64,000 nt of DNA from Pseudomonas deceptionensis (GTDB taxonomy: Bacteria > Pseudomonadota > Gammaproteobacteria > Pseudomonadales > Pseudomonadaceae), in assembly GCF_900106095.1 (NCBI RefSeq), contig NZ_FNUD01000002.1, forward strand, positions 3,121,501 through 3,185,500, written 5' to 3'. The notes below the pieces were generated by a model that was not told the origin of the DNA, did not search any database, and saw only the letters and a program-made list of their open reading frames with translations. Below, one piece after another: positions 1 through 64,000 of this stretch (position 1 is its first letter; the number at the start of each line of letters is the position of its first letter). The position numbers were made by a program, and so were the translations under genes.

Positions 1-2
1 AT

Positions 3-188
3 CAGCCGACTGCGGAGGACGGCACGGAAAACGCTGTCGCCATTCTCTACGGCCCGCTGGGTGAGTCGGATGTCGTGCGTCGCGGTCGTGCCGTGGTGCG
101 TCTGGCCGAGATCAGCGAAGTGCACCTGACCGGTCTTGATCCTGCAGCTGAAAAGGCGTTGGCTGCCCACTTCCTGATCGTCCGCTAA
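3..188 (+). CDS. Phage head decoration protein, lambda gpD-like (3' part)
   Basis: The frame is open from the window edge and ends with TAA at 186-188, giving the last 61 residues. The piece reads AILYGPLGESDVVRRGRAVV and ends in AAHFLIVR, which fits the end of lambda gpD-type decoration proteins that stabilise the expanded capsid. It lies directly before the gpE-type capsid gene, the same order as lambda D-E. The start is outside the window, so length and N-terminus cannot be judged. The family call rests on this short match and on position. Confidence 0.72.
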   Translation, partial: QPTAEDGTENAVAILYGPLGESDVVRRGRAVVRLAEISEVHLTGLDPAAEKALAAHFLIVR

Positions 189-211
189 GGCGAGCATCCC
201 TGTTTACCCGT

Positions 212-232
212 CCCGCCAAGTGCGGGATTTTT
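212..232 (+). terminator. Short hairpin plus T-run between gpD-like and capsid genes
   Basis: CCCGC-caagt-GCGGG followed by ATTTTT, only 20 bases before the capsid start codon. The same layout (short GC hairpin, T-run, then ribosome binding site) recurs at 3311, 10092, 15968 and 17065 in this prophage. Confidence 0.6.
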
Positions 233-251
233 CGTTTATGGAGAGTACCTC

Positions 252-1247
252 ATGGCCGATATCGCCATTTTTGAAGACGATGCATTTAGTGTTTCGTCGT
301 TGACTGCTGCACTCAATGATCAGGAGTATTTGCCGGGTCGTATCAGCAGCCTCGGCCTGTTCCGTGAAGAGGGCATCACCACCCTGACCGTGCAGATCGA
401 AAAAGACGGTGACACCCTGGCATTGGTGCCAGCGGGTGAACGTGGCACTTCCGGCCTGGTGGTCGCTGGTACCAAGCGTCACATGATCCCTTTCAACACC
501 GTGCACTTGCCGGAACGTTTCACCATCAAGGCGGACGAGATTCAGGGCATCCGTGCCTTCGGTACCCGCAGCGAGCTGCAAGCCGTGCAGGATGTGGTTA
601 ACCGGCGTCTGTCCAAGGCCCGCCGTCAGTTGGATGCGACCCACGAATTCCAGCGCATGGGGGCTTTGAACGGTCAGATCCTGGATGCCGATGGCACCAC
701 GGTCCTGCTCGATCTCTACAAGACTTTTGGCGTGACACGTAAAAAACAGTCTATGGGTCTGAACGACCAAGCGACTGATTTGCGTGTGCGCTGCTCTGAG
801 GCTCTGGACTTGCAGGAGGATGCACTGGGTAGCATCACCAGCACTGGCTCTCGCGCATTCTGCGGCAAGAATTTCTGGAACAAGTTGGTCTCCCACACAT
901 CGGTCAAGGAAACCTACCTCAACACCATGCAGGCCGCGTCTCTGCGCGGCGATGCCCGGGAAAGCTTCGAGTTCGGTGGGATTGTCTGGGAACGCTATCG
1001 CGGCAAGGTCGCGGGCGTTTCGTTCATCCATGACGACAAGGCGCTGTTGATCCCTGAAGGCGTCCCTGATCTGTACATCTCCGTGTTCGCCCCGGCGGAC
1101 TACATGGAAACGGTCAACACCCAAGGCATCCCGTACTACAGCAAGATCGAGCCGCTGCCGTTCAACAAGGGTATGGCCGGCGAAGCTCAGTCTAACCCGT
1201 TGCACATGTGCACGCGTCCCCTGGCGCAGATCCTGCTGGAGCTGTAA
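252..1247 (+). CDS. Phage major capsid protein, lambda gpE family
   Basis: 331 residues, close to the usual 340 of the gpE family (PF03864), which forms the icosahedral shell with an HK97-like fold. Family features seen are the N-terminal LTAALNDQEYLPGRI, the FNTVHLPERFTIKADEIQGI block, the long helix with R-x-L-x-x-AR and the C-terminal KIEPLPFNKGMAGEAQSNPL. GGAG at 240-243 precedes ATG 252. It sits between the gpD-like decoration protein and the head-tail connector, so the head module is lambda-like even though the tail genes that follow are of P2 type. No interruption is visible. Confidence 0.9.
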   Translation: MADIAIFEDDAFSVSSLTAALNDQEYLPGRISSLGLFREEGITTLTVQIEKDGDTLALVPAGERGTSGLVVAGTKRHMIPFNTVHLPERFTIKADEIQGIRAFGTRSELQAVQDVVNRRLSKARRQLDATHEFQRMGALNGQILDADGTTVLLDLYKTFGVTRKKQSMGLNDQATDLRVRCSEALDLQEDALGSITSTGSRAFCGKNFWNKLVSHTSVKETYLNTMQAASLRGDARESFEFGGIVWERYRGKVAGVSFIHDDKALLIPEGVPDLYISVFAPADYMETVNTQGIPYYSKIEPLPFNKGMAGEAQSNPLHMCTRPLAQILLEL

Positions 1248-1249
1248 CC

Positions 1250-1570
1250 GTGGGCATTCGTGATCTAGTGGCCGATATCGACAGCGTGATCTTCGACGTA
1301 CTGGGCGATACCGCGCGCATCGAAGGTCGCGCCGAACCGGTGCTGGGGATGTTCTCGGCACCGTGGAAACAGCCGCAGATCGGTCGTCTCAATACCGGCC
1401 TTCGCGAGCCGCACTTTGTGGTGCGGGTCGCGGACTCGGATGGTCTGAGCAAAGGGCTACTGGTCACCATCGACTTGCCCGATCTGGACGGTGGTGGCGA
1501 CTACGACCTGCTGCAGCTGGAGCCCAGCGGTGATGGGCTGGTATCGCTGATCTTGAGGAAGCGCGCATGA
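1250..1570 (+). CDS. Probable head-tail attachment protein (lambda FII-like)
   Basis: 106 residues from GTG 1250, two bases after the capsid stop. An in-frame ATG at 1208 also exists but would overlap the capsid gene by 40 bases. The protein (MGIRDLVADIDSVIFDVLGD, later GRLNTGLREPHFVVRVAD) has the size and composition of small gpFII-type connectors that join head and tail. In lambda FII also follows the capsid genes. The next gene overlaps its stop by four bases, indicating translational coupling. The family is inferred from size, position and general pattern rather than a diagnostic motif. Confidence 0.6.
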   Translation: MGIRDLVADIDSVIFDVLGDTARIEGRAEPVLGMFSAPWKQPQIGRLNTGLREPHFVVRVADSDGLSKGLLVTIDLPDLDGGGDYDLLQLEPSGDGLVSLILRKRA

Positions 1571-2232
1571 GCATTGGCAGCTTTAGTGAGAACAGGGCCA
1601 GCAGCGGGATGTTCAATATTCAGGTCTCGTCCGAGGACCTGAAAGCGTTTGCAGCACTTGCCACGCTGGTACCCAAAGCCGCTGCCAATGCGCAACGCCG
1701 TGCGATCAACAAAACCCTGGGCTGGCTTGCTACACATATCGCCCGGGCCGTGGGCAAGCAGGAGCGGATCGCGGTCAAGGCGGTGCGGCAGCGTTTGCGC
1801 AGCTACCCGATCGCGGGCGGTGCGATGCGCGGCAAGCTCTGGTTCGGCATCAACCCGCTGGAGGCCAGCCGGGCAGGGCGACCACGGCAGACCAAGGCCG
1901 GTGTGTCGGTGGGCAGTCGTCGCTATCGCGGCGCCTTCTACAAAAAGGTGTACGGCAATCAGGCCGATATCTGGATTCGTACCGCCAGTAAACACTTCGC
2001 CCGGGCCGACTACCCCGACAGCGAAGTCACTTCGCAGACCGGGGCCAGCTCCGGTTTTGTCGGGGAGAATAGCGACCGCTTTCCGTTGGCCAAGGCCAAG
2101 ATCTCGCTCGACTCGGTGCGACCTCACTTCGAAGCCTGGAGCCGCAAGGCCGACGAGCGCCTGCTGCAGATCCTCCGGCAAGAAATGAATTTTGAATTGC
2201 AGAAATACCTGAAGGGGACGCGCCGTGTCTGA
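1567..2232 (+). CDS. Minor tail protein, gpZ-like
   Basis: 221 residues, starting within the ATGA overlap with the previous gene. The N-terminal half has the gpZ-type pattern of a basic helix (AAANAQRRAINKTLGWLATH, then KAVRQRLRSYP) followed by GKLWFGINPLEASRAG and GSRRYRGAFYKK. This fits Phage minor tail protein Z (PF06763), in lambda a tail-completion factor needed to make joined particles infectious. The C-terminus carries a charged helical stretch ending KYLKGTRRV. It overlaps the following gene by 8 bases, so head and tail-completion genes look like one transcription unit. Confidence 0.75.
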   Translation: MSIGSFSENRASSGMFNIQVSSEDLKAFAALATLVPKAAANAQRRAINKTLGWLATHIARAVGKQERIAVKAVRQRLRSYPIAGGAMRGKLWFGINPLEASRAGRPRQTKAGVSVGSRRYRGAFYKKVYGNQADIWIRTASKHFARADYPDSEVTSQTGASSGFVGENSDRFPLAKAKISLDSVRPHFEAWSRKADERLLQILRQEMNFELQKYLKGTRRV

Positions 2233-2716
2233 GCAGCCGTTTAGCCTCGACCTGTTGTATCAAACCATTGAACAGCATTTGCAGGAGAAACTGTTAGGTG
2301 TCCAGTTGGTCCGCTTCTGGCCTGACATCGAGCAGCATATCCCGCTGCCTGCCGTGTTTCTCGACATCGCCGAGATTGAGCCCGGTACCGATATCGGCAC
2401 CGGCGAAAGCACCCTGAACGTAACCTTTGAAGCCCGGGTAATTGTCGATGTGATCCGCGACCAGCATTACCAGCAGGCCATTCACTTGGCCACGCAACTG
2501 GCGGTGTTGTTGCGCACTCAGACGTGGGGCCTGGCGGTTGAGCCTGCCGAGTTCAAGCGTTCAACGCAGGACTGGACCCGTCCGGAGCTGGATGGGTACA
2601 CCGTGTGGCTGGTTGAGTGGACCCAGACGATTTACCTGGGTGAAACGGAATGGCCGTGGCCGGATGAGAAACCCGGTTCACTGGTGTTCAGCGTGGGCGA
2701 TGAGGTGGACCCGTGA
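2225..2716 (+). CDS. Phage tail completion/terminator-like protein
   Basis: 163 residues, overlapping the gpZ-like gene by 8 bases and gene V by 4. It begins with a short helix (LDLLYQTIEQHLQEKL) followed by beta-rich sequence with VTFEARVIVDV and YTVWLVEWTQTIYLGE. This pattern and length suit phage tail terminator or tail completion proteins such as lambda gpU-like and Mu gp37-like families, which cap the tail tube. I see no catalytic motif. The function is inferred from position between a gpZ-like protein and baseplate gene V. Confidence 0.5.
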   Translation: MSEQPFSLDLLYQTIEQHLQEKLLGVQLVRFWPDIEQHIPLPAVFLDIAEIEPGTDIGTGESTLNVTFEARVIVDVIRDQHYQQAIHLATQLAVLLRTQTWGLAVEPAEFKRSTQDWTRPELDGYTVWLVEWTQTIYLGETEWPWPDEKPGSLVFSVGDEVDP

Positions 2717-3294
2717 GCCACGCCCTTGCCGAACATGACCGCATGATCGCCGGGGTGGTCAAGAGTTGCTATGTGGTTGCTCTGGATCTGACGGTCAGGC
2801 CTCCCGTGTGTCGGGTGTCTGATGGCGAGTGGGTCAGTGCCTGGGTGCGCTGGCACAGTCAGGCGGCGGGCAAGGCGCGGCACTGGCGGGTGCCCAGCAT
2901 GGGCGAGCAGGGCGCTTTGCTCAGTCCGAGCGGTGACGTTTCACAAGGCACCTTTGTGCCAGGCTTGTTTGGCGATGCCGGACCAGCGCCGGATAACCGT
3001 GATCACGTCGAGCGCTGGTTGTTCGACGATGGCGGGTCGCTGACTTATGACTGGCAGGCCCACAGTTACAGCATTGTGCTGCCGACCGGCTCGGTGGATA
3101 TCAAGGTGGGTGGCTCATCCGCGAACGTTACGGATAGCGCTGTGGTGGTCACGTCCGGGACGATCGCGCTCGATGGTGACGTCACAATTTACGGCGAAGT
3201 GTTGATCAACGGCGGGTTGCGCGTAACGGGCGATATCAACGGTGGTGGAGCAATCATCGACACCAGTGGCAACACGCCAAACCACAAGCATTAA
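2713..3294 (+). CDS. Baseplate assembly protein V (tail spike), gpV/gp45 family
   Basis: 193 residues. The N-terminal OB-like domain (RPPVCRVSDGEWVSAWVRWHSQAAG, GEQGALLSPSGD) and the C-terminal beta-helix-like repeats rich in G, V, I and T (GDVTIYGEVLINGGLRV, then TSGNTPNHKH) match the P2 gpV/Mu gp45 spike that pierces the outer membrane. The terminal H-K-H cluster resembles the metal-binding tip of P2 gpV. It opens the V-W-J-I baseplate block. A hairpin terminator follows its stop. Confidence 0.88.
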   Translation: MSHALAEHDRMIAGVVKSCYVVALDLTVRPPVCRVSDGEWVSAWVRWHSQAAGKARHWRVPSMGEQGALLSPSGDVSQGTFVPGLFGDAGPAPDNRDHVERWLFDDGGSLTYDWQAHSYSIVLPTGSVDIKVGGSSANVTDSAVVVTSGTIALDGDVTIYGEVLINGGLRVTGDINGGGAIIDTSGNTPNHKH

Positions 3295-3310
3295 GACCAA
3301 CCTTCAACTA

Positions 3311-3333
3311 GCCCGCTCTATGCGGGCTTTTTT
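3311..3333 (+). terminator. Hairpin terminator after baseplate gene V
   Basis: GCCCGC-tctat-GCGGGC followed by TTTTTT, 16 bases after the stop of gene V and 17 bases before the next start codon. Confidence 0.65.
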
Positions 3334-3349
3334 CTACCTGGAGAAAACG

Positions 3350-3544
3350 ATGACGAGCAAACCCGTCTCGATCGACAAGCCTGTAAGCCCGGTCAATTAC
3401 CGAGACCGGGCCTTTATTTCTCGCGTCCTGGTGATGCCCAAGGGGCGGACGCTGCAGGTCAGCGCTCACCGCGTCGAGGGATTGGACGCCGAAGCGCAGG
3501 CCTTTCTCGATAAACACCCAGACTTAGAGCGCCTGCCGGAGTAG
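3350..3544 (+). CDS. Small phage protein of unknown function
   Basis: 64 residues from ATG 3350, chosen over upstream in-frame starts because GGAG at 3340-3343 lies at normal spacing and the upstream part would run through the terminator hairpin. The sequence (VNYRDRAFISRVLVMPKGRT, VEGLDAEAQAFLDKHPDL) has no motif I recognise. It sits between baseplate genes V and W, where P2 has no gene, so it may be a small structural or assembly factor of this phage lineage. Confidence 0.6.
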   Translation: MTSKPVSIDKPVSPVNYRDRAFISRVLVMPKGRTLQVSAHRVEGLDAEAQAFLDKHPDLERLPE

Positions 3545-3548
3545 CCCC

Positions 3549-3875
3549 ATGATCGGAATGGACCGCCACACTGGGCTGCCTATCTCGGGCCTTGATCACT
3601 TGCTGCAGTCCATTGAAGACATTTTGACCACGCCTCTGGGGTCTCGGCTGATGCGTCCCGAGTACGGCAGCACGATCCGCCGCTTTGTCGACTTGCCCAT
3701 TTCAGAGGGTTGGAAGAGTGCGGTCCAGGCCGAAGCCGCCCGCGCCCTGAAGCGCTGGGAGCCGCGTCTGGAACTGACCCGGGTTCAAGTCGTGTCCGTG
3801 CTGAGCGGGCGTATCACCTTTCGCCTGTCGGGCACTTATCTGGGCGACAGCAAGCTATTGGACGTGACTGTATGA
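3549..3875 (+). CDS. Baseplate protein W (gpW/gp25 family)
   Basis: 108 residues. The family signature is clear: DRHTGLPISGLDHLLQSI, then the central LTTPLGSRLMRPEYGS, then LELTRVQVV and a beta-rich end. Members (PF04965, T4 gp25/P2 gpW) form the baseplate wedge core that nucleates sheath assembly. The start follows the previous stop by four bases and the gene overlaps J by four bases. This is the expected V-W-J-I order. Confidence 0.9.
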   Translation: MIGMDRHTGLPISGLDHLLQSIEDILTTPLGSRLMRPEYGSTIRRFVDLPISEGWKSAVQAEAARALKRWEPRLELTRVQVVSVLSGRITFRLSGTYLGDSKLLDVTV

Positions 3876-4762
3876 GCACATTGGACCTGTCCCGCTTGCC
3901 GGCACCGCTTGTGCTGGAGCCGCTGAATTTTGAGGCGTTGTATCAGGAGGCGCTGACTGACTTTCGCGCTTTGATGGGTAACAACTGGTCGGCCCCGCTG
4001 GAGTCTGAACCGGTGGTTAAGCTGCTGGAAAAGCGCGCCTACGACAAGATGATGGAACGGGCGCGGATCAATGACGCGGCCAAGGCGCTGCTGTTGGCGT
4101 TTGCCCGGGGCAGCGATGTGGATCATTTGGCGGCCAATTACAACGTCAAACGCCTGATCGTGGTCGAGGCTGATCCCATTGCCGTGCCGCCGATCGAGGC
4201 GCAATACGAGTCGGACGATTCGCTGGTCGAGCGGACCTTGCTGGCATTTGAGGGGATGTCGATCGCGGGCCCCCGGGATGCTTATGTATTTCACGCACTG
4301 TCGGCAGACGGTCGGGTGGCCGATGCCAGGGCCAGTAGCCCGAGCCCGGCCACGGTGCTGGTCAGCATCTTGAGCCGTTTGGGCAATGGTCAGGCCTCGG
4401 CGGATCTCTTGGAAAAGGTCCGAGTGGCCCTCAGCGATGAGGACGTGCGCCCGGTTGGCGATCGGCTCCTGGTGCAGTCGGCCGAGCTGATCGACTATCA
4501 AATTGAGGCGGTGTTGTACCTCTATCCGGGCCCGGAAATGGAACTGAGTCTGGCCGAGGCCAACGCTTCACTCGAACGTTATGTAAACACGCAGCGCCGT
4601 CTGGGCCGGGATATCCGTCATTCGGCCATTCATGCCGCGCTGCATGTGTCCCGGGTACAACGGGTCGAGCTGATTCACCCGGCGGCGGATGTGGTGGTGC
4701 TCGATCATCAAGCGGCCAACTGCACCAATGCCAGCGTCAGAATCGGTGGCACTGATGAGTGA
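3872..4762 (+). CDS. Baseplate assembly protein J
   Basis: 296 residues from ATG 3872 inside the ATGA overlap with gene W. P2 gpJ family (PF04865) features are the N-terminal region with NFEALYQEALTDFRAL, SEPVVKLLEKRAYDKMM and AAKALLLAFARGSDVDHLAA, then the middle region SDDSLVERTLLAFEGMS and the VLVSILSRLGNG block. It forms the baseplate wedge of contractile tails. It overlaps gene I by 8 bases, indicating coupled translation of the baseplate operon. Confidence 0.9.
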   Translation: MSTLDLSRLPAPLVLEPLNFEALYQEALTDFRALMGNNWSAPLESEPVVKLLEKRAYDKMMERARINDAAKALLLAFARGSDVDHLAANYNVKRLIVVEADPIAVPPIEAQYESDDSLVERTLLAFEGMSIAGPRDAYVFHALSADGRVADARASSPSPATVLVSILSRLGNGQASADLLEKVRVALSDEDVRPVGDRLLVQSAELIDYQIEAVLYLYPGPEMELSLAEANASLERYVNTQRRLGRDIRHSAIHAALHVSRVQRVELIHPAADVVVLDHQAANCTNASVRIGGTDE

Positions 4763-5393
4763 TTCCAGCCTGTTGCCGTTCAATCGCACGCCATTGGAAC
4801 AGGCGCTTGCGCAGCTTTCTTCCGGTGACCGAACCCTAGCCAACGTGCTGCGCCAGATGCACTCGGTCGAGAACTGCCCGGCGGCTCTGCTGCCTTGGCT
4901 GGCCATCCAGCGCAGTGTCGATCGCTGGGACCCAGAGTGGTCCGAGCCCATCAAGCGCAAGGTTGTCACGGATGCGTTTGAGGTTCACAAGCGCAAGGGC
5001 ACCGTAGGCGCGCTGCGCCGGGTGGTCGAGCCGTTTGCGGACATTCTGGAGATCGTCGAGTGGTACGAGCTGGAGCCGATGGGTGAACCGGGCACCTTCA
5101 CCATGAGCCTGGCCCTGTTTGACAGCGGCCTGAGCGACACGGGCATTGCCGAGCTGGAGCGGATGATCAACGACACCAAGCCGCTCAGTCGGCATCTGGT
5201 GGGCCTGAGCATCACCTATAGCCCGAACGGCAGTTACTACATCGGCGCCGGTATTTCTTCGGGTGACGAGGTGACTATTTCCTCACCTGAACTGTGGTCT
5301 GACGATCTCGACCTGATCAACTTGGAGCTGTCGGCCAATGATCTCTATTACTTCGCCAACTTCGCCTTACCGGGCCTGATGAGGGTTACATGA
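4755..5393 (+). CDS. Phage tail protein I
   Basis: 212 residues from ATG 4755. It begins LLPFNRTPLEQALAQL and contains NCPAALLPWLAIQRSVDRW and AFEVHKRKGTVGALRRVVEP, the signature of P2 gpI (PF09684), a baseplate component beneath the fibres. The usual length is about 180-210. The C-terminal 40 residues (SSPELWSDDLDLINLELS, YYFANFALPG) look like an extension that may attach to the following fibre-related proteins. It overlaps the next gene by four bases. Confidence 0.88.
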   Translation: MSDSSLLPFNRTPLEQALAQLSSGDRTLANVLRQMHSVENCPAALLPWLAIQRSVDRWDPEWSEPIKRKVVTDAFEVHKRKGTVGALRRVVEPFADILEIVEWYELEPMGEPGTFTMSLALFDSGLSDTGIAELERMINDTKPLSRHLVGLSITYSPNGSYYIGAGISSGDEVTISSPELWSDDLDLINLELSANDLYYFANFALPGLMRVT

Positions 5394-5917
5394 CCGAACT
5401 TTCAGACCGCCAACGGGCGGCTATCGAGATGCTGGAAACAGCCGCGCGAACGGCTCATGACATTGTTCACCAGCCTGCAGAAGTGGTCGTCGAGACGGGT
5501 TCCGGGCCTTCACCCACGTTCCTGGCACTGGCCAAGATGATCACCGACTTGACCGGTGGCCTGTTGCTGCCGCGTAAGCAGGCGATCCAGTCCGCCGGCG
5601 CAGCGCTGGCTCTGGACGTGGCTTACACCAACGGCGTGTCGTTCTTCGACGTGACACTGGATAAGCCGCAATGCGCACTTAGCTTTCTCAATACCGATGT
5701 GCCACCGGGCTACACCTGGTCATTCACCGTGCGCCTGCGTCAGGGCACCGGGGCGAACAAAGTCACATTCCCTGCCAGCGTTCACTGGTCGAGCAAGCGT
5801 CCACCGGTGCTGGCCTACGAGGCAGGCGCCGCGGACGTACTGACATTTATGTCAGACGGTAACGGTTGGTTGGGCTTTCATGATGGGAGTTGGTTCGATG
5901 CATCTGTCCCCGCTTAA
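5390..5917 (+). CDS. Phage tail-associated protein, unknown function
   Basis: 175 residues. A helical N-terminus (SDRQRAAIEMLETAARTAHD) is followed by a beta-rich domain with FFDVTLDKPQCALSFLN and GYTWSFTVRLRQG, ending GNGWLGFHDGSWFD. The last 20 codons overlap the start of the large tail gene downstream. It takes the place where P2 has fibre gene H, so it may be a fibre adaptor or a small carbohydrate-binding tail component. I do not recognise a named family. The tight four-base overlap with gene I supports expression. Confidence 0.55.
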   Translation: MTELSDRQRAAIEMLETAARTAHDIVHQPAEVVVETGSGPSPTFLALAKMITDLTGGLLLPRKQAIQSAGAALALDVAYTNGVSFFDVTLDKPQCALSFLNTDVPPGYTWSFTVRLRQGTGANKVTFPASVHWSSKRPPVLAYEAGAADVLTFMSDGNGWLGFHDGSWFDASVPA

Positions 5918-8735
5918 CAGTCGTCGCCCGGTCAGCCAGCAAACCGGCCTGAACAATGCACTCAGCATGATCGAAGGCCATCACCGTTTTCTGCGCAATA
6001 ACACTGGCGACACCGACGACGCCACGCTGCAGCACTTCGCGCAAAACCTGCAGGGCGTGCTGGCCAACAACCGGCACTTTATTGCCCACTCGCAAATGGA
6101 GTATCAACCCAACGGTGACGGCACCACCGAGGGGCAGGCGCTGCATATTCTCGGCTATGCCCATGCGTATCTTGCGACCAAAGATCAGCACTTTCTGGAT
6201 GCTGCAGTGTGGCACTGGGAGGCATACGAGGCGTTTTTCTACGCGGGTCAGCCGATCCCCGAAGTCCCCCAGCGGCGCATTGCCAACTGGATCGTCAACT
6301 CAAAAGAACCGGTGTTGGCCAACTGGCCGATTGATGCAGCTGACCCCACGCACAGCGGTTTCAAGGGCGTTCCTTTTGAATTCACCAGCGGCGCTTTGAG
6401 CATCCCCCACGGCGAACCGCATTGGGGTGAGTACCTGGACAAAGCCACCTTTGCATTTGACGGCGCGTTGGCCTGGGAGGCGGTCAACGCCACAGTGCAG
6501 GCGGTTAAAGAAGACGGCTCGATTGATTGGGATAAGGCGGGTAATCAGTTCGATGTGGACTGGATCATTGCCTGGACCGGGCAAAAGATTAATGCCGATG
6601 GCGACGTGCTTTCTGATGGCCACCCGCTGGAAGAACGCGGTCAGGTCCAACTCAAAAACACGGCGGTGAACGGGGAGCACAAGCTGAACTATGCCACCCG
6701 CCAACCGGTTGAGCATGGCGGCTACCTGATTCCGCGTAACGCGGTGCAGCACAACCGGCCGTTGCACGTGCCGTTGCCGGGCAGCGTCAACCAAATGGGC
6801 AACGCGGCGGACGGCGAGCAGTGGTACATGGATGCCTGCTACATGCTGTGGCGTATCACTGGTGAAACCCGCTACAAGAAGGCGATGGACGCCTGCCGTT
6901 TCACCGCCCATGAGTACACGCAGATTGACTCCAGCGACCGATTTTTTCGCCAAAGCCGCACCGAACTGACGCCTTACACAGACGGTATCGCCTACCAGTT
7001 CAGCTACCCAAGTGATGCGGCGCCCGTGATCAGCCGCGATTCGATGGGCTATATCACCGTAGATTGTGATCAGTCGGCGCAAGTCTCGCTGGAGCAGCAG
7101 GCGGTGTGGTTTCGTATCAGCAAGGACTCACTGGTGCGCACCTGTTACGGCGGTGTCGACACCTTCAATGCGCCGCTTAATGCCAAGGTCGACCTGGTGG
7201 TTTCGTCCAGCAAGGCCGAGGGAAGCGGGATCAAGTACAGCTGTGCGCTGCCCAAGTCGGTGTCGAACATTGAGGTGGTCACCCACGATATCCCGCTCAG
7301 CAGCTTTACCCGGCTGAGCAAGGATGACGGTTCCGAGTACATCATGGCCGACTTGCGCGCCGTCTCGCACTCGGACGATATCGTGTCCGAAGAAGGCTAC
7401 GAGCCTGGGATTTTCGAGGGGCGCGGCGGCAACGTGGTCAGCTCGTTTTTCCCCACCGATGACGGCTGGTACAGCGTCGGACACTGGCTGTTGCCCACCG
7501 AAAAGGCGCCACTGCAGAGCATCACCTACCGCGCTGACGGCAATTTCAATCTGCGCATTGTCGATGATGACGGGTGGCGTTGGTGGTGGATGTTGCCGGC
7601 AACGGCAGGTGCCTGGGTCACGCTGGTGATCCGGCCCGAAGACGCCACGCTGTCGGGCTACCAGCCCGGTGCGGCAGATCGTCCAGAGCCAAATGCGCCG
7701 GTCTATACGGAGCTGGACGGCTTTTCAGTCCTGATGGATGAAAGTTCAGACACCAATCTGACGTTCTCGTATTACTGCATCAATGACGTCCCCCCGGCCT
7801 TTGCGGCCGAGGATGGCTACACCCTCAACTACCGGCTGACGATCAAGGGGCAAGCCAAATTCCGGGCGTTGGTGGGCGACTGCACGATCGTAAATTACCG
7901 AGATGACTCACTGGCGTACTGCCCGGGTGTGATTCCGTTTTCCAACATCTACGCCGAGGGCACGGACCAGATCGGGGCTTGGCATGGCATGCCGTACCCG
8001 GGTTATCAGTACCCGCTGATTTACTGTATCGACCCTCTCGATGAGTACGGGCCGAAGCTCAATCAGATGGTCGAGTTTCTGTATGACTCGCAGCAGTGGT
8101 ACGCGCAGAAATTCGGCCAGCTTGGGCCGGGCGCGTCGGCCTATGTGTGGAACCGTTGGGACAACTACAAGTACGGGGATCCGGATTCTTGGACCATGTA
8201 CCACTGGGGCTACGGCACGGCGTGGAGCGGTTATCAGCCCCGGGCAATGATGGGCGCTTGCCGGGGGTGGTACGAGCTGGTCAGTCAGGGCAGGGCGGTA
8301 CCGCCAAAGCTCAAGGCCTACGCGGAAAACTGGCTGGGCTGGCTGGTCCAGTTTGTAAAAGCCTCAGGCGGCATCCTGCCCACTGACTTTCCGATGACCA
8401 GTGTGCCGCAGCCTGAACCGGATGGTTTCACCGGCCATGTGACCGGGCTGTGGTTGGCCGGTGCATGTCTGGCGGGGTTGGCAGGCTGTCAGGTGGCGGG
8501 ACTGGATGATCTGATCGAAGCCTGTGTGACCGAGCTGCAGAACAACTATGTGGTGACGCCGGTACCGGGTCAGCCCATGAACGGCAGTTGGTCGCCGGCA
8601 GTACGGCTGGGCACGGACAACGGCATGTTCTTCGGCTTTTGGGCCGGCGAGATTCTGCGCGGCCTGGGCCTGTACATCCTGTACCGCAACCTTGGCCCCG
8701 GAGCGAATATCTACGGCGCTCCCATGCCAACGTAA
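5898..8735 (+). CDS. Large phage tail protein, possible carbohydrate-active spike
   Basis: 945 residues from ATG 5898, preferred over ATG 5880 because GGGAG at 5885-5889 has ideal spacing. Both ends hold helical pairs of the kind found in alpha/alpha-toroid glycosidases and lyases: EGQALHILGYAHAYLATKD near residue 80, WYMDACYMLWRITGETRY near 315 and WYELVSQGRAVPPKLKAYAE near 795. Between them is a beta-rich, aromatic region (about residues 370-680). It sits between gpI and the collar fibre, where receptor-binding proteins are encoded. A depolymerase-like receptor role is inference; I cannot assign catalytic residues or a named family. Confidence 0.6.
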   Translation: MHLSPLNSRRPVSQQTGLNNALSMIEGHHRFLRNNTGDTDDATLQHFAQNLQGVLANNRHFIAHSQMEYQPNGDGTTEGQALHILGYAHAYLATKDQHFLDAAVWHWEAYEAFFYAGQPIPEVPQRRIANWIVNSKEPVLANWPIDAADPTHSGFKGVPFEFTSGALSIPHGEPHWGEYLDKATFAFDGALAWEAVNATVQAVKEDGSIDWDKAGNQFDVDWIIAWTGQKINADGDVLSDGHPLEERGQVQLKNTAVNGEHKLNYATRQPVEHGGYLIPRNAVQHNRPLHVPLPGSVNQMGNAADGEQWYMDACYMLWRITGETRYKKAMDACRFTAHEYTQIDSSDRFFRQSRTELTPYTDGIAYQFSYPSDAAPVISRDSMGYITVDCDQSAQVSLEQQAVWFRISKDSLVRTCYGGVDTFNAPLNAKVDLVVSSSKAEGSGIKYSCALPKSVSNIEVVTHDIPLSSFTRLSKDDGSEYIMADLRAVSHSDDIVSEEGYEPGIFEGRGGNVVSSFFPTDDGWYSVGHWLLPTEKAPLQSITYRADGNFNLRIVDDDGWRWWWMLPATAGAWVTLVIRPEDATLSGYQPGAADRPEPNAPVYTELDGFSVLMDESSDTNLTFSYYCINDVPPAFAAEDGYTLNYRLTIKGQAKFRALVGDCTIVNYRDDSLAYCPGVIPFSNIYAEGTDQIGAWHGMPYPGYQYPLIYCIDPLDEYGPKLNQMVEFLYDSQQWYAQKFGQLGPGASAYVWNRWDNYKYGDPDSWTMYHWGYGTAWSGYQPRAMMGACRGWYELVSQGRAVPPKLKAYAENWLGWLVQFVKASGGILPTDFPMTSVPQPEPDGFTGHVTGLWLAGACLAGLAGCQVAGLDDLIEACVTELQNNYVVTPVPGQPMNGSWSPAVRLGTDNGMFFGFWAGEILRGLGLYILYRNLGPGANIYGAPMPT

Positions 8736-8756
8736 ACCACTCAATTAGGCACACTC

Positions 8757-10067
8757 ATGGCAGAGCAAAACACGTTGTACATCGCCATGCTGACGGATGT
8801 TGGCGCGGCTCAGCAGGCCAAAGCGATCGCAAACGGCACGCCCTGGAACATCACCCACATGGGCGTTGGGGACGGTAACGGTATTACCCCGATTCCGTCG
8901 AAGCTGCAAAAGAACCTGGTTAACGAAAATTTGCGCCTCAAACTGAACCGCCTGACAGTGCGCGCCGACCGGCCGGTGATCAGTGCCGAGCTGATCCTGC
9001 CGTCAAATGTGGGCGGCTGGTGGGTGCGTGAGGTTGGTTTGTATGACTCGACCGGTGCACTGGTGGCGGTGGCCAGCTATCCGCCGACCTACAAGCCGAC
9101 ACTGGCTCAGGGCACCGGGCGCACCCAAGGTATTCGGCTGCAGATCCTCGTCAGCAGCACGGCGAATATCACGATTCAGGATGACCCGACGCTGGTGACA
9201 GCGACCCTCTCGACCGTGCGCGAAGAGATCGGAAAGGGCGAGGCGGGGAGTGCCGTCAAACTCAAAACGGCGCGCACTATTTCGGTATCAGGTGCAGCGA
9301 CGGGCGAGGCTCAATTTGATGGGTCGGACAATGCTCAAATCGCCCTGACATTGGCTGATACGGGCATCAAGGCAGGCACCTACTCCAAGGTGACCGTGAC
9401 TGCGAAGGGCTTGGTTGTTAAGGCCGAATCCTTACTGGCAGCGGATATTCCGTCGCTCGATGCCGCCAAGATCACCACTGGCACCTTGAGCCGTCCGACC
9501 TCGGCTAACGCCGGTACCGCGACCAAGCTGCAGACCGGCCGGGCGCTGACCTTTGGCGGCGCTGCCACCGGTATGGGCTGGTTCGACGGTAGCGGCGACG
9601 TCAACATCCAGCTAGCTCTGGCTGCGCTGGATGCTGGCAAATTGACCAGTGGCATTTTGCCCGTCGCTCGCGGGGGAACTGGTGGCGGCACACCGGCTGA
9701 AGCCCGGGCAGGTATCGGCGCCGGTGTGCCATCCAGTTTCTACCACGACCCGGCGGGTTACTGGTGGGATAAGGACACCGGTTTTTTTGTGCAGTGGGGA
9801 AGCCGGGCGATGGGCGATTTGCCCGGCGGCATGGTTACGACAAAGGTTGTTTTTACTTATCCGTTTGATACCAAGCCTTTTATCGTTATTCCGGTCATTA
9901 CACAGTATCCCGGCGGCATTGTTTCGGCTGCTACGGTCACTTGTGCGCTGAACGAACAAAACACTACCGCTTCGGAGTGCCTGTTCAGCTTTACAGAATA
10001 TGTGGGCCAGATTCAGCAATTCGGCTTTCGCTGGATCGCTGTCGGCTATCGCGTCACACCGATGTAA
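8757..10067 (+). CDS. Phage tail fibre (tail-collar fibre family)
   Basis: 436 residues. The N-terminal domain (YIAMLTDVGAAQQAKAIANG, WNITHMGVGDGNG, GGWWVREVGLYDSTGALVAV) is the phage tail-collar fibre domain (PF12571) that binds the baseplate. Residues about 165-320 hold repeated T-x-R-x-ISVSGAATGEAQFDGS-like units, ending in LPVARGGTGG, a typical fibre shaft junction. The C-terminal 100 residues (WWDKDTGFFVQWGS, FRWIAVGYRV) match gp53-like receptor-binding tips. No tail-fibre assembly chaperone gene follows, which is unusual for P2-type phages. Confidence 0.85.
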   Translation: MAEQNTLYIAMLTDVGAAQQAKAIANGTPWNITHMGVGDGNGITPIPSKLQKNLVNENLRLKLNRLTVRADRPVISAELILPSNVGGWWVREVGLYDSTGALVAVASYPPTYKPTLAQGTGRTQGIRLQILVSSTANITIQDDPTLVTATLSTVREEIGKGEAGSAVKLKTARTISVSGAATGEAQFDGSDNAQIALTLADTGIKAGTYSKVTVTAKGLVVKAESLLAADIPSLDAAKITTGTLSRPTSANAGTATKLQTGRALTFGGAATGMGWFDGSGDVNIQLALAALDAGKLTSGILPVARGGTGGGTPAEARAGIGAGVPSSFYHDPAGYWWDKDTGFFVQWGSRAMGDLPGGMVTTKVVFTYPFDTKPFIVIPVITQYPGGIVSAATVTCALNEQNTTASECLFSFTEYVGQIQQFGFRWIAVGYRVTPM

Positions 10068-10091
10068 ACACCAGTTCCAGCGCTGTACTGC

Positions 10092-10114
10092 AACCGCCTA
10101 TAGGGCGGTTTTTT
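10092..10114 (+). terminator. Hairpin terminator after the tail fibre gene
   Basis: AACCGCC-tatag-GGCGGTT followed by TTTT, 24 bases after the fibre stop and 20 bases before the sheath start. Confidence 0.65.
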
Positions 10115-10133
10115 CGTTTCTATGGAGAAAACC

Positions 10134-11297
10134 ATGAGTTCTACCGACTTCTTTCACGGCATTACCGTGTCGCTGGTCGAGACCGGCGCCCGTGTAATCG
10201 CGTTGCCTTCGTCCTCGATCATCGGCCTGGTCGATACCTTCACCCCCGGGCTGGGTCTGGTGGAGACCAACGTGCCCACCTTGCTGACCCGTGAGAGTGA
10301 AGCGGTGGCCGCGTTCGGCGCTGACTCGGCAATCACCCGGGCGTGCAAGGCGATTTTCAATCAGTCGGCAGCTGCCATCGTGGCGGTCGGTGTGCCAGCG
10401 GATACCGAGGCGGCCGTGCTGACCAGTGCGATCATCGGTGGTGTCTCGGCGGACGGCACGCGTACCGGCCTGCAGGCGCTGCTCGATGGCAAAAGCCTGT
10501 TCAACCTGCAGCCGCGGCTAGTCATTGCGCCCAAGCACAGCGCCACGGAAGCGGTGGCCACCGCGATGGACGTATTGGCCGGCAAGCTGAAGGCGATCGG
10601 CATCATCGATGGGCCCAATACCACCGATGAGGCGGCGATCGCCTACGCCGAGAACTTCGGTTCCAAGCGCCTGTTTATGGTTGATCCGGCGGTCAAGCAG
10701 TGGAGCACAGCGCTCAACGGCGACGTGTCGGTGCCGGGTTCTGCGATCGCTGCAGGCCTGTTTGCGCAGACCGATTCGCGCTTTGGTTTCTGGTCGTCGC
10801 CGTCGAACAAAGAGATTGCCGGCATCACCAGCACGGTGCGCCCAGTCGAGTACCTGGACGGTGACAAGACCTGCCGCGCTAACCTGCTCAACGGCGCCAA
10901 TATCACCACCATCATCCGTGACGGGGGCTATCGCCTGTGGGGCAACCGCACCTTGTCCTCGGATGCGAAGTGGGCCTTTGTTACCCGTGTGCGCACCACC
11001 GACATGGTGATGGACGCGATTCAGGCGGGCATGAAATGGGCGGTCGACCGGGGCATCACCAAGACCTACGTCAAGGACGTAACGGAGACGATCAATGCCT
11101 TTATGCGCGACCTGAAAGCCCAGGGCGCGGTGATCAATTTCGAAGTCTACCCCGACCTTGAAAAGACCACAGCTACGCAGATCGAGCAGGGCAAGGTGTA
11201 CTGGACCATCCGCTTTACCGATGTGCCGCCGGCGGAAAACCCGATTTTCCAAATTGAAGTCACGAACCAGTGGCTGACTGAAGTTCTGGAAGCCTAA
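10134..11297 (+). CDS. Tail sheath protein FI
   Basis: 387 residues from ATG 10134. An in-frame ATG at 10122 overlaps the GGAG that serves as ribosome binding site, so the later start is chosen. P2 FI/sheath family (PF04984) features are the N-terminal FHGITVSLVETGARVI, the middle region with FGFWSSPSNKEIAGI and the C-terminal GYRLWGNRTLS, ending in FTDVPPAENPIFQIEVTNQW. It forms the contractile outer tube. Its presence shows the phage is a myovirus. The tube gene follows after 11 bases. Confidence 0.92.
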   Translation: MSSTDFFHGITVSLVETGARVIALPSSSIIGLVDTFTPGLGLVETNVPTLLTRESEAVAAFGADSAITRACKAIFNQSAAAIVAVGVPADTEAAVLTSAIIGGVSADGTRTGLQALLDGKSLFNLQPRLVIAPKHSATEAVATAMDVLAGKLKAIGIIDGPNTTDEAAIAYAENFGSKRLFMVDPAVKQWSTALNGDVSVPGSAIAAGLFAQTDSRFGFWSSPSNKEIAGITSTVRPVEYLDGDKTCRANLLNGANITTIIRDGGYRLWGNRTLSSDAKWAFVTRVRTTDMVMDAIQAGMKWAVDRGITKTYVKDVTETINAFMRDLKAQGAVINFEVYPDLEKTTATQIEQGKVYWTIRFTDVPPAENPIFQIEVTNQWLTEVLEA

Positions 11298-11308
11298 GGA
11301 GGCGTTCA

Positions 11309-11812
11309 ATGATTCCGCAAACCCTGTTTAACACCAACATGTTTGTCGCAGGCATGAGCCTGCAGGGCGACGTCCCCAGCCTGAGCCTGCCCAAGGTCAC
11401 GGTAAAGACCGAGGAGTATCGCGGCGGCGGTATGGATGCCTCGGTGGCAATGGACATGGGCTTGGAAAAGCTGGAGGCCAGCTTTGCCACCAACGGTATC
11501 CGCCGTGAGGTGCTGAAGTACTTCGGCACCTTTGACCAGACCGGTTTTGACGCGTCGTTTCGCGGTGCCTTCAAGGGCCAGAAAGGTGCCACAACGGCGG
11601 TGGTGGCCACCTTGCGTGGCGGCCTGCGTGAAGTCGACCCGGGTGAGTGGTCGGCCGGTTCCAAGGCCGAGTTCAAGTACGCCGTGGACGTCACCTACTA
11701 CAAGCTCGAAATCGACGGGCGCGTGATGTTTGAAATCGATCCGATCAACTGCGTGCGCGTCATTGATGGCGTGGACCAACTGGCTGACGTGCGAAACGCC
11801 CTGGGCCTCTAA
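11309..11812 (+). CDS. Major tail tube protein FII
   Basis: 167 residues, the normal length for P2 gpFII (PF04985). It starts MIPQTLFNTNMFVAG and carries LPKVTVKTEEYRGGGMDA and the C-terminal KYAVDVTYYKLEIDGRVM. It polymerises as the inner tube through which DNA passes. AAGGAGG at 11296-11302 precedes the start. It is directly downstream of the sheath gene, as in P2. Confidence 0.92.
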   Translation: MIPQTLFNTNMFVAGMSLQGDVPSLSLPKVTVKTEEYRGGGMDASVAMDMGLEKLEASFATNGIRREVLKYFGTFDQTGFDASFRGAFKGQKGATTAVVATLRGGLREVDPGEWSAGSKAEFKYAVDVTYYKLEIDGRVMFEIDPINCVRVIDGVDQLADVRNALGL

Positions 11813-11818
11813 GGAACA

Positions 11819-12142
11819 ATGAACATGACTGCTACTAAAAAACTGCCAAGCTGGCTCGAACTGACGGCCGAAGGTGCCACCATCACCTTGCGCAAACCGA
11901 CCGAGATCAACCAAATCCAAGTCGATCGGATCAGCCTACGCGCACCCACCGTCAAGGATGTACAGCAAGCCACCGTCCAGTCCTGCGGTGATGCTGAAAA
12001 GCGCGAGCTGATCTTGTTCGCATCCCTCACGGGGTCCGGCGACAAGGACATTAGCGCCATGACCATCGTCGACTACAACCGCCTGCAGGCCGGTTATTTT
12101 CGCCTGGTCGAAGATGATGAACCTTACGCCTACCACGATTAA
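11819..12142 (+). CDS. Tail assembly chaperone E
   Basis: 107 residues, AAGGA upstream of ATG 11819. It matches the phage tail assembly chaperone family containing P2 gpE and Mu gp41 (PF10109): VDRISLRAPTVKDVQQA followed by a regulator-like helical region and the LVEDDEPY end. In P2 this protein is also made as a longer E+E' form by ribosomal frameshifting; both coat the tape measure before tube assembly. Here the E' frame overlaps the last 80 bases in the +1 (equivalently -2) frame. Confidence 0.82.
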   Translation: MNMTATKKLPSWLELTAEGATITLRKPTEINQIQVDRISLRAPTVKDVQQATVQSCGDAEKRELILFASLTGSGDKDISAMTIVDYNRLQAGYFRLVEDDEPYAYHD

Positions 12143-12239
12143 AGCGGCGGCCAAGTACCTGGCCCGGGAGTTTCACTTCTCGGCCAGCGAGATCGAGGCC
12201 ATGCCGTTTAACCGCATGCTGTGGTGGCTCACGGACTGA
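12114..12239 (+). CDS. Tail assembly chaperone E' (P2 GpE'-like), probably made by frameshift
   Basis: 41 residues from ATG 12114; the frame is open from 12063, just after an in-frame TGA at 12060. The sequence TIKAAAKYLAREFHFSASEI ending MLWWLTD is typical of P2 E'/GpE-type extensions (PF06528), which often read AxxFHWxxxExxxMxxxELxxW. There is no convincing ribosome binding site before ATG 12114, so it is likely expressed as an E-E' fusion. Relative to E it lies in the +1/-2 frame, not the -1 frame used by P2. Confidence 0.7.
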   Translation: MMNLTPTTIKAAAKYLAREFHFSASEIEAMPFNRMLWWLTD

Positions 12240-12274
12240 GCTGCTTCCTCCGCTACACGTAACAGGGCACTCCT

Positions 12275-14899
12275 ATGGCAAACAACATGTCGCTCGGCTT
12301 GGTGATCGGCGGAGCGGTGAGCTCGACCGTGGGCGTTGCATTTAAGGATGTGGAAAGCCGCGTCAAAAAGCTCAGTGAGCAAGGCAAGAAAGCCCGGGTA
12401 CTGCAGAGCACGATTGGCGAAACCATGCGCCTGCGTGACGAGTGGCGAAAGGCTCACGCTGCAGGTGAGAAGGGTGCGCAAGCGCTGCTGAACCGGCTGG
12501 AGCGAAACCTCGGCGTACTGCGCAAGGAAGGCGTGGAAGTCGGCCGGCTGGCTAAGGAATACGACCGCCTGGGTCGTGCCGGGCGTAGCGCTGAACTGAA
12601 GGTTAAAGGCCATAACCAAATCAGTCAGGGCAAACAGCAAGTCAAAGCCGGCGTAGCCCAGGGCGTTGTTGCGACAGGGTTGGTGGCCGCGACAAGTAAG
12701 GTCAGCGCCGATTATCAGGCGATCATCCGTGACATTGCGATCAAGGCCGGCGTGGCCCGATCGGCGCAAGAGGCCGATATGTCGCGCAGCATCATCGCGA
12801 CGTCGAACGATATCGGCATGGGCCGCAACGAAGTGGCCGATGTGGTTAACCAGTTGGTCGGCGCAGGGATGGACCTTAAGCAGGCGATGGAGTTTGCGCC
12901 GGTGGCGGCCAAGTTCGTCGTGGGGCAGGGCTCGTCTGGTGTCGACACCGCCAAGATGATCCAAGCACTGCAGAGTAACGCCAATATCACCGACCCTAAG
13001 GTGCTGGAAAAGGCGCTGGAGGCGGTGGCATTCCAAGGGCAGGCGGGCAGCTTTGAAGCCAGCGACATGGCGCGCTGGTTCCCGCAACTGCTCGCAAGCA
13101 TGCAGAAACAGGGCATCACCGGTATGGACGCGGTGACGCAGCTGGGGGCAATGCTCCAAGTTCAGATGAAAACTGCCGGCACCTCCGACGAAGCGGCCAA
13201 CAACCTCAAAAACTGGATGGAGAAGATCGGTTCCGGTGAAGTGGTGGAAGCCTATTCAAAGGCGGGCATTGATTACCAGGGCTCGCTCAACACCGGCATT
13301 CAGGGTGGCATGTCCACGCTGGAGGCCAGTTTTGGGTTGGCCAAGCGGTACATCGAAGCCACCGACCCGAAGAAAGCCGCGAAGATGGCCGAGGCCACGG
13401 CCCAGATCAGTAAAGAGGCGAACCCGGAAAAAGCCAAGGCCATGCTCAGCAGTCTGGAGCAGGCCCTGCGCACCGGCGATATCTTTGCCGACATGCAGGT
13501 CAAGTCAGCACTGACGGCTTATGTGCAGAACAAGGCGCTGTACGAGCAGCTTAAAAACGAGGCGTCCGGAGCCTCTGGGATCTTGGACAAAAACCTGTCG
13601 GAACGGCGCGACACCTCGTCGCAAAAATGGGCCGAGACGATTCAGGCGGGCAACGACGCCATGCGCAGCGTGGGGGATGCCATTCAGCCCGTTACGGATG
13701 CGGTGGCCACCGGACTGACTACGGTGGTCAAGGGCATCACCAAACTGTCGGACGAGTCGCCCAAGCTGGTGATGGGGCTGACGGCGCTGGCCACCGGGGC
13801 CAGTGTGGTGACCAGTTTGTTGGGTGCGCTCAAGATCGGCCGGGGACTGGTCAATCTGGCCCGGGGCGGACTGGGTGGCGGTGGTGCAGATCGTGCCGGT
13901 GTGCAGTCGGTCTTTGTCACCAACGCCAAGGACGCACTGGGTGACGGGGGCGACGACGAGAAGGGGGATGCGGTCAAGTCGTTGGTCTCGGCAGGCCTCA
14001 ATGCACTGATTGGCCGCAAGGACGAGGATAAGGAAGGTGAGGGCGCCTCCGATACCAAACTGGACCCGGTCGAAACCGGCCTGAAGCTGCTCGATGTCAT
14101 CCGGGAGGCGAAGGGCGGAGACGATGAGGCCGGGCCTGACCACACGCAGAAGGTCTTTGTGGTCAACGCCCGGGAAATCGGTGGAGGTGGTTCGGGTGGC
14201 GGTCGCGGTGGGCGTCGATCGCGGCGCCGGGGTCCGCCACGCCCGCCGGTACCGCTACCCGTACCGCCGCGTTTGGGCGCTCGATTGATGAACGCCGTTG
14301 GCACTATCAGCAAGGCGGGGAAAGCCATCCCTGCCGGCTCGCTATTTGAGGCGGGCATCAAGGCCTTTGACACCTACACCACAGCCAAGACCGCCCAAGA
14401 GAAAGCCGAAGGCTACGGCGGTGCTGCCGGTGGCTTGGCCGGGTCGGTGGCGGGTGCAGCGGCCGGTGCGGCGATCGGCTCCGTTGTTCCGATCATTGGC
14501 ACGGCGATGGGCGGGCTGGTTGGCGCGTTCCTGGGGGGCATGGGTGGCGACACCGTGGGCGGTATGTTCGGCAAAACGTCGTTTGCCAAGTCGCTGTTTG
14601 GCAGCGATGCAGAGCCGGGTGATGTGGTGCGTTCGATGAGCGCGCAGTCCGGTCGGTCACAAGCCCCGTCGCCTTTGGTGTTCAAGTCTGAATCCAAGCC
14701 TGCGCCGATCGATCAGCAGTTCACTTTTGCCCCGCATATGCCCATTACGGTGCAGGGTGATGTGAAAGACCCCGACGAGCTGATGCGCAAGCTGCAACCC
14801 ATGATGCAGGGCCATTTGAATGACTTCGCCCGGCAGATGGAAGACAACGCCCGCCTGGCCAATGACCGCACGTTATACGACGCCCCACACATCGGGTAA
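12275..14899 (+). CDS. Tail tape measure protein T
   Basis: 874 residues. It begins with SLGLVIGGAVSSTVGVAFKD and a charged coiled-coil region (about 20-120), followed by the PhageMin_Tail domain (PF10145; QAIIRDIAIKAGVARSAQEA, VVNQLVGAGMDLKQAMEFAP, GITGMDAVTQLGAMLQVQMK). Hydrophobic segments lie near residues 490-520 and 720-770, the latter glycine/alanine rich. A basic and proline-rich linker with GGRRSRRRGPPRPP lies near 645-660. Tape measure proteins set tail length and reach the host membrane. Position after E/E' is as in P2. Confidence 0.9.
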   Translation: MANNMSLGLVIGGAVSSTVGVAFKDVESRVKKLSEQGKKARVLQSTIGETMRLRDEWRKAHAAGEKGAQALLNRLERNLGVLRKEGVEVGRLAKEYDRLGRAGRSAELKVKGHNQISQGKQQVKAGVAQGVVATGLVAATSKVSADYQAIIRDIAIKAGVARSAQEADMSRSIIATSNDIGMGRNEVADVVNQLVGAGMDLKQAMEFAPVAAKFVVGQGSSGVDTAKMIQALQSNANITDPKVLEKALEAVAFQGQAGSFEASDMARWFPQLLASMQKQGITGMDAVTQLGAMLQVQMKTAGTSDEAANNLKNWMEKIGSGEVVEAYSKAGIDYQGSLNTGIQGGMSTLEASFGLAKRYIEATDPKKAAKMAEATAQISKEANPEKAKAMLSSLEQALRTGDIFADMQVKSALTAYVQNKALYEQLKNEASGASGILDKNLSERRDTSSQKWAETIQAGNDAMRSVGDAIQPVTDAVATGLTTVVKGITKLSDESPKLVMGLTALATGASVVTSLLGALKIGRGLVNLARGGLGGGGADRAGVQSVFVTNAKDALGDGGDDEKGDAVKSLVSAGLNALIGRKDEDKEGEGASDTKLDPVETGLKLLDVIREAKGGDDEAGPDHTQKVFVVNAREIGGGGSGGGRGGRRSRRRGPPRPPVPLPVPPRLGARLMNAVGTISKAGKAIPAGSLFEAGIKAFDTYTTAKTAQEKAEGYGGAAGGLAGSVAGAAAGAAIGSVVPIIGTAMGGLVGAFLGGMGGDTVGGMFGKTSFAKSLFGSDAEPGDVVRSMSAQSGRSQAPSPLVFKSESKPAPIDQQFTFAPHMPITVQGDVKDPDELMRKLQPMMQGHLNDFARQMEDNARLANDRTLYDAPHIG

Positions 14900-14908
14900 G
14901 GAGGTGAT

Positions 14909-15754
14909 ATGCCCTATATGGAGCAGATGCAAAGCACGGTCAGTTACTTGGCCACGGCCGGTGAGGCAGGGCGGCGAAGTCTTGACGGGATGATGGGGCC
15001 GGTAAACGGGGCAATCAGTGAAATGTCCGGTGCGGCCTCGGAATTGGAGACCCTGCCGGTCATTGGTCCAATGGTTGGGGAAAAGCTGCAGCGGGTTATG
15101 CGCGGTATCAGTGCCGCACAGGCCAAAGTGGGCGCGGTGGTTGCGGTCTACAACCAAGCCACCCGCGCCGCCTCGCAGATCGAGCAGCGGCTGGAGGTTC
15201 TGGGTGATCAGGCAACCCGGGCAAAGAGCGCGATCAACCAGATTGCCGGCAAGATCAATCCTGCGTTGGGCAACATCCTGCCGACCAGCATCTTTGCCAC
15301 CGACACCACCCCGGCGGTGGAAGCGGTGAAGCCGTTCCCCCACTTGCTGATCCTGCAGCCGCACAAGCACGAAGCACCGCCGTATTACTTCAATCTGGAT
15401 ACGGCAGCCTTTGAGGAACTGAACCGGCAGAGCGGTTTCCGCTGGGCCTCGCAAGAGCGCTTGATGCGTCGGCCGGCACAGCAGGCGGTGGGTATGGGTG
15501 ACGACAAAGTCACCCTCAAGGGTTCTATCTTTCCCGGGCACCGGGGCGGCCTCAAGCAACTGGACACCCTGCGCAGCATCGGCGGGATGTTGGTGCCGCT
15601 GGGCCTGACCACGGGCTATGGCTACGTCCTGGGAGATTGGTGCCTGACCTCGATCACCGAGGATCAGAGCGCGTTCCTGCAGGGCGGAATTCCCCGCAAG
15701 CAGGGCTTTAGTTTGGAGTTCGTCCGATATGGCGAGGACCTGCAGAACGCTTGA
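14909..15754 (+). CDS. Tail protein U with an N-terminal extension
   Basis: 281 residues with a very strong GGAGG ribosome binding site at 14900-14904. The C-terminal 150 residues (FPHLLILQPHKHEAPPYYFN, GFRWASQERLMRRPAQQAVG, GSIFPGHRGGLKQLDTLRSI, GYVLGDWCLTSITEDQSAFL) are P2 gpU (PF06995), the tail terminator. P2 gpU is about 160 residues; the first 125 here are an extra helical region (GAASELETLPVIGPMVGEKL, AAQAKVGAVVAVYNQATRAA) that may be a fused or membrane-active module. It overlaps gene X by 26 bases. Confidence 0.87.
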   Translation: MPYMEQMQSTVSYLATAGEAGRRSLDGMMGPVNGAISEMSGAASELETLPVIGPMVGEKLQRVMRGISAAQAKVGAVVAVYNQATRAASQIEQRLEVLGDQATRAKSAINQIAGKINPALGNILPTSIFATDTTPAVEAVKPFPHLLILQPHKHEAPPYYFNLDTAAFEELNRQSGFRWASQERLMRRPAQQAVGMGDDKVTLKGSIFPGHRGGLKQLDTLRSIGGMLVPLGLTTGYGYVLGDWCLTSITEDQSAFLQGGIPRKQGFSLEFVRYGEDLQNA

Positions 15755-15938
15755 CGGCGACAAGCTCTACACCATTTGTCACAACGCCTATGGGCACCTC
15801 AACGGCAGCGTGGAGGCTGTGCTGGAAGCCAACCCCGGGTTGGCCGCCGAGCCTGAGCCGTATCGCGGCGGCTTGCTGATCGTGTTGCCGGACTTGGCGT
15901 TGGCCAGCGATGAGCAGGCCGTCCAGCTCTGGAGCTGA
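15729..15938 (+). CDS. Tail protein X (LysM-like)
   Basis: 69 residues: GDKLYTICHNAYGHLNGSVE, then VLEANPGLA and GGLLIVLPDL. This is the compact LysM-like fold of P2 gpX (PF05489), thought to bind peptidoglycan or the tail tube end during assembly. It overlaps gene U by 26 bases in another frame. The order U-X-D is that of P2. Confidence 0.87.
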   Translation: MARTCRTLDGDKLYTICHNAYGHLNGSVEAVLEANPGLAAEPEPYRGGLLIVLPDLALASDEQAVQLWS

Positions 15939-15967
15939 TCGTTACGCGTAACGCGACTTAAAACCTG

Positions 15968-15993
15968 AGCCCCGCCTTTGTGCGGGGCTTTTT
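15968..15993 (+). terminator. Hairpin terminator between genes X and D
   Basis: AGCCCCGC-ctttgt-GCGGGGCT followed by TTTT, 29 bases after the stop of gene X and directly upstream of TTGGAG, the ribosome binding site of gene D. Confidence 0.7.
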
Positions 15994-16006
15994 GTTGGAG
16001 CTGGAT

Positions 16007-17044
16007 ATGACGCCCGTTTTTCGCATCGTCGCCGATGGCAGCGACATCACCCGCATGATCAACGACCGGCTGTTGCTGCTGCGTACCTCGGACAAGCCCG
16101 GGATGGAATCGGACGAGTTTGAGTTGCGCATTGACGACCGCGACAGCGCCGTGACGTTGCCGTCTCGCGGTGCCTGCATCGAAATCTATCTGGGCTATGC
16201 CGGGTCGACCTTGTCCCGGGAGGGCCGCTATGTGGTCGATGAGGTCGAAGTCTCCGGCCCTCCGGACACGCTGGTGATACGTGGCAAGGCTAGCGATATG
16301 CGCGGCAGCGGCAAGACCACCCGTAGCGGTAGCTGGGAGGGCGATAGCTTGGCCACCATCGTCAGCACCGTGGCGCGGCGTAACGGCTGGGAGCCAGCCT
16401 GTACGGTGGCCACGATCGTGCCCCGGGCTGACCAGTTGGGGGAATCAGACTTCAATTTCATTACCCGGCTGGCCCGGCAGCACGACTGCACGGCCAAGGT
16501 CGCTGACGGCAAGTTGATCGTTATGCTGCGTCAGGGCGGTGTCACGGCCAGCGGCAAGACGCTGGGCGTCGTGACCATCAACAAAGCGGACGTCAGCCGC
16601 TACAGCTTTCGGCTGGGCGATCGCTCGACCCACAAGGCTGTGAGCACCAAGTACCAGGACAAAGCCACCGGCAAACTGGCGGTGGTGAATCTGAACAACG
16701 ACGACGCCCCGGACGGACTGCCGCCGGTGCATACAGATCGGCATATCCACCCGAACAAGACCGCCGCCGAACAGGCCGCCAAGGCGCGTTTGGCCGCATT
16801 CAACCGCTCGACTGCAGGTGTGCGACTGGAAATGCCCGGGCGCTCTGATCTGTTCGCAGAACGGATGATCAATGCACAGGGGTTCAAGGATGGGCTCAAT
16901 GGCGAGTACCTGGTGGAATCCCGGGAACAGGTATTCACCCAGTCTGGCTGGTCGACGACGATCGAGTGCAACGCCGGCAAGAAGGGAAAGGCCAAGGTCA
17001 AAGGCAAGAAGCCCGAGAAAACCCTGAAAATCGTTCAACTCTAA
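16007..17044 (+). CDS. Late control/baseplate hub protein D
   Basis: 345 residues from ATG 16007, preferred over a start at 15980 that lies inside the terminator hairpin. It begins MTPVFRIVADGSDITRMIND and includes DEFELRIDDRD, GRYVVDEVEVSGPPDTLVIR and the Zn-less hub fold typical of P2 gpD (PF05954). The end is lysine-rich (GKKGKAKVKGKKPEKTL). In P2 this protein forms the baseplate hub below the tube. It closes the tail operon; a terminator follows. Confidence 0.9.
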   Translation: MTPVFRIVADGSDITRMINDRLLLLRTSDKPGMESDEFELRIDDRDSAVTLPSRGACIEIYLGYAGSTLSREGRYVVDEVEVSGPPDTLVIRGKASDMRGSGKTTRSGSWEGDSLATIVSTVARRNGWEPACTVATIVPRADQLGESDFNFITRLARQHDCTAKVADGKLIVMLRQGGVTASGKTLGVVTINKADVSRYSFRLGDRSTHKAVSTKYQDKATGKLAVVNLNNDDAPDGLPPVHTDRHIHPNKTAAEQAAKARLAAFNRSTAGVRLEMPGRSDLFAERMINAQGFKDGLNGEYLVESREQVFTQSGWSTTIECNAGKKGKAKVKGKKPEKTLKIVQL

Positions 17045-17064
17045 CCCGAAAATCCCCACCCCCG

Positions 17065-17086
17065 GCCCGCCTTGTGCGGGCTTTTT
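17065..17086 (+). terminator. Hairpin terminator after gene D
   Basis: GCCCGC-cttgt-GCGGGC followed by TTTTT, placed just upstream of the endolysin ribosome binding site. Confidence 0.68.
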
Positions 17087-17100
17087 CGTAAGGGCAACTT

Positions 17101-17634
17101 ATGTCGATTACCCAGCAACAACTCCTGCAGATTCTCCCCAACGCCGGCCCAGTTGCCGGCGTTTTTGTGCCGGTACTCAACGCCGCGATGGTGCATTACC
17201 AGATCATTGGCCCCAAGCGCGTGGCCGCGTTTATCGCGCAGATTGGGCACGAGTCCGGCCAGCTCAAATACGTTAAGGAAATCTGGGGCCCAACGGTTGC
17301 CCAAGCCAAATACGAAGGCCGCAAAGATCTGGGCAACACCGTGGCCGGCGACGGCTCCAAGTACCGGGGGCGTGGCCTGATCCAGATCACCGGCCGGGCC
17401 AACTACATGGCCTGCGGCGAAGGGCTGGGCCTTGACCTGATCAAACAGCCCGAGCTGCTGGAAAAGCCAAAGCACGCCTGCATGTCGGCAGCATGGTTCT
17501 GGGCGACCAAGGGCCTGAGCACCTTGGCTGACGCAGGCCAGTTCGACAAGATCACCCATCGCATCAACGGTGGCCAGAATGGCGCGGCCGATCGGCAGGC
17601 ACTCTATGCCCGGGCGCTCAAGGTGTTGGCGTGA
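17101..17634 (+). CDS. Endolysin, glycoside hydrolase family 19
   Basis: 177 residues. The GH19 pattern is seen in FIAQIGHESGQLKYVKEIWG (catalytic Glu in GHES), GDGSKYRGRGLIQITGRANY (conserved YRGRG-x-IQITG) and SAAWFWATKGLSTLADAGQF with THRINGG near the end. It cleaves peptidoglycan glycan strands during lysis. There is no signal peptide, so a holin is expected, but none is encoded between the tail genes and here. It overlaps the Rz-like gene by four bases. Confidence 0.92.
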   Translation: MSITQQQLLQILPNAGPVAGVFVPVLNAAMVHYQIIGPKRVAAFIAQIGHESGQLKYVKEIWGPTVAQAKYEGRKDLGNTVAGDGSKYRGRGLIQITGRANYMACGEGLGLDLIKQPELLEKPKHACMSAAWFWATKGLSTLADAGQFDKITHRINGGQNGAADRQALYARALKVLA

Positions 17635-18152
17635 ACCTCGATGCGTTGAAGTGGGGCGGGGCATTGCTGCTAACGCTTGGCCTTATGGGTGGCAGTGCAT
17701 GGGCTGCATGGGCGTGGCAGGCCAACGCCTACGGCCAGCAACTGGCCAAACAAGAAACCTCCCATCAAACAACCCTGACCCATCTGGCCAATGCCAACTC
17801 AGCGCTAATCATCGCGGAGCAGGGCAAGCGTCTCGCCCTGGAGCAGTTGCTGGCAGCCAGCGACCAAGCCCATTACCGAGCCCTTACTGATGAAAAAACC
17901 AAACAAATACATCTGCGTGATCGCCTTGCTACTGCTGACCTGCGGCTGTCAGCCTTACTCGCCGCAACGGATACAAACCGTTGCAGTGGAGTGCCAGCCG
18001 CCGCCGGCCCCGGCAGTGTGGTTCATGGAGCTCAGAGAGCCCAACTTGACCGAGCGCATGCTCAACGAATTATCGGCATCGTCGGCGAAGGTGATGAGGG
18101 ACTGATCGCCTTGGCAGCATGTCAGGAGTATGTACGGGGAGTAGCGGGTTAG
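17631..18152 (+). CDS. Rz-like inner-membrane spanin (i-spanin)
   Basis: 173 residues. It starts with one N-terminal membrane segment (LLLTLGLMGGSAWAAWAW) followed by a long periplasmic helix rich in Q, A, E and L (QQLAKQETSHQTTLTHLANA), the layout of Rz. Together with Rz1 it fuses inner and outer membranes in the last step of lysis. A complete Rz1 gene is nested inside it in the +1 frame. The first bases overlap the endolysin stop. The C-terminal 60 residues are coded over the Rz1 gene. Confidence 0.82.
   Translation: MNLDALKWGGALLLTLGLMGGSAWAAWAWQANAYGQQLAKQETSHQTTLTHLANANSALIIAEQGKRLALEQLLAASDQAHYRALTDEKTKQIHLRDRLATADLRLSALLAATDTNRCSGVPAAAGPGSVVHGAQRAQLDRAHAQRIIGIVGEGDEGLIALAACQEYVRGVAG
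17864..17952 (+). repeat. Left copy of an imperfect direct repeat over the Rz/Rz1 start
   Basis: About 89 bases covering the end of Rz helix coding and the first 21 codons of Rz1. A copy of 92 bases lies at 33200-33291 in the same orientation, 15.3 kb away, differing by a few substitutions and extra A bases. The two copies bracket the accessory island. Confidence 0.85.
17890..18105 (+). CDS. Rz1-like outer-membrane lipoprotein spanin (o-spanin)
   Basis: 71 residues fully nested in the Rz gene in the +1 frame. It has a lysine start, a hydrophobic core and a lipobox (VIALLLLTCGC), then a proline-bearing mature part (VECQPPPAPAVWF). This is the classical Rz1 organisation: an outer-membrane lipoprotein that pairs with Rz. 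The first 63 bases recur at 33226-33291 as a truncated second copy. Confidence 0.85.
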   Translation: MKKPNKYICVIALLLLTCGCQPYSPQRIQTVAVECQPPPAPAVWFMELREPNLTERMLNELSASSAKVMRD

Positions 18153-18159
18153 TTTACAG

Positions 18160-18410
18160 CGCCGCAATGAATCTATCTGCTCGAGCAGAACACGAATGAT
18201 AGAAATCCCATAGGCGGTAATCCGGAAGTAGATCATGTGCTGCTCAACACAACGGCGGCGATAGTCAGGTCGAATGCTCTTACAGTCTGGAGCTTATTTC
18301 GGCTGCTCTGCCAGCACTGCAAAAGCAATTGTCAGCATGTCGATATACCGACGGGCCTGCTTGCGTATCGCCAGATCAGATCGGTTGCCGGAGTAAGACG
18401 ATACTCAGCA
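18160..18410 (-). pseudogene. Decayed ParE-type toxin gene
   Basis: Read on the minus strand, this stretch contains EYRLTPATDLI, then in another frame ARRYIDMLTIAFAVLAEQPK, an in-frame TAA (18294-18296), then APDCKSIRPDYRRRCVEQHM and IYFRITAYGISIIRVL. Together these follow ParE toxins of the RelE/ParE superfamily from end to end. One frameshift, one stop and loss of the proper end make it inactive. It lies downstream of a ParD remnant on the same strand, the normal order parD-parE. Confidence 0.75.
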
Positions 18411-18474
18411 ATGTTTGCTCAATATGCTCAGTTTTAACGCTTCAGGGGCGAAGGCACGATGATAGCCTGCTGCC

Positions 18475-18597
18475 TTAAATTTCGGCGTTGCGCTCTTGCT
18501 CTCGGCGGATTAAATCTCGTATGTACTCGCTGTCATTGGTGTAGTGCCCGGCTTCAATCTGCGCCTTGATCCAGCCATCTTGCTAGTCAGTTAAGGC
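18475..18597 (-). pseudogene. Decayed ParD-type antitoxin gene
   Basis: On the minus strand: LTD-stop-QDGWIKAQIEAGHYTNDSEY followed by IRDLIRREQERNAEI and a stop at 18475-18477. This is the conserved C-terminal two thirds of ParD antitoxins (ribbon-helix-helix family). The in-frame TAG at 18583-18585 and the missing N-terminus show decay. About 65 bases separate it from the ParE remnant. Confidence 0.75.
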
Positions 18598-18695
18598 TCC
18601 TGCTCTGAGCAAAGCTAGGCGCGCTTAATTTGGTTTATACATAGAGCGAATCCCTGTAATCTTTGCCTTCCACAAAATCTCCCCTTCGGTAACCT

Positions 18696-21600
18696 ATGAA
18701 TCTCCCTGAAAAAACTATGATTGCTTTCTCTACTCGATGGGGCAGCCAGTTCGGGGGGATCAATAGTTTTAATCAGGACTTGATCGGTGCGTTTGCATCG
18801 GCTTTTTATCAGCGAATAGTAACGGTTTGCGTGGTTTTATATGCAACCGATGTTGAGATAAAAAGTGCTCTTGCTGAGCAAGTGCTTCTTGTCTCACTTG
18901 GTCGTGAGAGTGAGCATACGTTTTCGCCTGATTTGGAAGCTGCTATCTGGCAAGCGTTGCAAGTACATAAAGTCCCCACGTTAATTGATCAAACAGTGTG
19001 GTTGGGACATGACCGTATAACGGGTGCAATCGCATGCGCTGCTAGCAAAGCGCGCGGTGGAAGATCCGCCTTGATTCATCATATGAGCTACAGTCGATAC
19101 GAGGCATTTGCTGAGAGTAGCGCTATTGCTAAAAAGAAAGAAGTTGAGCAAAAACAGCTATTCCTAAGTGCAGACGTAGTCTTGGCAGTAGGCCCACTTT
19201 TAGGCGATGCACTCGCAGATATACGGGATGCTTTGAGCGTGCCCGTTTTAATTCCTGGTTTGCCGGACATCATCGTTAAAACTGCACCAAGAAATTTTAA
19301 AGGTTTTATCAGTGGTAGACTTAGCGAAGATGCGAAGCGAATAAAACAGGCGCATCTAGGTGTTGCAGCTTTTGCAAGTGCGATTCGTCAAGCTGATGAA
19401 AATATGGGGCTGCCTGATGTATTGCGTGGTGAAAATGAACCTATGCTTACGCTGCGCGGTGTAGATTTTGAAAAAAGCTATTGTGGGCAACATGCGGAAG
19501 CAGAAATAGCTTTAATTAAGTTCGCTGAAGAATATGCAGGACGCGCTTTTAATTTACATGCTTTGCCGTTCACGACAGATAGACAGGAGTTATTTGATGA
19601 TCTTCGGAGTGCTAGTGTAGCGATGATGCCTTCCTGGCATGAAGGTTTTGGATTGGTTGCGTGGGAAGCTATCGCGGCAGGGGTACCGCTAATCATCAGT
19701 AACAAGAGTGGCGCATTCAGGATGCTTAAGGAGTTCGAGGATGGCGTTTACCTGTCATGTGTCATGCATATAGATGTGGCTGGTAGTAGTAGCGAGCCAT
19801 ATTTTCTCCCAAAAGATGTTAGTAAGTTGGCTCAGGCTATAATTAGTGTTGCCAAGAACTCACCAGAGGCTCGTCAAAAAGCAGCTCGGTTACGTGAGGT
19901 TATGAGCAGCAAATTCACTTGGGCAAATTGTGCTAGACAGGTGCTCAACGCGCTCGGCTGGACGATTGAGATAGAGCAGGAAGTCTTACCTAGCACCACT
20001 GATTCACATATCCCTTCGCCCTTGCTTCCAAAACAAAATATTAATTTTCTCGAGCTTCCTAGCCCGTATTGGCGACCCGGCAGTGGATTGAGTGACAGCC
20101 GATTATTACGTGCAGAAGAAGCGATCGTGCCATTTGATCCCAAGGCAGAACCTTTCTTGGAATCGCAACTTGAATGGGCAACGTCTGTCCAACATCCCAT
20201 ATGTGTCAGACTTGTAACTGGGGCGGGTGGGTGCGGTAAAACTAGGCTTGCTCTAGAACTTTGTAGACGAATGATAGGTAAAGGGTGGCAAGCTGGATTT
20301 TTGACCGGAGATTGCACACCTAGCCAGATTTCGCAGCCTATCAATCTACTCACTCTGTCAGGTCAGCCATGCTGTATTGTAATTGACTACGCTGAAACTC
20401 GTCAGCCTCTACTGCTGACACTGCTTAAGTTGTTGCTAGCTAGTAAGGATGCACTAAAGGTCCGAATATTGTTGCTTGCACGTGACGGTGGCGAATGGTG
20501 GGGGGCATTATCATCGAAAGAGCCACTCTGTGAATCTCTACTAGATGGTCCTGCCAGCAGTGGTCCGTTTCCCATGCCGCAGTTGCATGATAATGAGCTT
20601 GAGCGCCAAAAAGCTTACCGTCTTGCTATACATACTTTTTCCCGTGTTTTGCAAATCAATCCGCCTGAGCATCATCCGGATCTTAAGGGAGCGCACTTTT
20701 CTCTCCCTCTTTATATTCAAATGGCTGCATTAATGGCCCTTCGTGGAGAGCGGCCAAAGTCTGCAGAAGCACTTCCCCGAGCTCTTGTTAATCATGAGAA
20801 ACGTTACTGGAGTAGGGCTTTAGCAGAATTAAGTCGCGAAGGTAGTAATCTTGACCGACAAGCGGGCTATTTGATGACGCTGGCCACTTTGAGTAATGGT
20901 ATCGCTACCGTACGGTCACTAGAGGACGTCTGGAAAAAAATAGGCGAGGATAAAGTATCCCTAAAGTACCTATTTAGAACTTTATCCCCGCTTTATCCCG
21001 ATCGTCAGGGATTGCAAGGCTTGCGTCCAGACTTAATCGGCGAGGCTTTAGTAGCGCAGACACTACTTGGTTTCAATGGTCCAGAGTTACTCAGCATATT
21101 GCTCAACTTGGGAGGAAGTCGCGTACGACAGTCGTGCTTAACCGTGCTTGCTAGATTATTGCGTAACCGAACAGATGTTTCAGCATTGGTTGAAGACGCG
21201 CTGGTAAATAACTTTCTAAGCTGTGCAGACGACCTCGTTTCAGTATGCGTAGAAACACCGAGTCCACTGCCGCAAATTATCGAGCGTGCATTTTTAAGAT
21301 TGCCAATTGCGCGTCAGTGGCAAGTGGCTGGGATTCTTAGTTCTCGCTTTAGATATGGGCTTTTTCCCTTGGCTGGGCTGGCTGTACTCGTGGCTCAAAG
21401 TATCGTAACTAAGCGAGCAGAGCAAAGGAGCAAAAAGCCAACGCTGGATGAAGCAAGAATGCATGCGGAGGCCCTGGCAGCTTTAGCTCTTGCTTTAATG
21501 CGTCAAGGCAATAATATGGATGCGTTACAAGCATCCAAGCAATGTTTAGATATTTCCCGCGAACTTGCGTTAATAAAGCCTCATGTATTCAAAGTGGATC

Positions 21601-22544
21601 TAGCTACTGCACTCAATAATCATGCTAATCGCCTAGCTGCACTGGGTCTAACAGAAGATGCATTAGCTATTAATGAGCAGTCTTTAAGTGTGTACCAAGA
21701 GTTAATGCTGTCTGATCCTGAGGGGGTTAAACATGAAATGGCAACCGCTCTAGGTAATTTTGCTAATTTCTCGGACGATCTTGGTTACTCGGAAGAGGCG
21801 CTGAAGGCAGCGAAGAAGGCATTAGCTATTTATCAAGAATTTCCAGAGCCAAAGTCAAAAAAACTAATGTATGACATGGCAGTATCACTAAGTAATCAAG
21901 CGACTTACTTGGTAGGTATGGGGCTTGCTGAAGATGCAGTGAAAGTTTCTAGGCAAGGATTAAAGATTGCCTTTGATTTGGAAAAAAATAAGCCTGAAAG
22001 ATATAGGCCTATGCTTGCTAGCTCTATAGCTAACCACATTGTACATTTGGCTGCATATGGCGAATTTGAAGAGGCGGCGTCTAAAGCAAATGATGTTTTT
22101 ACTATATTTATGGATCTTTCAAAGTATAAGCTTGAGCGATATAAGTTTGAGCAGGAAAATGCTCGAATAATGGTTTTTTTCTGGAGTTGGTTAGCCTCTG
22201 GCATACTAACAGCTCCACTGTTAAATGATGGCGTACCTGAGATAGGTGATGAGCGAAAACAGCGTAGTTTAAACTTTAGTCATTTTTTTGTAGTGGCTTG
22301 TTTGACCGGAAGTCAAGAAGCAGTTCAATGTGCTTTGGTTCAATGGGGAACATTAGATGTTTCTCAGAGGCAGTCTCATAAAGGTGCATTTTTTATAATG
22401 GCTGCAGCTTCCGAACAAAATAATAGCCCCAGTGAATCAGCTGTTAATTGGCGCGAAGAGTTTAAATGTTACCGAGATCAGTGCCAGGGGCGACTTCCTG
22501 CTTGGTTAGTTGAAGTTGCTCGAAGAAGAGGTCTGGTGTTATAA
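18696..22544 (+). CDS. GT4 glycosyltransferase / STAND ATPase / TPR fusion protein
   Basis: 1282 residues with three parts. Residues 1-440 are a GT-B glycosyltransferase of GT4 type: a Gly-rich loop WGSQFGGINSFNQDL near residue 15 and the EX7E pair E316/E324 in SWHEGFGLVAWEAIAAGVP. Residues about 475-800 are a STAND-type P-loop ATPase: Walker A GAGGCGKT (509-516), Walker B IVIDYAET (D564) and a sensor-like RILLLARDGGEWW. Residues about 920-1140 are TPR repeats (ATALNNHANRLAALGLTEDA and similar). There is no signal peptide or membrane segment, so it should be cytosolic. The gene is AT-rich compared with the phage genes and stands alone in the island. An effector-switch-sensor immune role is inference; a surface-sugar modifying role is an alternative. 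Confidence 0.85.
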   Translation: MNLPEKTMIAFSTRWGSQFGGINSFNQDLIGAFASAFYQRIVTVCVVLYATDVEIKSALAEQVLLVSLGRESEHTFSPDLEAAIWQALQVHKVPTLIDQTVWLGHDRITGAIACAASKARGGRSALIHHMSYSRYEAFAESSAIAKKKEVEQKQLFLSADVVLAVGPLLGDALADIRDALSVPVLIPGLPDIIVKTAPRNFKGFISGRLSEDAKRIKQAHLGVAAFASAIRQADENMGLPDVLRGENEPMLTLRGVDFEKSYCGQHAEAEIALIKFAEEYAGRAFNLHALPFTTDRQELFDDLRSASVAMMPSWHEGFGLVAWEAIAAGVPLIISNKSGAFRMLKEFEDGVYLSCVMHIDVAGSSSEPYFLPKDVSKLAQAIISVAKNSPEARQKAARLREVMSSKFTWANCARQVLNALGWTIEIEQEVLPSTTDSHIPSPLLPKQNINFLELPSPYWRPGSGLSDSRLLRAEEAIVPFDPKAEPFLESQLEWATSVQHPICVRLVTGAGGCGKTRLALELCRRMIGKGWQAGFLTGDCTPSQISQPINLLTLSGQPCCIVIDYAETRQPLLLTLLKLLLASKDALKVRILLLARDGGEWWGALSSKEPLCESLLDGPASSGPFPMPQLHDNELERQKAYRLAIHTFSRVLQINPPEHHPDLKGAHFSLPLYIQMAALMALRGERPKSAEALPRALVNHEKRYWSRALAELSREGSNLDRQAGYLMTLATLSNGIATVRSLEDVWKKIGEDKVSLKYLFRTLSPLYPDRQGLQGLRPDLIGEALVAQTLLGFNGPELLSILLNLGGSRVRQSCLTVLARLLRNRTDVSALVEDALVNNFLSCADDLVSVCVETPSPLPQIIERAFLRLPIARQWQVAGILSSRFRYGLFPLAGLAVLVAQSIVTKRAEQRSKKPTLDEARMHAEALAALALALMRQGNNMDALQASKQCLDISRELALIKPHVFKVDLATALNNHANRLAALGLTEDALAINEQSLSVYQELMLSDPEGVKHEMATALGNFANFSDDLGYSEEALKAAKKALAIYQEFPEPKSKKLMYDMAVSLSNQATYLVGMGLAEDAVKVSRQGLKIAFDLEKNKPERYRPMLASSIANHIVHLAAYGEFEEAASKANDVFTIFMDLSKYKLERYKFEQENARIMVFFWSWLASGILTAPLLNDGVPEIGDERKQRSLNFSHFFVVACLTGSQEAVQCALVQWGTLDVSQRQSHKGAFFIMAAASEQNNSPSESAVNWREEFKCYRDQCQGRLPAWLVEVARRRGLVL

Positions 22545-22609
22545 GGAAAATTAAGTTTTGTGTCTTCAGTTGCTGAGTGCTAGTCTAACTTGTAACGTTA
22601 GGCGATATG

Positions 22610-22775
22610 CTGTTTGAGATTAGCGCCAAAGATGCGGGGGATCGGAAGAGCGCTGTTTTTCACGTTGATTGGGCAGCGCATTGTAATCTTGCACGGTTTT
22701 ATCAAAAATGCGCAGCAAATCCCTGCGGTTGATTTGAGGTTCACCCGGGCTCGAATCAAGGATGTTACTTTATGA
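22610..22775 (+). pseudogene. Truncated HigB/Gp49-like toxin gene
   Basis: The plus-strand frame ending with TGA 22773-22775 reads GIGRALFFTLIGQRIVILHG, then FIKNAQQIPAVDL and RARIKDVTL. This is the C-terminal half of phage-derived Gp49-like/HigB toxins (PF05973), whose hallmark is VxLHGFxKK. The N-terminal half is absent or frame-shifted. Its stop overlaps the start of the antitoxin remnant (ATGA), as in intact higBA operons. Confidence 0.7.
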
Positions 22776-23083
22776 ATACGCTAAAAGCTGACGGATACTC
22801 ACCAGTAGTGTTCAACCCACAAGACTATGCAGCTTGACGCAGTCAGGAAGACGCTGCATTTGCGGATGCCTATTCTGGCCTGCAAGACGAAATTACCGCT
22901 CTAGACGTGCTGTTGTAAGCGCGGAAATTCACCTGGCTCACACAGGAACGCATGGCTGTCAAACCTAAGGCGCTGGCCCGAATTGAAATGTCGTTGGCCA
23001 GCCGCAAGCACTCACCCTCGCGGGAGACGCTACGTAAATATACGCAGGCGTGCGGTAAGTCGCTAACCATTGGTATTCAATGA
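22772..23083 (+). pseudogene. XRE-family antitoxin gene with two in-frame stops
   Basis: A single frame from ATG 22772 to TGA 23081-23083 (103 codons) interrupted by TGA at 22835 and TAA at 22916. The C-terminal part WLTQERMAVKPKALARIEMS, then LASRKHSPSRETLRKYTQAC is the helix-turn-helix of HigA-like antitoxins. It follows the toxin remnant with a four-base overlap, so this was a higBA-type module. Confidence 0.75.
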
Positions 23084-23523
23084 GGATTTATCGCGTGATT
23101 TTGGTTTGTGTTTGTTCGACAGGATGCTGGAGAGGAGGGGCATCGATTTCCGAAAAGTAGGGGCGCATATTACGTGCACTACAGAGTACAGCTTATGTCT
23201 GAGCTTAACTTAAGACTGCAGTACGTTTAATAATCCTGTGAAGTTGAATGCTCCCCTGATTGTTTAGATTTTAGATTACTCTTGTACTAAAAGATTCTCG
23301 GTAGATGAGTCTAGAGCGTAGTCGAGGTTTGAGTGGCGTTATATACGACAGATAGAACTGAAAAAAATCACTATGGGACAAGCTTGAGGTGAAAGACCTC
23401 CGGTTACTGATATTAATACGTTGAGTTAATTGAATTACGGACTCAAGCGTTTATTGTGTTGCGGCCCTGGACTGGGCCATGCACTATAATTGCACTCCCC
23501 TAATGGACTCGTAGGTTGTATTA
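23084..23523. other. Non-coding stretch between antitoxin remnant and HEPN gene
   Basis: AT-rich, no convincing open frame, RNA gene or terminator seen. It includes the upstream region of the HEPN-motif gene; no clear promoter could be fixed. Confidence 0.5.
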
Positions 23524-24834
23524 ATGGATATGCTTTCTAAAATACGAAGAGCAGCTGAAAACGATCTTGCCACATTGTTTCGGGCGAAGGAGTTGATGTC
23601 GGCGCCCAAAGCACTCAAGGAGTTAGAGCAGTGGGAGAGGTTGTATCGAGAGATCAAAACTCCCAGCGGCGGTGTGATTTACCTTTCTGATAAAGCGAAT
23701 GAAAGCTTTCTGCGCTTGGTGGAAACGGTAGGTGCGAATCTGCCAAGTCGTGACTTCGTTTTATCTGACGATATTTATCAGGCATGTAAAATGGAGTTAG
23801 GCCGTATGTACGAACAGGAGGCACCTCAAAAAACAATCGCCCCCTTTCTTACCTCACTGGAGGCTGCCATGCAGAGAAAAATAATGATGCATAGGTTCTA
23901 CACAACACTCGACGGATTAAGTCTCTGCGGTGTGGATCAGATGAGAATCGGTAGATTAAATGTGCAAACTCCTGACTTAGCAATACTTGAGAGTTGCGTT
24001 GCTAACGAAGCCATGATTAGTGGGACTTGGGCGCGAATGAAACGAGGCCTCTGGATTTCCGCTGAAATTACAGGGAGTAGGGGATATGCGGAGCGGCGTT
24101 TTTTCGAAGATGTAAAAGCTGCATGCGGTTTACTTGCAGTCTCGTTGACAACCGTTTTGGAGAGAGGTGGCTGCGCTGTCCGATTGACACCTAGTATGGA
24201 TGGTCGAGTCAGGCCTAGTGCGGCGACGTGGTTTTCAATTGAGACACTGTCAAATGAGCTATGCACGAGTTCATCTATGAAAGGATTTCAATCAATAACC
24301 CTCGATGCTAGTCATGTCGAGGGGTTACAGACATCCGAGTGGTTCTCTGAGTTAACTAAAATCATCCAAGGGGATAGTGATAGTGACGCAGAGCATGCAG
24401 TCCGACGCGCCATTTATTGGTTCTTCGATGCACAGGCTGATACATCTGCAGAGATGCAGTTGGTGAAATTTTGGAGCTGTATTGAATGCTTCTTTTCATT
24501 TGAAAATTCGGGGGAAACCACCAGCAAAATTAAACGTGGGTTGACCGCATTACTCACGCTTGGAGACTTCGGTTTTTCCAGCTTAGAGACTTGGAGGGAC
24601 CTTGAGAAAGAGATTGAGGCACTTTACGACTTACGCTCCAGAGCAGTGCACGACGCAAGGCATAGCCACGTATCAGATAGTGATATCACCAAAGTCAGCA
24701 AGTGGGCTGCCTGGGCCATCCTGGAAATTACTGGACTAATCTCGAAAGGCCACGACAGCAGAGTTAAGATCAAAGAACAGACGGATCGCCTTTCTGCAAT
24801 GCTTCAAAAGCAGGGCGACGGCGTGAAGCCCTAG
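23524..24834 (+). CDS. HEPN-motif protein (ApeA-like C-terminal domain)
   Basis: 436 residues. The C-terminal 120 residues carry a helical region with KFWSCIECFFSFENSGETTS, KIKRGLTALLTLG and EKEIEALYDLRSRAVHDARH. The R371-x4-H376 motif is the RX4-6H signature of HEPN ribonuclease-like domains, and the surrounding pattern suits the Apea-like HEPN group. The N-terminal 300 residues are unassigned and have one cluster of basic residues. HEPN proteins are common in phage defence and toxin systems. Here the gene stands alone, AT-rich, inside a prophage-associated island. RNase activity is inference; some family members only bind. Confidence 0.7.
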   Translation: MDMLSKIRRAAENDLATLFRAKELMSAPKALKELEQWERLYREIKTPSGGVIYLSDKANESFLRLVETVGANLPSRDFVLSDDIYQACKMELGRMYEQEAPQKTIAPFLTSLEAAMQRKIMMHRFYTTLDGLSLCGVDQMRIGRLNVQTPDLAILESCVANEAMISGTWARMKRGLWISAEITGSRGYAERRFFEDVKAACGLLAVSLTTVLERGGCAVRLTPSMDGRVRPSAATWFSIETLSNELCTSSSMKGFQSITLDASHVEGLQTSEWFSELTKIIQGDSDSDAEHAVRRAIYWFFDAQADTSAEMQLVKFWSCIECFFSFENSGETTSKIKRGLTALLTLGDFGFSSLETWRDLEKEIEALYDLRSRAVHDARHSHVSDSDITKVSKWAAWAILEITGLISKGHDSRVKIKEQTDRLSAMLQKQGDGVKP

Positions 24835-25189
24835 CTTGCTAGGGTGATGAACCTATGATTAGCTATTGGTCCTTTGCTGCCAGCCGTTTTACCTTTCGAT
24901 CTAGATCTACTAGCAGCCACTCGTTAGGAGATCCATGTCAAAAATAAGAGGCGCAAATGTGCTATTCAGTTCAGGTTTTGTATCATCGATAAGGCATTTG
25001 TCTATAGCAAAATACAGCGCTGACTTATTGATTCTTATAGGACAATAAGCTCAATTTCTGGCTTCATGACGATCTGGTAATTTCTCAATATTTCAATAGG
25101 TTACATGTGTTCAACGCTCAAATTTGACATAGTACTGGGCTTGCGTGCCGGGCAATCGCCGAGGATCGGTCCGGCACGATCAGTTCGAA
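24835..25189. other. Non-coding stretch
   Basis: No convincing gene, RNA or terminator. AT-rich. It lies between the HEPN gene and a convergently transcribed small membrane protein gene. Confidence 0.45.
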
Positions 25190-25585
25190 CTACCAGCGCA
25201 CGTCGACAATCACCTTCCCGGCGTTATCGATCTGGCATACCGTTTTGGTCACCTTGAAACCCTTCACTGCCATGTGACTGGTGTATGTAACCCTCCCTAC
25301 GATGTTCCCTTCAGGGTCTACGACAGAATATTCATCGATATCCTCTTCTCCCATGAAGCCTTTGGTGCGAGAGCTATCGAGCTTCAGCTCTTCACCTGGG
25401 TTGAGTTTAACTTTGTCCTTTAGCATGGATCGATCCTGATCGGGTTTATATGGCCCATAAAAGTACCACACTGCCCAGAAACTAAGTATGGTTAGAGCGG
25501 CCTCGAATTTGCGCAAAACCTCCACTTCCACTACAGGCCATTGCTTAACGTTTGCATAAGTACAGAAAAGAGGATGTATTCTCAC
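25190..25585 (-). CDS. Small single-pass membrane protein, unknown function
   Basis: Up to 131 residues; the first 22 may not be translated because a GGAGG-like site lies inside them, before LRKFEAALTI. One hydrophobic segment (AALTILSFWAVWYFYG) is followed by a soluble beta-type domain (KVKLNPGEELKLDSSRTKGF, EYSVVDPEGNIVGRVTYTSH, CQIDNAGKVIVDVRW). It would be anchored in the inner membrane with the domain outside. I do not recognise the family. Confidence 0.5.
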   Translation of the reverse strand: MRIHPLFCTYANVKQWPVVEVEVLRKFEAALTILSFWAVWYFYGPYKPDQDRSMLKDKVKLNPGEELKLDSSRTKGFMGEEDIDEYSVVDPEGNIVGRVTYTSHMAVKGFKVTKTVCQIDNAGKVIVDVRW

Positions 25586-25935
25586 CGTCTGAATGCACTA
25601 TTATCTTTTTGAAACAAATTTTTAGGTGGTTACAGTCTCCAGCATGGGGTGCTAGTGTCAGAGCCAGCGGTTCCTAGAGCCCAATATCCAAATTCGACCC
25701 ATAACATCACTTCGCGAAAGGCTGTTTTCGGCCAAAAGCAGCCCTTCGATGTGTCTAGACACTTCGGGGCGATTCAGTCTATTAGCCGAGTGACCGAGTT
25801 GTGAAGGTTGCCGGTATAGGATTTGAGTTCTTGCTTAAAGCGAACGAAAATGTCCGTAACTTGTGATTCAGCCCTCATCAGCTATCAACGTGTTCAAACG
25901 CACTATTCCAATGACGCGCGCCCTTAAGGATAAAT
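25586..25935. other. Intergenic stretch with a dispersed palindromic motif
   Basis: No gene seen. At 25716-25750 there is an inverted repeat around CTGTTTTCGGCCAAAAGCAG, related to other intergenic motifs at 28385, 29312, 30492 and 38110. Confidence 0.5.
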
Positions 25936-26862
25936 ATGGTTCATTACCAAGGTGCAGTTCTCTACCTCGATATCCTGGGGATCAGCAATCTGACCAAGAA
26001 AAAGGTCAAGCTCACCCCTGAAGACTATGAGGCTTGGGGAGTTAAGAAGATCTCAGAATGGAACGAGCACTTTTTTTGCGCAAAATTGCTGGTGGCCTTT
26101 CGTACCTGTTTAGAAGACGTAAAACAAAGATACGAAAATATCAAGGTTACCCAGCTATCTGATTGCGCATTTATTTGGTCGAAAGACGCAGCCGCAGTGG
26201 CCAAAGCGGCTCAAGATCTTATGTGGGCTCTAACAAGGGTTGGCGTTCTTTGTCGTGGCGGTATCGCTTACGGTGAAATTATTGAGCCAGACAGCGTCGC
26301 AAAATCTATAGGACAATTCGTGCTGGGCGAAGCAGTGACAATGGCGGTGGAGTGTGAGGGCAAAGGCAAAGGCTGCCGGCTATTCACCCATCCTGAGTTA
26401 GTCCTCAAATTGACTGGTACTGGTCCGCGGAGCGAAAGATTTGCAGAAGACTCTTTTGCGGAGCTCCTAAATCCATTGAGCGGAGAAAGTGCCGACGAAT
26501 TCCGCTGGTACCTCCAAAACTTGCCACAAAGCCCCGTAAAAAGCGCCCAAGCGAAGCACTTAGCCCTGCTTGAGCTCATGGCCGCACTAATGTGTTCCCC
26601 TCGATTCAATTGGAACGGTAGTTCTGAGGCAGGACGATTACAGTTGGCGTGCAGCATCACATGTTTGTCAAAGGCCGCCCACATGCTGTTACCTTCTTCG
26701 GATACGCTTTTCAACGTGAATCAGTTGATGGTCACCGAGATTCGTAGGACACAAGAACAGCAGAACAAGAGATTACAACTCTGGGGCAGTCAGGCGGCTA
26801 ATGCATTCGATCGCATAAAAGCTAGAGGGTCCAAGCTCCGCGGTGCGCTTCAATCCGAGTGA
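25936..26862 (+). CDS. Class III nucleotidyl cyclase-like protein
   Basis: 308 residues, AGGA five bases before ATG 25936. Residues 1-140 follow the class III cyclase plan: AVLYLDILGISN (D12), VTQLSDCAFIWSKD (D76), RGGIAYGEI (R107) and QFVLGEAVTMAVECE (131-141). The two aspartates are at the spacing expected of metal-binding residues. The C-terminal half is helical with no recognised domain. Related stand-alone cyclase-like proteins occur in Pseudomonas and in Pycsar defence (PycC). Whether this one makes a cyclic nucleotide is not shown; substrate-defining residues cannot be judged by eye. Confidence 0.6.
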   Translation: MVHYQGAVLYLDILGISNLTKKKVKLTPEDYEAWGVKKISEWNEHFFCAKLLVAFRTCLEDVKQRYENIKVTQLSDCAFIWSKDAAAVAKAAQDLMWALTRVGVLCRGGIAYGEIIEPDSVAKSIGQFVLGEAVTMAVECEGKGKGCRLFTHPELVLKLTGTGPRSERFAEDSFAELLNPLSGESADEFRWYLQNLPQSPVKSAQAKHLALLELMAALMCSPRFNWNGSSEAGRLQLACSITCLSKAAHMLLPSSDTLFNVNQLMVTEIRRTQEQQNKRLQLWGSQAANAFDRIKARGSKLRGALQSE

Positions 26863-27194
26863 TACAACTAACGCCGTTACCGCCTCTAATTCCAAGCTGC
26901 GGGGGCACTGCAATGCTCGCCTCTGTGAGGGGTTCTACGCTGTCATGATTTGGGCGCAGCAGTAAGTCGCCTCAGCCGGCTAATGCCCGTCATAAAGGCT
27001 TTATAAATTAGCTCAACCCCAACACCTCACGTAACCTCCGCAGAGACTCCGCATCCAGCGTTGGAAAGAACTCTCAAGGTGACCCAAATGTGGCCGACAC
27101 AAAAGGATTGAGATGTGCAGGTCTGTCATTGCAAATGATCATGACGCAACAGCTCAATGAAACCCCGAATAGGCACGACAAGGAGCGTTACCCA

Positions 27195-28193
27195 ATGCTA
27201 GACCTGATCTACATTGTCGAAGAACCAATTATCTGCGACCCAGCACAAGGCAGCGGCAACAGCTCCTCAGTAAATTTCACTATGCCAGACCGTGACGAAC
27301 ATCAAGGAGCTATAACAGGTGCCGCGCTTGCAAGCATTGCAGGCGCGGCAGTACTTGGCAGAGGTGCGAGTCTATTCGCTGCACCACTCCTACCGACGGC
27401 TTTAATGGCCTCCGCATTACTTGGGGTTCCAAGTTTGTTGACTGGTTTCACAAAGGATCGCGCCTTAAAAAGTGATGACCTGGATGATGCTAAGCTTGAG
27501 GAGGCTCGATTACTCACCTTGTACGTACAACACCATTCGCTGTCTCGCAGCCAAGCAAATGAGGAAGGCTACCGTTTTCAGCCCGGGCACCCAGTCGTTG
27601 GCAAGACATACCGTAAACACCCATTGTCCGACTACTCGACCCCGGATAACGGCAACCTTTACATCCCAAGCGACAGCTACGACGCAATCCTGCTGGAGGA
27701 GCGTGAATCGGAGTTGATCAAGCTTTTGGTTCATCTCGGCGCGACCAAAATCAGCATCACCAAAAAAGCCTCGGACAAAAACCGTAGCGTCGTCACTGCC
27801 GAAGCTTCGGTGCAAGTCGGCCCTATGGGTGGCGGCGACGTCGGTTACACCGGTAAAACCGAACGCGATACCGATACGCTGAATACTCGTGAATTCTCGT
27901 TAGCCGGCCGGCCTTGGAAAGCAGATAGCAAAGTAGATCGTGAAAGTTTTTTTTGGCTCTCCTATGAGCCATCCTGGAAAGCAGTCGTGTTCGCCCGCGA
28001 AGTGGGTGGTTGCCTGACAGCGTCCCTTGAAATTAAAGAAAGTACCTCGTTCTCGACAGACAAAAACTTCGAGCTGTCAGTCAAAGTGAAGCTGGTTGAG
28101 GCTGGCGCGCAGGCTGGACTTTCAAATCTGGAATCCGAAGAAAAAACATACTTCGTCAGAGCGGAGTTCGCCCCGGTAAGTGACCGGGCCTAA
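27195..28193 (+). CDS. Predicted membrane-associated protein, unknown function
   Basis: 332 residues from ATG 27195, chosen because AGGAG at 27181-27185 is well spaced; the frame is open to a GTG at 27090. A hydrophobic stretch (AALASIAGAAVLGRGASLFA, then PLLPTALMASALLGVPSLL) at about residues 45-85 could form two membrane passes. The rest is soluble and beta-rich (VVTAEASVQVGPMGGGDVGY, FFWLSYEPSWKAVVFAREVG). It lies downstream of the cyclase-like gene on the same strand with a gap of about 330 bases. Family unknown. Confidence 0.6.
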   Translation: MLDLIYIVEEPIICDPAQGSGNSSSVNFTMPDRDEHQGAITGAALASIAGAAVLGRGASLFAAPLLPTALMASALLGVPSLLTGFTKDRALKSDDLDDAKLEEARLLTLYVQHHSLSRSQANEEGYRFQPGHPVVGKTYRKHPLSDYSTPDNGNLYIPSDSYDAILLEERESELIKLLVHLGATKISITKKASDKNRSVVTAEASVQVGPMGGGDVGYTGKTERDTDTLNTREFSLAGRPWKADSKVDRESFFWLSYEPSWKAVVFAREVGGCLTASLEIKESTSFSTDKNFELSVKVKLVEAGAQAGLSNLESEEKTYFVRAEFAPVSDRA

Positions 28194-28585
28194 CCATGAT
28201 TGTTGACGCCAACGTAGAATTGACCCACGTGCCGACGCAAGACAGCCCCACCTCCAAATTGGTATAAATCTAGCGTAGGCGAAGGGTCGAGAGGAGTCAG
28301 ACTGGATCAGTGGCATTTCGGCAACTGGATCAAATCGGCATCGGCAAGAACAAATTGTCTGACTTTTGACAATTAGCCAGTTCTGAATGACGGACGCGGG
28401 TCGGAAACCGCCGGACCCGACCGGCGGCTTTTGGCCGAAAGCAGTCGCTCACGGAGGCCAGCTTTCTGCCAATAGCTGCCCCTCGTGAGGAGCAGCTATA
28501 CACCGCCTGGTGTCTATTTGAAGTTAGGCTATGCTAAGTAAATAGTTTTTTCATTTGTACTGCAGATCAAACTTAGGGTGAAAAG
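28194..28585. other. Intergenic stretch with dispersed repeat
   Basis: No gene seen. At 28385-28450 is CTGAATGACGGACGC, a hairpin GTCGGAAACCGCCGG with its complement, and TTTTGGCCGAAAGCAGTCGC, a member of the intergenic motif family of this island. Confidence 0.5.
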
Positions 28586-29242
28586 ATGAGAGTATCTATT
28601 TGCGCCATTTTTGCCACAGTGCTATTGCCCTTCACTGCATACTCTACAGATGAGCCTGCACCAACAGGAATAATTATTCCAAATGGTGTCGAATGGTCAA
28701 TAGGTGATAACGACGCTCTCCCACTTGTGCGAGGTGAGAAAGCGAATTACCTGTTTTTTATTAGCAAAGGGAAAGTTTCGCTGAACGTAGATGGCAACTC
28801 AATTGAGAATATTGTGGGGCCATCTACAGTTCTTCTTGTTGGTAAAGAAATTTTTCTTTTGACAAGATTTTCTACTGGCATCGCGTCAACTGGAACAATT
28901 CAACGGGCTCCTGCATTAAAGACGAATATCCCTTATTCCTCTTCCAAGCAAGGATTACAACCAGCAGTCTTTCCTTTGGCGAGATTGGACTCTCCACGAT
29001 CGTTTGCGTTTACCGTTGAGAATATTGGCACCCCGGACAAACGCCCCGAAGATTGCAAAGATCCATTGAGTTCGTACGTGCGATTAATTGCGGATGGCTC
29101 GCCAATACAAGTGTCCCCCAATACAGATGCCCGCTTTTCAAATAACAGTGGTTATATGGGAAAAGCAAAGTCTGTCGACTGGGCAATTGCCGGACCTCAG
29201 ACTTGTGCTTTCACGGTAATTTTCGCCCTTGTAGATGAGTAA
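28586..29242 (+). CDS. Exported protein of unknown function
   Basis: 218 residues with a good ribosome binding site (GGGTGAAAAG). The N-terminus MRVSICAIFATVLLPFTAYS is a type I signal peptide, probably cut near residue 20. The mature protein (IIIPNGVEWSIGDNDALPLV, KGKVSLNVDGNSIENIVG, FTVENIGTPDKRPEDCKDP) is beta-rich with a cysteine pair that may form a disulphide. I do not recognise a family. It is alone between two repeat-bearing gaps and may be an outer surface or periplasmic cargo protein. Confidence 0.62.
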   Translation: MRVSICAIFATVLLPFTAYSTDEPAPTGIIIPNGVEWSIGDNDALPLVRGEKANYLFFISKGKVSLNVDGNSIENIVGPSTVLLVGKEIFLLTRFSTGIASTGTIQRAPALKTNIPYSSSKQGLQPAVFPLARLDSPRSFAFTVENIGTPDKRPEDCKDPLSSYVRLIADGSPIQVSPNTDARFSNNSGYMGKAKSVDWAIAGPQTCAFTVIFALVDE

Positions 29243-29414
29243 AGTGAGAAAACATTCTTAGGCTCATCCGCGCGGAGGGGGGAGTTGCCCCAGCTTTTTC
29301 AGACACGATATGACCGCTGTTGGCCGATATCGGGCCTTTAACGGCGGCAAAAAACGGTCAATAAGTAGCTACTTTTGGCCGTTCAAGTCGACCAAACGGA
29401 GTTGAGGTTGGGGG

Positions 29415-30377
29415 TCAGATATGCAGGGACGCCTCACCTAAGAGGGCATCCAGATCATCAAGCATTTCTGAGTAGTCATGTTGAATTGGCTTCATCGAAT
29501 CATCGAAGTGAATTCTCTGACGTCTCAACTTGAAATTGGAGCTCGGTTCCATAATTTGCCAAAATCTCACAGCTGACGTCTCCCCTCCGAACATTGACAT
29601 GATTGATTCAGTAATAGCACGCGGGCAGTTCATGCCGAATGTAACGGATTTGACCGGTGCAGGACTGCGGTCCAAACCGATTGGCCCTAGCAGTCTCCAT
29701 TCTTTTTCGTACCGCCACTCGCTAGATTTCGTTAGCAATGATGCTCGTTCGACTTCATGTTGCGAAATCAAATCTCCGCCTTCTATCCACCTGAGCAAGC
29801 AGTCTGCGGAAATCTGGCGGTCTCCACCATATACAACCCGTCTAATAGATGAAAACTCCAGCTTAGTAACATCGTATTCAATGCACACGCCACGGTGCTG
29901 TTGGCCGTAGTGTGACCACATCAGAGGACTATCGACTTTTTCACTTAGGCATAGAACGCCAGTCGCGTGCGTTTTCTTAACTTCATCTTGAATGAGGTTT
30001 AACAGTGCTTGTTTGAAATACGCAGCGGGATCACGAACTTCGGGGTCGGTAATATAGTACTCGATACCTCGTATAACCTCATTGACTTCACTATTCCCAA
30101 GCTTGGCACGATGAACGTCTAATTTCTCTCCTCGCAACCTCAGGCGCTTCAAGGATGCTGACGTCTCTTTTTCAACCCGTCGGAGAACCATCAATTTTAG
30201 AAGCAACTGTAACCCATCTATGGTTTGAGTCCCTGCTACCACAACAGGTCGACAATCTAGCGGATCATTGAATGTTCCAGGATCTGCAAAGTAAACCTTA
30301 CCGTGGTAAAGCTGCTCCACCATGCGATCACTGAAGCCGAGATATTTGTACAGGCTTTTTGGCTCTTTATTTGTCAT
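29415..30377 (-). CDS. DUF2971 domain protein
   Basis: 320 residues from ATG 30377, chosen over GTG 30428 because AGGGA lies nine bases upstream. The family pattern (PF11185) is clear: SLYKYLGFSDRMVEQLYHGK, VYFADPGTFNDPLDCRP, then GVLCLSEKVDSPLMWSHYGQ and HRGVCIEYD, then SEWRYEKEWRLL. DUF2971 proteins are frequent in mobile and defence islands; no biochemical role is established that I can state. It is transcribed against the other island genes. Confidence 0.78.
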   Translation of the reverse strand: MTNKEPKSLYKYLGFSDRMVEQLYHGKVYFADPGTFNDPLDCRPVVVAGTQTIDGLQLLLKLMVLRRVEKETSASLKRLRLRGEKLDVHRAKLGNSEVNEVIRGIEYYITDPEVRDPAAYFKQALLNLIQDEVKKTHATGVLCLSEKVDSPLMWSHYGQQHRGVCIEYDVTKLEFSSIRRVVYGGDRQISADCLLRWIEGGDLISQHEVERASLLTKSSEWRYEKEWRLLGPIGLDRSPAPVKSVTFGMNCPRAITESIMSMFGGETSAVRFWQIMEPSSNFKLRRQRIHFDDSMKPIQHDYSEMLDDLDALLGEASLHI

Positions 30378-30428
30378 CAAAGCAGGTCCCTGTGGGCGAC
30401 AGCAATCATAGAGTTGGACAACCTTCAC

Positions 30429-30930
30429 GAGTCATCACCAATTTTATCTGCTACACAAGGCCTGTGAATCGCCCTTGAATTCGTAACACATCTGAATGAC
30501 CGCTGGTGGCCGAAAGCAGATCCTTATACAGCACTGTCAGTTATGGAGTGCTAGGAGAAATTATCAGTCAGCAGAACGCTGTAGGAAAAGACAAGAACTC
30601 GTACTGTCTTTAATTGGACGGATCGGGGGAGAGCGCTTAAGTAGCGGTTTTAATCAGGTCTCACTGGTTGCTCTAATTTTGCTACAGCAACACCTTTGTC
30701 AAAGATAAGTTATTGATTAATAGGTTTTTTTCAAGTCAGTGGTTTCGATCCATCATAGGGGCCACGCTAAAGCGCCTGGACACCGCAGAGCCTTTGTTTA
30801 CGTGGGTTGTAGCTGTTTTTTCTAGCATTTTGCTCTACGTGTTCAAGGCGTGTTTTAGGGGGTAAAAGGGCGTGTTTTGGAGTTTATTGGTACAAATTAC
30901 CAATCCAAACAACAATTGTACCAGTCGATC
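30429..30930. other. Non-coding stretch before the broken integrase
   Basis: A repeat motif at 30492-30521 (TGAATGACCGCTGGTGGCCG, then AAAGCAG). Near 30745-30770, GTGGTTTCGATCC and GGGGCCAC faintly resemble a tRNA 3' end and could be an attachment-site remnant. Otherwise no gene is supported. Confidence 0.4.
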
Positions 30931-31270
30931 ATGGCCACTATCCGAGCACGCAAGCGCACCGACGGCAGCATCAGTTACACGGCACAAATACGCCTGTTTC
31001 GTGATGGGGTGCAAGTCTACCAAGAGAGCCAGACCTTCGCCCGTAAACAGGCCGCCAAACCCTAAGCCTGGGTTCGGAAGCGGGAAGTGGCGCTTGACCA
31101 GCCCGGTGGCATCGAGCGGGCAAACCATATCAGGGCGACGGTCAAGGAACTGATCGAACGCTGCCTTTTGGAATACGAGAGATTGAGACCGCTTGGCAAA
31201 ACAAAGCGCACACGGCTCAGCCCATTAGTGAGATCTGACTAGGCAAGCTGGAGGATATGGAAATCACTAT
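30931..31270 (+). pseudogene. Phage integrase gene fragment (tyrosine recombinase N-terminus)
   Basis: From ATG 30931: MATIRARKRTDGSISYTAQI, FRDGVQVYQESQTFARKQAA, an in-frame TAA (31063-31065), then in the same frame AWVRKREVALDQPGGIERAN, ATVKELIERCLLEYERLRPL and GKTKRTRLSPLV. A frameshift near 31225 leads to LGKLED. This is the arm-binding and core-binding part of Pseudomonas prophage integrases. The catalytic domain with its R-H-R-Y residues is gone, so it is inactive. It marks one end of an old mobile element. Confidence 0.8.
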
Positions 31271-31517
31271 CCTCTTCGCGGCAGTTCTCCTCGCAGAGCC
31301 CGCCACGACACACCCGCCATACGGGACGTTTTGGCGACTCCTCGGCAGCCTTGATCTTTTTGTCCATTGCCTCACGGGCGTAACGCATTTGGTCGATGGT
31401 AAGGGTGGAGATCCACTTGCCCGTTCCGACGCGCATCGAACAACCGTGATGACACTTAAGATAAGGCACGACTTCGTCCTTGCAGCTATAGCGGCTGGCC
31501 TTAAAGGAATGGCGCAT
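31239..31517 (-). CDS. Small cysteine-rich protein, possibly prophage-derived
   Basis: 92 residues: SCKDEVVPYLKCHHGCSMRV, GKWISTLTIDQMRYAREAMD and KKIKAAEESPKR, ending with a C-x4-C-x4-C pattern. The cysteine and histidine cluster (YLKCHHGC) suggests metal binding. It overlaps the 3' end of the integrase remnant and may itself be partial. Family not recognised; coding status rests on composition and the absence of stops. Confidence 0.45.
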   Translation of the reverse strand: MRHSFKASRYSCKDEVVPYLKCHHGCSMRVGTGKWISTLTIDQMRYAREAMDKKIKAAEESPKRPVWRVCRGGLCEENCREEDSDFHILQLA

Positions 31518-32039
31518 ATGCAGAAGCGGTCTTAGACGGGAGCAAATGTCTTTGGTAAAAGTAGGGTGTTCGTTGAGCGTATTTCAGGAGCTGAATTTGA
31601 GAACGTGTAGCGAGCAGGAGTCCCGGATTGCTTGTTGGGACCCGCCCTTAGTAATGGGCAGTGATCAATGGGCTTAAGTATTGAGCTTCGAGTTAATCTA
31701 CTCCCTGCCAATCTAGGCCAAAGACTCAAAGCTTTAGTTCATTGATCACATCTATTTCGACTGCTCGACGGTTTCCAGTGCGGGCAGCTCAGCAGTTTTT
31801 CCTCCCAAGGGCGATGCAGGCTTAACCCCTCCATATCCCTTCACGCATCACAGCCTCCATGGTTTTGAGTTATGTGACGGCTGCTCGGTGTTTGATTTCG
31901 TGCCACGGATCATTTGCTCGAGCTAGTGCAGCCATCGGCGGCGTGCCTTTGATGGTTACGGTGACCAAGGCCAGCGATCCAGGGTTATGAGAGTGCCACT
32001 CAGGTGTTCCAGGCTGCAGCACAACTGATTTGGAAGCAG
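31518..32039. other. Non-coding or decayed stretch
   Basis: No intact gene. On the minus strand just below the HNH gene stop there is about 60 codons of open frame with protein-like composition (PGTPEWHSHNPGSLALVTVT) that may be a decayed gene, but I cannot assign it. Confidence 0.4.
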
Positions 32040-32513
32040 CTAAGACTTCGGCTCGATACTCGCGACGTACGCTTTTAACGCTTCGTTTTTTACCCTGCCG
32101 TGCAATCCATAGTGAATTTCGCGGTGGCAGGCCGGACAGATAGCGCCTATGTAACGTGGATGATCCAGGCCGCCATCTGATAATCGATTGATGTGGTGCG
32201 GCTCTAGATATGGTGATCCGTTTGTCTTCATGAAGGGTGCCGGCTTCTCACAGCTCTCGCAATTTCCGGCTGCCCTTTTTAAAACGTAGTCGCAGATAGC
32301 TCTACTGCGACGATATACGGTTCTGAGTGCCGCCCCGTTCTCTCCAGCTGCCGCCGTTTCGGCGTCCATCAGAGCTCGTTTTCTTGCTTCGAAGACCCGT
32401 GCGGCATGCGCTTCGTCCAGCGACATCGTTTCGGGAGTGGCGATCCATCCTGAAGCCACCATCTGCTTTTGATTGGCTGAGTCGCGCAGCTCCTTGTAAA
32501 AATGCTCGGTCAT
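32040..32513 (-). CDS. HNH endonuclease, start uncertain (possibly 5'-truncated)
   Basis: 157 residues from ATG 32513. The C-terminal HNH fold is clear: NCESCEKPAPFMKTNGSPYL, EPHHINRLSDGG, then GAICPACHREIHYG, with the paired Cys-x2-Cys zinc knuckles around the catalytic HH and H. The open frame continues upstream to 32846 and looks protein-like to about 32624, but the farthest part runs through a terminator hairpin at 32793 and cannot be native. HNH enzymes act as phage packaging nucleases or restriction enzymes. The 5' boundary and partner sequence suggest a rearranged phage remnant. Confidence 0.62.
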   Translation of the reverse strand: MTEHFYKELRDSANQKQMVASGWIATPETMSLDEAHAARVFEARKRALMDAETAAAGENGAALRTVYRRSRAICDYVLKRAAGNCESCEKPAPFMKTNGSPYLEPHHINRLSDGGLDHPRYIGAICPACHREIHYGLHGRVKNEALKAYVASIEPKS

Positions 32514-32792
32514 GTTTTCCAGATGCTCAGAGAGGTAGACGCTATTGGGCGCAATCTCCACTGACTTGCTGTACCGGTCGCCGCGGGCATCGATGCAAAG
32601 TGCACTAAGGCAGATCGTCCAAGTTCGTGGCTGAGCAATTGGAAGCCATCGAGGATGGGTAGAAGGTAGCGGGCACGGAGCGCCAATGTCGTGATTATCG
32701 AACCCAGGTGCGAGCCTGGAAGCTGGACGCCGAAGGCTATCTCGTTTCAAGTCTGCGGCCAGTACGGCCAAGTTACCCGTGCAGCAATACAT

Positions 32793-32820
32793 AACCCCGC
32801 CAGGTGCGGGTATTTTTTTA
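32793..32820 (+). terminator. Phage-style hairpin terminator in the second phage remnant
   Basis: ACCCCGC-cag-GTGCGGGT followed by ATTTTTTT. Same design as the terminators between tail genes of the main prophage. Confidence 0.6.
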
Positions 32821-32932
32821 CCCGGAAGAAGGCATGCCTTCAACAAGGGAGTTCCCAGCCCATGGTGTTGGCAATAGTGGCATAAAGCCTGCTAAAGTCG
32901 GCGCCGAAATTATCCAGGTAAGGAAATACAAA

Positions 32933-33139
32933 GTGAAAGGCATCCAGTTTTTGGCTGTAGTCGGCGCGGCATTGTTGATGAATGGCTGCGTTGTACAGAG
33001 CACTTACAGCAAGACAGTGGCAGTAACTAGAGATGCCGATGGCAAGATCATTCAAACTGTTGAAAGCGAGACTGTGGTTCAGCCAGCCAATGGCTATCCA
33101 ATGCGCCTGGAGAAAATCAAAGGCATACAGCCGCAATAA
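32933..33139 (+). CDS. Small lipoprotein
   Basis: 68 residues from GTG 32933 with AGGAA seven bases upstream. N-terminal KGIQFLAVVGAALLMNGC gives a lipobox with Cys at residue 19, then a short mature part (VVQSTYSKTVAVTRDADGKI, VESETVVQPANGYPMRL). Exported and lipid-anchored; function unknown. A hairpin terminator follows its stop. It lies between two phage-style terminators and next to a truncated Rz1, so it is probably a phage-carried lysogenic gene. Confidence 0.6.
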   Translation: MKGIQFLAVVGAALLMNGCVVQSTYSKTVAVTRDADGKIIQTVESETVVQPANGYPMRLEKIKGIQPQ

Positions 33140-33159
33140 TTACCCACGCCGATTCGAAG

Positions 33160-33184
33160 AAACCCGCCGAGTGCGGGTTTTTTA
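33160..33184 (+). terminator. Hairpin terminator after the small lipoprotein
   Basis: AAACCCGC-cgagt-GCGGGTTT followed by TTTATT, 21 bases after the stop codon. Confidence 0.7.
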
Positions 33185-33199
33185 TTATCTGGAGTAAGC

Positions 33200-33291
33200 C
33201 CAAGCCCATTACCGAGCTCTTACTGATGAAAAAAAAACCAAACCAGCCCGTCTGCGTGATCGCCTTGCTACTGCTGACCTTCGGCTGTCAG
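33200..33291 (+). repeat. Right copy of the Rz/Rz1 direct repeat
   Basis: Imperfect copy of 17864-17952 in the same orientation, including CAAGCCCATTACCGAG and TGCGTGATCGCCTTGCTACT. It differs mainly by three extra bases in the A-run and a few substitutions. Confidence 0.85.
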
Positions 33292-33318
33292 TCCAACTCG
33301 ACGCTGACCAGTGATTAG
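33226..33318 (+). pseudogene. Truncated Rz1-like lipoprotein gene
   Basis: 30 codons from ATG 33226 (MKKKPNQPVCVIALLLLTFG then CQSNSTLTSD). The signal peptide and lipobox match the intact Rz1 at 17890, but the mature part is cut to ten residues and the surrounding Rz frame is missing. A remnant of a second lysis cassette, or the far end of a rearrangement. It could still make a short lipopeptide. Confidence 0.7.
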
Positions 33319-34226
33319 CTGTGCCCTGGTAGTCCTACACTTTTAATCCAGGAACTAAGTTCTGTAACCATTTGATTTACTTCACTATTCTCTCGTTCCG
33401 AGGGGCGGATGATTGCGTTCCAGGCGATATCCAAACCGTCATTCAGGGCCGCCCACGTAAGTTCACCGCGCTCAAGGCTGGGGGTCACTAAGTCACGTTG
33501 CAAGATGCTGATTCCGTAACCTGATCGTACCAACTCGACGATAGCTTCAATCAACTCCACTGTGATCATGCGGCGCGGCAAAATACTGGCGGGGGCGAAG
33601 AAGCGGTCATATTCCCAGCCGCTAGCGCGATCGGTCGAGTACGTCACTAGGTTGTAGGTCTTGAAGTCTTGCGCGTAGATACTTTTTCTTCCCGCAAGGG
33701 GATGATCGGTTGCCATTATCGCAATCAAGTCATCCCGAAAAAGTGGCAACTTGGCGACACCGCTAGGAACCATGCCGTCATCGATGATGGATACATCGAG
33801 TCTTCCTTGCATCAGGCTCGCGTAAACGTCATTGCGGGGTACGGTCACCAGTGTGATTTCTATGTCTGGCCGCAGACTTGAGTAATGCTTGATGAATTTT
33901 GGAATCCAGCGGAACGGGCCGTATGAGGTTACACCCATGCGTACAAATGCTGTGACGCCACTCGCCATGGATCTGGCTTCAGACTCGGCTTCATTGAGTA
34001 TCGCGATGATGTCTTTGGCAGCACGTTCCAGACGCGCGCCAGCAGGGCTGAGTCTGAGCTTTCCCCCAGTTCTTTCCGTTAGGCTCACACCTAGCCGCCG
34101 TTCGGCTTCACGCAGGCGGTGACTGACTGCCGAGGGCGTCAGCCATAAACGCTCTGCAACGGCGGTTATCGAGTCAACCTCCGACAAGGTTTGCAGCATC
34201 ACAAGGTGATCCAGGGTGAGTCTCAT
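33315..34226 (-). CDS. LysR-type regulator of the adjacent oxygenase gene cluster
   Basis: 303 residues. The N-terminal winged helix (MRLTLDHLVMLQTLSEVDSI, ERLWLTPSAVSHRLREAERR) is followed by the periplasmic-binding-like effector domain (FVRMGVTSYGPFRWIPKFIK, GRLDVSIIDDGMVPSGVAKL). It is divergent from the 2-oxoglutarate oxygenase gene with 108 bases between; this gap contains AAATTACGTAAAATTACG, with the palindrome TTACGTAA at 34255-34262, a candidate binding site. LysR proteins usually activate the divergent operon in response to its substrate. Confidence 0.88.
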   Translation of the reverse strand: MRLTLDHLVMLQTLSEVDSITAVAERLWLTPSAVSHRLREAERRLGVSLTERTGGKLRLSPAGARLERAAKDIIAILNEAESEARSMASGVTAFVRMGVTSYGPFRWIPKFIKHYSSLRPDIEITLVTVPRNDVYASLMQGRLDVSIIDDGMVPSGVAKLPLFRDDLIAIMATDHPLAGRKSIYAQDFKTYNLVTYSTDRASGWEYDRFFAPASILPRRMITVELIEAIVELVRSGYGISILQRDLVTPSLERGELTWAALNDGLDIAWNAIIRPSERENSEVNQMVTELSSWIKSVGLPGHS

Positions 34227-34334
34227 GGTGAGCGACCTGAAAATAATTCACAAAATTACGTAAAATTACGAGCGTGACTTGTTTTTAGTGTCGATGCAAT
34301 CTGAATCCAGCAGAGCCACTGGAGACCAACAATA

Positions 34335-35171
34335 ATGAATACCCTACCTAACACACCGGCATTAACTCTGGGCGATATCATCGACCTCGAGCTTTACCCC
34401 ATTACGGATCGCACCAGTTCCACTTATCGTGCACTGGTTGCTCAAAGTCAGTCGTTGCTGGGAGAAGATGGCGTTGCGATCTTCCCCGGGTTTGTTCGCA
34501 ACCAATCGGTTGTCGCAATGGCTGAGCAGACGCTTGCCATGCACTCGGGCATGTTTCATTTTCGGGAAAGTCACACGGTTTACTTCAAGCCGCAAGATGA
34601 AAGCGTTGACCCGGAACATCCGCTACGCCGATTGATGAGCACGGCCAAAGACACAGTGGCTTATGCCGATATTCCGGCCGAACATTTAATCAGAAAGATC
34701 TATGAGTCGGACGAAGTCCTGGCTTTCATCAAAGATGTGTTGGCTCTAGACGTGCTCTATCGCCACGCTGATTCGTTAGCCGCCCTTAACTTGCAGGGCT
34801 TCACCGCAGGGCAGCAGTTGGGATGGCACTTTGATCGTTCCGACTTCAGCGTAACGCTCTCCCTCCAGGCGGCGAGCGCCGGTGGGGACTTTGAGTACGT
34901 GCGCATGTTGCGCAATGAAAACGACGATTGTTATGAAGCAGTCAGGCAGTTCCTTGATGACCCGAAAACACAGCAGATAGAGGTTTTGCCTCAAGTGCCC
35001 GGCACCCTGACATTGTTCCGAGGGCGCTATTCATTGCACAGAGTAACGCCGGTGCAAGGGGATCGGTTGAGGCTTAATGCTGTGTTTGCGTACGTTGATC
35101 AGCCCAATGTTGAGTTCAGTGCATACGCTCGCCAGTTGTTTTACGGACGCACCTGCGTAGATCCAGTTTAA
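34335..35171 (+). CDS. 2-Oxoglutarate/Fe(II) oxygenase, BesD/HalD/ArpA type
   Basis: 278 residues. The iron site is visible as H165-F-D167 (GWHFDRSDF) and H235 (GRYSLHRVTP), followed by the Arg of the 2-oxoglutarate site (GDRLRLNAVFAY). The surrounding blocks (LNLQGFTAGQQLGWHFDRSD, ASAGGDFEYVRMLRNENDD, PGTLTLFRGRYSLHRVTP) resemble the BesD/HalD amino-acid halogenase family. Halogenases replace the Asp by Gly; here Asp is kept, so a hydroxylase or demethylase is expected. It is divergent from the LysR gene and followed by a betaine-type binding protein and formaldehyde dehydrogenase. Confidence 0.82.
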   Translation: MNTLPNTPALTLGDIIDLELYPITDRTSSTYRALVAQSQSLLGEDGVAIFPGFVRNQSVVAMAEQTLAMHSGMFHFRESHTVYFKPQDESVDPEHPLRRLMSTAKDTVAYADIPAEHLIRKIYESDEVLAFIKDVLALDVLYRHADSLAALNLQGFTAGQQLGWHFDRSDFSVTLSLQAASAGGDFEYVRMLRNENDDCYEAVRQFLDDPKTQQIEVLPQVPGTLTLFRGRYSLHRVTPVQGDRLRLNAVFAYVDQPNVEFSAYARQLFYGRTCVDPV

Positions 35172-35321
35172 GTTTGGCCAATAGCAATAAGAGCAATTGA
35201 TTCACGTCTTCGCTTTACGTGTATGCGCACATGAACATACCAGACCTGATGGCCTCGTTTGTTCCTGTGACGCACTCAACAGTTCGCTGCCCACAATAAT
35301 AATGATTTGGAGCGTCTGATC

Positions 35322-36290
35322 ATGAAAAACAGGAAGAGCTTGCTGGCCTCGTTGCTCACTCTCGGTTTGCTCGTTGGCAGTACTTCAAGCCAGGCTTCAG
35401 GATGGTGTGAGTCGGGCAAGCCGGTGAAATTTGCCGGCCTGAGTTGGGAGAGCGGGATGCTCCTTACCGACATCATGATGATCGTGCTCAGGGATGGCTA
35501 CGGTTGTGTAACCGACCAACTGGTGGGTAATACCATCATTCTTGAAACCGCTCTGGCCAGCAACGACATTCAAGTATTTGGCGAAGAGTGGATGGAGCGT
35601 AGCGAAGTCTGGAAAAAAGCTTCAGCTGCCGGGACGGTTGTTGGGATAGGTGCTCCGATTATTGGTGCGACTCAGGGTTGGTACGTGCCGCGTTATGTCG
35701 TGGAGGGGGACACTAAGCGTAATAAACCGGCTCGAGCGCCAGATCTCAAAACGGTTGCCGATCTGAGCAAATATCCAGAGGTTTTTCGAGACCCGGAGGA
35801 ACCGTCCAAAGGCCGCTTCTACAACTGTCCTGCGGGGTGGATTTGTGAGCAAGATAATACCGAGATGTTGAAAGAGTACGGTCTTGAAAACAGCTTTACC
35901 AACTTCCGGCCTGGAACCGGTGCGGCACTGGATGTGACGGTTCTGTCCAGCTATAAACGCGGTGAGCCGGTGCTGTTCTACTATTGGTCACCGACGCCGC
36001 TTATGGGTCAGATTGACGCGATCAGACTGGAAGAAAAGACCGGGGCCAATAAAAACGTCATCACTATGGTCGGCATTTCCAAGGCTTTCCATGAGCAGGC
36101 TCCTGAATTGGTCGCGGTTCTGGAGAAGGTCAATATTCCGATTGATCTGTTGAATCAGAACCTGGCGAGGATGACCCAGGAGCGTATCGCTTCTCCGAAG
36201 TTGGCCAGAATGTTTCTCAAGGAGCACCCGGAAGTCTGGCACGCCTGGGTCGATGAAACAGCGGCAAAAAAGATCGAGGCATCGCTCTGA
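35322..36290 (+). CDS. Periplasmic glycine-betaine/choline-type substrate-binding protein
   Basis: 322 residues from ATG 35322 (GGAG at 35309-35312). A signal peptide (KSLLASLLTLGLLVGSTSSQ) is followed by an OpuAC-type domain (VKFAGLSWESGMLLTDIMMI, LVGNTIILETALASNDIQVF, PVLFYYWSPTPLMGQIDAIR). It would bind a quaternary amine or amino-acid derivative for an ABC importer; no permease or ATPase gene is adjacent, so it must use a transporter encoded elsewhere. Its place between the oxygenase and formaldehyde dehydrogenase suggests the ligand is the oxygenase substrate. Confidence 0.85.
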   Translation: MKNRKSLLASLLTLGLLVGSTSSQASGWCESGKPVKFAGLSWESGMLLTDIMMIVLRDGYGCVTDQLVGNTIILETALASNDIQVFGEEWMERSEVWKKASAAGTVVGIGAPIIGATQGWYVPRYVVEGDTKRNKPARAPDLKTVADLSKYPEVFRDPEEPSKGRFYNCPAGWICEQDNTEMLKEYGLENSFTNFRPGTGAALDVTVLSSYKRGEPVLFYYWSPTPLMGQIDAIRLEEKTGANKNVITMVGISKAFHEQAPELVAVLEKVNIPIDLLNQNLARMTQERIASPKLARMFLKEHPEVWHAWVDETAAKKIEASL

Positions 36291-36297
36291 CCGGTCT

Positions 36298-36317
36298 AGA
36301 GGGCAAGGATGCCCTCT
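36298..36317 (+). terminator. Possible hairpin after the binding-protein gene
   Basis: AGAGGGCA-agga-TGCCCTCT, followed only by a short CTTTG run, eight bases after the stop. It may be a weak terminator or an mRNA-stabilising hairpin. Confidence 0.4.
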
Positions 36318-36360
36318 CTTTGTAACGTCTCCCAGAACACAAATTAATCACTGATATTGA

Positions 36361-37527
<1,167 letters not shown>

Positions 37528-37616
37528 TTGACTCGTCCAGGCGTTGAGTATTAGACGTCTCGCGCACGAACAACCCGAAATGTCCGACATCTTGTTTCAA
37601 TAAGGAGAGCATCAAA

Positions 37617-38000
37617 ATGAGTATCTTCACACACGTCACCGTTGGTACCAACGATCTGCATAAGGCCCGCATTTTTTACGACAATGTGCTCGGCGCACTC
37701 GGCCAGAAACGTATTGCTGATCTGGAAGAAAATGGATCGATTTGGGGTGAGGATGCCCCGTCGTTTTTTGTACTAAAACCGGCAAACGGCGCTCCTGCGA
37801 GCGTCGGCAACGGTGTAACTATCAGCTTTGAAGCACCGAGTCGCGCCGCAATTGATGCCTTCCACGCTGTTGCGCTGGCCTGTGGCGGCACCGACGAAGG
37901 TGCCCCGGGGGTACGGGGCTGGGCTCCTGACGCTTATGCCGCCTATGCCCGAGATTTAGACGGTAACAAACTAGCCGCGTACTGCTTCAAGCCGGCCTAA
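37617..38000 (+). CDS. VOC (glyoxalase/bleomycin-resistance) family protein
   Basis: 127 residues with AAGGAG upstream. The VOC fold is seen in FTHVTVGTNDLHKARIFYDN, VLGALGQKR, then GWAPDAYAAYARDLDGNKLA and AYCF. The metal-ligand positions H6 and D/E near residue 119 fit. It follows frmA on the same strand with 90 bases between, so it may act with it, for example on a glutathione adduct, but its substrate is not predictable. Confidence 0.82.
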   Translation: MSIFTHVTVGTNDLHKARIFYDNVLGALGQKRIADLEENGSIWGEDAPSFFVLKPANGAPASVGNGVTISFEAPSRAAIDAFHAVALACGGTDEGAPGVRGWAPDAYAAYARDLDGNKLAAYCFKPA

Positions 38001-38333
38001 ACTTTATTCGAGCTGGGCATTGACTCTCATGTGACTCTGCCCATTTCTAAAAGCGGCGATTCAATGACTATGTTTTAGCGCTCGTATGACAGGAACCCGA
38101 TCGTTAGCTGTTCGCAACGATCGGCTGCTTTCGGCCAAAGAACGGTCGTTCGCAGGCTAGGGGGAAGATGCCGAATGGGAGGGTATCAATGGGCGCAGGG
38201 GAGCGGGGTGAACTTGAAGAGCGGCCCTGCGGCAATCCAGGGCGATCGCGTTGCATGCTTGTGAAACCTATGTGGCAGGCGTATCAGTCTCTGACCACTA
38301 CAAGGTCATTTCAAGTGCCGGAGTAAGGCGCAT
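38001..38333. other. Intergenic stretch with dispersed repeat
   Basis: No gene. The motif CGGCTGCTTTCGGCCAAAG within an inverted repeat AACGATCGG...  CGGTCGTT lies at 38110-38153; related elements occur in the 25-31 kb island gaps and near 42331. Confidence 0.5.
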
Positions 38334-38367
38334 AAAAAACCGATGCCGGCTCAGGCATCGGTTTTTT
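38334..38367. terminator. Bidirectional terminator
   Basis: AAAAAACCGATGCC-ggctca-GGCATCGGTTTTTT, a perfect hairpin with T-runs on both strands. It can end the rightward transcript (VOC side) and the leftward amidohydrolase transcript (stop at 38453). Confidence 0.85.
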
Positions 38368-38452
38368 ATGCTTGCGGCAAAAGGCGAGGCATATCGCCTT
38401 AACGGGCAGGCATTTGCCGCACAAGACGCCTTCCATCTTAGGCTGTGTCTAT

Positions 38453-40387
38453 TTATTGGCTATAGACCGTTTTGCCACGAAACACAGTCTGCATGACTTG
38501 GGTGTCGGCGATTTGTTCAGGTTTATTCTGTTGGACCAAGTCGAACAGGTTTCGATCCAGGACAATAAAGTCGGCTGACTTGCCCGGCTCAATCGAACCG
38601 ATGATTTTCTCCTGACGTACAGCCCGGGCGCCATTGATTGTGTAGGCATCCAGCATCTGCTCTAGCGTAGCGCTCTGCTTGGCGTTGTAGGCGGGCTTCC
38701 CCGGGAGGGCGCGAGTGATACCTGCTGCGATGTTCATGAAGGGCCGTGGATCGCGAGAGTCGACAGGCGCATCGCTGCCCGCCACCAGTACGGCGCCGGC
38801 TTTAGCTGTGCTACCTACCGGGTAGACGGCTCCCCAGGTGTAACTTTTTGGGTTGTAGAGCACGTCGTTGATGTCCTGGCCCTTTTTACTTTGCTCAAGG
38901 AACGGGGTGATCAGCATGTCATATTCAGGTTGCTCGTTGATCCAGGCGTAGGTGTAAGTGAGATAAACACCCAGTTCGCCGAGCCGTTTTTGGTCGTCCG
39001 GGTGGACCATTTGCAAGTGGGCAATGGTGTGCGGAATAGGGTGATCGCCATTGCGCTGACGAGCTGCTTCCAGTGCATCAATCGCAACGCGGGTGGCGCG
39101 ATCGCCAACGCTGTGGACATGGATGCTGAAGCCGTCCGCATCGAGTGCAGTGGCGTAATTCTTGAAGTCTTCAGCCTTGTAATTGACGATGCCGTTTTTC
39201 TTCGAGTCGTCACTGTTCTTTGTGACCGTGACGATGCCAGTCTCTTCGTTCTGTTTGAGGTGTGGTGTCTGATAGTTGTGCAGCATGCCGGCGTTGGGTG
39301 AGAACGGTGGTTTGCTGAAGGGGTCACCTTCGAGCACGCCATCGGCAAAGATTTTCACCGCATCCGCTTTGATCAGCGGGTTGTTGGCAAATGCGGCACG
39401 CACTTCTTGAGCCTTTTTCAGGTGTCCGGCTATATCTACCTTGCCTTTGTAGTCGTCAGCAATGAAGCAGGTGGCGGCAGTTACCCTCATGTTCAGCAAG
39501 TCCTGCTCTTGCATTTTCACAAACTGTTCGCGGATAAAATCGTTAGAGCAGGCATCTTGAATACTAGTGATGCCGCTTTGCGCCATGACGCGTGCGACTT
39601 TCGGCAGAATGGCACCATAAATGGCTTCGCCGCGTGGATCGCCCACCTCTTGGGCAAACATGTCGAAGTTACCTACTGGAATTTTTTCCTTGGCCGCGTC
39701 ACGAACCACACCGCTGTCCAAGCTAACGTAGGGTGCCAGGTCGGCAAATACTCCCCCTTTGCTCAGGGTCTTGGCATTGAAGCCAACGGTATTGCCGTTA
39801 TCGTCTTGAGCCATGCTCAAGGCTTTCGAGTTGTAGGCACTGGCGTGGCCATCTACGCCGGAAAGGATGATCGGATGGCCATCAGCGACCGCGTCCAGCG
39901 TTTGGCGGATGGTTTTGTAGGTGCCGGCGGGTTCATTGTTTTCATAGGGAACCCATTGGTCTATTTTCAGCCAGGCACCGGGTTCACTGGCATAGCGAGG
40001 CAAGCATTCCTTCACTTTGTTGGCCAGTTGCTCAAGATTCACACTCTTGCCTTCGAGGTCGCATGCATCCAGCGGGACGGTGCCTAGTGCGTGAATGTGA
40101 TTGTCGTGCAGCCCTGGCAAAACCATCTTGCCGCCAAGGTCCACCACCCGATAGCCCTGACTGATAAAGCCTTCTGCACCTTCCCGGTTACCGGAGTAGA
40201 CAAATTTGTCATTCGAAACGGCGATGGCTTCGACCTTGCGGCGCTGGGCATCCTGAGTATAAATCTGGCCGTTGACGTACACCGTGTTGCTGTTGTTGTC
40301 GACGGCTGATGCTTGACTGCATCCAGCGAGAGCAGAGAGCAAAACGAGGGAGGAAGGCGTCAGGTGTTGTTTTGATTTAAGCCGCAT
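38453..40387 (-). CDS. Lipoprotein amidohydrolase (amidohydrolase 3 / YtcJ family)
   Basis: 644 residues from ATG 40387 (GGAG five bases upstream); the frame runs to 40456. Signal peptide and lipobox SLVLLSALAGC place it at the membrane facing outward. The amidohydrolase 3 fold (PF07969) is seen in VLPGLHDNHIHALGT (metal HxH), GFSIHVHSVGDRATRVAIDA, PHTIAHLQMVHPDDQKRLGE, VAGSDAPVDSRDPRPFMNIA and GSIEPGKSADFIVLDRNLFD. Metal-dependent hydrolysis of an amide or related bond; substrate unknown. Most YtcJ relatives are cytosolic or plainly secreted. Divergent TetR gene and palindrome suggest substrate-controlled expression. Confidence 0.88.
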   Translation of the reverse strand: MRLKSKQHLTPSSLVLLSALAGCSQASAVDNNSNTVYVNGQIYTQDAQRRKVEAIAVSNDKFVYSGNREGAEGFISQGYRVVDLGGKMVLPGLHDNHIHALGTVPLDACDLEGKSVNLEQLANKVKECLPRYASEPGAWLKIDQWVPYENNEPAGTYKTIRQTLDAVADGHPIILSGVDGHASAYNSKALSMAQDDNGNTVGFNAKTLSKGGVFADLAPYVSLDSGVVRDAAKEKIPVGNFDMFAQEVGDPRGEAIYGAILPKVARVMAQSGITSIQDACSNDFIREQFVKMQEQDLLNMRVTAATCFIADDYKGKVDIAGHLKKAQEVRAAFANNPLIKADAVKIFADGVLEGDPFSKPPFSPNAGMLHNYQTPHLKQNEETGIVTVTKNSDDSKKNGIVNYKAEDFKNYATALDADGFSIHVHSVGDRATRVAIDALEAARQRNGDHPIPHTIAHLQMVHPDDQKRLGELGVYLTYTYAWINEQPEYDMLITPFLEQSKKGQDINDVLYNPKSYTWGAVYPVGSTAKAGAVLVAGSDAPVDSRDPRPFMNIAAGITRALPGKPAYNAKQSATLEQMLDAYTINGARAVRQEKIIGSIEPGKSADFIVLDRNLFDLVQQNKPEQIADTQVMQTVFRGKTVYSQ

Positions 40388-40400
40388 AAAATCTCCGATT

Positions 40401-40424
40401 AAATTACAGCAATTGCTGTAATTT
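40401..40424. promoter_or_regulatory. Perfect 24-bp palindromic operator
   Basis: AAATTACAGCAA followed directly by its reverse complement TTGCTGTAATTT. It lies 14 bases upstream of the amidohydrolase start and 107 bases before the divergent TetR gene, typical of a TetR-type operator controlling both promoters. Confidence 0.75.
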
Positions 40425-40530
40425 AAATTTTTACCAGCGTTCTTTCCAGGCGTCAATTGCTACGGTTTGACTCTGCCGGACAAGTCGATGTGAAATGCGT
40501 ACCAATGAAAGCTAAGGGGCTGGGCACGGG

Positions 40531-41178
40531 ATGATTCCGCAAGACTTGAAAATGCGCCGAGAGCCGCGCCAGCAAAGGACCCTTGAAATCATCAAGAAGA
40601 TCGAGCAAGCGACGCTGGAATTACTCAAGGAGGGTGGTATTACCATGCTCAACACCAATGCCATTGCGGAGCGCTCCGGCATCGACATCAGTTCGCTCTA
40701 TCGTTTTTTTCCGAACAAAGAGGCGATTGTTTATCGCCTTGGAAAGCAATGGCTGGATGCTATCCGCGGTCGGGAAAAGGTAATTTTCGAGGGTGAGTCA
40801 GGCCTGATTGAAACCTGGAGCGCGCTGGATGACATGATCGACTTGGTCGAGCAGGAGTTTTCCGGCTATGGCGCGCTTTGGCAGGCCATGGATGTGATTC
40901 CGGCGTTGCGTGAGCTGGAAGTCGAGCATGAAGCTTTTCAGCTCGACTGTATGCTGAAGTTGCTGAGAAAGCATGGTTGCCAGTGGCCCCAGAGTGAGCT
41001 CACAGAGCTGGTGCGGTACGTGTACCGCACGTGGGATGTGGTCAAACAAGTCTGTATCGAACAAGGTGCAGCGCGTGGGCTGATGTGGCGGGCGCATCAG
41101 AAATGGCAGTCTCGGCTGCTTTTGTCAGCGGTTAACACACTTAGTGCGGCTGAATTCGAGCACGAGTTATTAGTGTGA
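40531..41178 (+). CDS. TetR-family regulator
   Basis: 215 residues from ATG 40531; ATG 40552 (MRREPRQQRT) is also possible. The N-terminal TetR helix-turn-helix is clear: QQRTLEIIKKIEQATLELLK, EGGITMLNTNAIAERSGIDI and SSLYRFFPNKEAIVYRL. The C-terminal ligand domain is helical and unassigned. Divergent from the amidohydrolase gene with a perfect palindrome in the shared upstream region, so it probably represses that gene and itself. Confidence 0.88.
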   Translation: MIPQDLKMRREPRQQRTLEIIKKIEQATLELLKEGGITMLNTNAIAERSGIDISSLYRFFPNKEAIVYRLGKQWLDAIRGREKVIFEGESGLIETWSALDDMIDLVEQEFSGYGALWQAMDVIPALRELEVEHEAFQLDCMLKLLRKHGCQWPQSELTELVRYVYRTWDVVKQVCIEQGAARGLMWRAHQKWQSRLLLSAVNTLSAAEFEHELLV

Positions 41179-41228
41179 TTACTCACCCTGGTGTTGATGA
41201 TGAGCCTTGCTGAAGTGGGGATAGAAAA

Positions 41229-41528
41229 ATGTGCGCATTTATCAATGCTTCAGCCGAGTACAGCGGCCAGACCGATCAGCCGCACATTTTGGCGAAGCTG
41301 CATAAGCAACAGGTTCTCGCTTATCTTGAAAAGATCTGCACCGATGCAAAGTTTAAGCAGCCTTTTTTGGCCGATATCAACCCGTTACGAGGGGCAGCTC
41401 CCACCAAAGTGCGGTCGTTGGTGGCAGGTGCTACGAACTTGCCTGTCGGCGCCGAGCATAGAGTATTGAACCTCCCACTCCCGTTGTTCCTCTCGTTTGC
41501 AGTTCAAACGTATCCGGATAGCCCTTGA
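41229..41528 (+). CDS. Hypothetical protein, doubtful
   Basis: 99 codons: MCAFINASAEYSGQTDQPHI, LAKLHKQQVLAYLEKICTDA and KFKQPFLADINPLRG look like a helical protein, but the last 33 codons overlap the 3' end of the NYN gene on the other strand. It may be a truncated gene whose end was replaced. There is no recognised family. It follows the TetR gene by 50 bases. Confidence 0.3.
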   Translation: MCAFINASAEYSGQTDQPHILAKLHKQQVLAYLEKICTDAKFKQPFLADINPLRGAAPTKVRSLVAGATNLPVGAEHRVLNLPLPLFLSFAVQTYPDSP

Positions 41529-42240
41529 TCAACTCACTGAGCTTCTTATAACCATGGGTGCGAGGGTCGAATTCGGGTCTCAATTTGCTGATGTTGGTGC
41601 CCAGTGCACCCAAGTGAGCCCAGCCGTCCTCGTCGGCAATGTCATCGAGGATCTTTGCGATGAAACTTACGGGGGCCTTGGGCAGCCTTTTAACCATAGG
41701 CGTACTGGCGACTTTGACGGGCTCGACTTCTGCGGATGGCTCGGGATCGGGTCGATCATGTCCGTTATTCGCAGCAACAAGCACCTCACTGCGCAACAAT
41801 TCGGTATAGATGAACTTGTCACAGGCCGAGACGAACGGTCTAGGGGTTTTCTCTTCACCAAACCCGTAGACGGTCAAACCCTCTTCTCGTAATCGCGAAG
41901 CGAGGCGGGTGAAGTCACTGTCGCTCGAAACCAGGCAGAAGCCGTCGAAGCGCCGGGTGTACAACAGGTCCATTGCGTCGATGATCAAGGCGCTGTCTGT
42001 AGCGTTCTTGCCTTTGGTGTACGCGAACTGTTGGATAGGCTGAATCGAGTGCTCGAGTAGCACCTTTTTCCATCCGCCCAACTGAGGACCGGTCCAGTCG
42101 CCATAGATCCGCTTGACGTTGGCGACACCGTACTTGGCGATTTCTTCGAATAAGCCTCCGATAATGGCTGCTGGTGCATTGTCGGCGTCGATTAACACTG
42201 CCAAGTGTTTTTGCGTAGGGGCAGGTGCGTGGATGGCCAT
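41431..42240 (-). CDS. NYN-domain protein with C-terminal LOTUS/OST-HTH domain
   Basis: 269 residues. N-terminal NYN (PIN-like nuclease) domain: HLAVLIDADNAPAAIIGGLF, NVKRIYGDWTGPQLGGW, KNATDSALIIDAMDLLY and CLVSSDSDFTRLASRLREEG carry the conserved acidic residues (D18, D20, D83-region, SSDSD). After a linker rich in E, P and V, the C-terminal OST-HTH/LOTUS domain (FIAKILDDIADEDGWAHLGA, YKKLSELIKGYPDTFEL) is a probable RNA-binding module. Such LabA-like proteins may act in RNA decay. The start has no close partner gene. Confidence 0.87.
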   Translation of the reverse strand: MAIHAPAPTQKHLAVLIDADNAPAAIIGGLFEEIAKYGVANVKRIYGDWTGPQLGGWKKVLLEHSIQPIQQFAYTKGKNATDSALIIDAMDLLYTRRFDGFCLVSSDSDFTRLASRLREEGLTVYGFGEEKTPRPFVSACDKFIYTELLRSEVLVAANNGHDRPDPEPSAEVEPVKVASTPMVKRLPKAPVSFIAKILDDIADEDGWAHLGALGTNISKLRPEFDPRTHGYKKLSELIKGYPDTFELQTRGTTGVGGSILYARRRQASS

Positions 42241-42547
42241 GGGTCGTCCTTAAGTTGATGGTTTCAACATACCGTTAAATCACGGATGAACATAGGATCC
42301 GCCGCTTCACCCGTTATATTTCACCGACAATACCGGCCGATTTCTGCCAGTCACGACAGGCAGAAATAGGCCAAAAGGATCCAGTCTAAGGCGTCCAGGA
42401 AATCAGGGGCGATTAATGTAGGCATGGGCTTTACCTCAGAATAGCGCCGCCCTCCGTGACCGGATACGGCAGTGAGATGGTGGCAATTTGCAGTTAGATG
42501 GAGTATTTATTTTGCTCCGGCACCGGGTCGGATCAAGGAGCAGATTA
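42241..42547. other. Intergenic stretch with inverted repeat
   Basis: No gene. At 42331-42376 an inverted repeat GGCCGATTTCTGCC...GGCAGAAATAGGCC with an eight-base loop, related to the GGCCGAAAGCAG-type intergenic motifs. It lies upstream of a small gene at 42548. Confidence 0.45.
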
Positions 42548-42763
42548 ATGAACAGGCAAGCCTATTTTTTGGAGGCCGAACGTCTTTCTGATGATTTTGC
42601 AGCTAGGGCCAAGGCAGTCGACGACTATATGAATACTGCCCCCGACCTGGCAGACGACGAAGCCTATAAAAAGCTTTGCGACCTGCAGAGTGAGGCGAGT
42701 GCTGCAGCTGGGCGCTGGTCTTCACACTGTGAAAATAATCGTAGCCATATCCGATCCGTTTAA
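42548..42763 (+). CDS. Small helical protein, unknown function
   Basis: 71 residues from ATG 42548 with AAGGAG at 42535-42540. It is mostly helical and acidic-basic (QAYFLEAERLSDDFAARAKA, YKKLCDLQSEASAAAGRW). No family recognised; small proteins of this kind are common in Pseudomonas. The good ribosome binding site and composition support coding. Confidence 0.55.
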   Translation: MNRQAYFLEAERLSDDFAARAKAVDDYMNTAPDLADDEAYKKLCDLQSEASAAAGRWSSHCENNRSHIRSV

Positions 42764-42986
42764 TCGTCGCGACAGACTCGCAGCGACTCGCGTTGCCAAG
42801 CCAACTCAAGTTTCCGCGACACGTTTTCAGGTATCACGCAGTCGTGTCGCGGCGGAGTAAGAAATTGCTCTTGGCCAGCAGCGCTTTGCAAGTCGTCTCA
42901 ATGACATCGGTCAGAAGCTCGGCCATGTAAACGCCTTCCACAGGTATCTCCTGCAAGCCCAGTCAGGCTTTTGCCAAGGTGGTAGC

Positions 42987-43919
42987 CTAAAGTTTGGCCC
43001 CCACGCGAGAAGCTTTAAGCAAGCATTCGCGAAAATCCAGAACTGCGTTGTCGATGTAGGGCTCATCGCGCCAACAGACACCGATGCAGCCTTCAGCGTC
43101 CATTTCAAAATCCAGAGCTTTGACCAGGCCGCGATGAGTGAAATGCTTTGCGACCCGGCCAGAGGCCACTGAGAGCATATCGCTGGTTTGTAACAGCCAC
43201 AGGTTGGCCATCAGTGATGATGACTCGATCTGACAAGGTAAGGGCTTGAGCCCCGCATTGCTCAAGGCTGAGTCGAGTCGCTGGCGAATGGGCGTACTCT
43301 CAGGCCAGAGTATCCACTTGAAAGCCTGAAGATCATCCCAGGTAAGGTCCGATTTCAAGGTCAATGGATGCCCCGGGCGGGCTATGACCTGAATAGGTTC
43401 GCGAAACAACATCTCGCTGTTCAGCGTCTCGCGCGGCTGATAGCTGTCTAAATGCCCGACGACCAGGTCCAGTTGACCACGCTCCAACCTTTCGAGCAGT
43501 ACGTTCATGGTGCTCTCTTGTAGAGAGATATGTGCCCGAGGGTGCATGGCCAAAAAATGAGCGATGGCATCGGGTACCAGGCTGGGCGCCGATGCAGGCG
43601 ATGTACCGATGGCAATGTTCGGTGCGCTGCCTTCATTGAGCGCATCCATATTGCTCTGGGCCCGCTCCATCTCGCTCAGGATGCGTCGCACGTGGTTGAT
43701 CAGCAAGTCTCCCTGGGCCGTTGGGCGCAACCCGCGAGCATGGCGCTCGAACAGTATGGTACCGGCATCTTCCTCCAAGTCTTTGAGCCATTTTGACAGC
43801 CCTGGCTGTGTCGTATTGGCGATACGGGCGGCGTCGCTGACGCTGCCGGTTTCGGCGAGGCTGATCAGCAGTTGCAGGTGTCGCAGGCGCAAACGGGTTG
43901 TCCAGGTCATGGTGCTCAT
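42987..43919 (-). CDS. LysR-type regulator of the gentisate operon
   Basis: 310 residues from ATG 43919; the frame also has starts at 43943 and 43910. The helix-turn-helix is RLRHLQLLISLAETGSVSDA, TTQPGLSKWLKDLEEDAGTI. The effector domain (PNIAIGTSPASAPSLVPDAI, RLERGQLDLVVGHLDSYQPR, SDMLSVASGRVAKHF) is of the group that controls aromatic catabolic genes. It is divergent from the fumarylpyruvate hydrolase gene, with 150 bases between, and most likely activates the operon when an aromatic inducer is present. Confidence 0.88.
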   Translation of the reverse strand: MSTMTWTTRLRLRHLQLLISLAETGSVSDAARIANTTQPGLSKWLKDLEEDAGTILFERHARGLRPTAQGDLLINHVRRILSEMERAQSNMDALNEGSAPNIAIGTSPASAPSLVPDAIAHFLAMHPRAHISLQESTMNVLLERLERGQLDLVVGHLDSYQPRETLNSEMLFREPIQVIARPGHPLTLKSDLTWDDLQAFKWILWPESTPIRQRLDSALSNAGLKPLPCQIESSSLMANLWLLQTSDMLSVASGRVAKHFTHRGLVKALDFEMDAEGCIGVCWRDEPYIDNAVLDFRECLLKASRVGAKL

Positions 43920-44068
43920 ATACGTAAAAAAGTATGGATGCATCGGAAAATATCATTATTCGCTTAAGGCTGGCAGGTTTTTAATGGGCCAACGCCGGTG
44001 GTAGCTGCATGCCAGCGCAACCTGCTTGCCGTGGTCAGCTTGACCTACCCTTTGCCTGGAGCCCTTCA

Positions 44069-44767
44069 ATGAGCTACGTATTCGAGCCTCAAGCCCCTGT
44101 GACCTTGGAGGTCGTTGGTAGTGAGCAAAAATTTCCGGTACGCCGCGTTTATTGCGTAGGCCGTAACTATGCCGCTCACGCCCGTGAAATGGGCTTCGAT
44201 CCTGACCGTGAACCACCATTTTTCTTTTGCAAACCTGCCGACGCGGTGATTCCGGTCGCCTATTTCCAGCCACTGGAACTGTCTTATCCGGCCGAAACCA
44301 GCAACTACCACTACGAAATCGAGCTCGTTGTAGCCATTGGTAAGGCGGGTCGGGATATTTCGCTGGAGCAGGCGAATGACTATGTCTATGGCTATGCCGT
44401 TGGCCTGGACATGACCCGCCGTGACTTGCAGATGAAAATGCGCGAAATGGGCCGCCCGTGGGAAATCGGCAAGGCATTCGATGCCTCGGCGCCGATCGGC
44501 CCTGTGCACCCGGCCAGCCAAATTGGTCACCCAAGCAAGGCTGGACTGTGGCTGCAGGTGAACGGCACGGACAAGCAGCGCAGTGATATTGACAAGTTAA
44601 TCTGGTCGGTACCGGAAACCATCAGCTACCTCTCGCGCTTCTTCGAACTGCAGCCTGGCGACTTGATTATGACCGGCACACCTGAAGGTGTGGGCCCAGT
44701 GGTGGTCGGCGAGCGCATGACCGGTGGCGTTGAAGGGTTGGGCGAGATACAGGTCGACATCGTTTAA
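44069..44767 (+). CDS. Fumarylpyruvate hydrolase (FAA hydrolase family)
   Basis: 232 residues. Family marks are [48 protein letters not shown] (metal-binding E-x-E), [20 protein letters not shown] and [15 protein letters not shown]. It cleaves fumarylpyruvate to fumarate and pyruvate, the last step of the gentisate pathway. First gene of the operon, 88 bases before the transporter gene. Confidence 0.9.
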
Positions 44768-44854
44768 CACGTTCCGGGGTCGGCTCCACGCCGTCGGCCC
44801 CGGATTGAAGTACCAATACGTGGCCCGCACTGCGCTGGCCCGGAGGGTTCACTC

Positions 44855-46222
44855 ATGTCTTCCACTGATAAAAATAACAGTGTGGATGTACAAGACTTCA
44901 TCGACAGCAGACCGGTCAGCCGCTACCAGTGGATGATTCTGGGTTTGTGTTTTTTAGTGACGGCAATTGATGGCCTGGACACTGCCGCCGTCGGGTTCAT
45001 CGCCCCCGCCTTGCGCGACGAGTGGGGTTTGACGCCTGCGCAACTCAATCCGGTGCTCGGCGCTTCACTGCTGGGTCTGATGCTCGGTGCTTTCATCGCC
45101 GGTCCGCTGGCTGACCGTTTCGGTCGCAAAACCATCTTGCTGGTTTCCGTTTTATTCTTCGGCGGTTGGAGCCTTGCTTCCTGTGCCTCACAAGATGTCT
45201 TCAGCCTGACCATCATGCGTTTCCTGACCGGACTTGGCTTGGGTGGCGCCATGCCCAATGCGATCACCCTGACGTCCGAATACTGCCCGCAACGCCGTCG
45301 CTCGTTGATGGTCACCACCATGTTTTGCGGCTTCACCCTGGGATCAGCACTCGGAGGGGTTGTCGCCGCTCAGATGGTGCCGGCGTTCGGTTGGCGCAGC
45401 GTGCTGTTTCTCGGCGGTGTATTACCCCTGTTGTGCCTTCCATTTCTCTACGTGTTTTTGCCTGAGTCGGTGCGCTTTCTGGTACAGCGCTCGGCGCCTG
45501 CTGCACGGATCAGCGCTATTTTGCAGCGACTTTCGGGGCAACCGCTGCCGAGTAATGTCAGTTTTGACATTCACGATGGCATCGGTGAATCGAGCCCGCG
45601 TCAGTCGCCTATCCGCCAGATTCTAAGTGGCAGCCATCGTGCAGGCACCCTGCTGTTGTGGAGCTCATTTTTCATGAGCCTGCTGATCATCTACATGATG
45701 ACCAGTTGGTTACCGATCCTGGTCAAGGACACAGGCCTGTCACTCAGCCAGGCGGCGCGGGTCAGCGCCATGTTTCAGGTCGGCGGGACCCTGGGGGCCA
45801 TTTTCCTGGGCGGGGCCATGGATCGCTTCAACCCATTCCGGGTATTGGTCTGCGCCTACATCGCGGGCGCTTTCTCCCTGATGCTCATCGCTCTGTTCCA
45901 TGATCAATTCACCCTGTTGGTTCTCGGGGTTTTCAGCATGGGCTTTTGCATCAGCGGCTCTCAGGTTGGGGCTAATGCGCTGGCGGCCGGCTTCTACCCG
46001 ACCGCAATGCGCGCCACCGGAGTCAGTTGGGCTCACGGTGTGGGCCGCATCGGCGCAGTGCTTGGCACCCTTGGCGGTGGCTGGATGTTAGGCATGGGCA
46101 TGGGCTTTAGCGGCGTCTTCACCCTCCTGATGGTTCCCGCTGTGCTGGCCAGCGCCGCGATTTTCCTGATGAGCCTGCGCTACAGCCGATCTCAGGCGCA
46201 GCCGTCACTCGCCGTTCATTGA
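44855..46222 (+). CDS. Aromatic acid:H+ symporter (MFS, AAHS family)
   Basis: 455 residues with 12 predicted membrane segments. AAHS features are the first segment LGLCFLVTAIDGLDTAAVGF (D in TM1 typical of the family), GPLADRFGRKTILL between TM2 and TM3, and the second-half repeat LGGAMDRFNPFRVL. It imports 3-hydroxybenzoate, gentisate or a related acid. Located between the hydrolase and isomerase genes; a GC hairpin at about 44772-44803 separates it from the gene upstream. Confidence 0.9.
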   Translation: MSSTDKNNSVDVQDFIDSRPVSRYQWMILGLCFLVTAIDGLDTAAVGFIAPALRDEWGLTPAQLNPVLGASLLGLMLGAFIAGPLADRFGRKTILLVSVLFFGGWSLASCASQDVFSLTIMRFLTGLGLGGAMPNAITLTSEYCPQRRRSLMVTTMFCGFTLGSALGGVVAAQMVPAFGWRSVLFLGGVLPLLCLPFLYVFLPESVRFLVQRSAPAARISAILQRLSGQPLPSNVSFDIHDGIGESSPRQSPIRQILSGSHRAGTLLLWSSFFMSLLIIYMMTSWLPILVKDTGLSLSQAARVSAMFQVGGTLGAIFLGGAMDRFNPFRVLVCAYIAGAFSLMLIALFHDQFTLLVLGVFSMGFCISGSQVGANALAAGFYPTAMRATGVSWAHGVGRIGAVLGTLGGGWMLGMGMGFSGVFTLLMVPAVLASAAIFLMSLRYSRSQAQPSLAVH

Positions 46223-46237
46223 TACACCACAGGAAAC

Positions 46238-46882
46238 ATGACCATGAAGCTCTACAGTTTCTTCAATAGCTCCACCTCCTACCGGGTGCGCATCGCGCTC
46301 GCACTGAAGGGGCTACCTTACGACTACCAAGGCATCAACCTGCGTGAGGGCCAGCAGTGCAGTCCTGCTCATCGCGAGCTGAGCCCGATTGGCGGGGTAC
46401 CGGTGCTTGAAACTGACGGTGCCGTGTTGACTCAATCTCTGGCCATCATCGACTACCTCGAGACTCTGCACCCCGAGCCGCGTCTGATCCCGATTGATGC
46501 CCTGCATCGTGCCCGTGTGCTGGAAATCGCCAACCTGATTGGCTGCGATATCCATCCGCTGAACAACGTACGAGTGCTCAATTACCTGCAGAAGGTTTTG
46601 GCGATCACTGCCGAGCAAAAGTCAGCCTGGTACAAGCACTGGATCGCCGAAGGCCTGAGTGCTGTTGAAGCGTTACTGCAACGTAATGACAGCGGTAACT
46701 ACTGCGTGGGTGACAAACCAGGTCTGGCTGAGTGCTGCCTGGTGCCTCAGGTGGCAAATGCCGAGCGTATGGGCTGCGACTTGTCCGGTTACCCGCGGAT
46801 CATGGCCGTCTATCGCCATTGCCTGGAACTGCCAGCCTTCGAGGCCGCAGCACCTGCACGTCAACCTGATTTCATTTTATGA
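46238..46882 (+). CDS. Maleylpyruvate isomerase (GST zeta family)
   Basis: 214 residues. MKLYSFFNSSTSYRVRIALA contains the zeta-class SSTSYRVR glutathione site; YQGINLREGQQCSPAHRELS and VPVLETDGAVLTQSLAIIDY follow, and the C-terminal domain carries GLAECCLVPQVANAERMGCD. It isomerises maleylpyruvate to fumarylpyruvate with glutathione. It could also act on maleylacetoacetate, but the operon with gentisate dioxygenase favours the gentisate role. Confidence 0.9.
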   Translation: MTMKLYSFFNSSTSYRVRIALALKGLPYDYQGINLREGQQCSPAHRELSPIGGVPVLETDGAVLTQSLAIIDYLETLHPEPRLIPIDALHRARVLEIANLIGCDIHPLNNVRVLNYLQKVLAITAEQKSAWYKHWIAEGLSAVEALLQRNDSGNYCVGDKPGLAECCLVPQVANAERMGCDLSGYPRIMAVYRHCLELPAFEAAAPARQPDFIL

Positions 46883-46946
46883 CTGATCCGCAGGCTTCGC
46901 TGTCCATGTTTGAAGCCTGCGCTGCAACATACTGGAGACTCGAATA

Positions 46947-48146
46947 ATGACTGCACAAAACCAAGAACAGTCGATTATTGTCGTTGGCGGGGGCATTGGC
47001 GGCCTCGCTGCTGCACAGGCGTTGACTCAGCAAGGTATCGCTGTATTGCTGCTGGAACAGGCTGATCATATTGGCGAGATCGGCGCAGGCATCCAGCTGG
47101 GACCGAATGCTTATGCAGCGCTAGACGCGCTGGGCGCGGGGCCTGCGGCCCGCAGTCGCTCGGTGTTCACCGATCATCTGATCATGATGGATGCAGTCGA
47201 TGCCCACGAAGTCGCTCGCATCGAGGTCGGCCAAGCGTTTCGCGAGCGCTTCGGCAACCCCTATGGTGTGATCCACCGTGCAGACATTCACCTGTCGATC
47301 CTGGAGGCAGTACAAAACAATCCGCTGATCCAGTTCAAGACTTCGGTCTGCATTAAAAGCCTTGAGCAGGACGCCGATGGCGTAACCCTGGTCGACCAAA
47401 ATGGCAACGTCTACCACGCCGATGCGGTGATCGGCTGCGACGGCGTTCGCTCCGTGGTGCGCGATGCCTTGCATGGCGAGTTGCCGCGCGTGACCGGGCA
47501 TGTGGTGTATCGCGCAGTCGTGGATGAAAAAGACATGCCAGAGGACTTGCGCGTCAACGCCCCAATGCTCTGGGCAGGCCCGCGTTGTCACTTGGTGCAT
47601 TACCCGTTGCGCGGTGGCAAGCAATACAACCTGGTGGTTACTTTCCATAGCAATCAACAGGAAGAGTGGGGTGTTACCGAGGGCAGCAAGGAAGAAGTAC
47701 TTAGCTACTTCGAGGGTATTCATCCGCGCCCACGCCAGATGCTTGATCGGCCGACTTCATGGCGCCGCTGGGCCACGGCAGATCGCGAACCCGTGGACAA
47801 ATGGAGCGAAGGCCGAGTCACAATTCTTGGCGACGCGGCTCACCCGATGACTCAATATCTGGCTCAGGGGGCGTGCAGTGCACTGGAGGACGCCGTAGTA
47901 CTGGGGCAGGCGATCAAACACTGCAATTTTGACTTGGCGCAAGCCTTCCACTTGTATGAAACCATCCGCATTCCGCGCACGGCCCGAATCCTCTGGTCGG
48001 CCCGCGAGATGGGGCGCCTTTACCACGCCAAAGGTGTCGAGCGTCAAGTGCGCAATCAACTGTGGGACGGTCGTACGCAAGAGCAGTTTTACGATTCGCT
48101 CCAGTGGTTGTATGGCTGGAGTTTGAACAACTGCATGAAGCACTGA
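46947..48146 (+). CDS. 3-Hydroxybenzoate 6-monooxygenase (FAD-dependent)
   Basis: 399 residues. FAD-binding GGGIGG (14-19), the DG motif CDGVRSVVRDALHG (D in residues about 158-160) and GDAAHPMTQYLAQGACSALE (295-314) mark the group A flavoprotein hydroxylases. The sequence fits the 3HB6H/NagX type that para-hydroxylates 3-hydroxybenzoate to gentisate with NADH and O2. It lies directly before gentisate dioxygenase. The C-terminal LQWLYGWSLNNCM is a family trait. Salicylate 5-hydroxylation would need a different enzyme type. Confidence 0.9.
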   Translation: MTAQNQEQSIIVVGGGIGGLAAAQALTQQGIAVLLLEQADHIGEIGAGIQLGPNAYAALDALGAGPAARSRSVFTDHLIMMDAVDAHEVARIEVGQAFRERFGNPYGVIHRADIHLSILEAVQNNPLIQFKTSVCIKSLEQDADGVTLVDQNGNVYHADAVIGCDGVRSVVRDALHGELPRVTGHVVYRAVVDEKDMPEDLRVNAPMLWAGPRCHLVHYPLRGGKQYNLVVTFHSNQQEEWGVTEGSKEEVLSYFEGIHPRPRQMLDRPTSWRRWATADREPVDKWSEGRVTILGDAAHPMTQYLAQGACSALEDAVVLGQAIKHCNFDLAQAFHLYETIRIPRTARILWSAREMGRLYHAKGVERQVRNQLWDGRTQEQFYDSLQWLYGWSLNNCMKH

Positions 48147-48237
48147 TCCGGTCATTGCTTCGCTTGCCATCCGCGTGGACTTTTGGCCTTGAACCGGGTC
48201 CCCGCATCGCCACCTAATTGAATGAGAATTCGCAGTC

Positions 48238-49350
48238 ATGTCCAAACCTGACGCAGTTGAGCCGGCCACCGTTCACAACGCCATGAACCCAGATGAGACC
48301 CCGGAGTTGCGCCAACTCTATGCCGATTTCGAAGCGGGACACATGATGCCGTTGTGGACGCAGATCGGTAACCTGATGCCCAAACATCCCATGCCGCGCG
48401 CCGTACCACATATCTGGAAATGGTCCGATCTGTATCCCTTGGCCAAGCGCTCCGGTGATCTGGTGCCGGTCGGTCGTGGCGGTGAGCGCCGGGCCATTGG
48501 CCTTGGCAATCCGGGTCTCGAGGGTCGCCCCTACATCAGCCCGACCTTGTGGTGTGCCATCCAGTACTTGGGCCCGCGGGAAACAGCCCCCGAACATCGC
48601 CACGCGCAGAATGCATTCCGCTTCGTGATCGAAGGTGAGGGTGTCTGGACCGTGGTCAATGGCGACCCGGTACGCATGAGCCGTGGCGACTTGTTGTTGA
48701 CGCCGGGCTGGAACTTTCACGGCCATCAGAATGTGACCGACAAACCCATGGCCTGGATAGACGGCTTGGACATCCCGTTCTCTTACCAGAACGATGTCGG
48801 TTTCTTTGAATTTGGCTCGGAAAAGCTTACCGATATCACCACGCCGCAATACTCGCGAGGCGAACGCCTGTGGTGTCATCCGGGCCTGCGACCGTTGTCC
48901 GGCCTTGCGAACACCGTCAGCTCGCCCATTGGAGCCTATCGTTGGGAGCACACTGATCGCGCCCTCGCTGAGCAATTGAAACTTGAAGAGGAGGGCTATC
49001 CCGGTGTCCTGGAAAAAGGTCATGCGGCAGTGCGCTTCGTCAACCCGACCACCGGGGGCGACATCATGTCCACCCTACGCGCCGAGTTTCATCGTCTGCG
49101 CGCTGGCGCGGTGTCAGCAGAGCGTCGAGAAGTGGGCTCGCGGGTCTTTCAGGTTTTCGAGGGCAAGGGGTGTGTCGTACTGGATGGTGTAAGCCGCATC
49201 CTGGAAAAAGGTGACCTGTTCGTCATTCCATCCTGGATCAGTTGGTCGCTGCAGGCTGAAAGCCAATTCGACCTGTTCAGCTTTTCGGACGCACCAATCA
49301 TGGAGCGACTGAATTTTGACCGCACGATGATCAACGGCCAATTGAGCTGA
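48238..49350 (+). CDS. Gentisate 1,2-dioxygenase
   Basis: 370 residues, bicupin. The Fe(II) ligands H120 and H122 (APEHRHAQNAFRF) and the HGH near 161-163 (LTPGWNFHGHQN) are present, with VIEGEGVWTVVNGDPVRM between them. The second cupin (VFEGKGCVVLDGVSRILEKG, DLFVIPSWISW) is the degenerate copy usual for the family. It opens the gentisate ring to maleylpyruvate. It ends the operon; a GC-rich hairpin lies near 49397. Confidence 0.93.
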   Translation: MSKPDAVEPATVHNAMNPDETPELRQLYADFEAGHMMPLWTQIGNLMPKHPMPRAVPHIWKWSDLYPLAKRSGDLVPVGRGGERRAIGLGNPGLEGRPYISPTLWCAIQYLGPRETAPEHRHAQNAFRFVIEGEGVWTVVNGDPVRMSRGDLLLTPGWNFHGHQNVTDKPMAWIDGLDIPFSYQNDVGFFEFGSEKLTDITTPQYSRGERLWCHPGLRPLSGLANTVSSPIGAYRWEHTDRALAEQLKLEEEGYPGVLEKGHAAVRFVNPTTGGDIMSTLRAEFHRLRAGAVSAERREVGSRVFQVFEGKGCVVLDGVSRILEKGDLFVIPSWISWSLQAESQFDLFSFSDAPIMERLNFDRTMINGQLS

Positions 49351-49617
49351 TGGATCTACCCGGATCGGTTCGCTGCTGAAGAGCACTCCTGCACTGAGGC
49401 CCGCGGGGCCTTACAGGCGAGGGCAGCCTTCAGCAGCTGTTACATATCCATGGCCGCTTTGGATTTTGTGACCGGTTGAATCCACAGTCAGAAGTGCCCA
49501 CCCAACATCCAATGTCTGCCCTGAATCGCCCCGGGTTTCGCAGATACCTCTTTGCCTTGAACTGAGGCCACTCAGGAGGTGCCATGAGCAACCCGTGCTA
49601 CCCCTGAAAATTCAGAA

Positions 49618-50154
49618 TCACGAGCTGGCCTGAAGGCCAGTTTCAGGCCGTACAGCCAAACTTTCGACAAATGCAGCAACCTGCCGGGTGCGCCGCAGGT
49701 GCACTGTCGGTACCTGCGGGCCTATGGCCAGGCGTGCTGCTTCGATGCCGGGGCGATAGCCGCGGTCGAAGTTCCACACGAAGCTCAGGAACTCCCGGTC
49801 GAGCTTGTTTGCACAGCCCGCCGCCATATCCGGGCGAGTGCGGTTCATTACGTGGCGCTTGAGCACCCGGGTGAAGCAGGTGAGCCGGGGCGTATCGAGC
49901 CAGATAACCAGGTCGGCACGTGGCAGGCGAAGGTCGAAGGTGCGGCGGGCATAGTTGCCTTCACACACCCAGGCATCCGCCGTGATTGCTTCGCTGACCC
50001 TCGAGCGAAATTGCTCCGCCTCGGGCTCGACCCAGCCGGGCTCCCAGAATAGGGTGTCCAGGTGCACCACGGGCAGGTTCAGGCGTTTGCCGATGGCCCG
50101 GGCGAGGGTGGATTTGCCGCTACCGGCATTGCCCAGAATTACAATCCGTTGCAT
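49618..50154 (-). CDS. Small P-loop kinase-like ATPase (adenylate kinase/topology-modulation type)
   Basis: 178 residues from ATG 50154, chosen because the frame upstream (to 50238) lacks a ribosome binding site. MQRIVILGNAGSGKSTLARA has Walker A; VVHLDTLFWEPGWVEPEAEQ and WVCEGNYARRTFDLRLPRAD, VIWLDTPRLTCFTRVL carry the family pattern of FlaR-like/topology modulation proteins. Substrate unknown; these are small nucleotide-binding kinases. Faces the acetyltransferase gene divergently. Confidence 0.85.
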   Translation of the reverse strand: MQRIVILGNAGSGKSTLARAIGKRLNLPVVHLDTLFWEPGWVEPEAEQFRSRVSEAITADAWVCEGNYARRTFDLRLPRADLVIWLDTPRLTCFTRVLKRHVMNRTRPDMAAGCANKLDREFLSFVWNFDRGYRPGIEAARLAIGPQVPTVHLRRTRQVAAFVESLAVRPETGLQASS

Positions 50155-50255
50155 GTAGACTTTCCAGTCGAGAAAAAAGCCGGCAATTGTGCCGGTTTTG
50201 CAGGGCCAGTTATAGGGGCCAGGCGTGCTCGTGTTCACTATTAATCAGGACGCAT

Positions 50256-50741
50256 ATGGATATCAGACTCGCTCAAGAACAGGACTGGATGCTGTTGAAG
50301 CAGGTCCGCCTGGCTGCGCTGCTGGACGCGCCGACAGCGTTTGGTGTCAGTTACCAAGCGGCCGCTGACTACACGGACGCGCAATGGATGCAGCGCGCTG
50401 CGTCAGAGACAGGGACCCGGTTCTGGCTGGCCATCAAGGACGGTCTGCCGCTGGGCATGATCGGTGCCGGGGTGAGCGGGGCTAATCGATTCAACTTGAT
50501 CGGCATGTGGGTTGCCCCGGCCTTGCGAGGCTCTGGCGTGGCCAGCCGACTGGTGGGCGCGGTGAAGTCCTGTGCGTTGGAGCAAGGCTACGAGCAGGTA
50601 TATCTGGACGTAGCCCCGGACAACGCGCGGGCCGCCAGCTTCTATCTGAAGCAGGGCTTCAACTTCGTGGATGAGTGGGAACCTTTGCAAAGCCATCCCC
50701 ACATCATGGTCCAGACAATGCTCTGGGCTGCACGCCGTTAA
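50256..50741 (+). CDS. GNAT-family N-acetyltransferase
   Basis: 161 residues from ATG 50256 with AGGA five bases upstream. GNAT features are FNLIGMWVAPALRGSGVASR (acetyl-CoA loop R/Q-x-x-G-x-G/A), LVGAVKSCALEQGYEQVYLD and NARAASFYLKQGFNFVDEW. Transfers an acetyl group to an unknown small-molecule or protein amine. Divergent from the kinase-like gene. Confidence 0.88.
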   Translation: MDIRLAQEQDWMLLKQVRLAALLDAPTAFGVSYQAAADYTDAQWMQRAASETGTRFWLAIKDGLPLGMIGAGVSGANRFNLIGMWVAPALRGSGVASRLVGAVKSCALEQGYEQVYLDVAPDNARAASFYLKQGFNFVDEWEPLQSHPHIMVQTMLWAARR

Positions 50742-50841
50742 ACGGCTGGCGGAGTCATCCGTCGCTACTGGAACACCGGGGTGTTGATGGGCGGGGAATG
50801 AAAATTAACCTTGCGGCCGTGAAATTTAAGATGTAGTTTTT

Positions 50842-50869
50842 CATGAAATTATAAATTAATAATTTCATG
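50842..50869. promoter_or_regulatory. Inverted repeat upstream of the polyamine-type regulator
   Basis: CATGAAATTAT-aaatta-ATAATTTCATG, 11-base arms with a six-base spacer in an AT-rich stretch. It lies about 140 bases before the XRE-cupin regulator gene at 51009 and may be its autoregulatory site. Confidence 0.5.
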
Positions 50870-51008
50870 GCGCCCCGGATGTTCACGCAGTTCACAACCG
50901 ATACCCCCCGTGTGCCGGTATACCTTCGCCGCTCTCCGACGCTGGCAGTCAGGGAAGACCAGGGGCTGCGTGTCAGCATTTGAACAGTCATTTTTCGGAT
51001 TTCGCGCC

Positions 51009-51566
51009 ATGAACAAGCAAGAAGAAATCGCCGCCCTGGCGATCCTTATTCACGACCTGCGCAAGCACAAGAAATACACCTTGAAAGAGCTGGCCGACAA
51101 AATCGGCCGCTCGGTGGGGTTTCTGTCCCAGGTTGAGCGTGGCCTGTCACAGCCTACCGTGGCTGATTTGACGGCCATCAGCGAAACCCTGGATGTGCCG
51201 ACCACCTACTTCTACAACCTGCCCAAACCCAAACAGTTGCCCTGGGTGACGCGCCCGGACGAGCGCCGCACGTTGTACTTCGCCAACGGGATTACCGACA
51301 TTCTGGTATCGCCGAAAATCCGGGCTTCGTTCTCCATGCTCGAAAGCCTGCTGGAGGCGGGTGCCAGCAGTGGCGACCGGCACATGACCGATAGCTCGGA
51401 GCAGGGCGGGTATGTGCTCGAAGGCCAATTGACGCTGTGGCTGGGTGACGACGATGAGCCGGTCACTTTGAGCGCCGGGGACAGTTTCCAGTTTGACAGC
51501 CACACCCGCTGCCGTTACGCCAACCAGACAGAGCAGCTCACGCGAGTGCTCTGGGTCTACACCTGA
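51009..51566 (+). CDS. XRE-cupin transcriptional regulator (PuuR-like)
   Basis: 185 residues from ATG 51009. N-terminal helix-turn-helix (LRKHKKYTLKELADKIGRSV, GFLSQVERGLSQPTVADL) and a C-terminal cupin (GGYVLEGQLTLWLGDDDEPV, LSAGDSFQFDSHTRCRYANQ). This is the architecture of PuuR-type repressors of polyamine use. It sits 19 bases before a glutamine-synthetase-like gamma-glutamylpolyamine synthetase, so it probably controls that gene. An inverted repeat is upstream. Confidence 0.87.
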   Translation: MNKQEEIAALAILIHDLRKHKKYTLKELADKIGRSVGFLSQVERGLSQPTVADLTAISETLDVPTTYFYNLPKPKQLPWVTRPDERRTLYFANGITDILVSPKIRASFSMLESLLEAGASSGDRHMTDSSEQGGYVLEGQLTLWLGDDDEPVTLSAGDSFQFDSHTRCRYANQTEQLTRVLWVYT

Positions 51567-51585
51567 ATAACAAAAAAGGAATCAC

Positions 51586-52935
51586 ATGATGGATGCCGTC
51601 TGCTCTGATTTGCTGGCCGAAGTGCGTGCCTTTCGCCAACGCAACCCCGAGGTGCGTTATGTCGACCTGATATCCTTGGACATCCCCGGGCATTTTTATG
51701 GCAAGCGCTACCCCATCGACATGCTGGAAAAAGTGGCGGCGGGCAGCGTGCTCAAGTTGCCGCAAAACTGTGTGCTGCTGGGTGTGCAGGGCGGGCTGTT
51801 CAAGATTGGCGATTATTGCTTCAACGACGGCGACCCCGATGCCGTAAGGCGTCTGGTGGCGGGTACGCTCAAGCCGGTGACCTGGGAAGACAAGCCGCTG
51901 GGCCAAATGCTGATTACGTCGGACGGCACCGAACAGCCGATTGTGTTTGAGCCCCGTGAAGTCCTGGCCCAGGTGCTGGCCCGCCTGGCGCGCAAAGGCA
52001 TTCACCCGGTGGTGGCGTTCGAGCTGGAGTTCTATCTGTTTGATAAACAGTTGCGTGAGGGTTTGCCGCAGTTCCCCCGTGACCCGCTGAGCGACGATGC
52101 TGACGACCAGCCCAATATGCATATCGAGCGTTTGTCACGATTCTCACCGGTGCTCGATGACATGGTCGACGCGGCTCAAACCCAGGGGATCGACGCCACG
52201 GTAATCACCGCGGAGCTCGGCCCCGGTCAGTTTGAAATCAATTTTGGTCATCTCGACGACGGTTTGCGTGCCGCTGACTGGGCGGCCCTGTTCTGCCGCA
52301 GCACCCGCGGGGTTGCCCTCAAGCATGGTTATCGCGCCAGCTTTATGGCCAAGCCTTACCTGCAGCACCCGGGCAGCGGCATGCATGTGCATGTCAGCCT
52401 GTACGACGGGGCTGGCAACAATCTGTTGGCGGCGCAACAGCAACAACCGCTGCGACACGCCATTGCGGGTTGCCTGGAGTTGCTGCCGGCGTGCATGCCG
52501 ATTTTTGCCCCTAACCACAATTCGTTTCGCCGATTGGGGGGCACGACCAATATCGCCACCCAGGCGAGCTGGGGTTATGAGGATCGGGATGCCTGTCTGC
52601 GCATTCCTGATTCGGACGCAAAAAACCTGCGCATCGAATATCGCCTGGCGGGCGCCGATGCCAACCCTTATCTGGTGCTGGCGGCGATTCTGGTGGGGCT
52701 GGAGCACGGGCTTGAGGCGGGCAAGGAGCCGATCCTGCCACTGAACGAAGACCGCAACAGTGGCATCGGCTTCCCGCTGGACATGCTGCAGGCGGTTCTG
52801 GCAATGCAGCATCAGCCAGAACTGCGCGAAGGCCTGGGTGCCGAGTTTGTCGACGTGTACTGCGAGAACAAGCGTCAGGACCATCTGGCATTTATGCAAG
52901 AGATCAGCGCCCGCGAGTACCGCTGGTTTATTTGA
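51586..52935 (+). CDS. Gamma-glutamylpolyamine synthetase (glutamine synthetase family, PuuA-like)
   Basis: 449 residues, the usual PuuA length. GS catalytic domain: VVAFELEFYLFD (metal E), ELGPGQFEINFGH, HPGSGMHVHVSLYDGAGNN, PNHNSFRR and RIEYRLAGADANPYLVLAAI. PuuA-type enzymes join glutamate to putrescine or other polyamines for catabolism; they lack the adenylylation loop of GlnA. Partner genes of the pathway (oxidase, dehydrogenase, amidase) are not adjacent. Confidence 0.85.
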   Translation: MMDAVCSDLLAEVRAFRQRNPEVRYVDLISLDIPGHFYGKRYPIDMLEKVAAGSVLKLPQNCVLLGVQGGLFKIGDYCFNDGDPDAVRRLVAGTLKPVTWEDKPLGQMLITSDGTEQPIVFEPREVLAQVLARLARKGIHPVVAFELEFYLFDKQLREGLPQFPRDPLSDDADDQPNMHIERLSRFSPVLDDMVDAAQTQGIDATVITAELGPGQFEINFGHLDDGLRAADWAALFCRSTRGVALKHGYRASFMAKPYLQHPGSGMHVHVSLYDGAGNNLLAAQQQQPLRHAIAGCLELLPACMPIFAPNHNSFRRLGGTTNIATQASWGYEDRDACLRIPDSDAKNLRIEYRLAGADANPYLVLAAILVGLEHGLEAGKEPILPLNEDRNSGIGFPLDMLQAVLAMQHQPELREGLGAEFVDVYCENKRQDHLAFMQEISAREYRWFI

Positions 52936-53179
52936 GCACCGTGTTACTGAAGGCCAGCATCAGGTCCTCGGCGAGGGCCTGATGGGCGCAAATACTTATG
53001 ATCAGCACTAAGTAGCTGTTTTTGAATAAATTTATTTAAAAAGTGCTTCCCCAATCCAAAGAGTGTTGGTATATTTGCGCCCGTTCTTGCAGCGAACCCT
53101 AACCGGCTCGCAGCGAATGGCAACATTCGCAGGCTGCAAGCAGCAGTACAGAGTGCCAGGCACTCATCGCAACAGATAC

Positions 53180-53254
53180 AGGGGCGTCGCCAAGCGGTAA
53201 GGCAGCAGGTTTTGATCCTGCCATGCGTTGGTTCGAATCCAGCCGCCCCTGCCA
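53180..53254 (+). tRNA. tRNA-Gln (UUG)
   Basis: Full cloverleaf: acceptor AGGGGCG pairing with CGCCCCT, D-loop CGCCAAGCGGTAAGGC, anticodon arm GCAGG-TTTTGAT-CCTGC with anticodon TTG, T-arm with GGTTCGAATCC and an encoded CCA end at 53252-53254. About 75 bases with CCA. No integrase adjoins it. Confidence 0.93.
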
Positions 53255-53374
53255 TTTTCCAGTTTCAACTCGCTTCACCAGGCATGACGCCATCTGCGTC
53301 ACTCGCCCATCCCACCGATGACATCCCTGACTGCTTTCTATCGACAGATTGAGCGATCACGCCTGCCCGTACTT

Positions 53375-53626
53375 CTAGCCGGTTGTGCTCAGATGAGCGT
53401 CCTTTGCAAACTCAATGGCCGTGTTAATCGCAGCCCTGGCCTGAGGGCTGTTCTTCCAGCACGTCGATCCCGTTGCTGCCGATGCCTGAGCCAGGATGTC
53501 GCTTGTACTCGCCTGGCTGAGCACGGCCAGCGAGTCAATGCCCATCTGCTCAAGACGGGCGATCACGGTCGGGCCTACGCCCTTGAGGGCCAGCAAGGCA
53601 TTGTGTTCTGTCTGTGAAAACGGCAT
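53375..53626 (-). CDS. Helix-hairpin-helix protein
   Basis: 83 residues from ATG 53626 (AGGAG seven bases upstream); the longer frame starts at 53650. SQTEHNALLALKGVGPTVIA, RLEQMGIDSLAVLSQ contains the GVGP helix-hairpin-helix motif for nonspecific DNA contact, followed by ARAAINTAIEFAKDA. Small proteins of this kind (pathogenicity-locus/DUF4332-like) are common in Pseudomonas. Function unknown. Confidence 0.78.
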   Translation of the reverse strand: MPFSQTEHNALLALKGVGPTVIARLEQMGIDSLAVLSQASTSDILAQASAATGSTCWKNSPQARAAINTAIEFAKDAHLSTTG

Positions 53627-53717
53627 CCCTGAACTCCTGTTATCGGTCAATGCAACAGCGGAGTTTGCCCGAGCGGAGAGGGCTCCTCAACAGGAGCCTG
53701 AACATCCCTTTACACGG

Positions 53718-54575
53718 TCAACCCATCGCCTGGGAAATCAGCGCGAACTGACGCACATCCCCGCGGGGTTGTGGGGGCGTGCCGAGTGCCATCTGGGTCA
53801 CGCTGATCACGCATTCAAGCCCTGCCAGGCCCAGCCATTCACACAGGCCGCTGTCCACCGACACGTCGATGCGTACGAACTGGCCCGGGATCCGGGCGAG
53901 CAGAGCGGCTATCAGGTGCTTGGCCTGTTCCGGGTTTTGGGCAATGACCGGGCCGATACAGTGGCCGCGACCTGCGGTGCGTAGCAGGGCAAACGCTTGC
54001 AATTGTCCATCGCGCACGATGCCCGCCGAATGCACAACCGTGTCTTGCAGGTGGGAGAGTATGGCGTGGCGGTCCATGCCGCTGCCAGCGTTGGCCAGTG
54101 CGATCTGCCGGGGGAAATCCGCTGCGCCAAGGGTGCGGCACTCTTCATCCGGTGCCAGCGGTTCCAGGGCTACGGCCCCGGCAAGGCCCTGGCGCTGTTC
54201 AACCGTGCCGAATTCGACAAAGCCTTGAGTGGTGTAGAGCAGAGCCCCGGCGACAGTGGCATTGAGTATCGGGGTAGAGGCCGCGCACGCCGACAATGTG
54301 AGCTCCATCAACGCGCGGCCAATTCCCTGGCCCTGATAGTCAGGGTCGACAATCACCAGGCCAATGGTCGCGAACGCACCCTGAGGGCAGGCAAATGACG
54401 TACCGATCAGTTGCTCCCCCTCCAATGCCACAAACCCTTTAAATGAGCGTTGCATCAGGGCCCAGTCTTCCAGGCGATGGGGCCACTTCAGTCGCATCGA
54501 CAGCTCGTGGGCGGCGGGTAAATCAGCGGGGGTCATCGGGCGATAAATACAGGCAATCGGGTGCTGCGCAGACAT
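53718..54575 (-). CDS. GNAT acetyltransferase with a second GNAT-like domain
   Basis: 285 residues. The first domain has YRPMTPADLPAAHELSMRLK, ATIGLVIVDPDYQGQGIGRA (acetyl-CoA loop QGQGIG), LMELTLSACAAST; the C-terminal half (GIVRDGQLQAFALLRTAGRG, HCIGPVIAQNPEQAKHLIAA) is a YitH/HolE-like second GNAT domain. Substrate unknown. It is transcribed towards the helix-hairpin-helix gene. Confidence 0.87.
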   Translation of the reverse strand: MSAQHPIACIYRPMTPADLPAAHELSMRLKWPHRLEDWALMQRSFKGFVALEGEQLIGTSFACPQGAFATIGLVIVDPDYQGQGIGRALMELTLSACAASTPILNATVAGALLYTTQGFVEFGTVEQRQGLAGAVALEPLAPDEECRTLGAADFPRQIALANAGSGMDRHAILSHLQDTVVHSAGIVRDGQLQAFALLRTAGRGHCIGPVIAQNPEQAKHLIAALLARIPGQFVRIDVSVDSGLCEWLGLAGLECVISVTQMALGTPPQPRGDVRQFALISQAMG

Positions 54576-54645
54576 GGTGAATCTCCCTGAACATGTGTGC
54601 GCTTTCTACCGGTATTGCGCCTGCACTTTCAAGCCCTACGGTGCA

Positions 54646-55350
54646 TCAGCTGCGCTTGGCCGATACGATGCTCGCTACCTGCCGTGGCTGGCAGTTCAGG
54701 TAAGCCGAGGATTGCAGCCAGCGTTTATCGGGGTACCAGGCGAACATGAACTGGCCGTCCTTGAGTTTATCGACCACCTGGCGCGCCACTTGCGGGCGTA
54801 CGGCCGGGCAGCCGAGGCTGCGACCGATACGGCCCTGGCTCTTGCTCCATTGCGGGTTCACGTAATCGGCGGCGTGGATCACGATCGCACGTTCGCGCGC
54901 CTGGTCATTGATGCCCGGTTCCAGGCCGTCCATGCGCAACGAGTAGCCATGGGCGCCCTCGTAGCTTTCCTGGGTGCTGAACAGACCCAGGCTGGACTGG
55001 TTGCTGCCTTCGCTGTTGGAAAAACTGGTGGCAAAGTTTTCACCGGATTTTTTACCGTGGGCCACCAGATCGCGCAGAACCAACGTCTGCTGGCGCAGGT
55101 CAAAGATCCAGAGACGGCGAGCAGTTGACGGCAGCGAGTAATCGATTACAGCCAGATGCCGGGCGGGTTTTACTCCGTTGTTGACCGCGCACTGCATGGC
55201 GCTCAGGGCGCCTTTGAGGGCTTGGGGGTTGAGTTCGGGGGCGGCATGGCCGAGCGTGTTGAGCAGTAACGGGTTGGCGGCGTAAGCAGTGCTACAGGTT
55301 GCACTCAGTGCGATGGCTGCCAGGCAAAAGCGGCGTAAAAATTTAAGCAT
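54646..55350 (-). CDS. Murein L,D-transpeptidase catalytic-domain family protein
   Basis: 234 residues with a signal peptide (LRRFCLAAIALSATCSTAYA). The YkuD_2 domain (PF13645) has IFDLRQQTLVLRDLVAHGKK, SLGLFSTQESYEGAHGYSLR, H159 in RAIVIHAADYVNPQWS and the catalytic C181 in GRSLGCPAVRP. It forms or edits L,D peptide bonds in peptidoglycan in the periplasm. It is divergent from a YcbB-like L,D-transpeptidase with about 140 bases between, so the pair is likely co-regulated. Confidence 0.9.
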   Translation of the reverse strand: MLKFLRRFCLAAIALSATCSTAYAANPLLLNTLGHAAPELNPQALKGALSAMQCAVNNGVKPARHLAVIDYSLPSTARRLWIFDLRQQTLVLRDLVAHGKKSGENFATSFSNSEGSNQSSLGLFSTQESYEGAHGYSLRMDGLEPGINDQARERAIVIHAADYVNPQWSKSQGRIGRSLGCPAVRPQVARQVVDKLKDGQFMFAWYPDKRWLQSSAYLNCQPRQVASIVSAKRS

Positions 55351-55493
55351 GAGGAGCGGTTTCTCGTGTTGTCAGACCAGCAATCCAGCGCCGATAACTT
55401 GGCGGTCCTGTTTTAGATGCTAGCCTGTGGGTTTGCCGTGACTGCTGATTCAGTTGACCTTCCAGGTGACGGCCATTGATTGGAGTTAAGCAG

Positions 55494-57053
55494 TTGTTCA
55501 AAAAACGCGCATTTTACTTGAGCATTGCCTTACTGACTGCGCCACTGGTCGCTGTAGCCGATTCCTTACAGGTCGATGCCGTAAACCCGGTGCAACAGGC
55601 ACTCACGCAACTGCCCCAGACCTGCCCTGGCCTGGCCCCCGGGGTCAATGAGCCCGCGCTTCGATTGCTGCAGGGTTTTTATCAGGAGCAGGGCAATCAG
55701 CCGGTATGGTCGGTCAACGGGCGCTTGAGCGCCTTGCAAACGGCGCTGGCGCAACTGGCTGATGACGGTCTTGACCCTCGCGACTATACGTTGCCTTCAG
55801 CCCGTGACCTGTGTGCCGACATCCAGATCAGCCAGCAGTACCTGCAAGCGCTGCAGGACCTGCATTACGGTCGCCTGCAACAGTCACGCTTCGAGCCGGT
55901 CTGGCATGCCAGCGAGGTGCCGCAAGACCGTCAGGCCGAGGTCCTGGCCTTTGCTGGCCCGGGGCTGCAGGACGTGGCGCGGGCCTTCGAAAGGGCGCGT
56001 CCGCAAAATGAGCTGTATCAAAACCTGCGCCGGGTGTACGCGCACCAGCGTCAGCAGCCGTTGCCTCAATGGCAACCGCTGGCCAGCGGCCCCTTGCTGC
56101 GTCCCGGGATGCAGGATGCGCGGGTTCCCGAACTGGCCAAGCGGTTGGCCAGCGAGGGCTACCTGAGCCATCAGCCGGCGATCGTCGATCACCACTACAG
56201 CAATGAGCTGGCGGCAGCGGTGAAGAGTTTTCAGCTCGATCACTCGTTGCAGGCCGATGGCGTGATCGGGCCGGGCACCTTGAAAGAGCTGAACGTCACC
56301 CCGGCGCAGCGACGTGAACAACTGCGCATCAACCTGGAGCGTTTTCGCTGGATGGCCCGGGACCTTGAGCCCACCAGTTTGCTGGTTAATGTACCGGCCG
56401 CGCAGCTGACCGTTTACAAGAACGGCGTGCCGGTATGGCAGACCCGCACCCAGGTGGGGCGCGCCGAACGCCAGACCCCGTTGCTCAAATCCCGGGTCAA
56501 CCGGCTGACGCTCAACCCGACCTGGACCATCCCGCCGACCATTTTTCGCGAAGATAAACTGCCGCAGATCCGTCGTGACCAGTCCTACCTGAGCCGGCAG
56601 AACCTGCAGGTTCTGGACAGCAACGGCCAGCCCCTGGCGGCCCAGGACATCGACTGGGACCGCCCGGGCAATATTTTGCTGCGTCAGGGGGCCGGGCCGA
56701 AAAACCCCCTTGGCCGGATCGCCATCCGCTTCCCCAACCCGTTTTCGGTGTACCTGCACGACACCCCTAGCCAGGCCTTGTTCAGCAAAGGCCCGCGTGC
56801 TTTCAGCTCGGGCTGCGTGCGGGTCGAGTCGGTGTTCGAGCTGAGGGACTTGCTGGTGACCCCGGCCGAGAAAGCGCGTACCGAGGAGTTGCTGGGTACA
56901 GGGCTGACCCACGAGTTCAGGCTGTCCAGCCCGACGCCGATCCTGATGACCTACTGGACGGCGCAGGCGAACAAGGACGGCAAAGTAACGTATGCGCCGG
57001 ATATCTACGACCATGACCCGGCATTGATCGCGGCACTGGCCAGTAAAAAATAA
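55494..57053 (+). CDS. L,D-transpeptidase with peptidoglycan-binding domain (LdtD/YcbB-like)
   Basis: 519 residues from TTG 55494, chosen because GGAG at 55482-55485 is at ideal spacing; TTG 55476 is the alternative. Signal peptide KKRAFYLSIALLTAPLVAVA; a peptidoglycan-binding fold (YLSHQPAIVDHHYSNELAAA, FQLDHSLQADGVIGPGTLKE); then the YkuD domain with RFPNPFSVYLHDTPSQALFS and the catalytic C441 in AFSSGCVRVE. It makes 3-3 cross-links in murein. Divergent from another L,D-transpeptidase. Confidence 0.92.
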   Translation: MFKKRAFYLSIALLTAPLVAVADSLQVDAVNPVQQALTQLPQTCPGLAPGVNEPALRLLQGFYQEQGNQPVWSVNGRLSALQTALAQLADDGLDPRDYTLPSARDLCADIQISQQYLQALQDLHYGRLQQSRFEPVWHASEVPQDRQAEVLAFAGPGLQDVARAFERARPQNELYQNLRRVYAHQRQQPLPQWQPLASGPLLRPGMQDARVPELAKRLASEGYLSHQPAIVDHHYSNELAAAVKSFQLDHSLQADGVIGPGTLKELNVTPAQRREQLRINLERFRWMARDLEPTSLLVNVPAAQLTVYKNGVPVWQTRTQVGRAERQTPLLKSRVNRLTLNPTWTIPPTIFREDKLPQIRRDQSYLSRQNLQVLDSNGQPLAAQDIDWDRPGNILLRQGAGPKNPLGRIAIRFPNPFSVYLHDTPSQALFSKGPRAFSSGCVRVESVFELRDLLVTPAEKARTEELLGTGLTHEFRLSSPTPILMTYWTAQANKDGKVTYAPDIYDHDPALIAALASKK

Positions 57054-57177
57054 CCCTGGGCGCCTGCAATCGTTGTCGCCGTCAAGGCGCGCAGCCGATC
57101 ACAGGCTCAATGCGCTCCTTGGCGGCGACAGAAACGGTTTAGTATCCACCCCTCGATTATTGACCGTGAGAGTCCTC

Positions 57178-58257
57178 ATGACCTGCTGGCCCGATTCTCG
57201 TTTTATCGATTTGTTGAATATCACTCACCCCATCATCCAGGCGCCCATGCTGGGTGCCGGAGCAGAGGTCATGATCGGTGTGGCGAATGCCGGAGGTCTG
57301 GGCTCATTGGCGTGTGCCACGCTGACTCTGGAATCGATCCGCACCGAAGTGGCGGTATTTCGTGCCGCGTGCGATCAACCCCTGAATCTGAACTTCTTCT
57401 GCCATCAACCTCCCGAGTACGACGAAGCCGCAGCCTTGCAGTGGAAGTCGCTGTTCAAACCCTATTACACCGAGCTTGGCGCCGATTATGACGCGCCGAC
57501 CCCGGTGTCAAGCCGTGCACCTTTTGATGAGGCCACCTGCGCGCTGGTCGAAGAATTGCGCCCCGAAGTGGTCAGTTTTCACTTCGCCCTGCCGGCCCCC
57601 GAGCTGGTGGCGCGGGTCAAGGCCTGCGGTGCCAAGGTGCTCAGTTCTGCCACCACCGTGGAAGAAGCCCGGTGGCTGGAACGCAATGGCTGTGACGCAA
57701 TCATCGCCATGGGCTACGAGGCCGGTGGGCATCGGGCAATGTTTTTAAGCCGCGAACTGACTACCCAGATCGGCACCTTTGCCCTGGTGCCACAGATCGT
57801 TGATGCGGTATCCGTGCCGGTGATTGCCGCAGGCGGGATTGCCGATGCGCGGGGCATCGCCGCTGCGTTTGCACTGGGCGCCAGTGCTGTGCAAATCGGC
57901 ACCGCGTACCTGTTTTGTGCCGAGGCCACCATCACCCAGCCCCACCACCGGGCCCTGCGTGAAGCCAGCGCCAGCCAAACAGCGTTGACCAACCTGTTTA
58001 CTGGCCGCCCGGCCCGCGGCATCGTCAACCGGGTGATGCGCGAACTGGGCCCGATCAACCCCTTGGCGCCGGCCTTTCCGTTGGCGGGCGGGGTGCTGCT
58101 GCCCTTGAAGGCCAAGTCCGAGGGCAGCGGCGATTTCATCAACCTGTGGGCCGGTCAGGCATTCCCCCTTAGCCCGGGACGCACGGCGAACCTGTCGTCC
58201 TATGAACTGACCCGCAAATTTGTCGATGACTACACCGCGCGTTCTGCATGCACATAA
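57178..58257 (+). CDS. Nitronate monooxygenase / 2-nitropropane dioxygenase-type FMN protein
   Basis: 359 residues from ATG 57178. TIM-barrel FMN family (PF03060): ITHPIIQAPMLGAGAEVMIG, NAGGLGSLACATLTLESI, FHFALPAPELVARVKACGAK, VLSSATTVEEARWLERNGCD, AIIAMGYEAGGHR and PVIAAGGIADARGIAAAFAL. Oxidises alkyl nitronates; the natural substrate here is not shown. Its 3' end overlaps the convergent MFS gene by 28 bases, so transcription of both may interfere. Confidence 0.87.
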   Translation: MTCWPDSRFIDLLNITHPIIQAPMLGAGAEVMIGVANAGGLGSLACATLTLESIRTEVAVFRAACDQPLNLNFFCHQPPEYDEAAALQWKSLFKPYYTELGADYDAPTPVSSRAPFDEATCALVEELRPEVVSFHFALPAPELVARVKACGAKVLSSATTVEEARWLERNGCDAIIAMGYEAGGHRAMFLSRELTTQIGTFALVPQIVDAVSVPVIAAGGIADARGIAAAFALGASAVQIGTAYLFCAEATITQPHHRALREASASQTALTNLFTGRPARGIVNRVMRELGPINPLAPAFPLAGGVLLPLKAKSEGSGDFINLWAGQAFPLSPGRTANLSSYELTRKFVDDYTARSACT

Positions 58258-59543
58258 CGGGTTTGCGCGGCATGGCTGGAGGTGCGGATCAGTAGCACGA
58301 TCGCACCCAGCACCGGCAAGCTCACCAGCAGTAGCGCATAGCGCAGCGACTCAACGCCGAAGGCCGGGAGCAGCGCATCGCTGAACAGACCGGCCAGCAG
58401 CGGCCCGACGCCAACCCCCAGCAGGGTTGAAATGATGGTCTGCAAGGCCATTGCCGTGCCCCGGCGGTTGGCCGGGACCAGTTGCGTGACCAGGTTGTAC
58501 GACGGCGCCACCCACCACACCACAAAAAAACTGTAGAACGCGCACCACAGCATCGAGCTGGGGATTGGCACGCCGCCCAGTTGCGCCCACACCGTGTTGG
58601 GCCACAGCAAGTAGGCGAACAGCGCACTGATGGCTGCCACGTGGCCGATCACCGGTATTCCCACCTGCCAGTGCGGGTTGCGCGGTGTCAGGTGGTCGCT
58701 CAGCCAGCCGCTGAACAACGCGCCGATCCCGGCAAAACCACCGCAGATAAACCCGGCCAACAGCCCGGCATGTTGCAGCGACAAACCGTGGGAGCGCACC
58801 AGAAAACTGGTGTTCCACATGCCGATCGCATACGAGCTCAGAGTGGTCAGGCCGCCGGCCATGATCAGGCAGCGGTAGGCGGGCAGGGCCCAGAGCTTGC
58901 GCGCTTCACTGCCCAGGCTTTGCAATGGATGGGCCGCATGGGCGCTGGCCAGATCCCAGCGACCCCGGGCCGGGTCTTTCGCGACAAAGGCCAGCACCGT
59001 GGAAAACAGCAGCGCGGGCATGCCGATCACGATAAACGCCGTGCGCCAGCCATAGTGTTCCACCACCCAGGCGCCCAGGCTGAGGCCGATCACCGCCGAA
59101 AAAGTCGGTGCGGCCGTGAAGCAGCTGATGGCAAACGAGCGCCGGTGCGGGGGGTACAGATCGGCAATGATCGACATCGACGCCGAGGTGGTCGGCGATT
59201 CGCTCACCGCAACCGCCATACGCGCCACGGCCAGCATCCAGAAACTTACGGCCAGGCCGCAGAGCATGGTGGCCACGGCCCATAACAGGCAGGCCATTGC
59301 CAGCAGGCGGGTGCGCGACATGCGATCGGCCAGGCGCCCGGCGGGCAAGGCGAGCAGGGCGTAGACACCGGCAAACGCCAGGCCGGAAATCAGCCCCATT
59401 GCGGTATCACTGACCCCGAACTCAATTTTGATCGGCTCAATCATCACCGCCAGAATCTGGCGCCCGACAAAGTTGTCGGCAAATACGGCCGCCAGCAACA
59501 ACAGCAAAGCGTGGCTGCGCCAGCCGACCTGAGCGTTGGACAT
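58230..59543 (-). CDS. MFS transporter, probably of the aromatic operon
   Basis: 437 residues from ATG 59543 (AGGAAA upstream); an in-frame start at 59603 lacks support. Twelve membrane segments with the MFS loop GRLADRMSRTRLLAMACLLW and DNFVGRQILAVMIEPIKIEF in the first segment, typical of the spinster-like/AAHS-type sugar and aromatic acid carriers. Last gene of the leftward meta-cleavage operon (71 bases after the aldolase), so it likely imports the aromatic or steroid substrate. Overlaps the convergent monooxygenase gene by 28 bases. Confidence 0.85.
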   Translation of the reverse strand: MSNAQVGWRSHALLLLLAAVFADNFVGRQILAVMIEPIKIEFGVSDTAMGLISGLAFAGVYALLALPAGRLADRMSRTRLLAMACLLWAVATMLCGLAVSFWMLAVARMAVAVSESPTTSASMSIIADLYPPHRRSFAISCFTAAPTFSAVIGLSLGAWVVEHYGWRTAFIVIGMPALLFSTVLAFVAKDPARGRWDLASAHAAHPLQSLGSEARKLWALPAYRCLIMAGGLTTLSSYAIGMWNTSFLVRSHGLSLQHAGLLAGFICGGFAGIGALFSGWLSDHLTPRNPHWQVGIPVIGHVAAISALFAYLLWPNTVWAQLGGVPIPSSMLWCAFYSFFVVWWVAPSYNLVTQLVPANRRGTAMALQTIISTLLGVGVGPLLAGLFSDALLPAFGVESLRYALLLVSLPVLGAIVLLIRTSSHAAQTRYVHAERAV

Positions 59544-59614
59544 AGATGATTTCCTGTCAGATAAAAACGCCAAAGGCGCTGACCCCGTCAGCGCCTCTGG
59601 CAAGGAGCAACGCC

Positions 59615-60637
59615 TCAGGCCCGCTGGCGGGCCAGGGTCATGGCGGTGTCTTCGATCATGTCTTCCTGACCACCGACCATGCCGCGTCGGCCCATTTCCA
59701 CCAGAATCTCGCGCGCCGGCACGCCGTACTTCTTCTCGGCGCGCTTGGCGAACAGCAGGAACGAGCCATACACCCCGGCGTAACCCATGGTCAGGGCATC
59801 GCGGTCACTGCGGATCGGGAAGTCCATGATCGGCACCACCAGGTCCTCGGCCACGTCTTGAATGCCGAACACGCTGACCCCGGTTTCGATGCCCATGCGG
59901 TCACACACCGCCACCAGGATTTCCATCGGCGTGTTGCCCGCACCTGCGCCCAGCCCGGCCGCCGCCGCATCGATTCGCGTGGCCCCGGCTTCGATGGCCG
60001 CAATGGAGTTGGACACGCCCATCGACAGGTTGTGGTGGCCGTGAAAGCCGATCTCGGTGTCCGGGTGCAGGGCCGCACGCAAGGCCTCCACCCGGGCCTT
60101 GATGTCGTGGGGCAGCATGTAGCCGGCCGAGTCAGTGAGGTAGACGCAGTTGGCGCCGAAGCTCTCCATCAGCTTGCCTTGTTTGACCAGCCCTTCAGGG
60201 CTGTTCATGTGGGCCATCATCAGGAAACCCACCGTGTCCATGCCCAGCTTGCGGGCATAGGAGATGTGCTGTTCCGACACGTCGGCTTCGGTGCAGTGGG
60301 TGGCGACGCGGATCGTGTTGACCCCCAGCTCATACGCCATCTGCAGGTGATCCACGGTGCCGATGCCGGGCAGCAGCAGGGCCGATACCTTGGCTTGCTT
60401 CATCATCGGGATGACCGCCGACAGGTATTGCTCATCGGTGTGCGCCGGGAAGCCGTAGTTCACCGAGCTGCCGCCCAGGCCATCGCCGTGGGTGACTTCA
60501 ATCAATGGCACGCCGGCAGCGTCCAGGCCACAGGCGATGTCTTTCATCTGTTGCAGGGTGATCTGGTGACGCTTGGGGTGCATGCCGTCGCGCAGGCACA
60601 TGTCATGCACGGTGATTTTTTTGCCGCGAAGATCCAT
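59615..60637 (-). CDS. mhpE: 4-Hydroxy-2-oxovalerate aldolase (MhpE/DmpG)
   Basis: 340 residues. The HMGL-type barrel is seen in [20 protein letters not shown] (metal D), [60 protein letters not shown] (metal H-x-H) and the C-terminal [11 protein letters not shown]. Cleaves 4-hydroxy-2-oxovalerate to pyruvate and acetaldehyde. In this family it forms a channelling complex with the acylating dehydrogenase encoded just upstream (10 bases). Confidence 0.94.
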
Positions 60638-60647
60638 GGTCGGCTCC

Positions 60648-61577
60648 TTAAGCGAGGGCAGGTTGAGTGGCGGATGCCTTGAGTTGCAGTTCGCCCTTGA
60701 GGATTTCCTCGGCGAACATCTCGGCGGTGCGCGCAGCGGCAGCGGTCATGATGTCCAGATTGCCGGCGTACTTGGGCAGGTAGTCGCCCAGGCCTTCGAC
60801 TTCCATGAAGATCGATACCCGGTTGCCGTCAAACACCGGGCCATTGACCAGCTTGTAGCCCGGCACGTACTGCTGCACCTGCTCGATCATGTTGGCAATG
60901 GCCAGGGTGATCGCGGCTTGATCCGGCTCGGTTTCGGTCAGGCAATGCACGGTGTCGCGCATGATCAGCGGCGGTTCGGCCGGGTTGACGATGATGATCG
61001 CCTTGCCTTTTTTAGCACCGCCTACCTGCTCGATGGCGCTGGCGGTGGTGCGGGTGAACTCGTCGATATTCTTGCGCGTACCCGGGCCGACCGACTTGGA
61101 GGCGGCGGTGGCAACGATCTCGGCATACGCCACCGGTTGCACGCTGGACACGGCGGCCACCAGCGGAATCGTCGCCTGGCCACCGCAGGTGACCATATTG
61201 ACGTTCATCGCGCCGCGCTTGAGGTTGGCCTTGAGGTTAACCGGCGGTACACAGTACGGGCCGATGGCGGCGGGCGTCAGGTCGATCATCAGCACGCCCA
61301 GCTCATTGAGCTTGCGGCTGTTTTCGGCGTGGACGTAAGCCGACGTGGCATCGAAAGCAATCTGGATGTTGTCCGCCAGCACATGAGGCAACAGCCCGTC
61401 GACCCCGTCACTGGTGGTCTTGAGGCCCATCTCGCGGGCGCGGCCAAGGCCTTCGGACGTGGCGTCGATGCCCACCATCCATACCGGCTCCAGCACGTCG
61501 CTGCGCAGCAATTTATAGAGCAGGTCGGTGCCGATATTGCCCGGCCCGATGACGGCGCATTTGATCTTTTTGTTCAT
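60648..61577 (-). CDS. mhpF: Acetaldehyde dehydrogenase, acylating (MhpF/DmpF)
   Basis: 309 residues. [20 protein letters not shown] is the NAD-binding loop, [20 protein letters not shown] holds the catalytic Cys, and [40 protein letters not shown] follow. It makes acetyl-CoA from acetaldehyde without release, in complex with MhpE. Lies between hydratase and aldolase genes in the usual D-F-E order for the leftward operon. Confidence 0.94.
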
Positions 61578-61598
61578 GGGAAAGGTCTCGAACGGGGT

Positions 61599-62390
61599 TT
61601 AGGACACGAAGCGCAGCCGGGCCGAGCCCAGACCGCTGAGGGTCAGGCTGACCTCATCACCGGGTTGCACGGGCACCAGCGGCGCCAGGGCACCGGAAAG
61701 GATGATTTCACCCTTGCGAAACGGAATGTCGAACTTGCCCAGGGTGTTGGCCAGCCAGGCCACGGCTTCACACGGATGGCCCTGTACGGCCGAGCCAAAG
61801 CCGTTACCGGCCGGTTGGCCGTTTTTGAGCAGGTGCAACTCGACCTTGGCCAGGTCCAGTTCACGGGGGTTGATGCGTTGTTCACCCAACGCGAACACGC
61901 CACACGAAGCGTTGTCGGCCACGGTGTCCTGAATGCGGATTTTCCAGTCGGCGATACGCGAGTCGACAATCTCGAAGCACGGCACCACCCAAAGACTGGC
62001 GGCCATGACGTCCTCGGCAGTGATGCCGGGGCCGTGCAAGTCTTCGCCCAGAATGAAGGCGATCTCGCCCTCGGCGCGGGGCTGAACCAACTGGTGGGCA
62101 CTGAAGCTCACGTCGCTGTTGTCGGCGACCTGCATGCGGTCGGTCAAAAAACCGAAATCGGGCTGATGCACATCGAGCATTTCCTGCACGGCACGACTGG
62201 TGACACCGATCTTTTTGCCGATCACCTGTTCGCCCAGGGCTTCACGTCGCTGCAAAAAACGCAGGGAGATCCGGTAGGCCGTTTCCAGGGTCAGGTCCGG
62301 GTAACGCTGGGTCAGCGGCTGCACACTGCGGCGCTCGCGCAGCGCGTGAAACAGCTCGTCGCCCATGGCTTCAATCAACTGTGTGTCCAT
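61599..62390 (-). CDS. mhpD: 2-Hydroxypenta-2,4-dienoate hydratase (MhpD/DmpE)
   Basis: 263 residues. FAA-hydrolase-like fold: LTQRYPDLTLETAYRISLRF, KIGVTSRAVQEMLDVHQPDF, RAEGEIAFILGEDLHGPGIT (metal E-x-E), PCFEIVDSRIADWKIRIQDT and GKFDIPFRKGEIILSGALAP. Hydrates the dienoate produced by meta-cleavage to 4-hydroxy-2-oxovalerate. Followed by mhpF after 21 bases. Confidence 0.93.
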   Translation of the reverse strand: MDTQLIEAMGDELFHALRERRSVQPLTQRYPDLTLETAYRISLRFLQRREALGEQVIGKKIGVTSRAVQEMLDVHQPDFGFLTDRMQVADNSDVSFSAHQLVQPRAEGEIAFILGEDLHGPGITAEDVMAASLWVVPCFEIVDSRIADWKIRIQDTVADNASCGVFALGEQRINPRELDLAKVELHLLKNGQPAGNGFGSAVQGHPCEAVAWLANTLGKFDIPFRKGEIILSGALAPLVPVQPGDEVSLTLSGLGSARLRFVS

Positions 62391-62442
62391 TAATACGCTC
62401 TCTTAAAGCCAGATCCCGGTGAGGGCTCTGCAGAAAATCCCG

Positions 62443-62494
62443 TGTGGGAGCGAGCCAGCTCGCGAACGAGCTTCGCGAGCAGGCTCGCTCCCAC
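62443..62494. repeat. REP-type palindrome
   Basis: GTGGGAGCGAGCC-agctcgcg...  cgagcag-GGCTCGCTCCCAC. This is the short repetitive extragenic palindrome common in fluorescens/putida-type Pseudomonas. It lies in the gap between the SDR and hydratase genes. Confidence 0.85.
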
Positions 62495-62508
62495 GGTTTA
62501 GTCTTGGC

Positions 62509-63282
62509 TCAGCCCGGCCACACGCTCGATTCAGCGCCGCCATCCACTTCCAGAATCTTGCCGGTGACCCAGCGCGAAGCCGGGGTGGCGAGGTACAGCG
62601 CAGCGGCGGCAATGTCTTCGACTTCGCCCAGGCTTTGCAGCGGGGTGGCCTTGATCATGCCTTCGCGCATCGCCACCGGCAGGACGCGGTTCAGGGCGTC
62701 GGTCAGGACCGGGCCCGGAGCAATGGCGTTGACCCGCACCAGCGGCGCGAAATCCTGGGCCAGCAAACGGGTCATATGGCTCAGCGCGGCCTTGGCAGTG
62801 CCGTAGGCGCTGAACTGGGTTTGCGCATAACGCGCTGCGCCCGAGGTGATATTGATGACGTTGCCATTGCCCGCATCGCGCATGTGCGGCACGCACAGCT
62901 GGCACAGGTGATAGGCCGAAGACACGTTGAACCGCATGATCTCTTCAAAGCGCTCAACGCTCAGGGTCAGCGGATCGTTTGGGCCGGCGCCGCCGGCGTT
63001 GTTCACCAGGTGGGTGATGCGGCCCATCTGCTCACGGGCCTGGGCCACCAGCGCGCTGCGCTGTTCGGTGTCATTCACGTCGCAGCTCACGGCCAGGGCG
63101 CGACGTCCCAGGGCACGGACTTCTTCGGCCACCGCTTCAACATCGCCCAGGGTGCGGGCTGCCAGTACCACGTCGGCGCCCGCCTGGGCATAGGCAAGGG
63201 CGATCCCGCGGCCAATGCCGCGGCCGCCGCCCGTAATCACGGCCACGCTACCGGTCAGGTTGAAGCGCTCAATGATGTTCAT
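62509..63282 (-). CDS. Short-chain dehydrogenase/reductase
   Basis: 257 residues. TGGGRGIGRGIA is the dinucleotide loop; NNAGGAGPND follows; the catalytic set is S in NITSGAAR, then Y and K in SAYGTAKAALSH; the end VTGKILEVDGGAESS is typical of classical SDRs. Oxidises or reduces a hydroxyl/keto group of a pathway intermediate. In the operon with a meta-cleavage module; the exact substrate is unknown, since the dioxygenase gene is outside the window. Confidence 0.9.
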   Translation of the reverse strand: MNIIERFNLTGSVAVITGGGRGIGRGIALAYAQAGADVVLAARTLGDVEAVAEEVRALGRRALAVSCDVNDTEQRSALVAQAREQMGRITHLVNNAGGAGPNDPLTLSVERFEEIMRFNVSSAYHLCQLCVPHMRDAGNGNVINITSGAARYAQTQFSAYGTAKAALSHMTRLLAQDFAPLVRVNAIAPGPVLTDALNRVLPVAMREGMIKATPLQSLGEVEDIAAAALYLATPASRWVTGKILEVDGGAESSVWPG

Positions 63283-63312
63283 AAATGATCCTTGTCCTTT
63301 TTAGGTAAAGCG

Positions 63313-63999
63313 TTAACGCGGCGCCCACAGGTCAGGCAGGCCCGGGTCGCTGGCGGCGATCAGGCGCTTGAGCAGGACCTTGAGCGCCTGGGCATCGCCA
63401 GGGCCCAGCTTGGCCGACACGTTCTCTTCCACCGCCTTGGCCAGCGCCAACTGCTGCAGCGACGCCTCGCGACCGGTGGCGGTCAGCACATAGCGCGGTG
63501 CCTGCTGGCTGCCTTCGAGGGCGACCAGGTTTTGAGTTTCAAGGAAACGCATGCTGGCTACGGTGACCACGTGCCCGGTGTAACCGACGAAGGTGTTGAT
63601 TTCGTCCAGGGTCAGGTTGTCACGGATGCACAGCACCGAAAGGATGAAAAACGCATGCTCATCCAGTTTCTGGTTGCTCAGCAGACGATGCAGGGCATCG
63701 AGCAACTGGTAATGGGCGCGGCCCAGCAGGTACCCGAGCAAGTCTTCGGTGTAGCTGCATTCAGGCGGTGGCGGGGTGGTCGCCAGGCGCAGTTCACTGC
63801 GTGGCTTGCGGGTCGCCAGGGCGTACTGGCCGCTCTGGAAGGCCAGCGGTGCGCGGTCGCTGTGATCAAAGGCAAGCACTTCGCCGACAAAGATCACATG
63901 GTCGCCCCCTTCATACTGAAAGGCGGTGCGGCACTGAAAACGGGCGGTGCAGTCCTGCAGCAGCGGCGCTTCGCTGATGCCGTTGTCGAGTTCGATCTC
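63313..63999 (-). CDS. Flavin reductase with C-terminal MarR-like winged helix (5' part outside window)
   Basis: The frame is open to the window edge (229 residues seen). The N-terminal part read here (CTARFQCRTAFQYEGGDHVI, FVGEVLAFDHSDRAPLAF) is the end of a flavin reductase domain that gives reduced flavin to a partner oxygenase. After a linker the last 130 residues (LLGRAHYQLLDALHRLLSNQ, EHAFFILSVLCIRDNLTLDE, QQAPRYVLTATGREASLQQ) form a MarR-like winged helix, as in the reductase of Acinetobacter p-hydroxyphenylacetate hydroxylase, where it acts as a regulatory lid. First visible gene of the leftward operon; the partner monooxygenase should lie upstream. Confidence 0.82.
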   Translation of the reverse strand, partial: EIELDNGISEAPLLQDCTARFQCRTAFQYEGGDHVIFVGEVLAFDHSDRAPLAFQSGQYALATRKPRSELRLATTPPPPECSYTEDLLGYLLGRAHYQLLDALHRLLSNQKLDEHAFFILSVLCIRDNLTLDEINTFVGYTGHVVTVASMRFLETQNLVALEGSQQAPRYVLTATGREASLQQLALAKAVEENVSAKLGPGDAQALKVLLKRLIAASDPGLPDLWAPR

Positions 64000-64000
64000 G

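Follow-up and report, generated by a model that had tools for sequence, protein, structure and literature searches.

The window analyzed here, a 64,000-nucleotide stretch of Pseudomonas deceptionensis DNA, carries on its forward strand at 18696-22544 a gene with an ATG start encoding a 1282-residue protein, in which a GT4-type glycosyltransferase head precedes a STAND-type P-loop NTPase and a region of TPRs. This domain reading draws on Pfam and on 327 homologues detected at E<=1e-5, and the open reading frame has exactly the position and length that a preliminary description, made from the sequence, had given it. That description was also correct that the gene is AT-rich, as G+C per kb is 0.442-0.496 across 18-23 kb compared with 0.575-0.633 across 0-18 kb of the window, and that it adjoins a phage lysis cassette. 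Upstream, on the same strand, lie a prophage endolysin gene (17101-17634; phrog_181, E 2.3e-73) and a gene for an Rz-like spanin (17631-18152; phrog_2466, E 3.1e-45), the final backbone phage gene ahead of the cargo. The gene lies alone with respect to close partners, since the first open reading frame of at least 80 codons on its 3' side begins at 23524, 980 bases away.

The GT4-STAND gene is cargo of a dusA-integrated prophage, positioned between attL and attR and after the lysis genes, and the mobile context assumed at the outset is thus borne out. dusA was identified by PF01207 (E 9.7e-87), and a tyrosine integrase gene (phrog_1, E 1.4e-42) adjoins its 5' end. The attL copy (L078:1864-1890, equivalent to G000:C2:3103364-3103390) and a 27-bp attR-like copy of the dusA 5' end (30748-30774, forward strand; 81% identity to attL) each stand directly before one of two related integrase genes, the second being a decayed 5' part of a dusA-type integrase gene with an in-frame stop (30880-31209, forward strand). 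Positions 30748-31208 match the integrase-start region of five relatives (G003, G015, G021, G023 and G024). The pair of att copies alone gives a BLAST E of only 0.58, and what carries the call is that each copy sits ahead of an integrase gene, one at either end. A looser att pattern had 5 matches, one of them mismatch-free, against 2.0 expected; another pattern, with zero matches in 100 shuffles, is not independent, because it was derived from the two copies themselves. No exact repeat of at least 15 bp was found at the prophage ends, and repeats of 10 bp lying close to the wrong dusA end were dropped once the gene had been identified. In the relatives searched, the genes of 33-64 kb were never found beside the left flank, and no empty site was found. 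The arrangement resembles the dusA-associated elements of Farrugia et al. (2015; PMC4482086), which, in the portion of that paper bearing on them, have a tyrosine integrase at the dusA 5' end and imperfect direct repeats; the likeness concerns the vehicle, not the GT4-STAND cargo. In one relative, G021, the same backbone gives way to 4.1 kb in which no matching cargo lies, and a megablast of window positions 1-18600 against 50,697 phage records gave no match.

The head (residues 10-415; 18723-19940, forward strand) matches the GT4-conflict family PF20706 with 258 bits against a curated cut-off of 26 (E 1.9e-76), over profile positions 2-384 of 385. Residues 1-440 were modeled with a pLDDT of 87.3 and a pTM of 0.86, and Foldseek aligned the model with the GT4-type enzymes MshA, GlgM and BshA (best E 1.4e-15), so that the GT-B fold originally proposed is supported by family, model and structural match alike. 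Residue conservation was counted over the 120 homologues listed out of the 327. Within the EX7E motif (19641-19667, forward strand), which also aligns with MshA-type enzymes, E316 is present in 120/120 and E324 is glutamate in 119 and aspartate in one. R208 and K217 (19317-19346, forward strand) are each kept in 119 with a single gap apiece, and presumably serve the donor phosphate, as in other GT4 enzymes; H129 is kept in 117, the remaining three being gaps. The active site of this retaining GT4 fold is intact-looking, and glycosyl transfer is its predicted activity. MshA, BshA, GlgM and other GT4-type enzymes share the fold and the EX7E active site but are stand-alone metabolic enzymes, with 13-18% identity in structural alignments.

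The STAND-type NTPase region (residues ~460-779; 20073-21032, forward strand) was delimited by Pfam, the family alignment and Foldseek. PF25199 (nSTAND_NTPase5) matches residues 500-602 with 22.9 bits (E 8e-5), under its cut-off of 34, and we therefore call the region nSTAND5-like rather than a member; two homologues 67-68% identical to it (P0002 and P0003) do bear nSTAND_NTPase5 in a precomputed domain list. The protein has a P-loop NTPase carrying both Walker motifs, A and B, as is characteristic of the STAND superfamily. In the Walker A motif GAGGCGKT (residues 509-516; 20220-20243, forward strand), G511, G512, G514, K515 and T516 are each found in 119/120 listed homologues, with one gap. 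The Walker B aspartate, D564, is found in all 120 and lies in a DYAETR motif (20385-20402, forward strand). The four residues named at the outset (E316, E324, K515 and D564) were therefore correctly assigned. R596 (20481-20483, forward strand), in LLLAR, is likewise present in 120/120 and is a candidate sensor or finger arginine. A GxP motif in the helical arm marks STAND proteins; here an invariant P671-L672 in SLPLYIQMAAL resembles it, with the glycine missing. The TPR region (residues ~905-1160; 21408-22175, forward strand) contains a TPR_12 match at residues 925-1002 (E 2.4e-8) as well as TPR_10, and its span varies from 116 to 531 residues among the 120 listed homologues.

A model of residues 436-1282 (pLDDT 87.0, pTM 0.76) had as its best Foldseek match the STAND-TPR crystal structure 6mfv (E 7.3e-8), whose title names no glycosyltransferase, and at rank 8 the EfAvs5 SIR2-STAND filament 9jap (E 2.2e-5). 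The TM-scores are low (0.18-0.32 overall; 0.25/0.32 for 6mfv and 0.18 for 9jap), which limits any agreement to parts of the fold, and the domain arrangement differs from that of 6mfv even though it ranks first. The VIA-align rows lie over the TPRs of the model and barely cover the NTPase, and searching the PDB by sequence, with the profile of the NTPase alone, returned generic P-loop proteins only. Pfam and conservation support the STAND-type ATPase and C-terminal TPRs of the preliminary description, and the two Foldseek rankings are favorable to that reading. Like Avs5, the protein places an N-terminal enzyme on a STAND module, but the Avs5 effector is SIR2. No Avs model of PADLOC matched the protein at E<=0.01, the best PADLOC result of any kind being a weak PtuA1 match (E 0.0065), and NACHT was absent from its Pfam list up to E 1. 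The GT4-STAND protein may work like the Avs and bNACHT families, and we do not class it as one of them.

Relatives exchange both ends of this design. A Streptomyces plasmid (NZ_CP108158.1; L098:3266-6745) encodes a protein that sets a Trypsin_2 head on this NTPase-TPR chassis, with a homologous core (GxGGxGKTRLA, DYAETR, LLLAR; 31% identity) whose own nSTAND5 match is also sub-cut-off (29.6 of 34 bits); it differs in its protease head, its actinobacterial host and the Trypco2 gene alongside it, upstream. Conversely, GT4 heads occur on an nSTAND1 chassis, with FGE-sulfatase, and on NACHT-like chassis, one above the NACHT cut-off (L067) and one just under it (L040; 26.5 of 26.7 bits). The L040 head nests in a 13-row clade of the GT4 family with support 99/99, in a tree of 39 rows; the rows of this tree and of another with 30 rows were picked from the loci. 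The classing omits L038, at a contig end, and L044, whose gene was uncalled by the ORF picker; several loci in L039-L067 are cut by contig ends, where STAND absence is not always meaningful. This swapping in both directions supports an effector role for the GT4 head.

The fusion design is less novel than first supposed. Using comparative genomics, Kaur et al. (2021; PMC8195603) predicted, in the part of their survey that treats them, that fusions of PF20706-family GT4 domains with STAND-type NTPases are effectors of conflict against invaders. The fusions described there involve AP-ATPase, NACHT, SWACOS and nSTAND2 modules, often with GT4 at the C-terminus, whereas GT4 here is N-terminal to an nSTAND5-like NTPase and TPRs, and lies in a prophage; the protein is a further example of that kind. 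Experiments on GT4-STAND proteins were not found in the open-licence PMC literature.

Homologues are sporadic, occurring in 6/398 genomes of the same genus and 2/369 in the class, in a scan keyed to two conserved GT4 peptides and hence blind to STAND-TPR proteins without GT4. The copies in G007 and P. donghuensis are broken into two frames. Across 50,697 phage records, tblastn at E<=1e-5 gave no match, and viral contigs yielded one distant relative; phage carriage seems unusual for the family. Plasmid records matched in 51/72,556 cases, none over 80% of the query, and in the 20 listed the matching stretch was GT4 in some and NTPase-TPR in others. Neighbors were tallied as 117 of 122 open reading frames around 24 loci, omitting L013:15740-16333, L020:3821-9682, L024:3-419, L026:5425-8997 and L040:36-350. 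PADLOC matches among them were scattered, and recurrence in defense islands, raised in the preliminary description, gave no consistent signal in this set, which has no control; nor did any partner gene prove conserved overall. RmlD and GDP_Man_Dehyd were each found in 2/117, and the varied neighbors rule out a surface-polysaccharide locus as the fixed home of the homologues.

We consider it probable that the prophage here carries a STAND-type immune sensor-effector encoded by a single gene. This reading rests on the GT4-conflict score, the residue conservation, the GT-B fold, the 6mfv and 9jap matches, the variation in TPR length, the exchange of heads and chassis, the sporadic spread and the cargo position, and the same prediction arose independently in the relevant part of PMC8195603. 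Against it we count the missed PF25199 cut-off, the low TM-scores, the lack of a conserved partner, the unusual phage carriage and the two split copies. The earlier suggestion of a sugar-transferase effector in immunity is supported, by module swapping, for the effector role, while immunity and sugar transfer stay predictions.

A more specific and tentative proposal, which we regard as possible rather than probable, is that an infection-sensing STAND switch turns on the glycosyltransferase, whose product or nucleotide-sugar consumption aborts phage growth, carried by the prophage against rivals. In the main reading itself, the TPR superhelix would bind a trigger that arises when another phage infects the cell. 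STAND proteins oligomerize upon ATP binding, and ATP binding might here drive such assembly, so that clustered GT4 heads would become active and transfer sugar from a nucleotide sugar to a putative intracellular acceptor, a host or phage molecule; alternatively, they might merely drain the nucleotide sugar. Phage growth would halt, probably with the infected cell arrested or killed, and the lysogen, hence the resident prophage too, would be protected. NAD loss, nucleases and proteases are ways in which STAND sensors stop phage; if the proposal is true, sugar transfer or nucleotide-sugar depletion would join them. The protein is a clean case, intact, encoded by a single gene and borne by a prophage; its active sites are near-invariant and its relatives have exchanged modules, which makes the proposal of Kaur et al. 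directly testable.

Three other readings were weighed. It is unlikely that the protein is a phage-unrelated, ligand-responsive STAND whose TPRs sense a small molecule or peptide and thereby control glycosyl transfer within the metabolism of sugars or glycans. Sensing of this sort is seen in MalT, which responds to maltotriose, and in Rap proteins, which respond to peptides, but sporadic presence, the lack of a fixed metabolic locus, the trypsin protease replacing GT4 on the same chassis and the prophage cargo position speak against such a role. A role in conflicts other than with phages, for example against plasmids or between competing bacteria, is quite unlikely. STAND systems acting against plasmids exist, and on a Robbsia plasmid the annotated gene adjacent to a GT4 protein, 2.2 kb off, encodes VgrG. 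Secreted toxins with GT4 domains are also described in the pertinent part of PMC8195603, but STAND-TPR proteins have the build of sensors that work inside the cell, and this one is encoded in a prophage. Very unlikely is a superinfection-exclusion or lysogenic-conversion enzyme altering a surface polysaccharide phage receptor: prophages often carry glycosyltransferase morons, and phrog_2170, a glycosyltransferase of the moron category, matches head residues 288-420 (E 4.6e-10), but the head is fused to a STAND-TPR module, its GT4-conflict score is far higher, the open reading frames scanned at 23524-35168, most of which matched nothing, gave no flippase, polymerase or sugar-synthesis match, and RmlD and GDP_Man_Dehyd are rare beside homologues.

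One further gene was observed beside homologues. A 469-residue AlbA_2/HATPase_c_4 protein, absent from the open reading frames scanned 3' of the window's GT4-STAND gene, is encoded with a 4-base overlap at four Geobacterales loci (L013, L017, L019 and L024), and two genes related to it lie upstream at L014.

The open reading frame at 18696-22544 (plus strand) encodes 1282 residues, of which residues 10-415 match Pfam family PF20706, named GT4-conflict, at 258 bits against a cut-off of 26; TPR_12 and TPR_10 matches lie toward the C-terminus, and an nSTAND_NTPase5 match at residues 500-602 reaches 22.9 bits, below the cut-off of 34. The best full-length homologues share 68% identity. A search of 8000 scored candidates returned 327 homologues at E<=1e-5, and conservation was counted in the 120 of these that were listed. 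Among them E316, D564 and R596 are invariant (each 120/120), E324 is glutamate in 119 and aspartate in one, R208, K217 and the Walker A lysine are each present in 119 with a single gap, and H129 is present in 117 with three gaps. The TPR region of the listed homologues varies from 116 to 531 residues (255 in the query). Thus, the catalytic and switch parts are frozen while the repeat array is variable, the pattern expected of an effector-switch-sensor protein. The preliminary description, which joined a GT4 glycosyltransferase to a STAND ATPase and TPRs, is borne out by these scores and near-invariant residues.

The gene occupies a mobile context, as had also been proposed: it lies 3' of the lysis genes and between attL and attR of a dusA prophage (prophage 1) in a 5.1 Mb genome (the window being G000:C2:3121501-3185500). 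Left of the window, a tyrosine integrase gene (L078:2056-3180) adjoins the 5' end of dusA (L078:934-1953, minus strand, PF01207), accompanied by genes for a repressor, a CII-like activator, a primase, terminase and portal; the phage genes continue inside the window with head, baseplate, tail, endolysin and spanin. This layout at dusA fits the dusA-associated integrase elements of PMC4482086. At 30748-30774, 27 bases repeat the 5' end of dusA (81% identity with L078:1864-1890), and the decayed start of a second integrase follows. Taken alone the att repeat is weak (BLAST E 0.58), but it is credible because the copy precedes an integrase gene at both ends; an empty integration site was not found in the relatives searched. 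We read the region as prophage 1, about 48.9 kb from attL to attR, with a second, remnant element in tandem after it. This remnant, likely of dusA type, is placed at 30748-33304 and includes the decayed integrase start and a 56-base match (33249-33304) to the spanin-end region of a relative, G021. G021 shares the backbone, matching the window as far as 18126, and in the next 4.1 kb fetched of G021 nothing matches the window's cargo; the site thus appears to hold variable cargo.

The modules of the protein are exchanged in both directions. A Streptomyces plasmid protein resembles the query in its NTPase core (31% identity, with GxGGxGKTRLA, DYAETR and LLLAR) and TPRs but carries a Trypsin_2 head instead (32.0 bits, cut-off 27.6), and a Trypco2 gene lies directly upstream. 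The reverse is also seen: L042 pairs the GT4 head with nSTAND1 and an FGE-sulfatase domain, L067 and L040 place it on NACHT-like chassis that score, respectively, above the NACHT cut-off and just under it (26.5 versus 26.7 bits), and in L041 it follows a sub-threshold AAA_16 match. Two GT4-conflict proteins lack STAND: L046:9848-14188, with radical SAM above and B12-binding below cut-off, and L047:9974-13816, with both matches below. GT4 heads without the window's nSTAND_NTPase5-like type (STAND5) in Pseudomonas, Paraburkholderia and Rhizobium proteins of about 1300-1450 aa may be of the same kind. At 59% identity to the head in the window, the L040 head nests within a clade of 13 rows (99/99 support) whose other members are STAND5 proteins; head or chassis was therefore exchanged after the family arose. 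Such two-way swapping is how interchangeable effectors on immune switches would be expected to look, and we consider a defence role somewhat favored; that the protein is instead a ligand-gated STAND protein of metabolism is unlikely.

Matches are sparse among relatives, being present in 6 of 398 same-genus genomes (E<=1e-40), with extension past the GT4 head in three (the window's own, G007 and G096), and in 2 of 369 class-level genomes (E<=1e-60), the window's own included. Scanning genome contigs for two conserved GT4 peptides yielded 61 loci, some cut at contig ends: 31 (L007-L037) combine GT4 with this STAND type, 28 have GT4 but lack that type, and two were left unclassed (L038, cut at a contig end; L044, gene not called). 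STAND-carrying copies in the tree come from Pseudomonadota, Thermodesulfobacteriota, Nitrospirota and Acidobacteriota; P. rubra and P. donghuensis copies group with the window's (94/92), and a Rhodocyclaceae copy with those of Shewanella and Oceanospirillaceae (100/97). The homologues at L029:9986-13944 (P. donghuensis) and G007:C13:28617-31708 are each split in two reading frames and look broken. The GT4-STAND protein is matched in part by 51 of 72,556 plasmid records and by none of 50,697 phage records, and in viral contigs a single distant relative turned up. A conflict protein aimed at something other than phage is likewise an unlikely reading, slightly behind the metabolic one.

Neighbors were scanned at 24 loci, covering 117 of the 122 ORFs of at least 100 aa that reach within 3.5 kb. 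HATPase_c_4 occurs in six and SLFN_AlbA_2 in five, and no other Pfam family in more than two. Fixation of homologues beside polysaccharide loci, which would count against a defence role, was not seen (RmlD, GDP_Man_Dehyd and Epimerase, two each of 117), and a moron that modifies the surface is the least probable alternative. PADLOC matched a SIR2-Argonaute-associated model in four neighbors, pAgo in two and the remainder once each (among them RT_UG29, MzaA, DolB, mad3, mad8 and PDC families), counts that, having no control set, support no claim of enrichment. In four Geobacterales loci a 469-aa AlbA_2/HATPase_c_4 gene (L013:14209-15618, L017:13915-15324, L019:13927-15336, L024:4735-6144) overlaps the last four bases of the GT4-STAND gene and is possibly a second component. 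A NEL and ToxA_N-like gene (L026:5425-9000) lies near the P. rubra homologue, and, on a plasmid of Robbsia andropogonis, a GT4 protein (L101:4995-6899) is encoded close to genes for VgrG and DUF4123 proteins.

The domain composition, its conservation and the location of the gene are established. For the favored defence role, we infer trigger, oligomerization, acceptor and outcome: infection would turn on the STAND switch, the switched-on protein would activate intracellular glycosyl transfer, and this transfer would stop phage growth. In PMC8195603, Kaur and colleagues predict that fusions of GT4 domains with STAND NTPases in bacteria are counter-invader effectors, which would modify invader molecules, or block interactions, through glycosylation; an earlier paper (PMC7159879) places glycosyltransferases among the effectors of related systems. 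Experiments on a GT4-STAND protein were not found in searches of open-licence PMC papers, so the window's protein joins a known, apparently untested kind. This analysis contributes residue conservation across a full-length family, module exchange in both directions involving a TPR chassis of nSTAND5-like type, and evidence that the gene is prophage cargo.

Other genes lie in and near the cargo. The sequence at 22600-23100 is apparently decayed, with a fragment that by eye resembles a helix-turn-helix antitoxin C-terminus. A 436-aa orphan (23524-24834, plus strand) matched nothing in family searches and nothing significant in the PDB; by eye, its C-terminal part has R..RAxxxH, like HEPN RNases. 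A 308-aa orphan (25936-26862, plus strand), without a match in the searches run, recalls nucleotide-cyclase-like proteins by eye. In the same cargo stretch as the GT4-STAND gene, a DUF2971 protein (29415-30428, minus strand) matches the PADLOC candidate family PDC-S31 (E 3.3e-45). An HNH protein at 32040-32846 (minus strand) matches mREase_IV (E 1.5e-19), which is type IV restriction-like, and an NYN and LOTUS/OST-HTH protein is encoded outside the prophage at 41431-42240 (minus strand).
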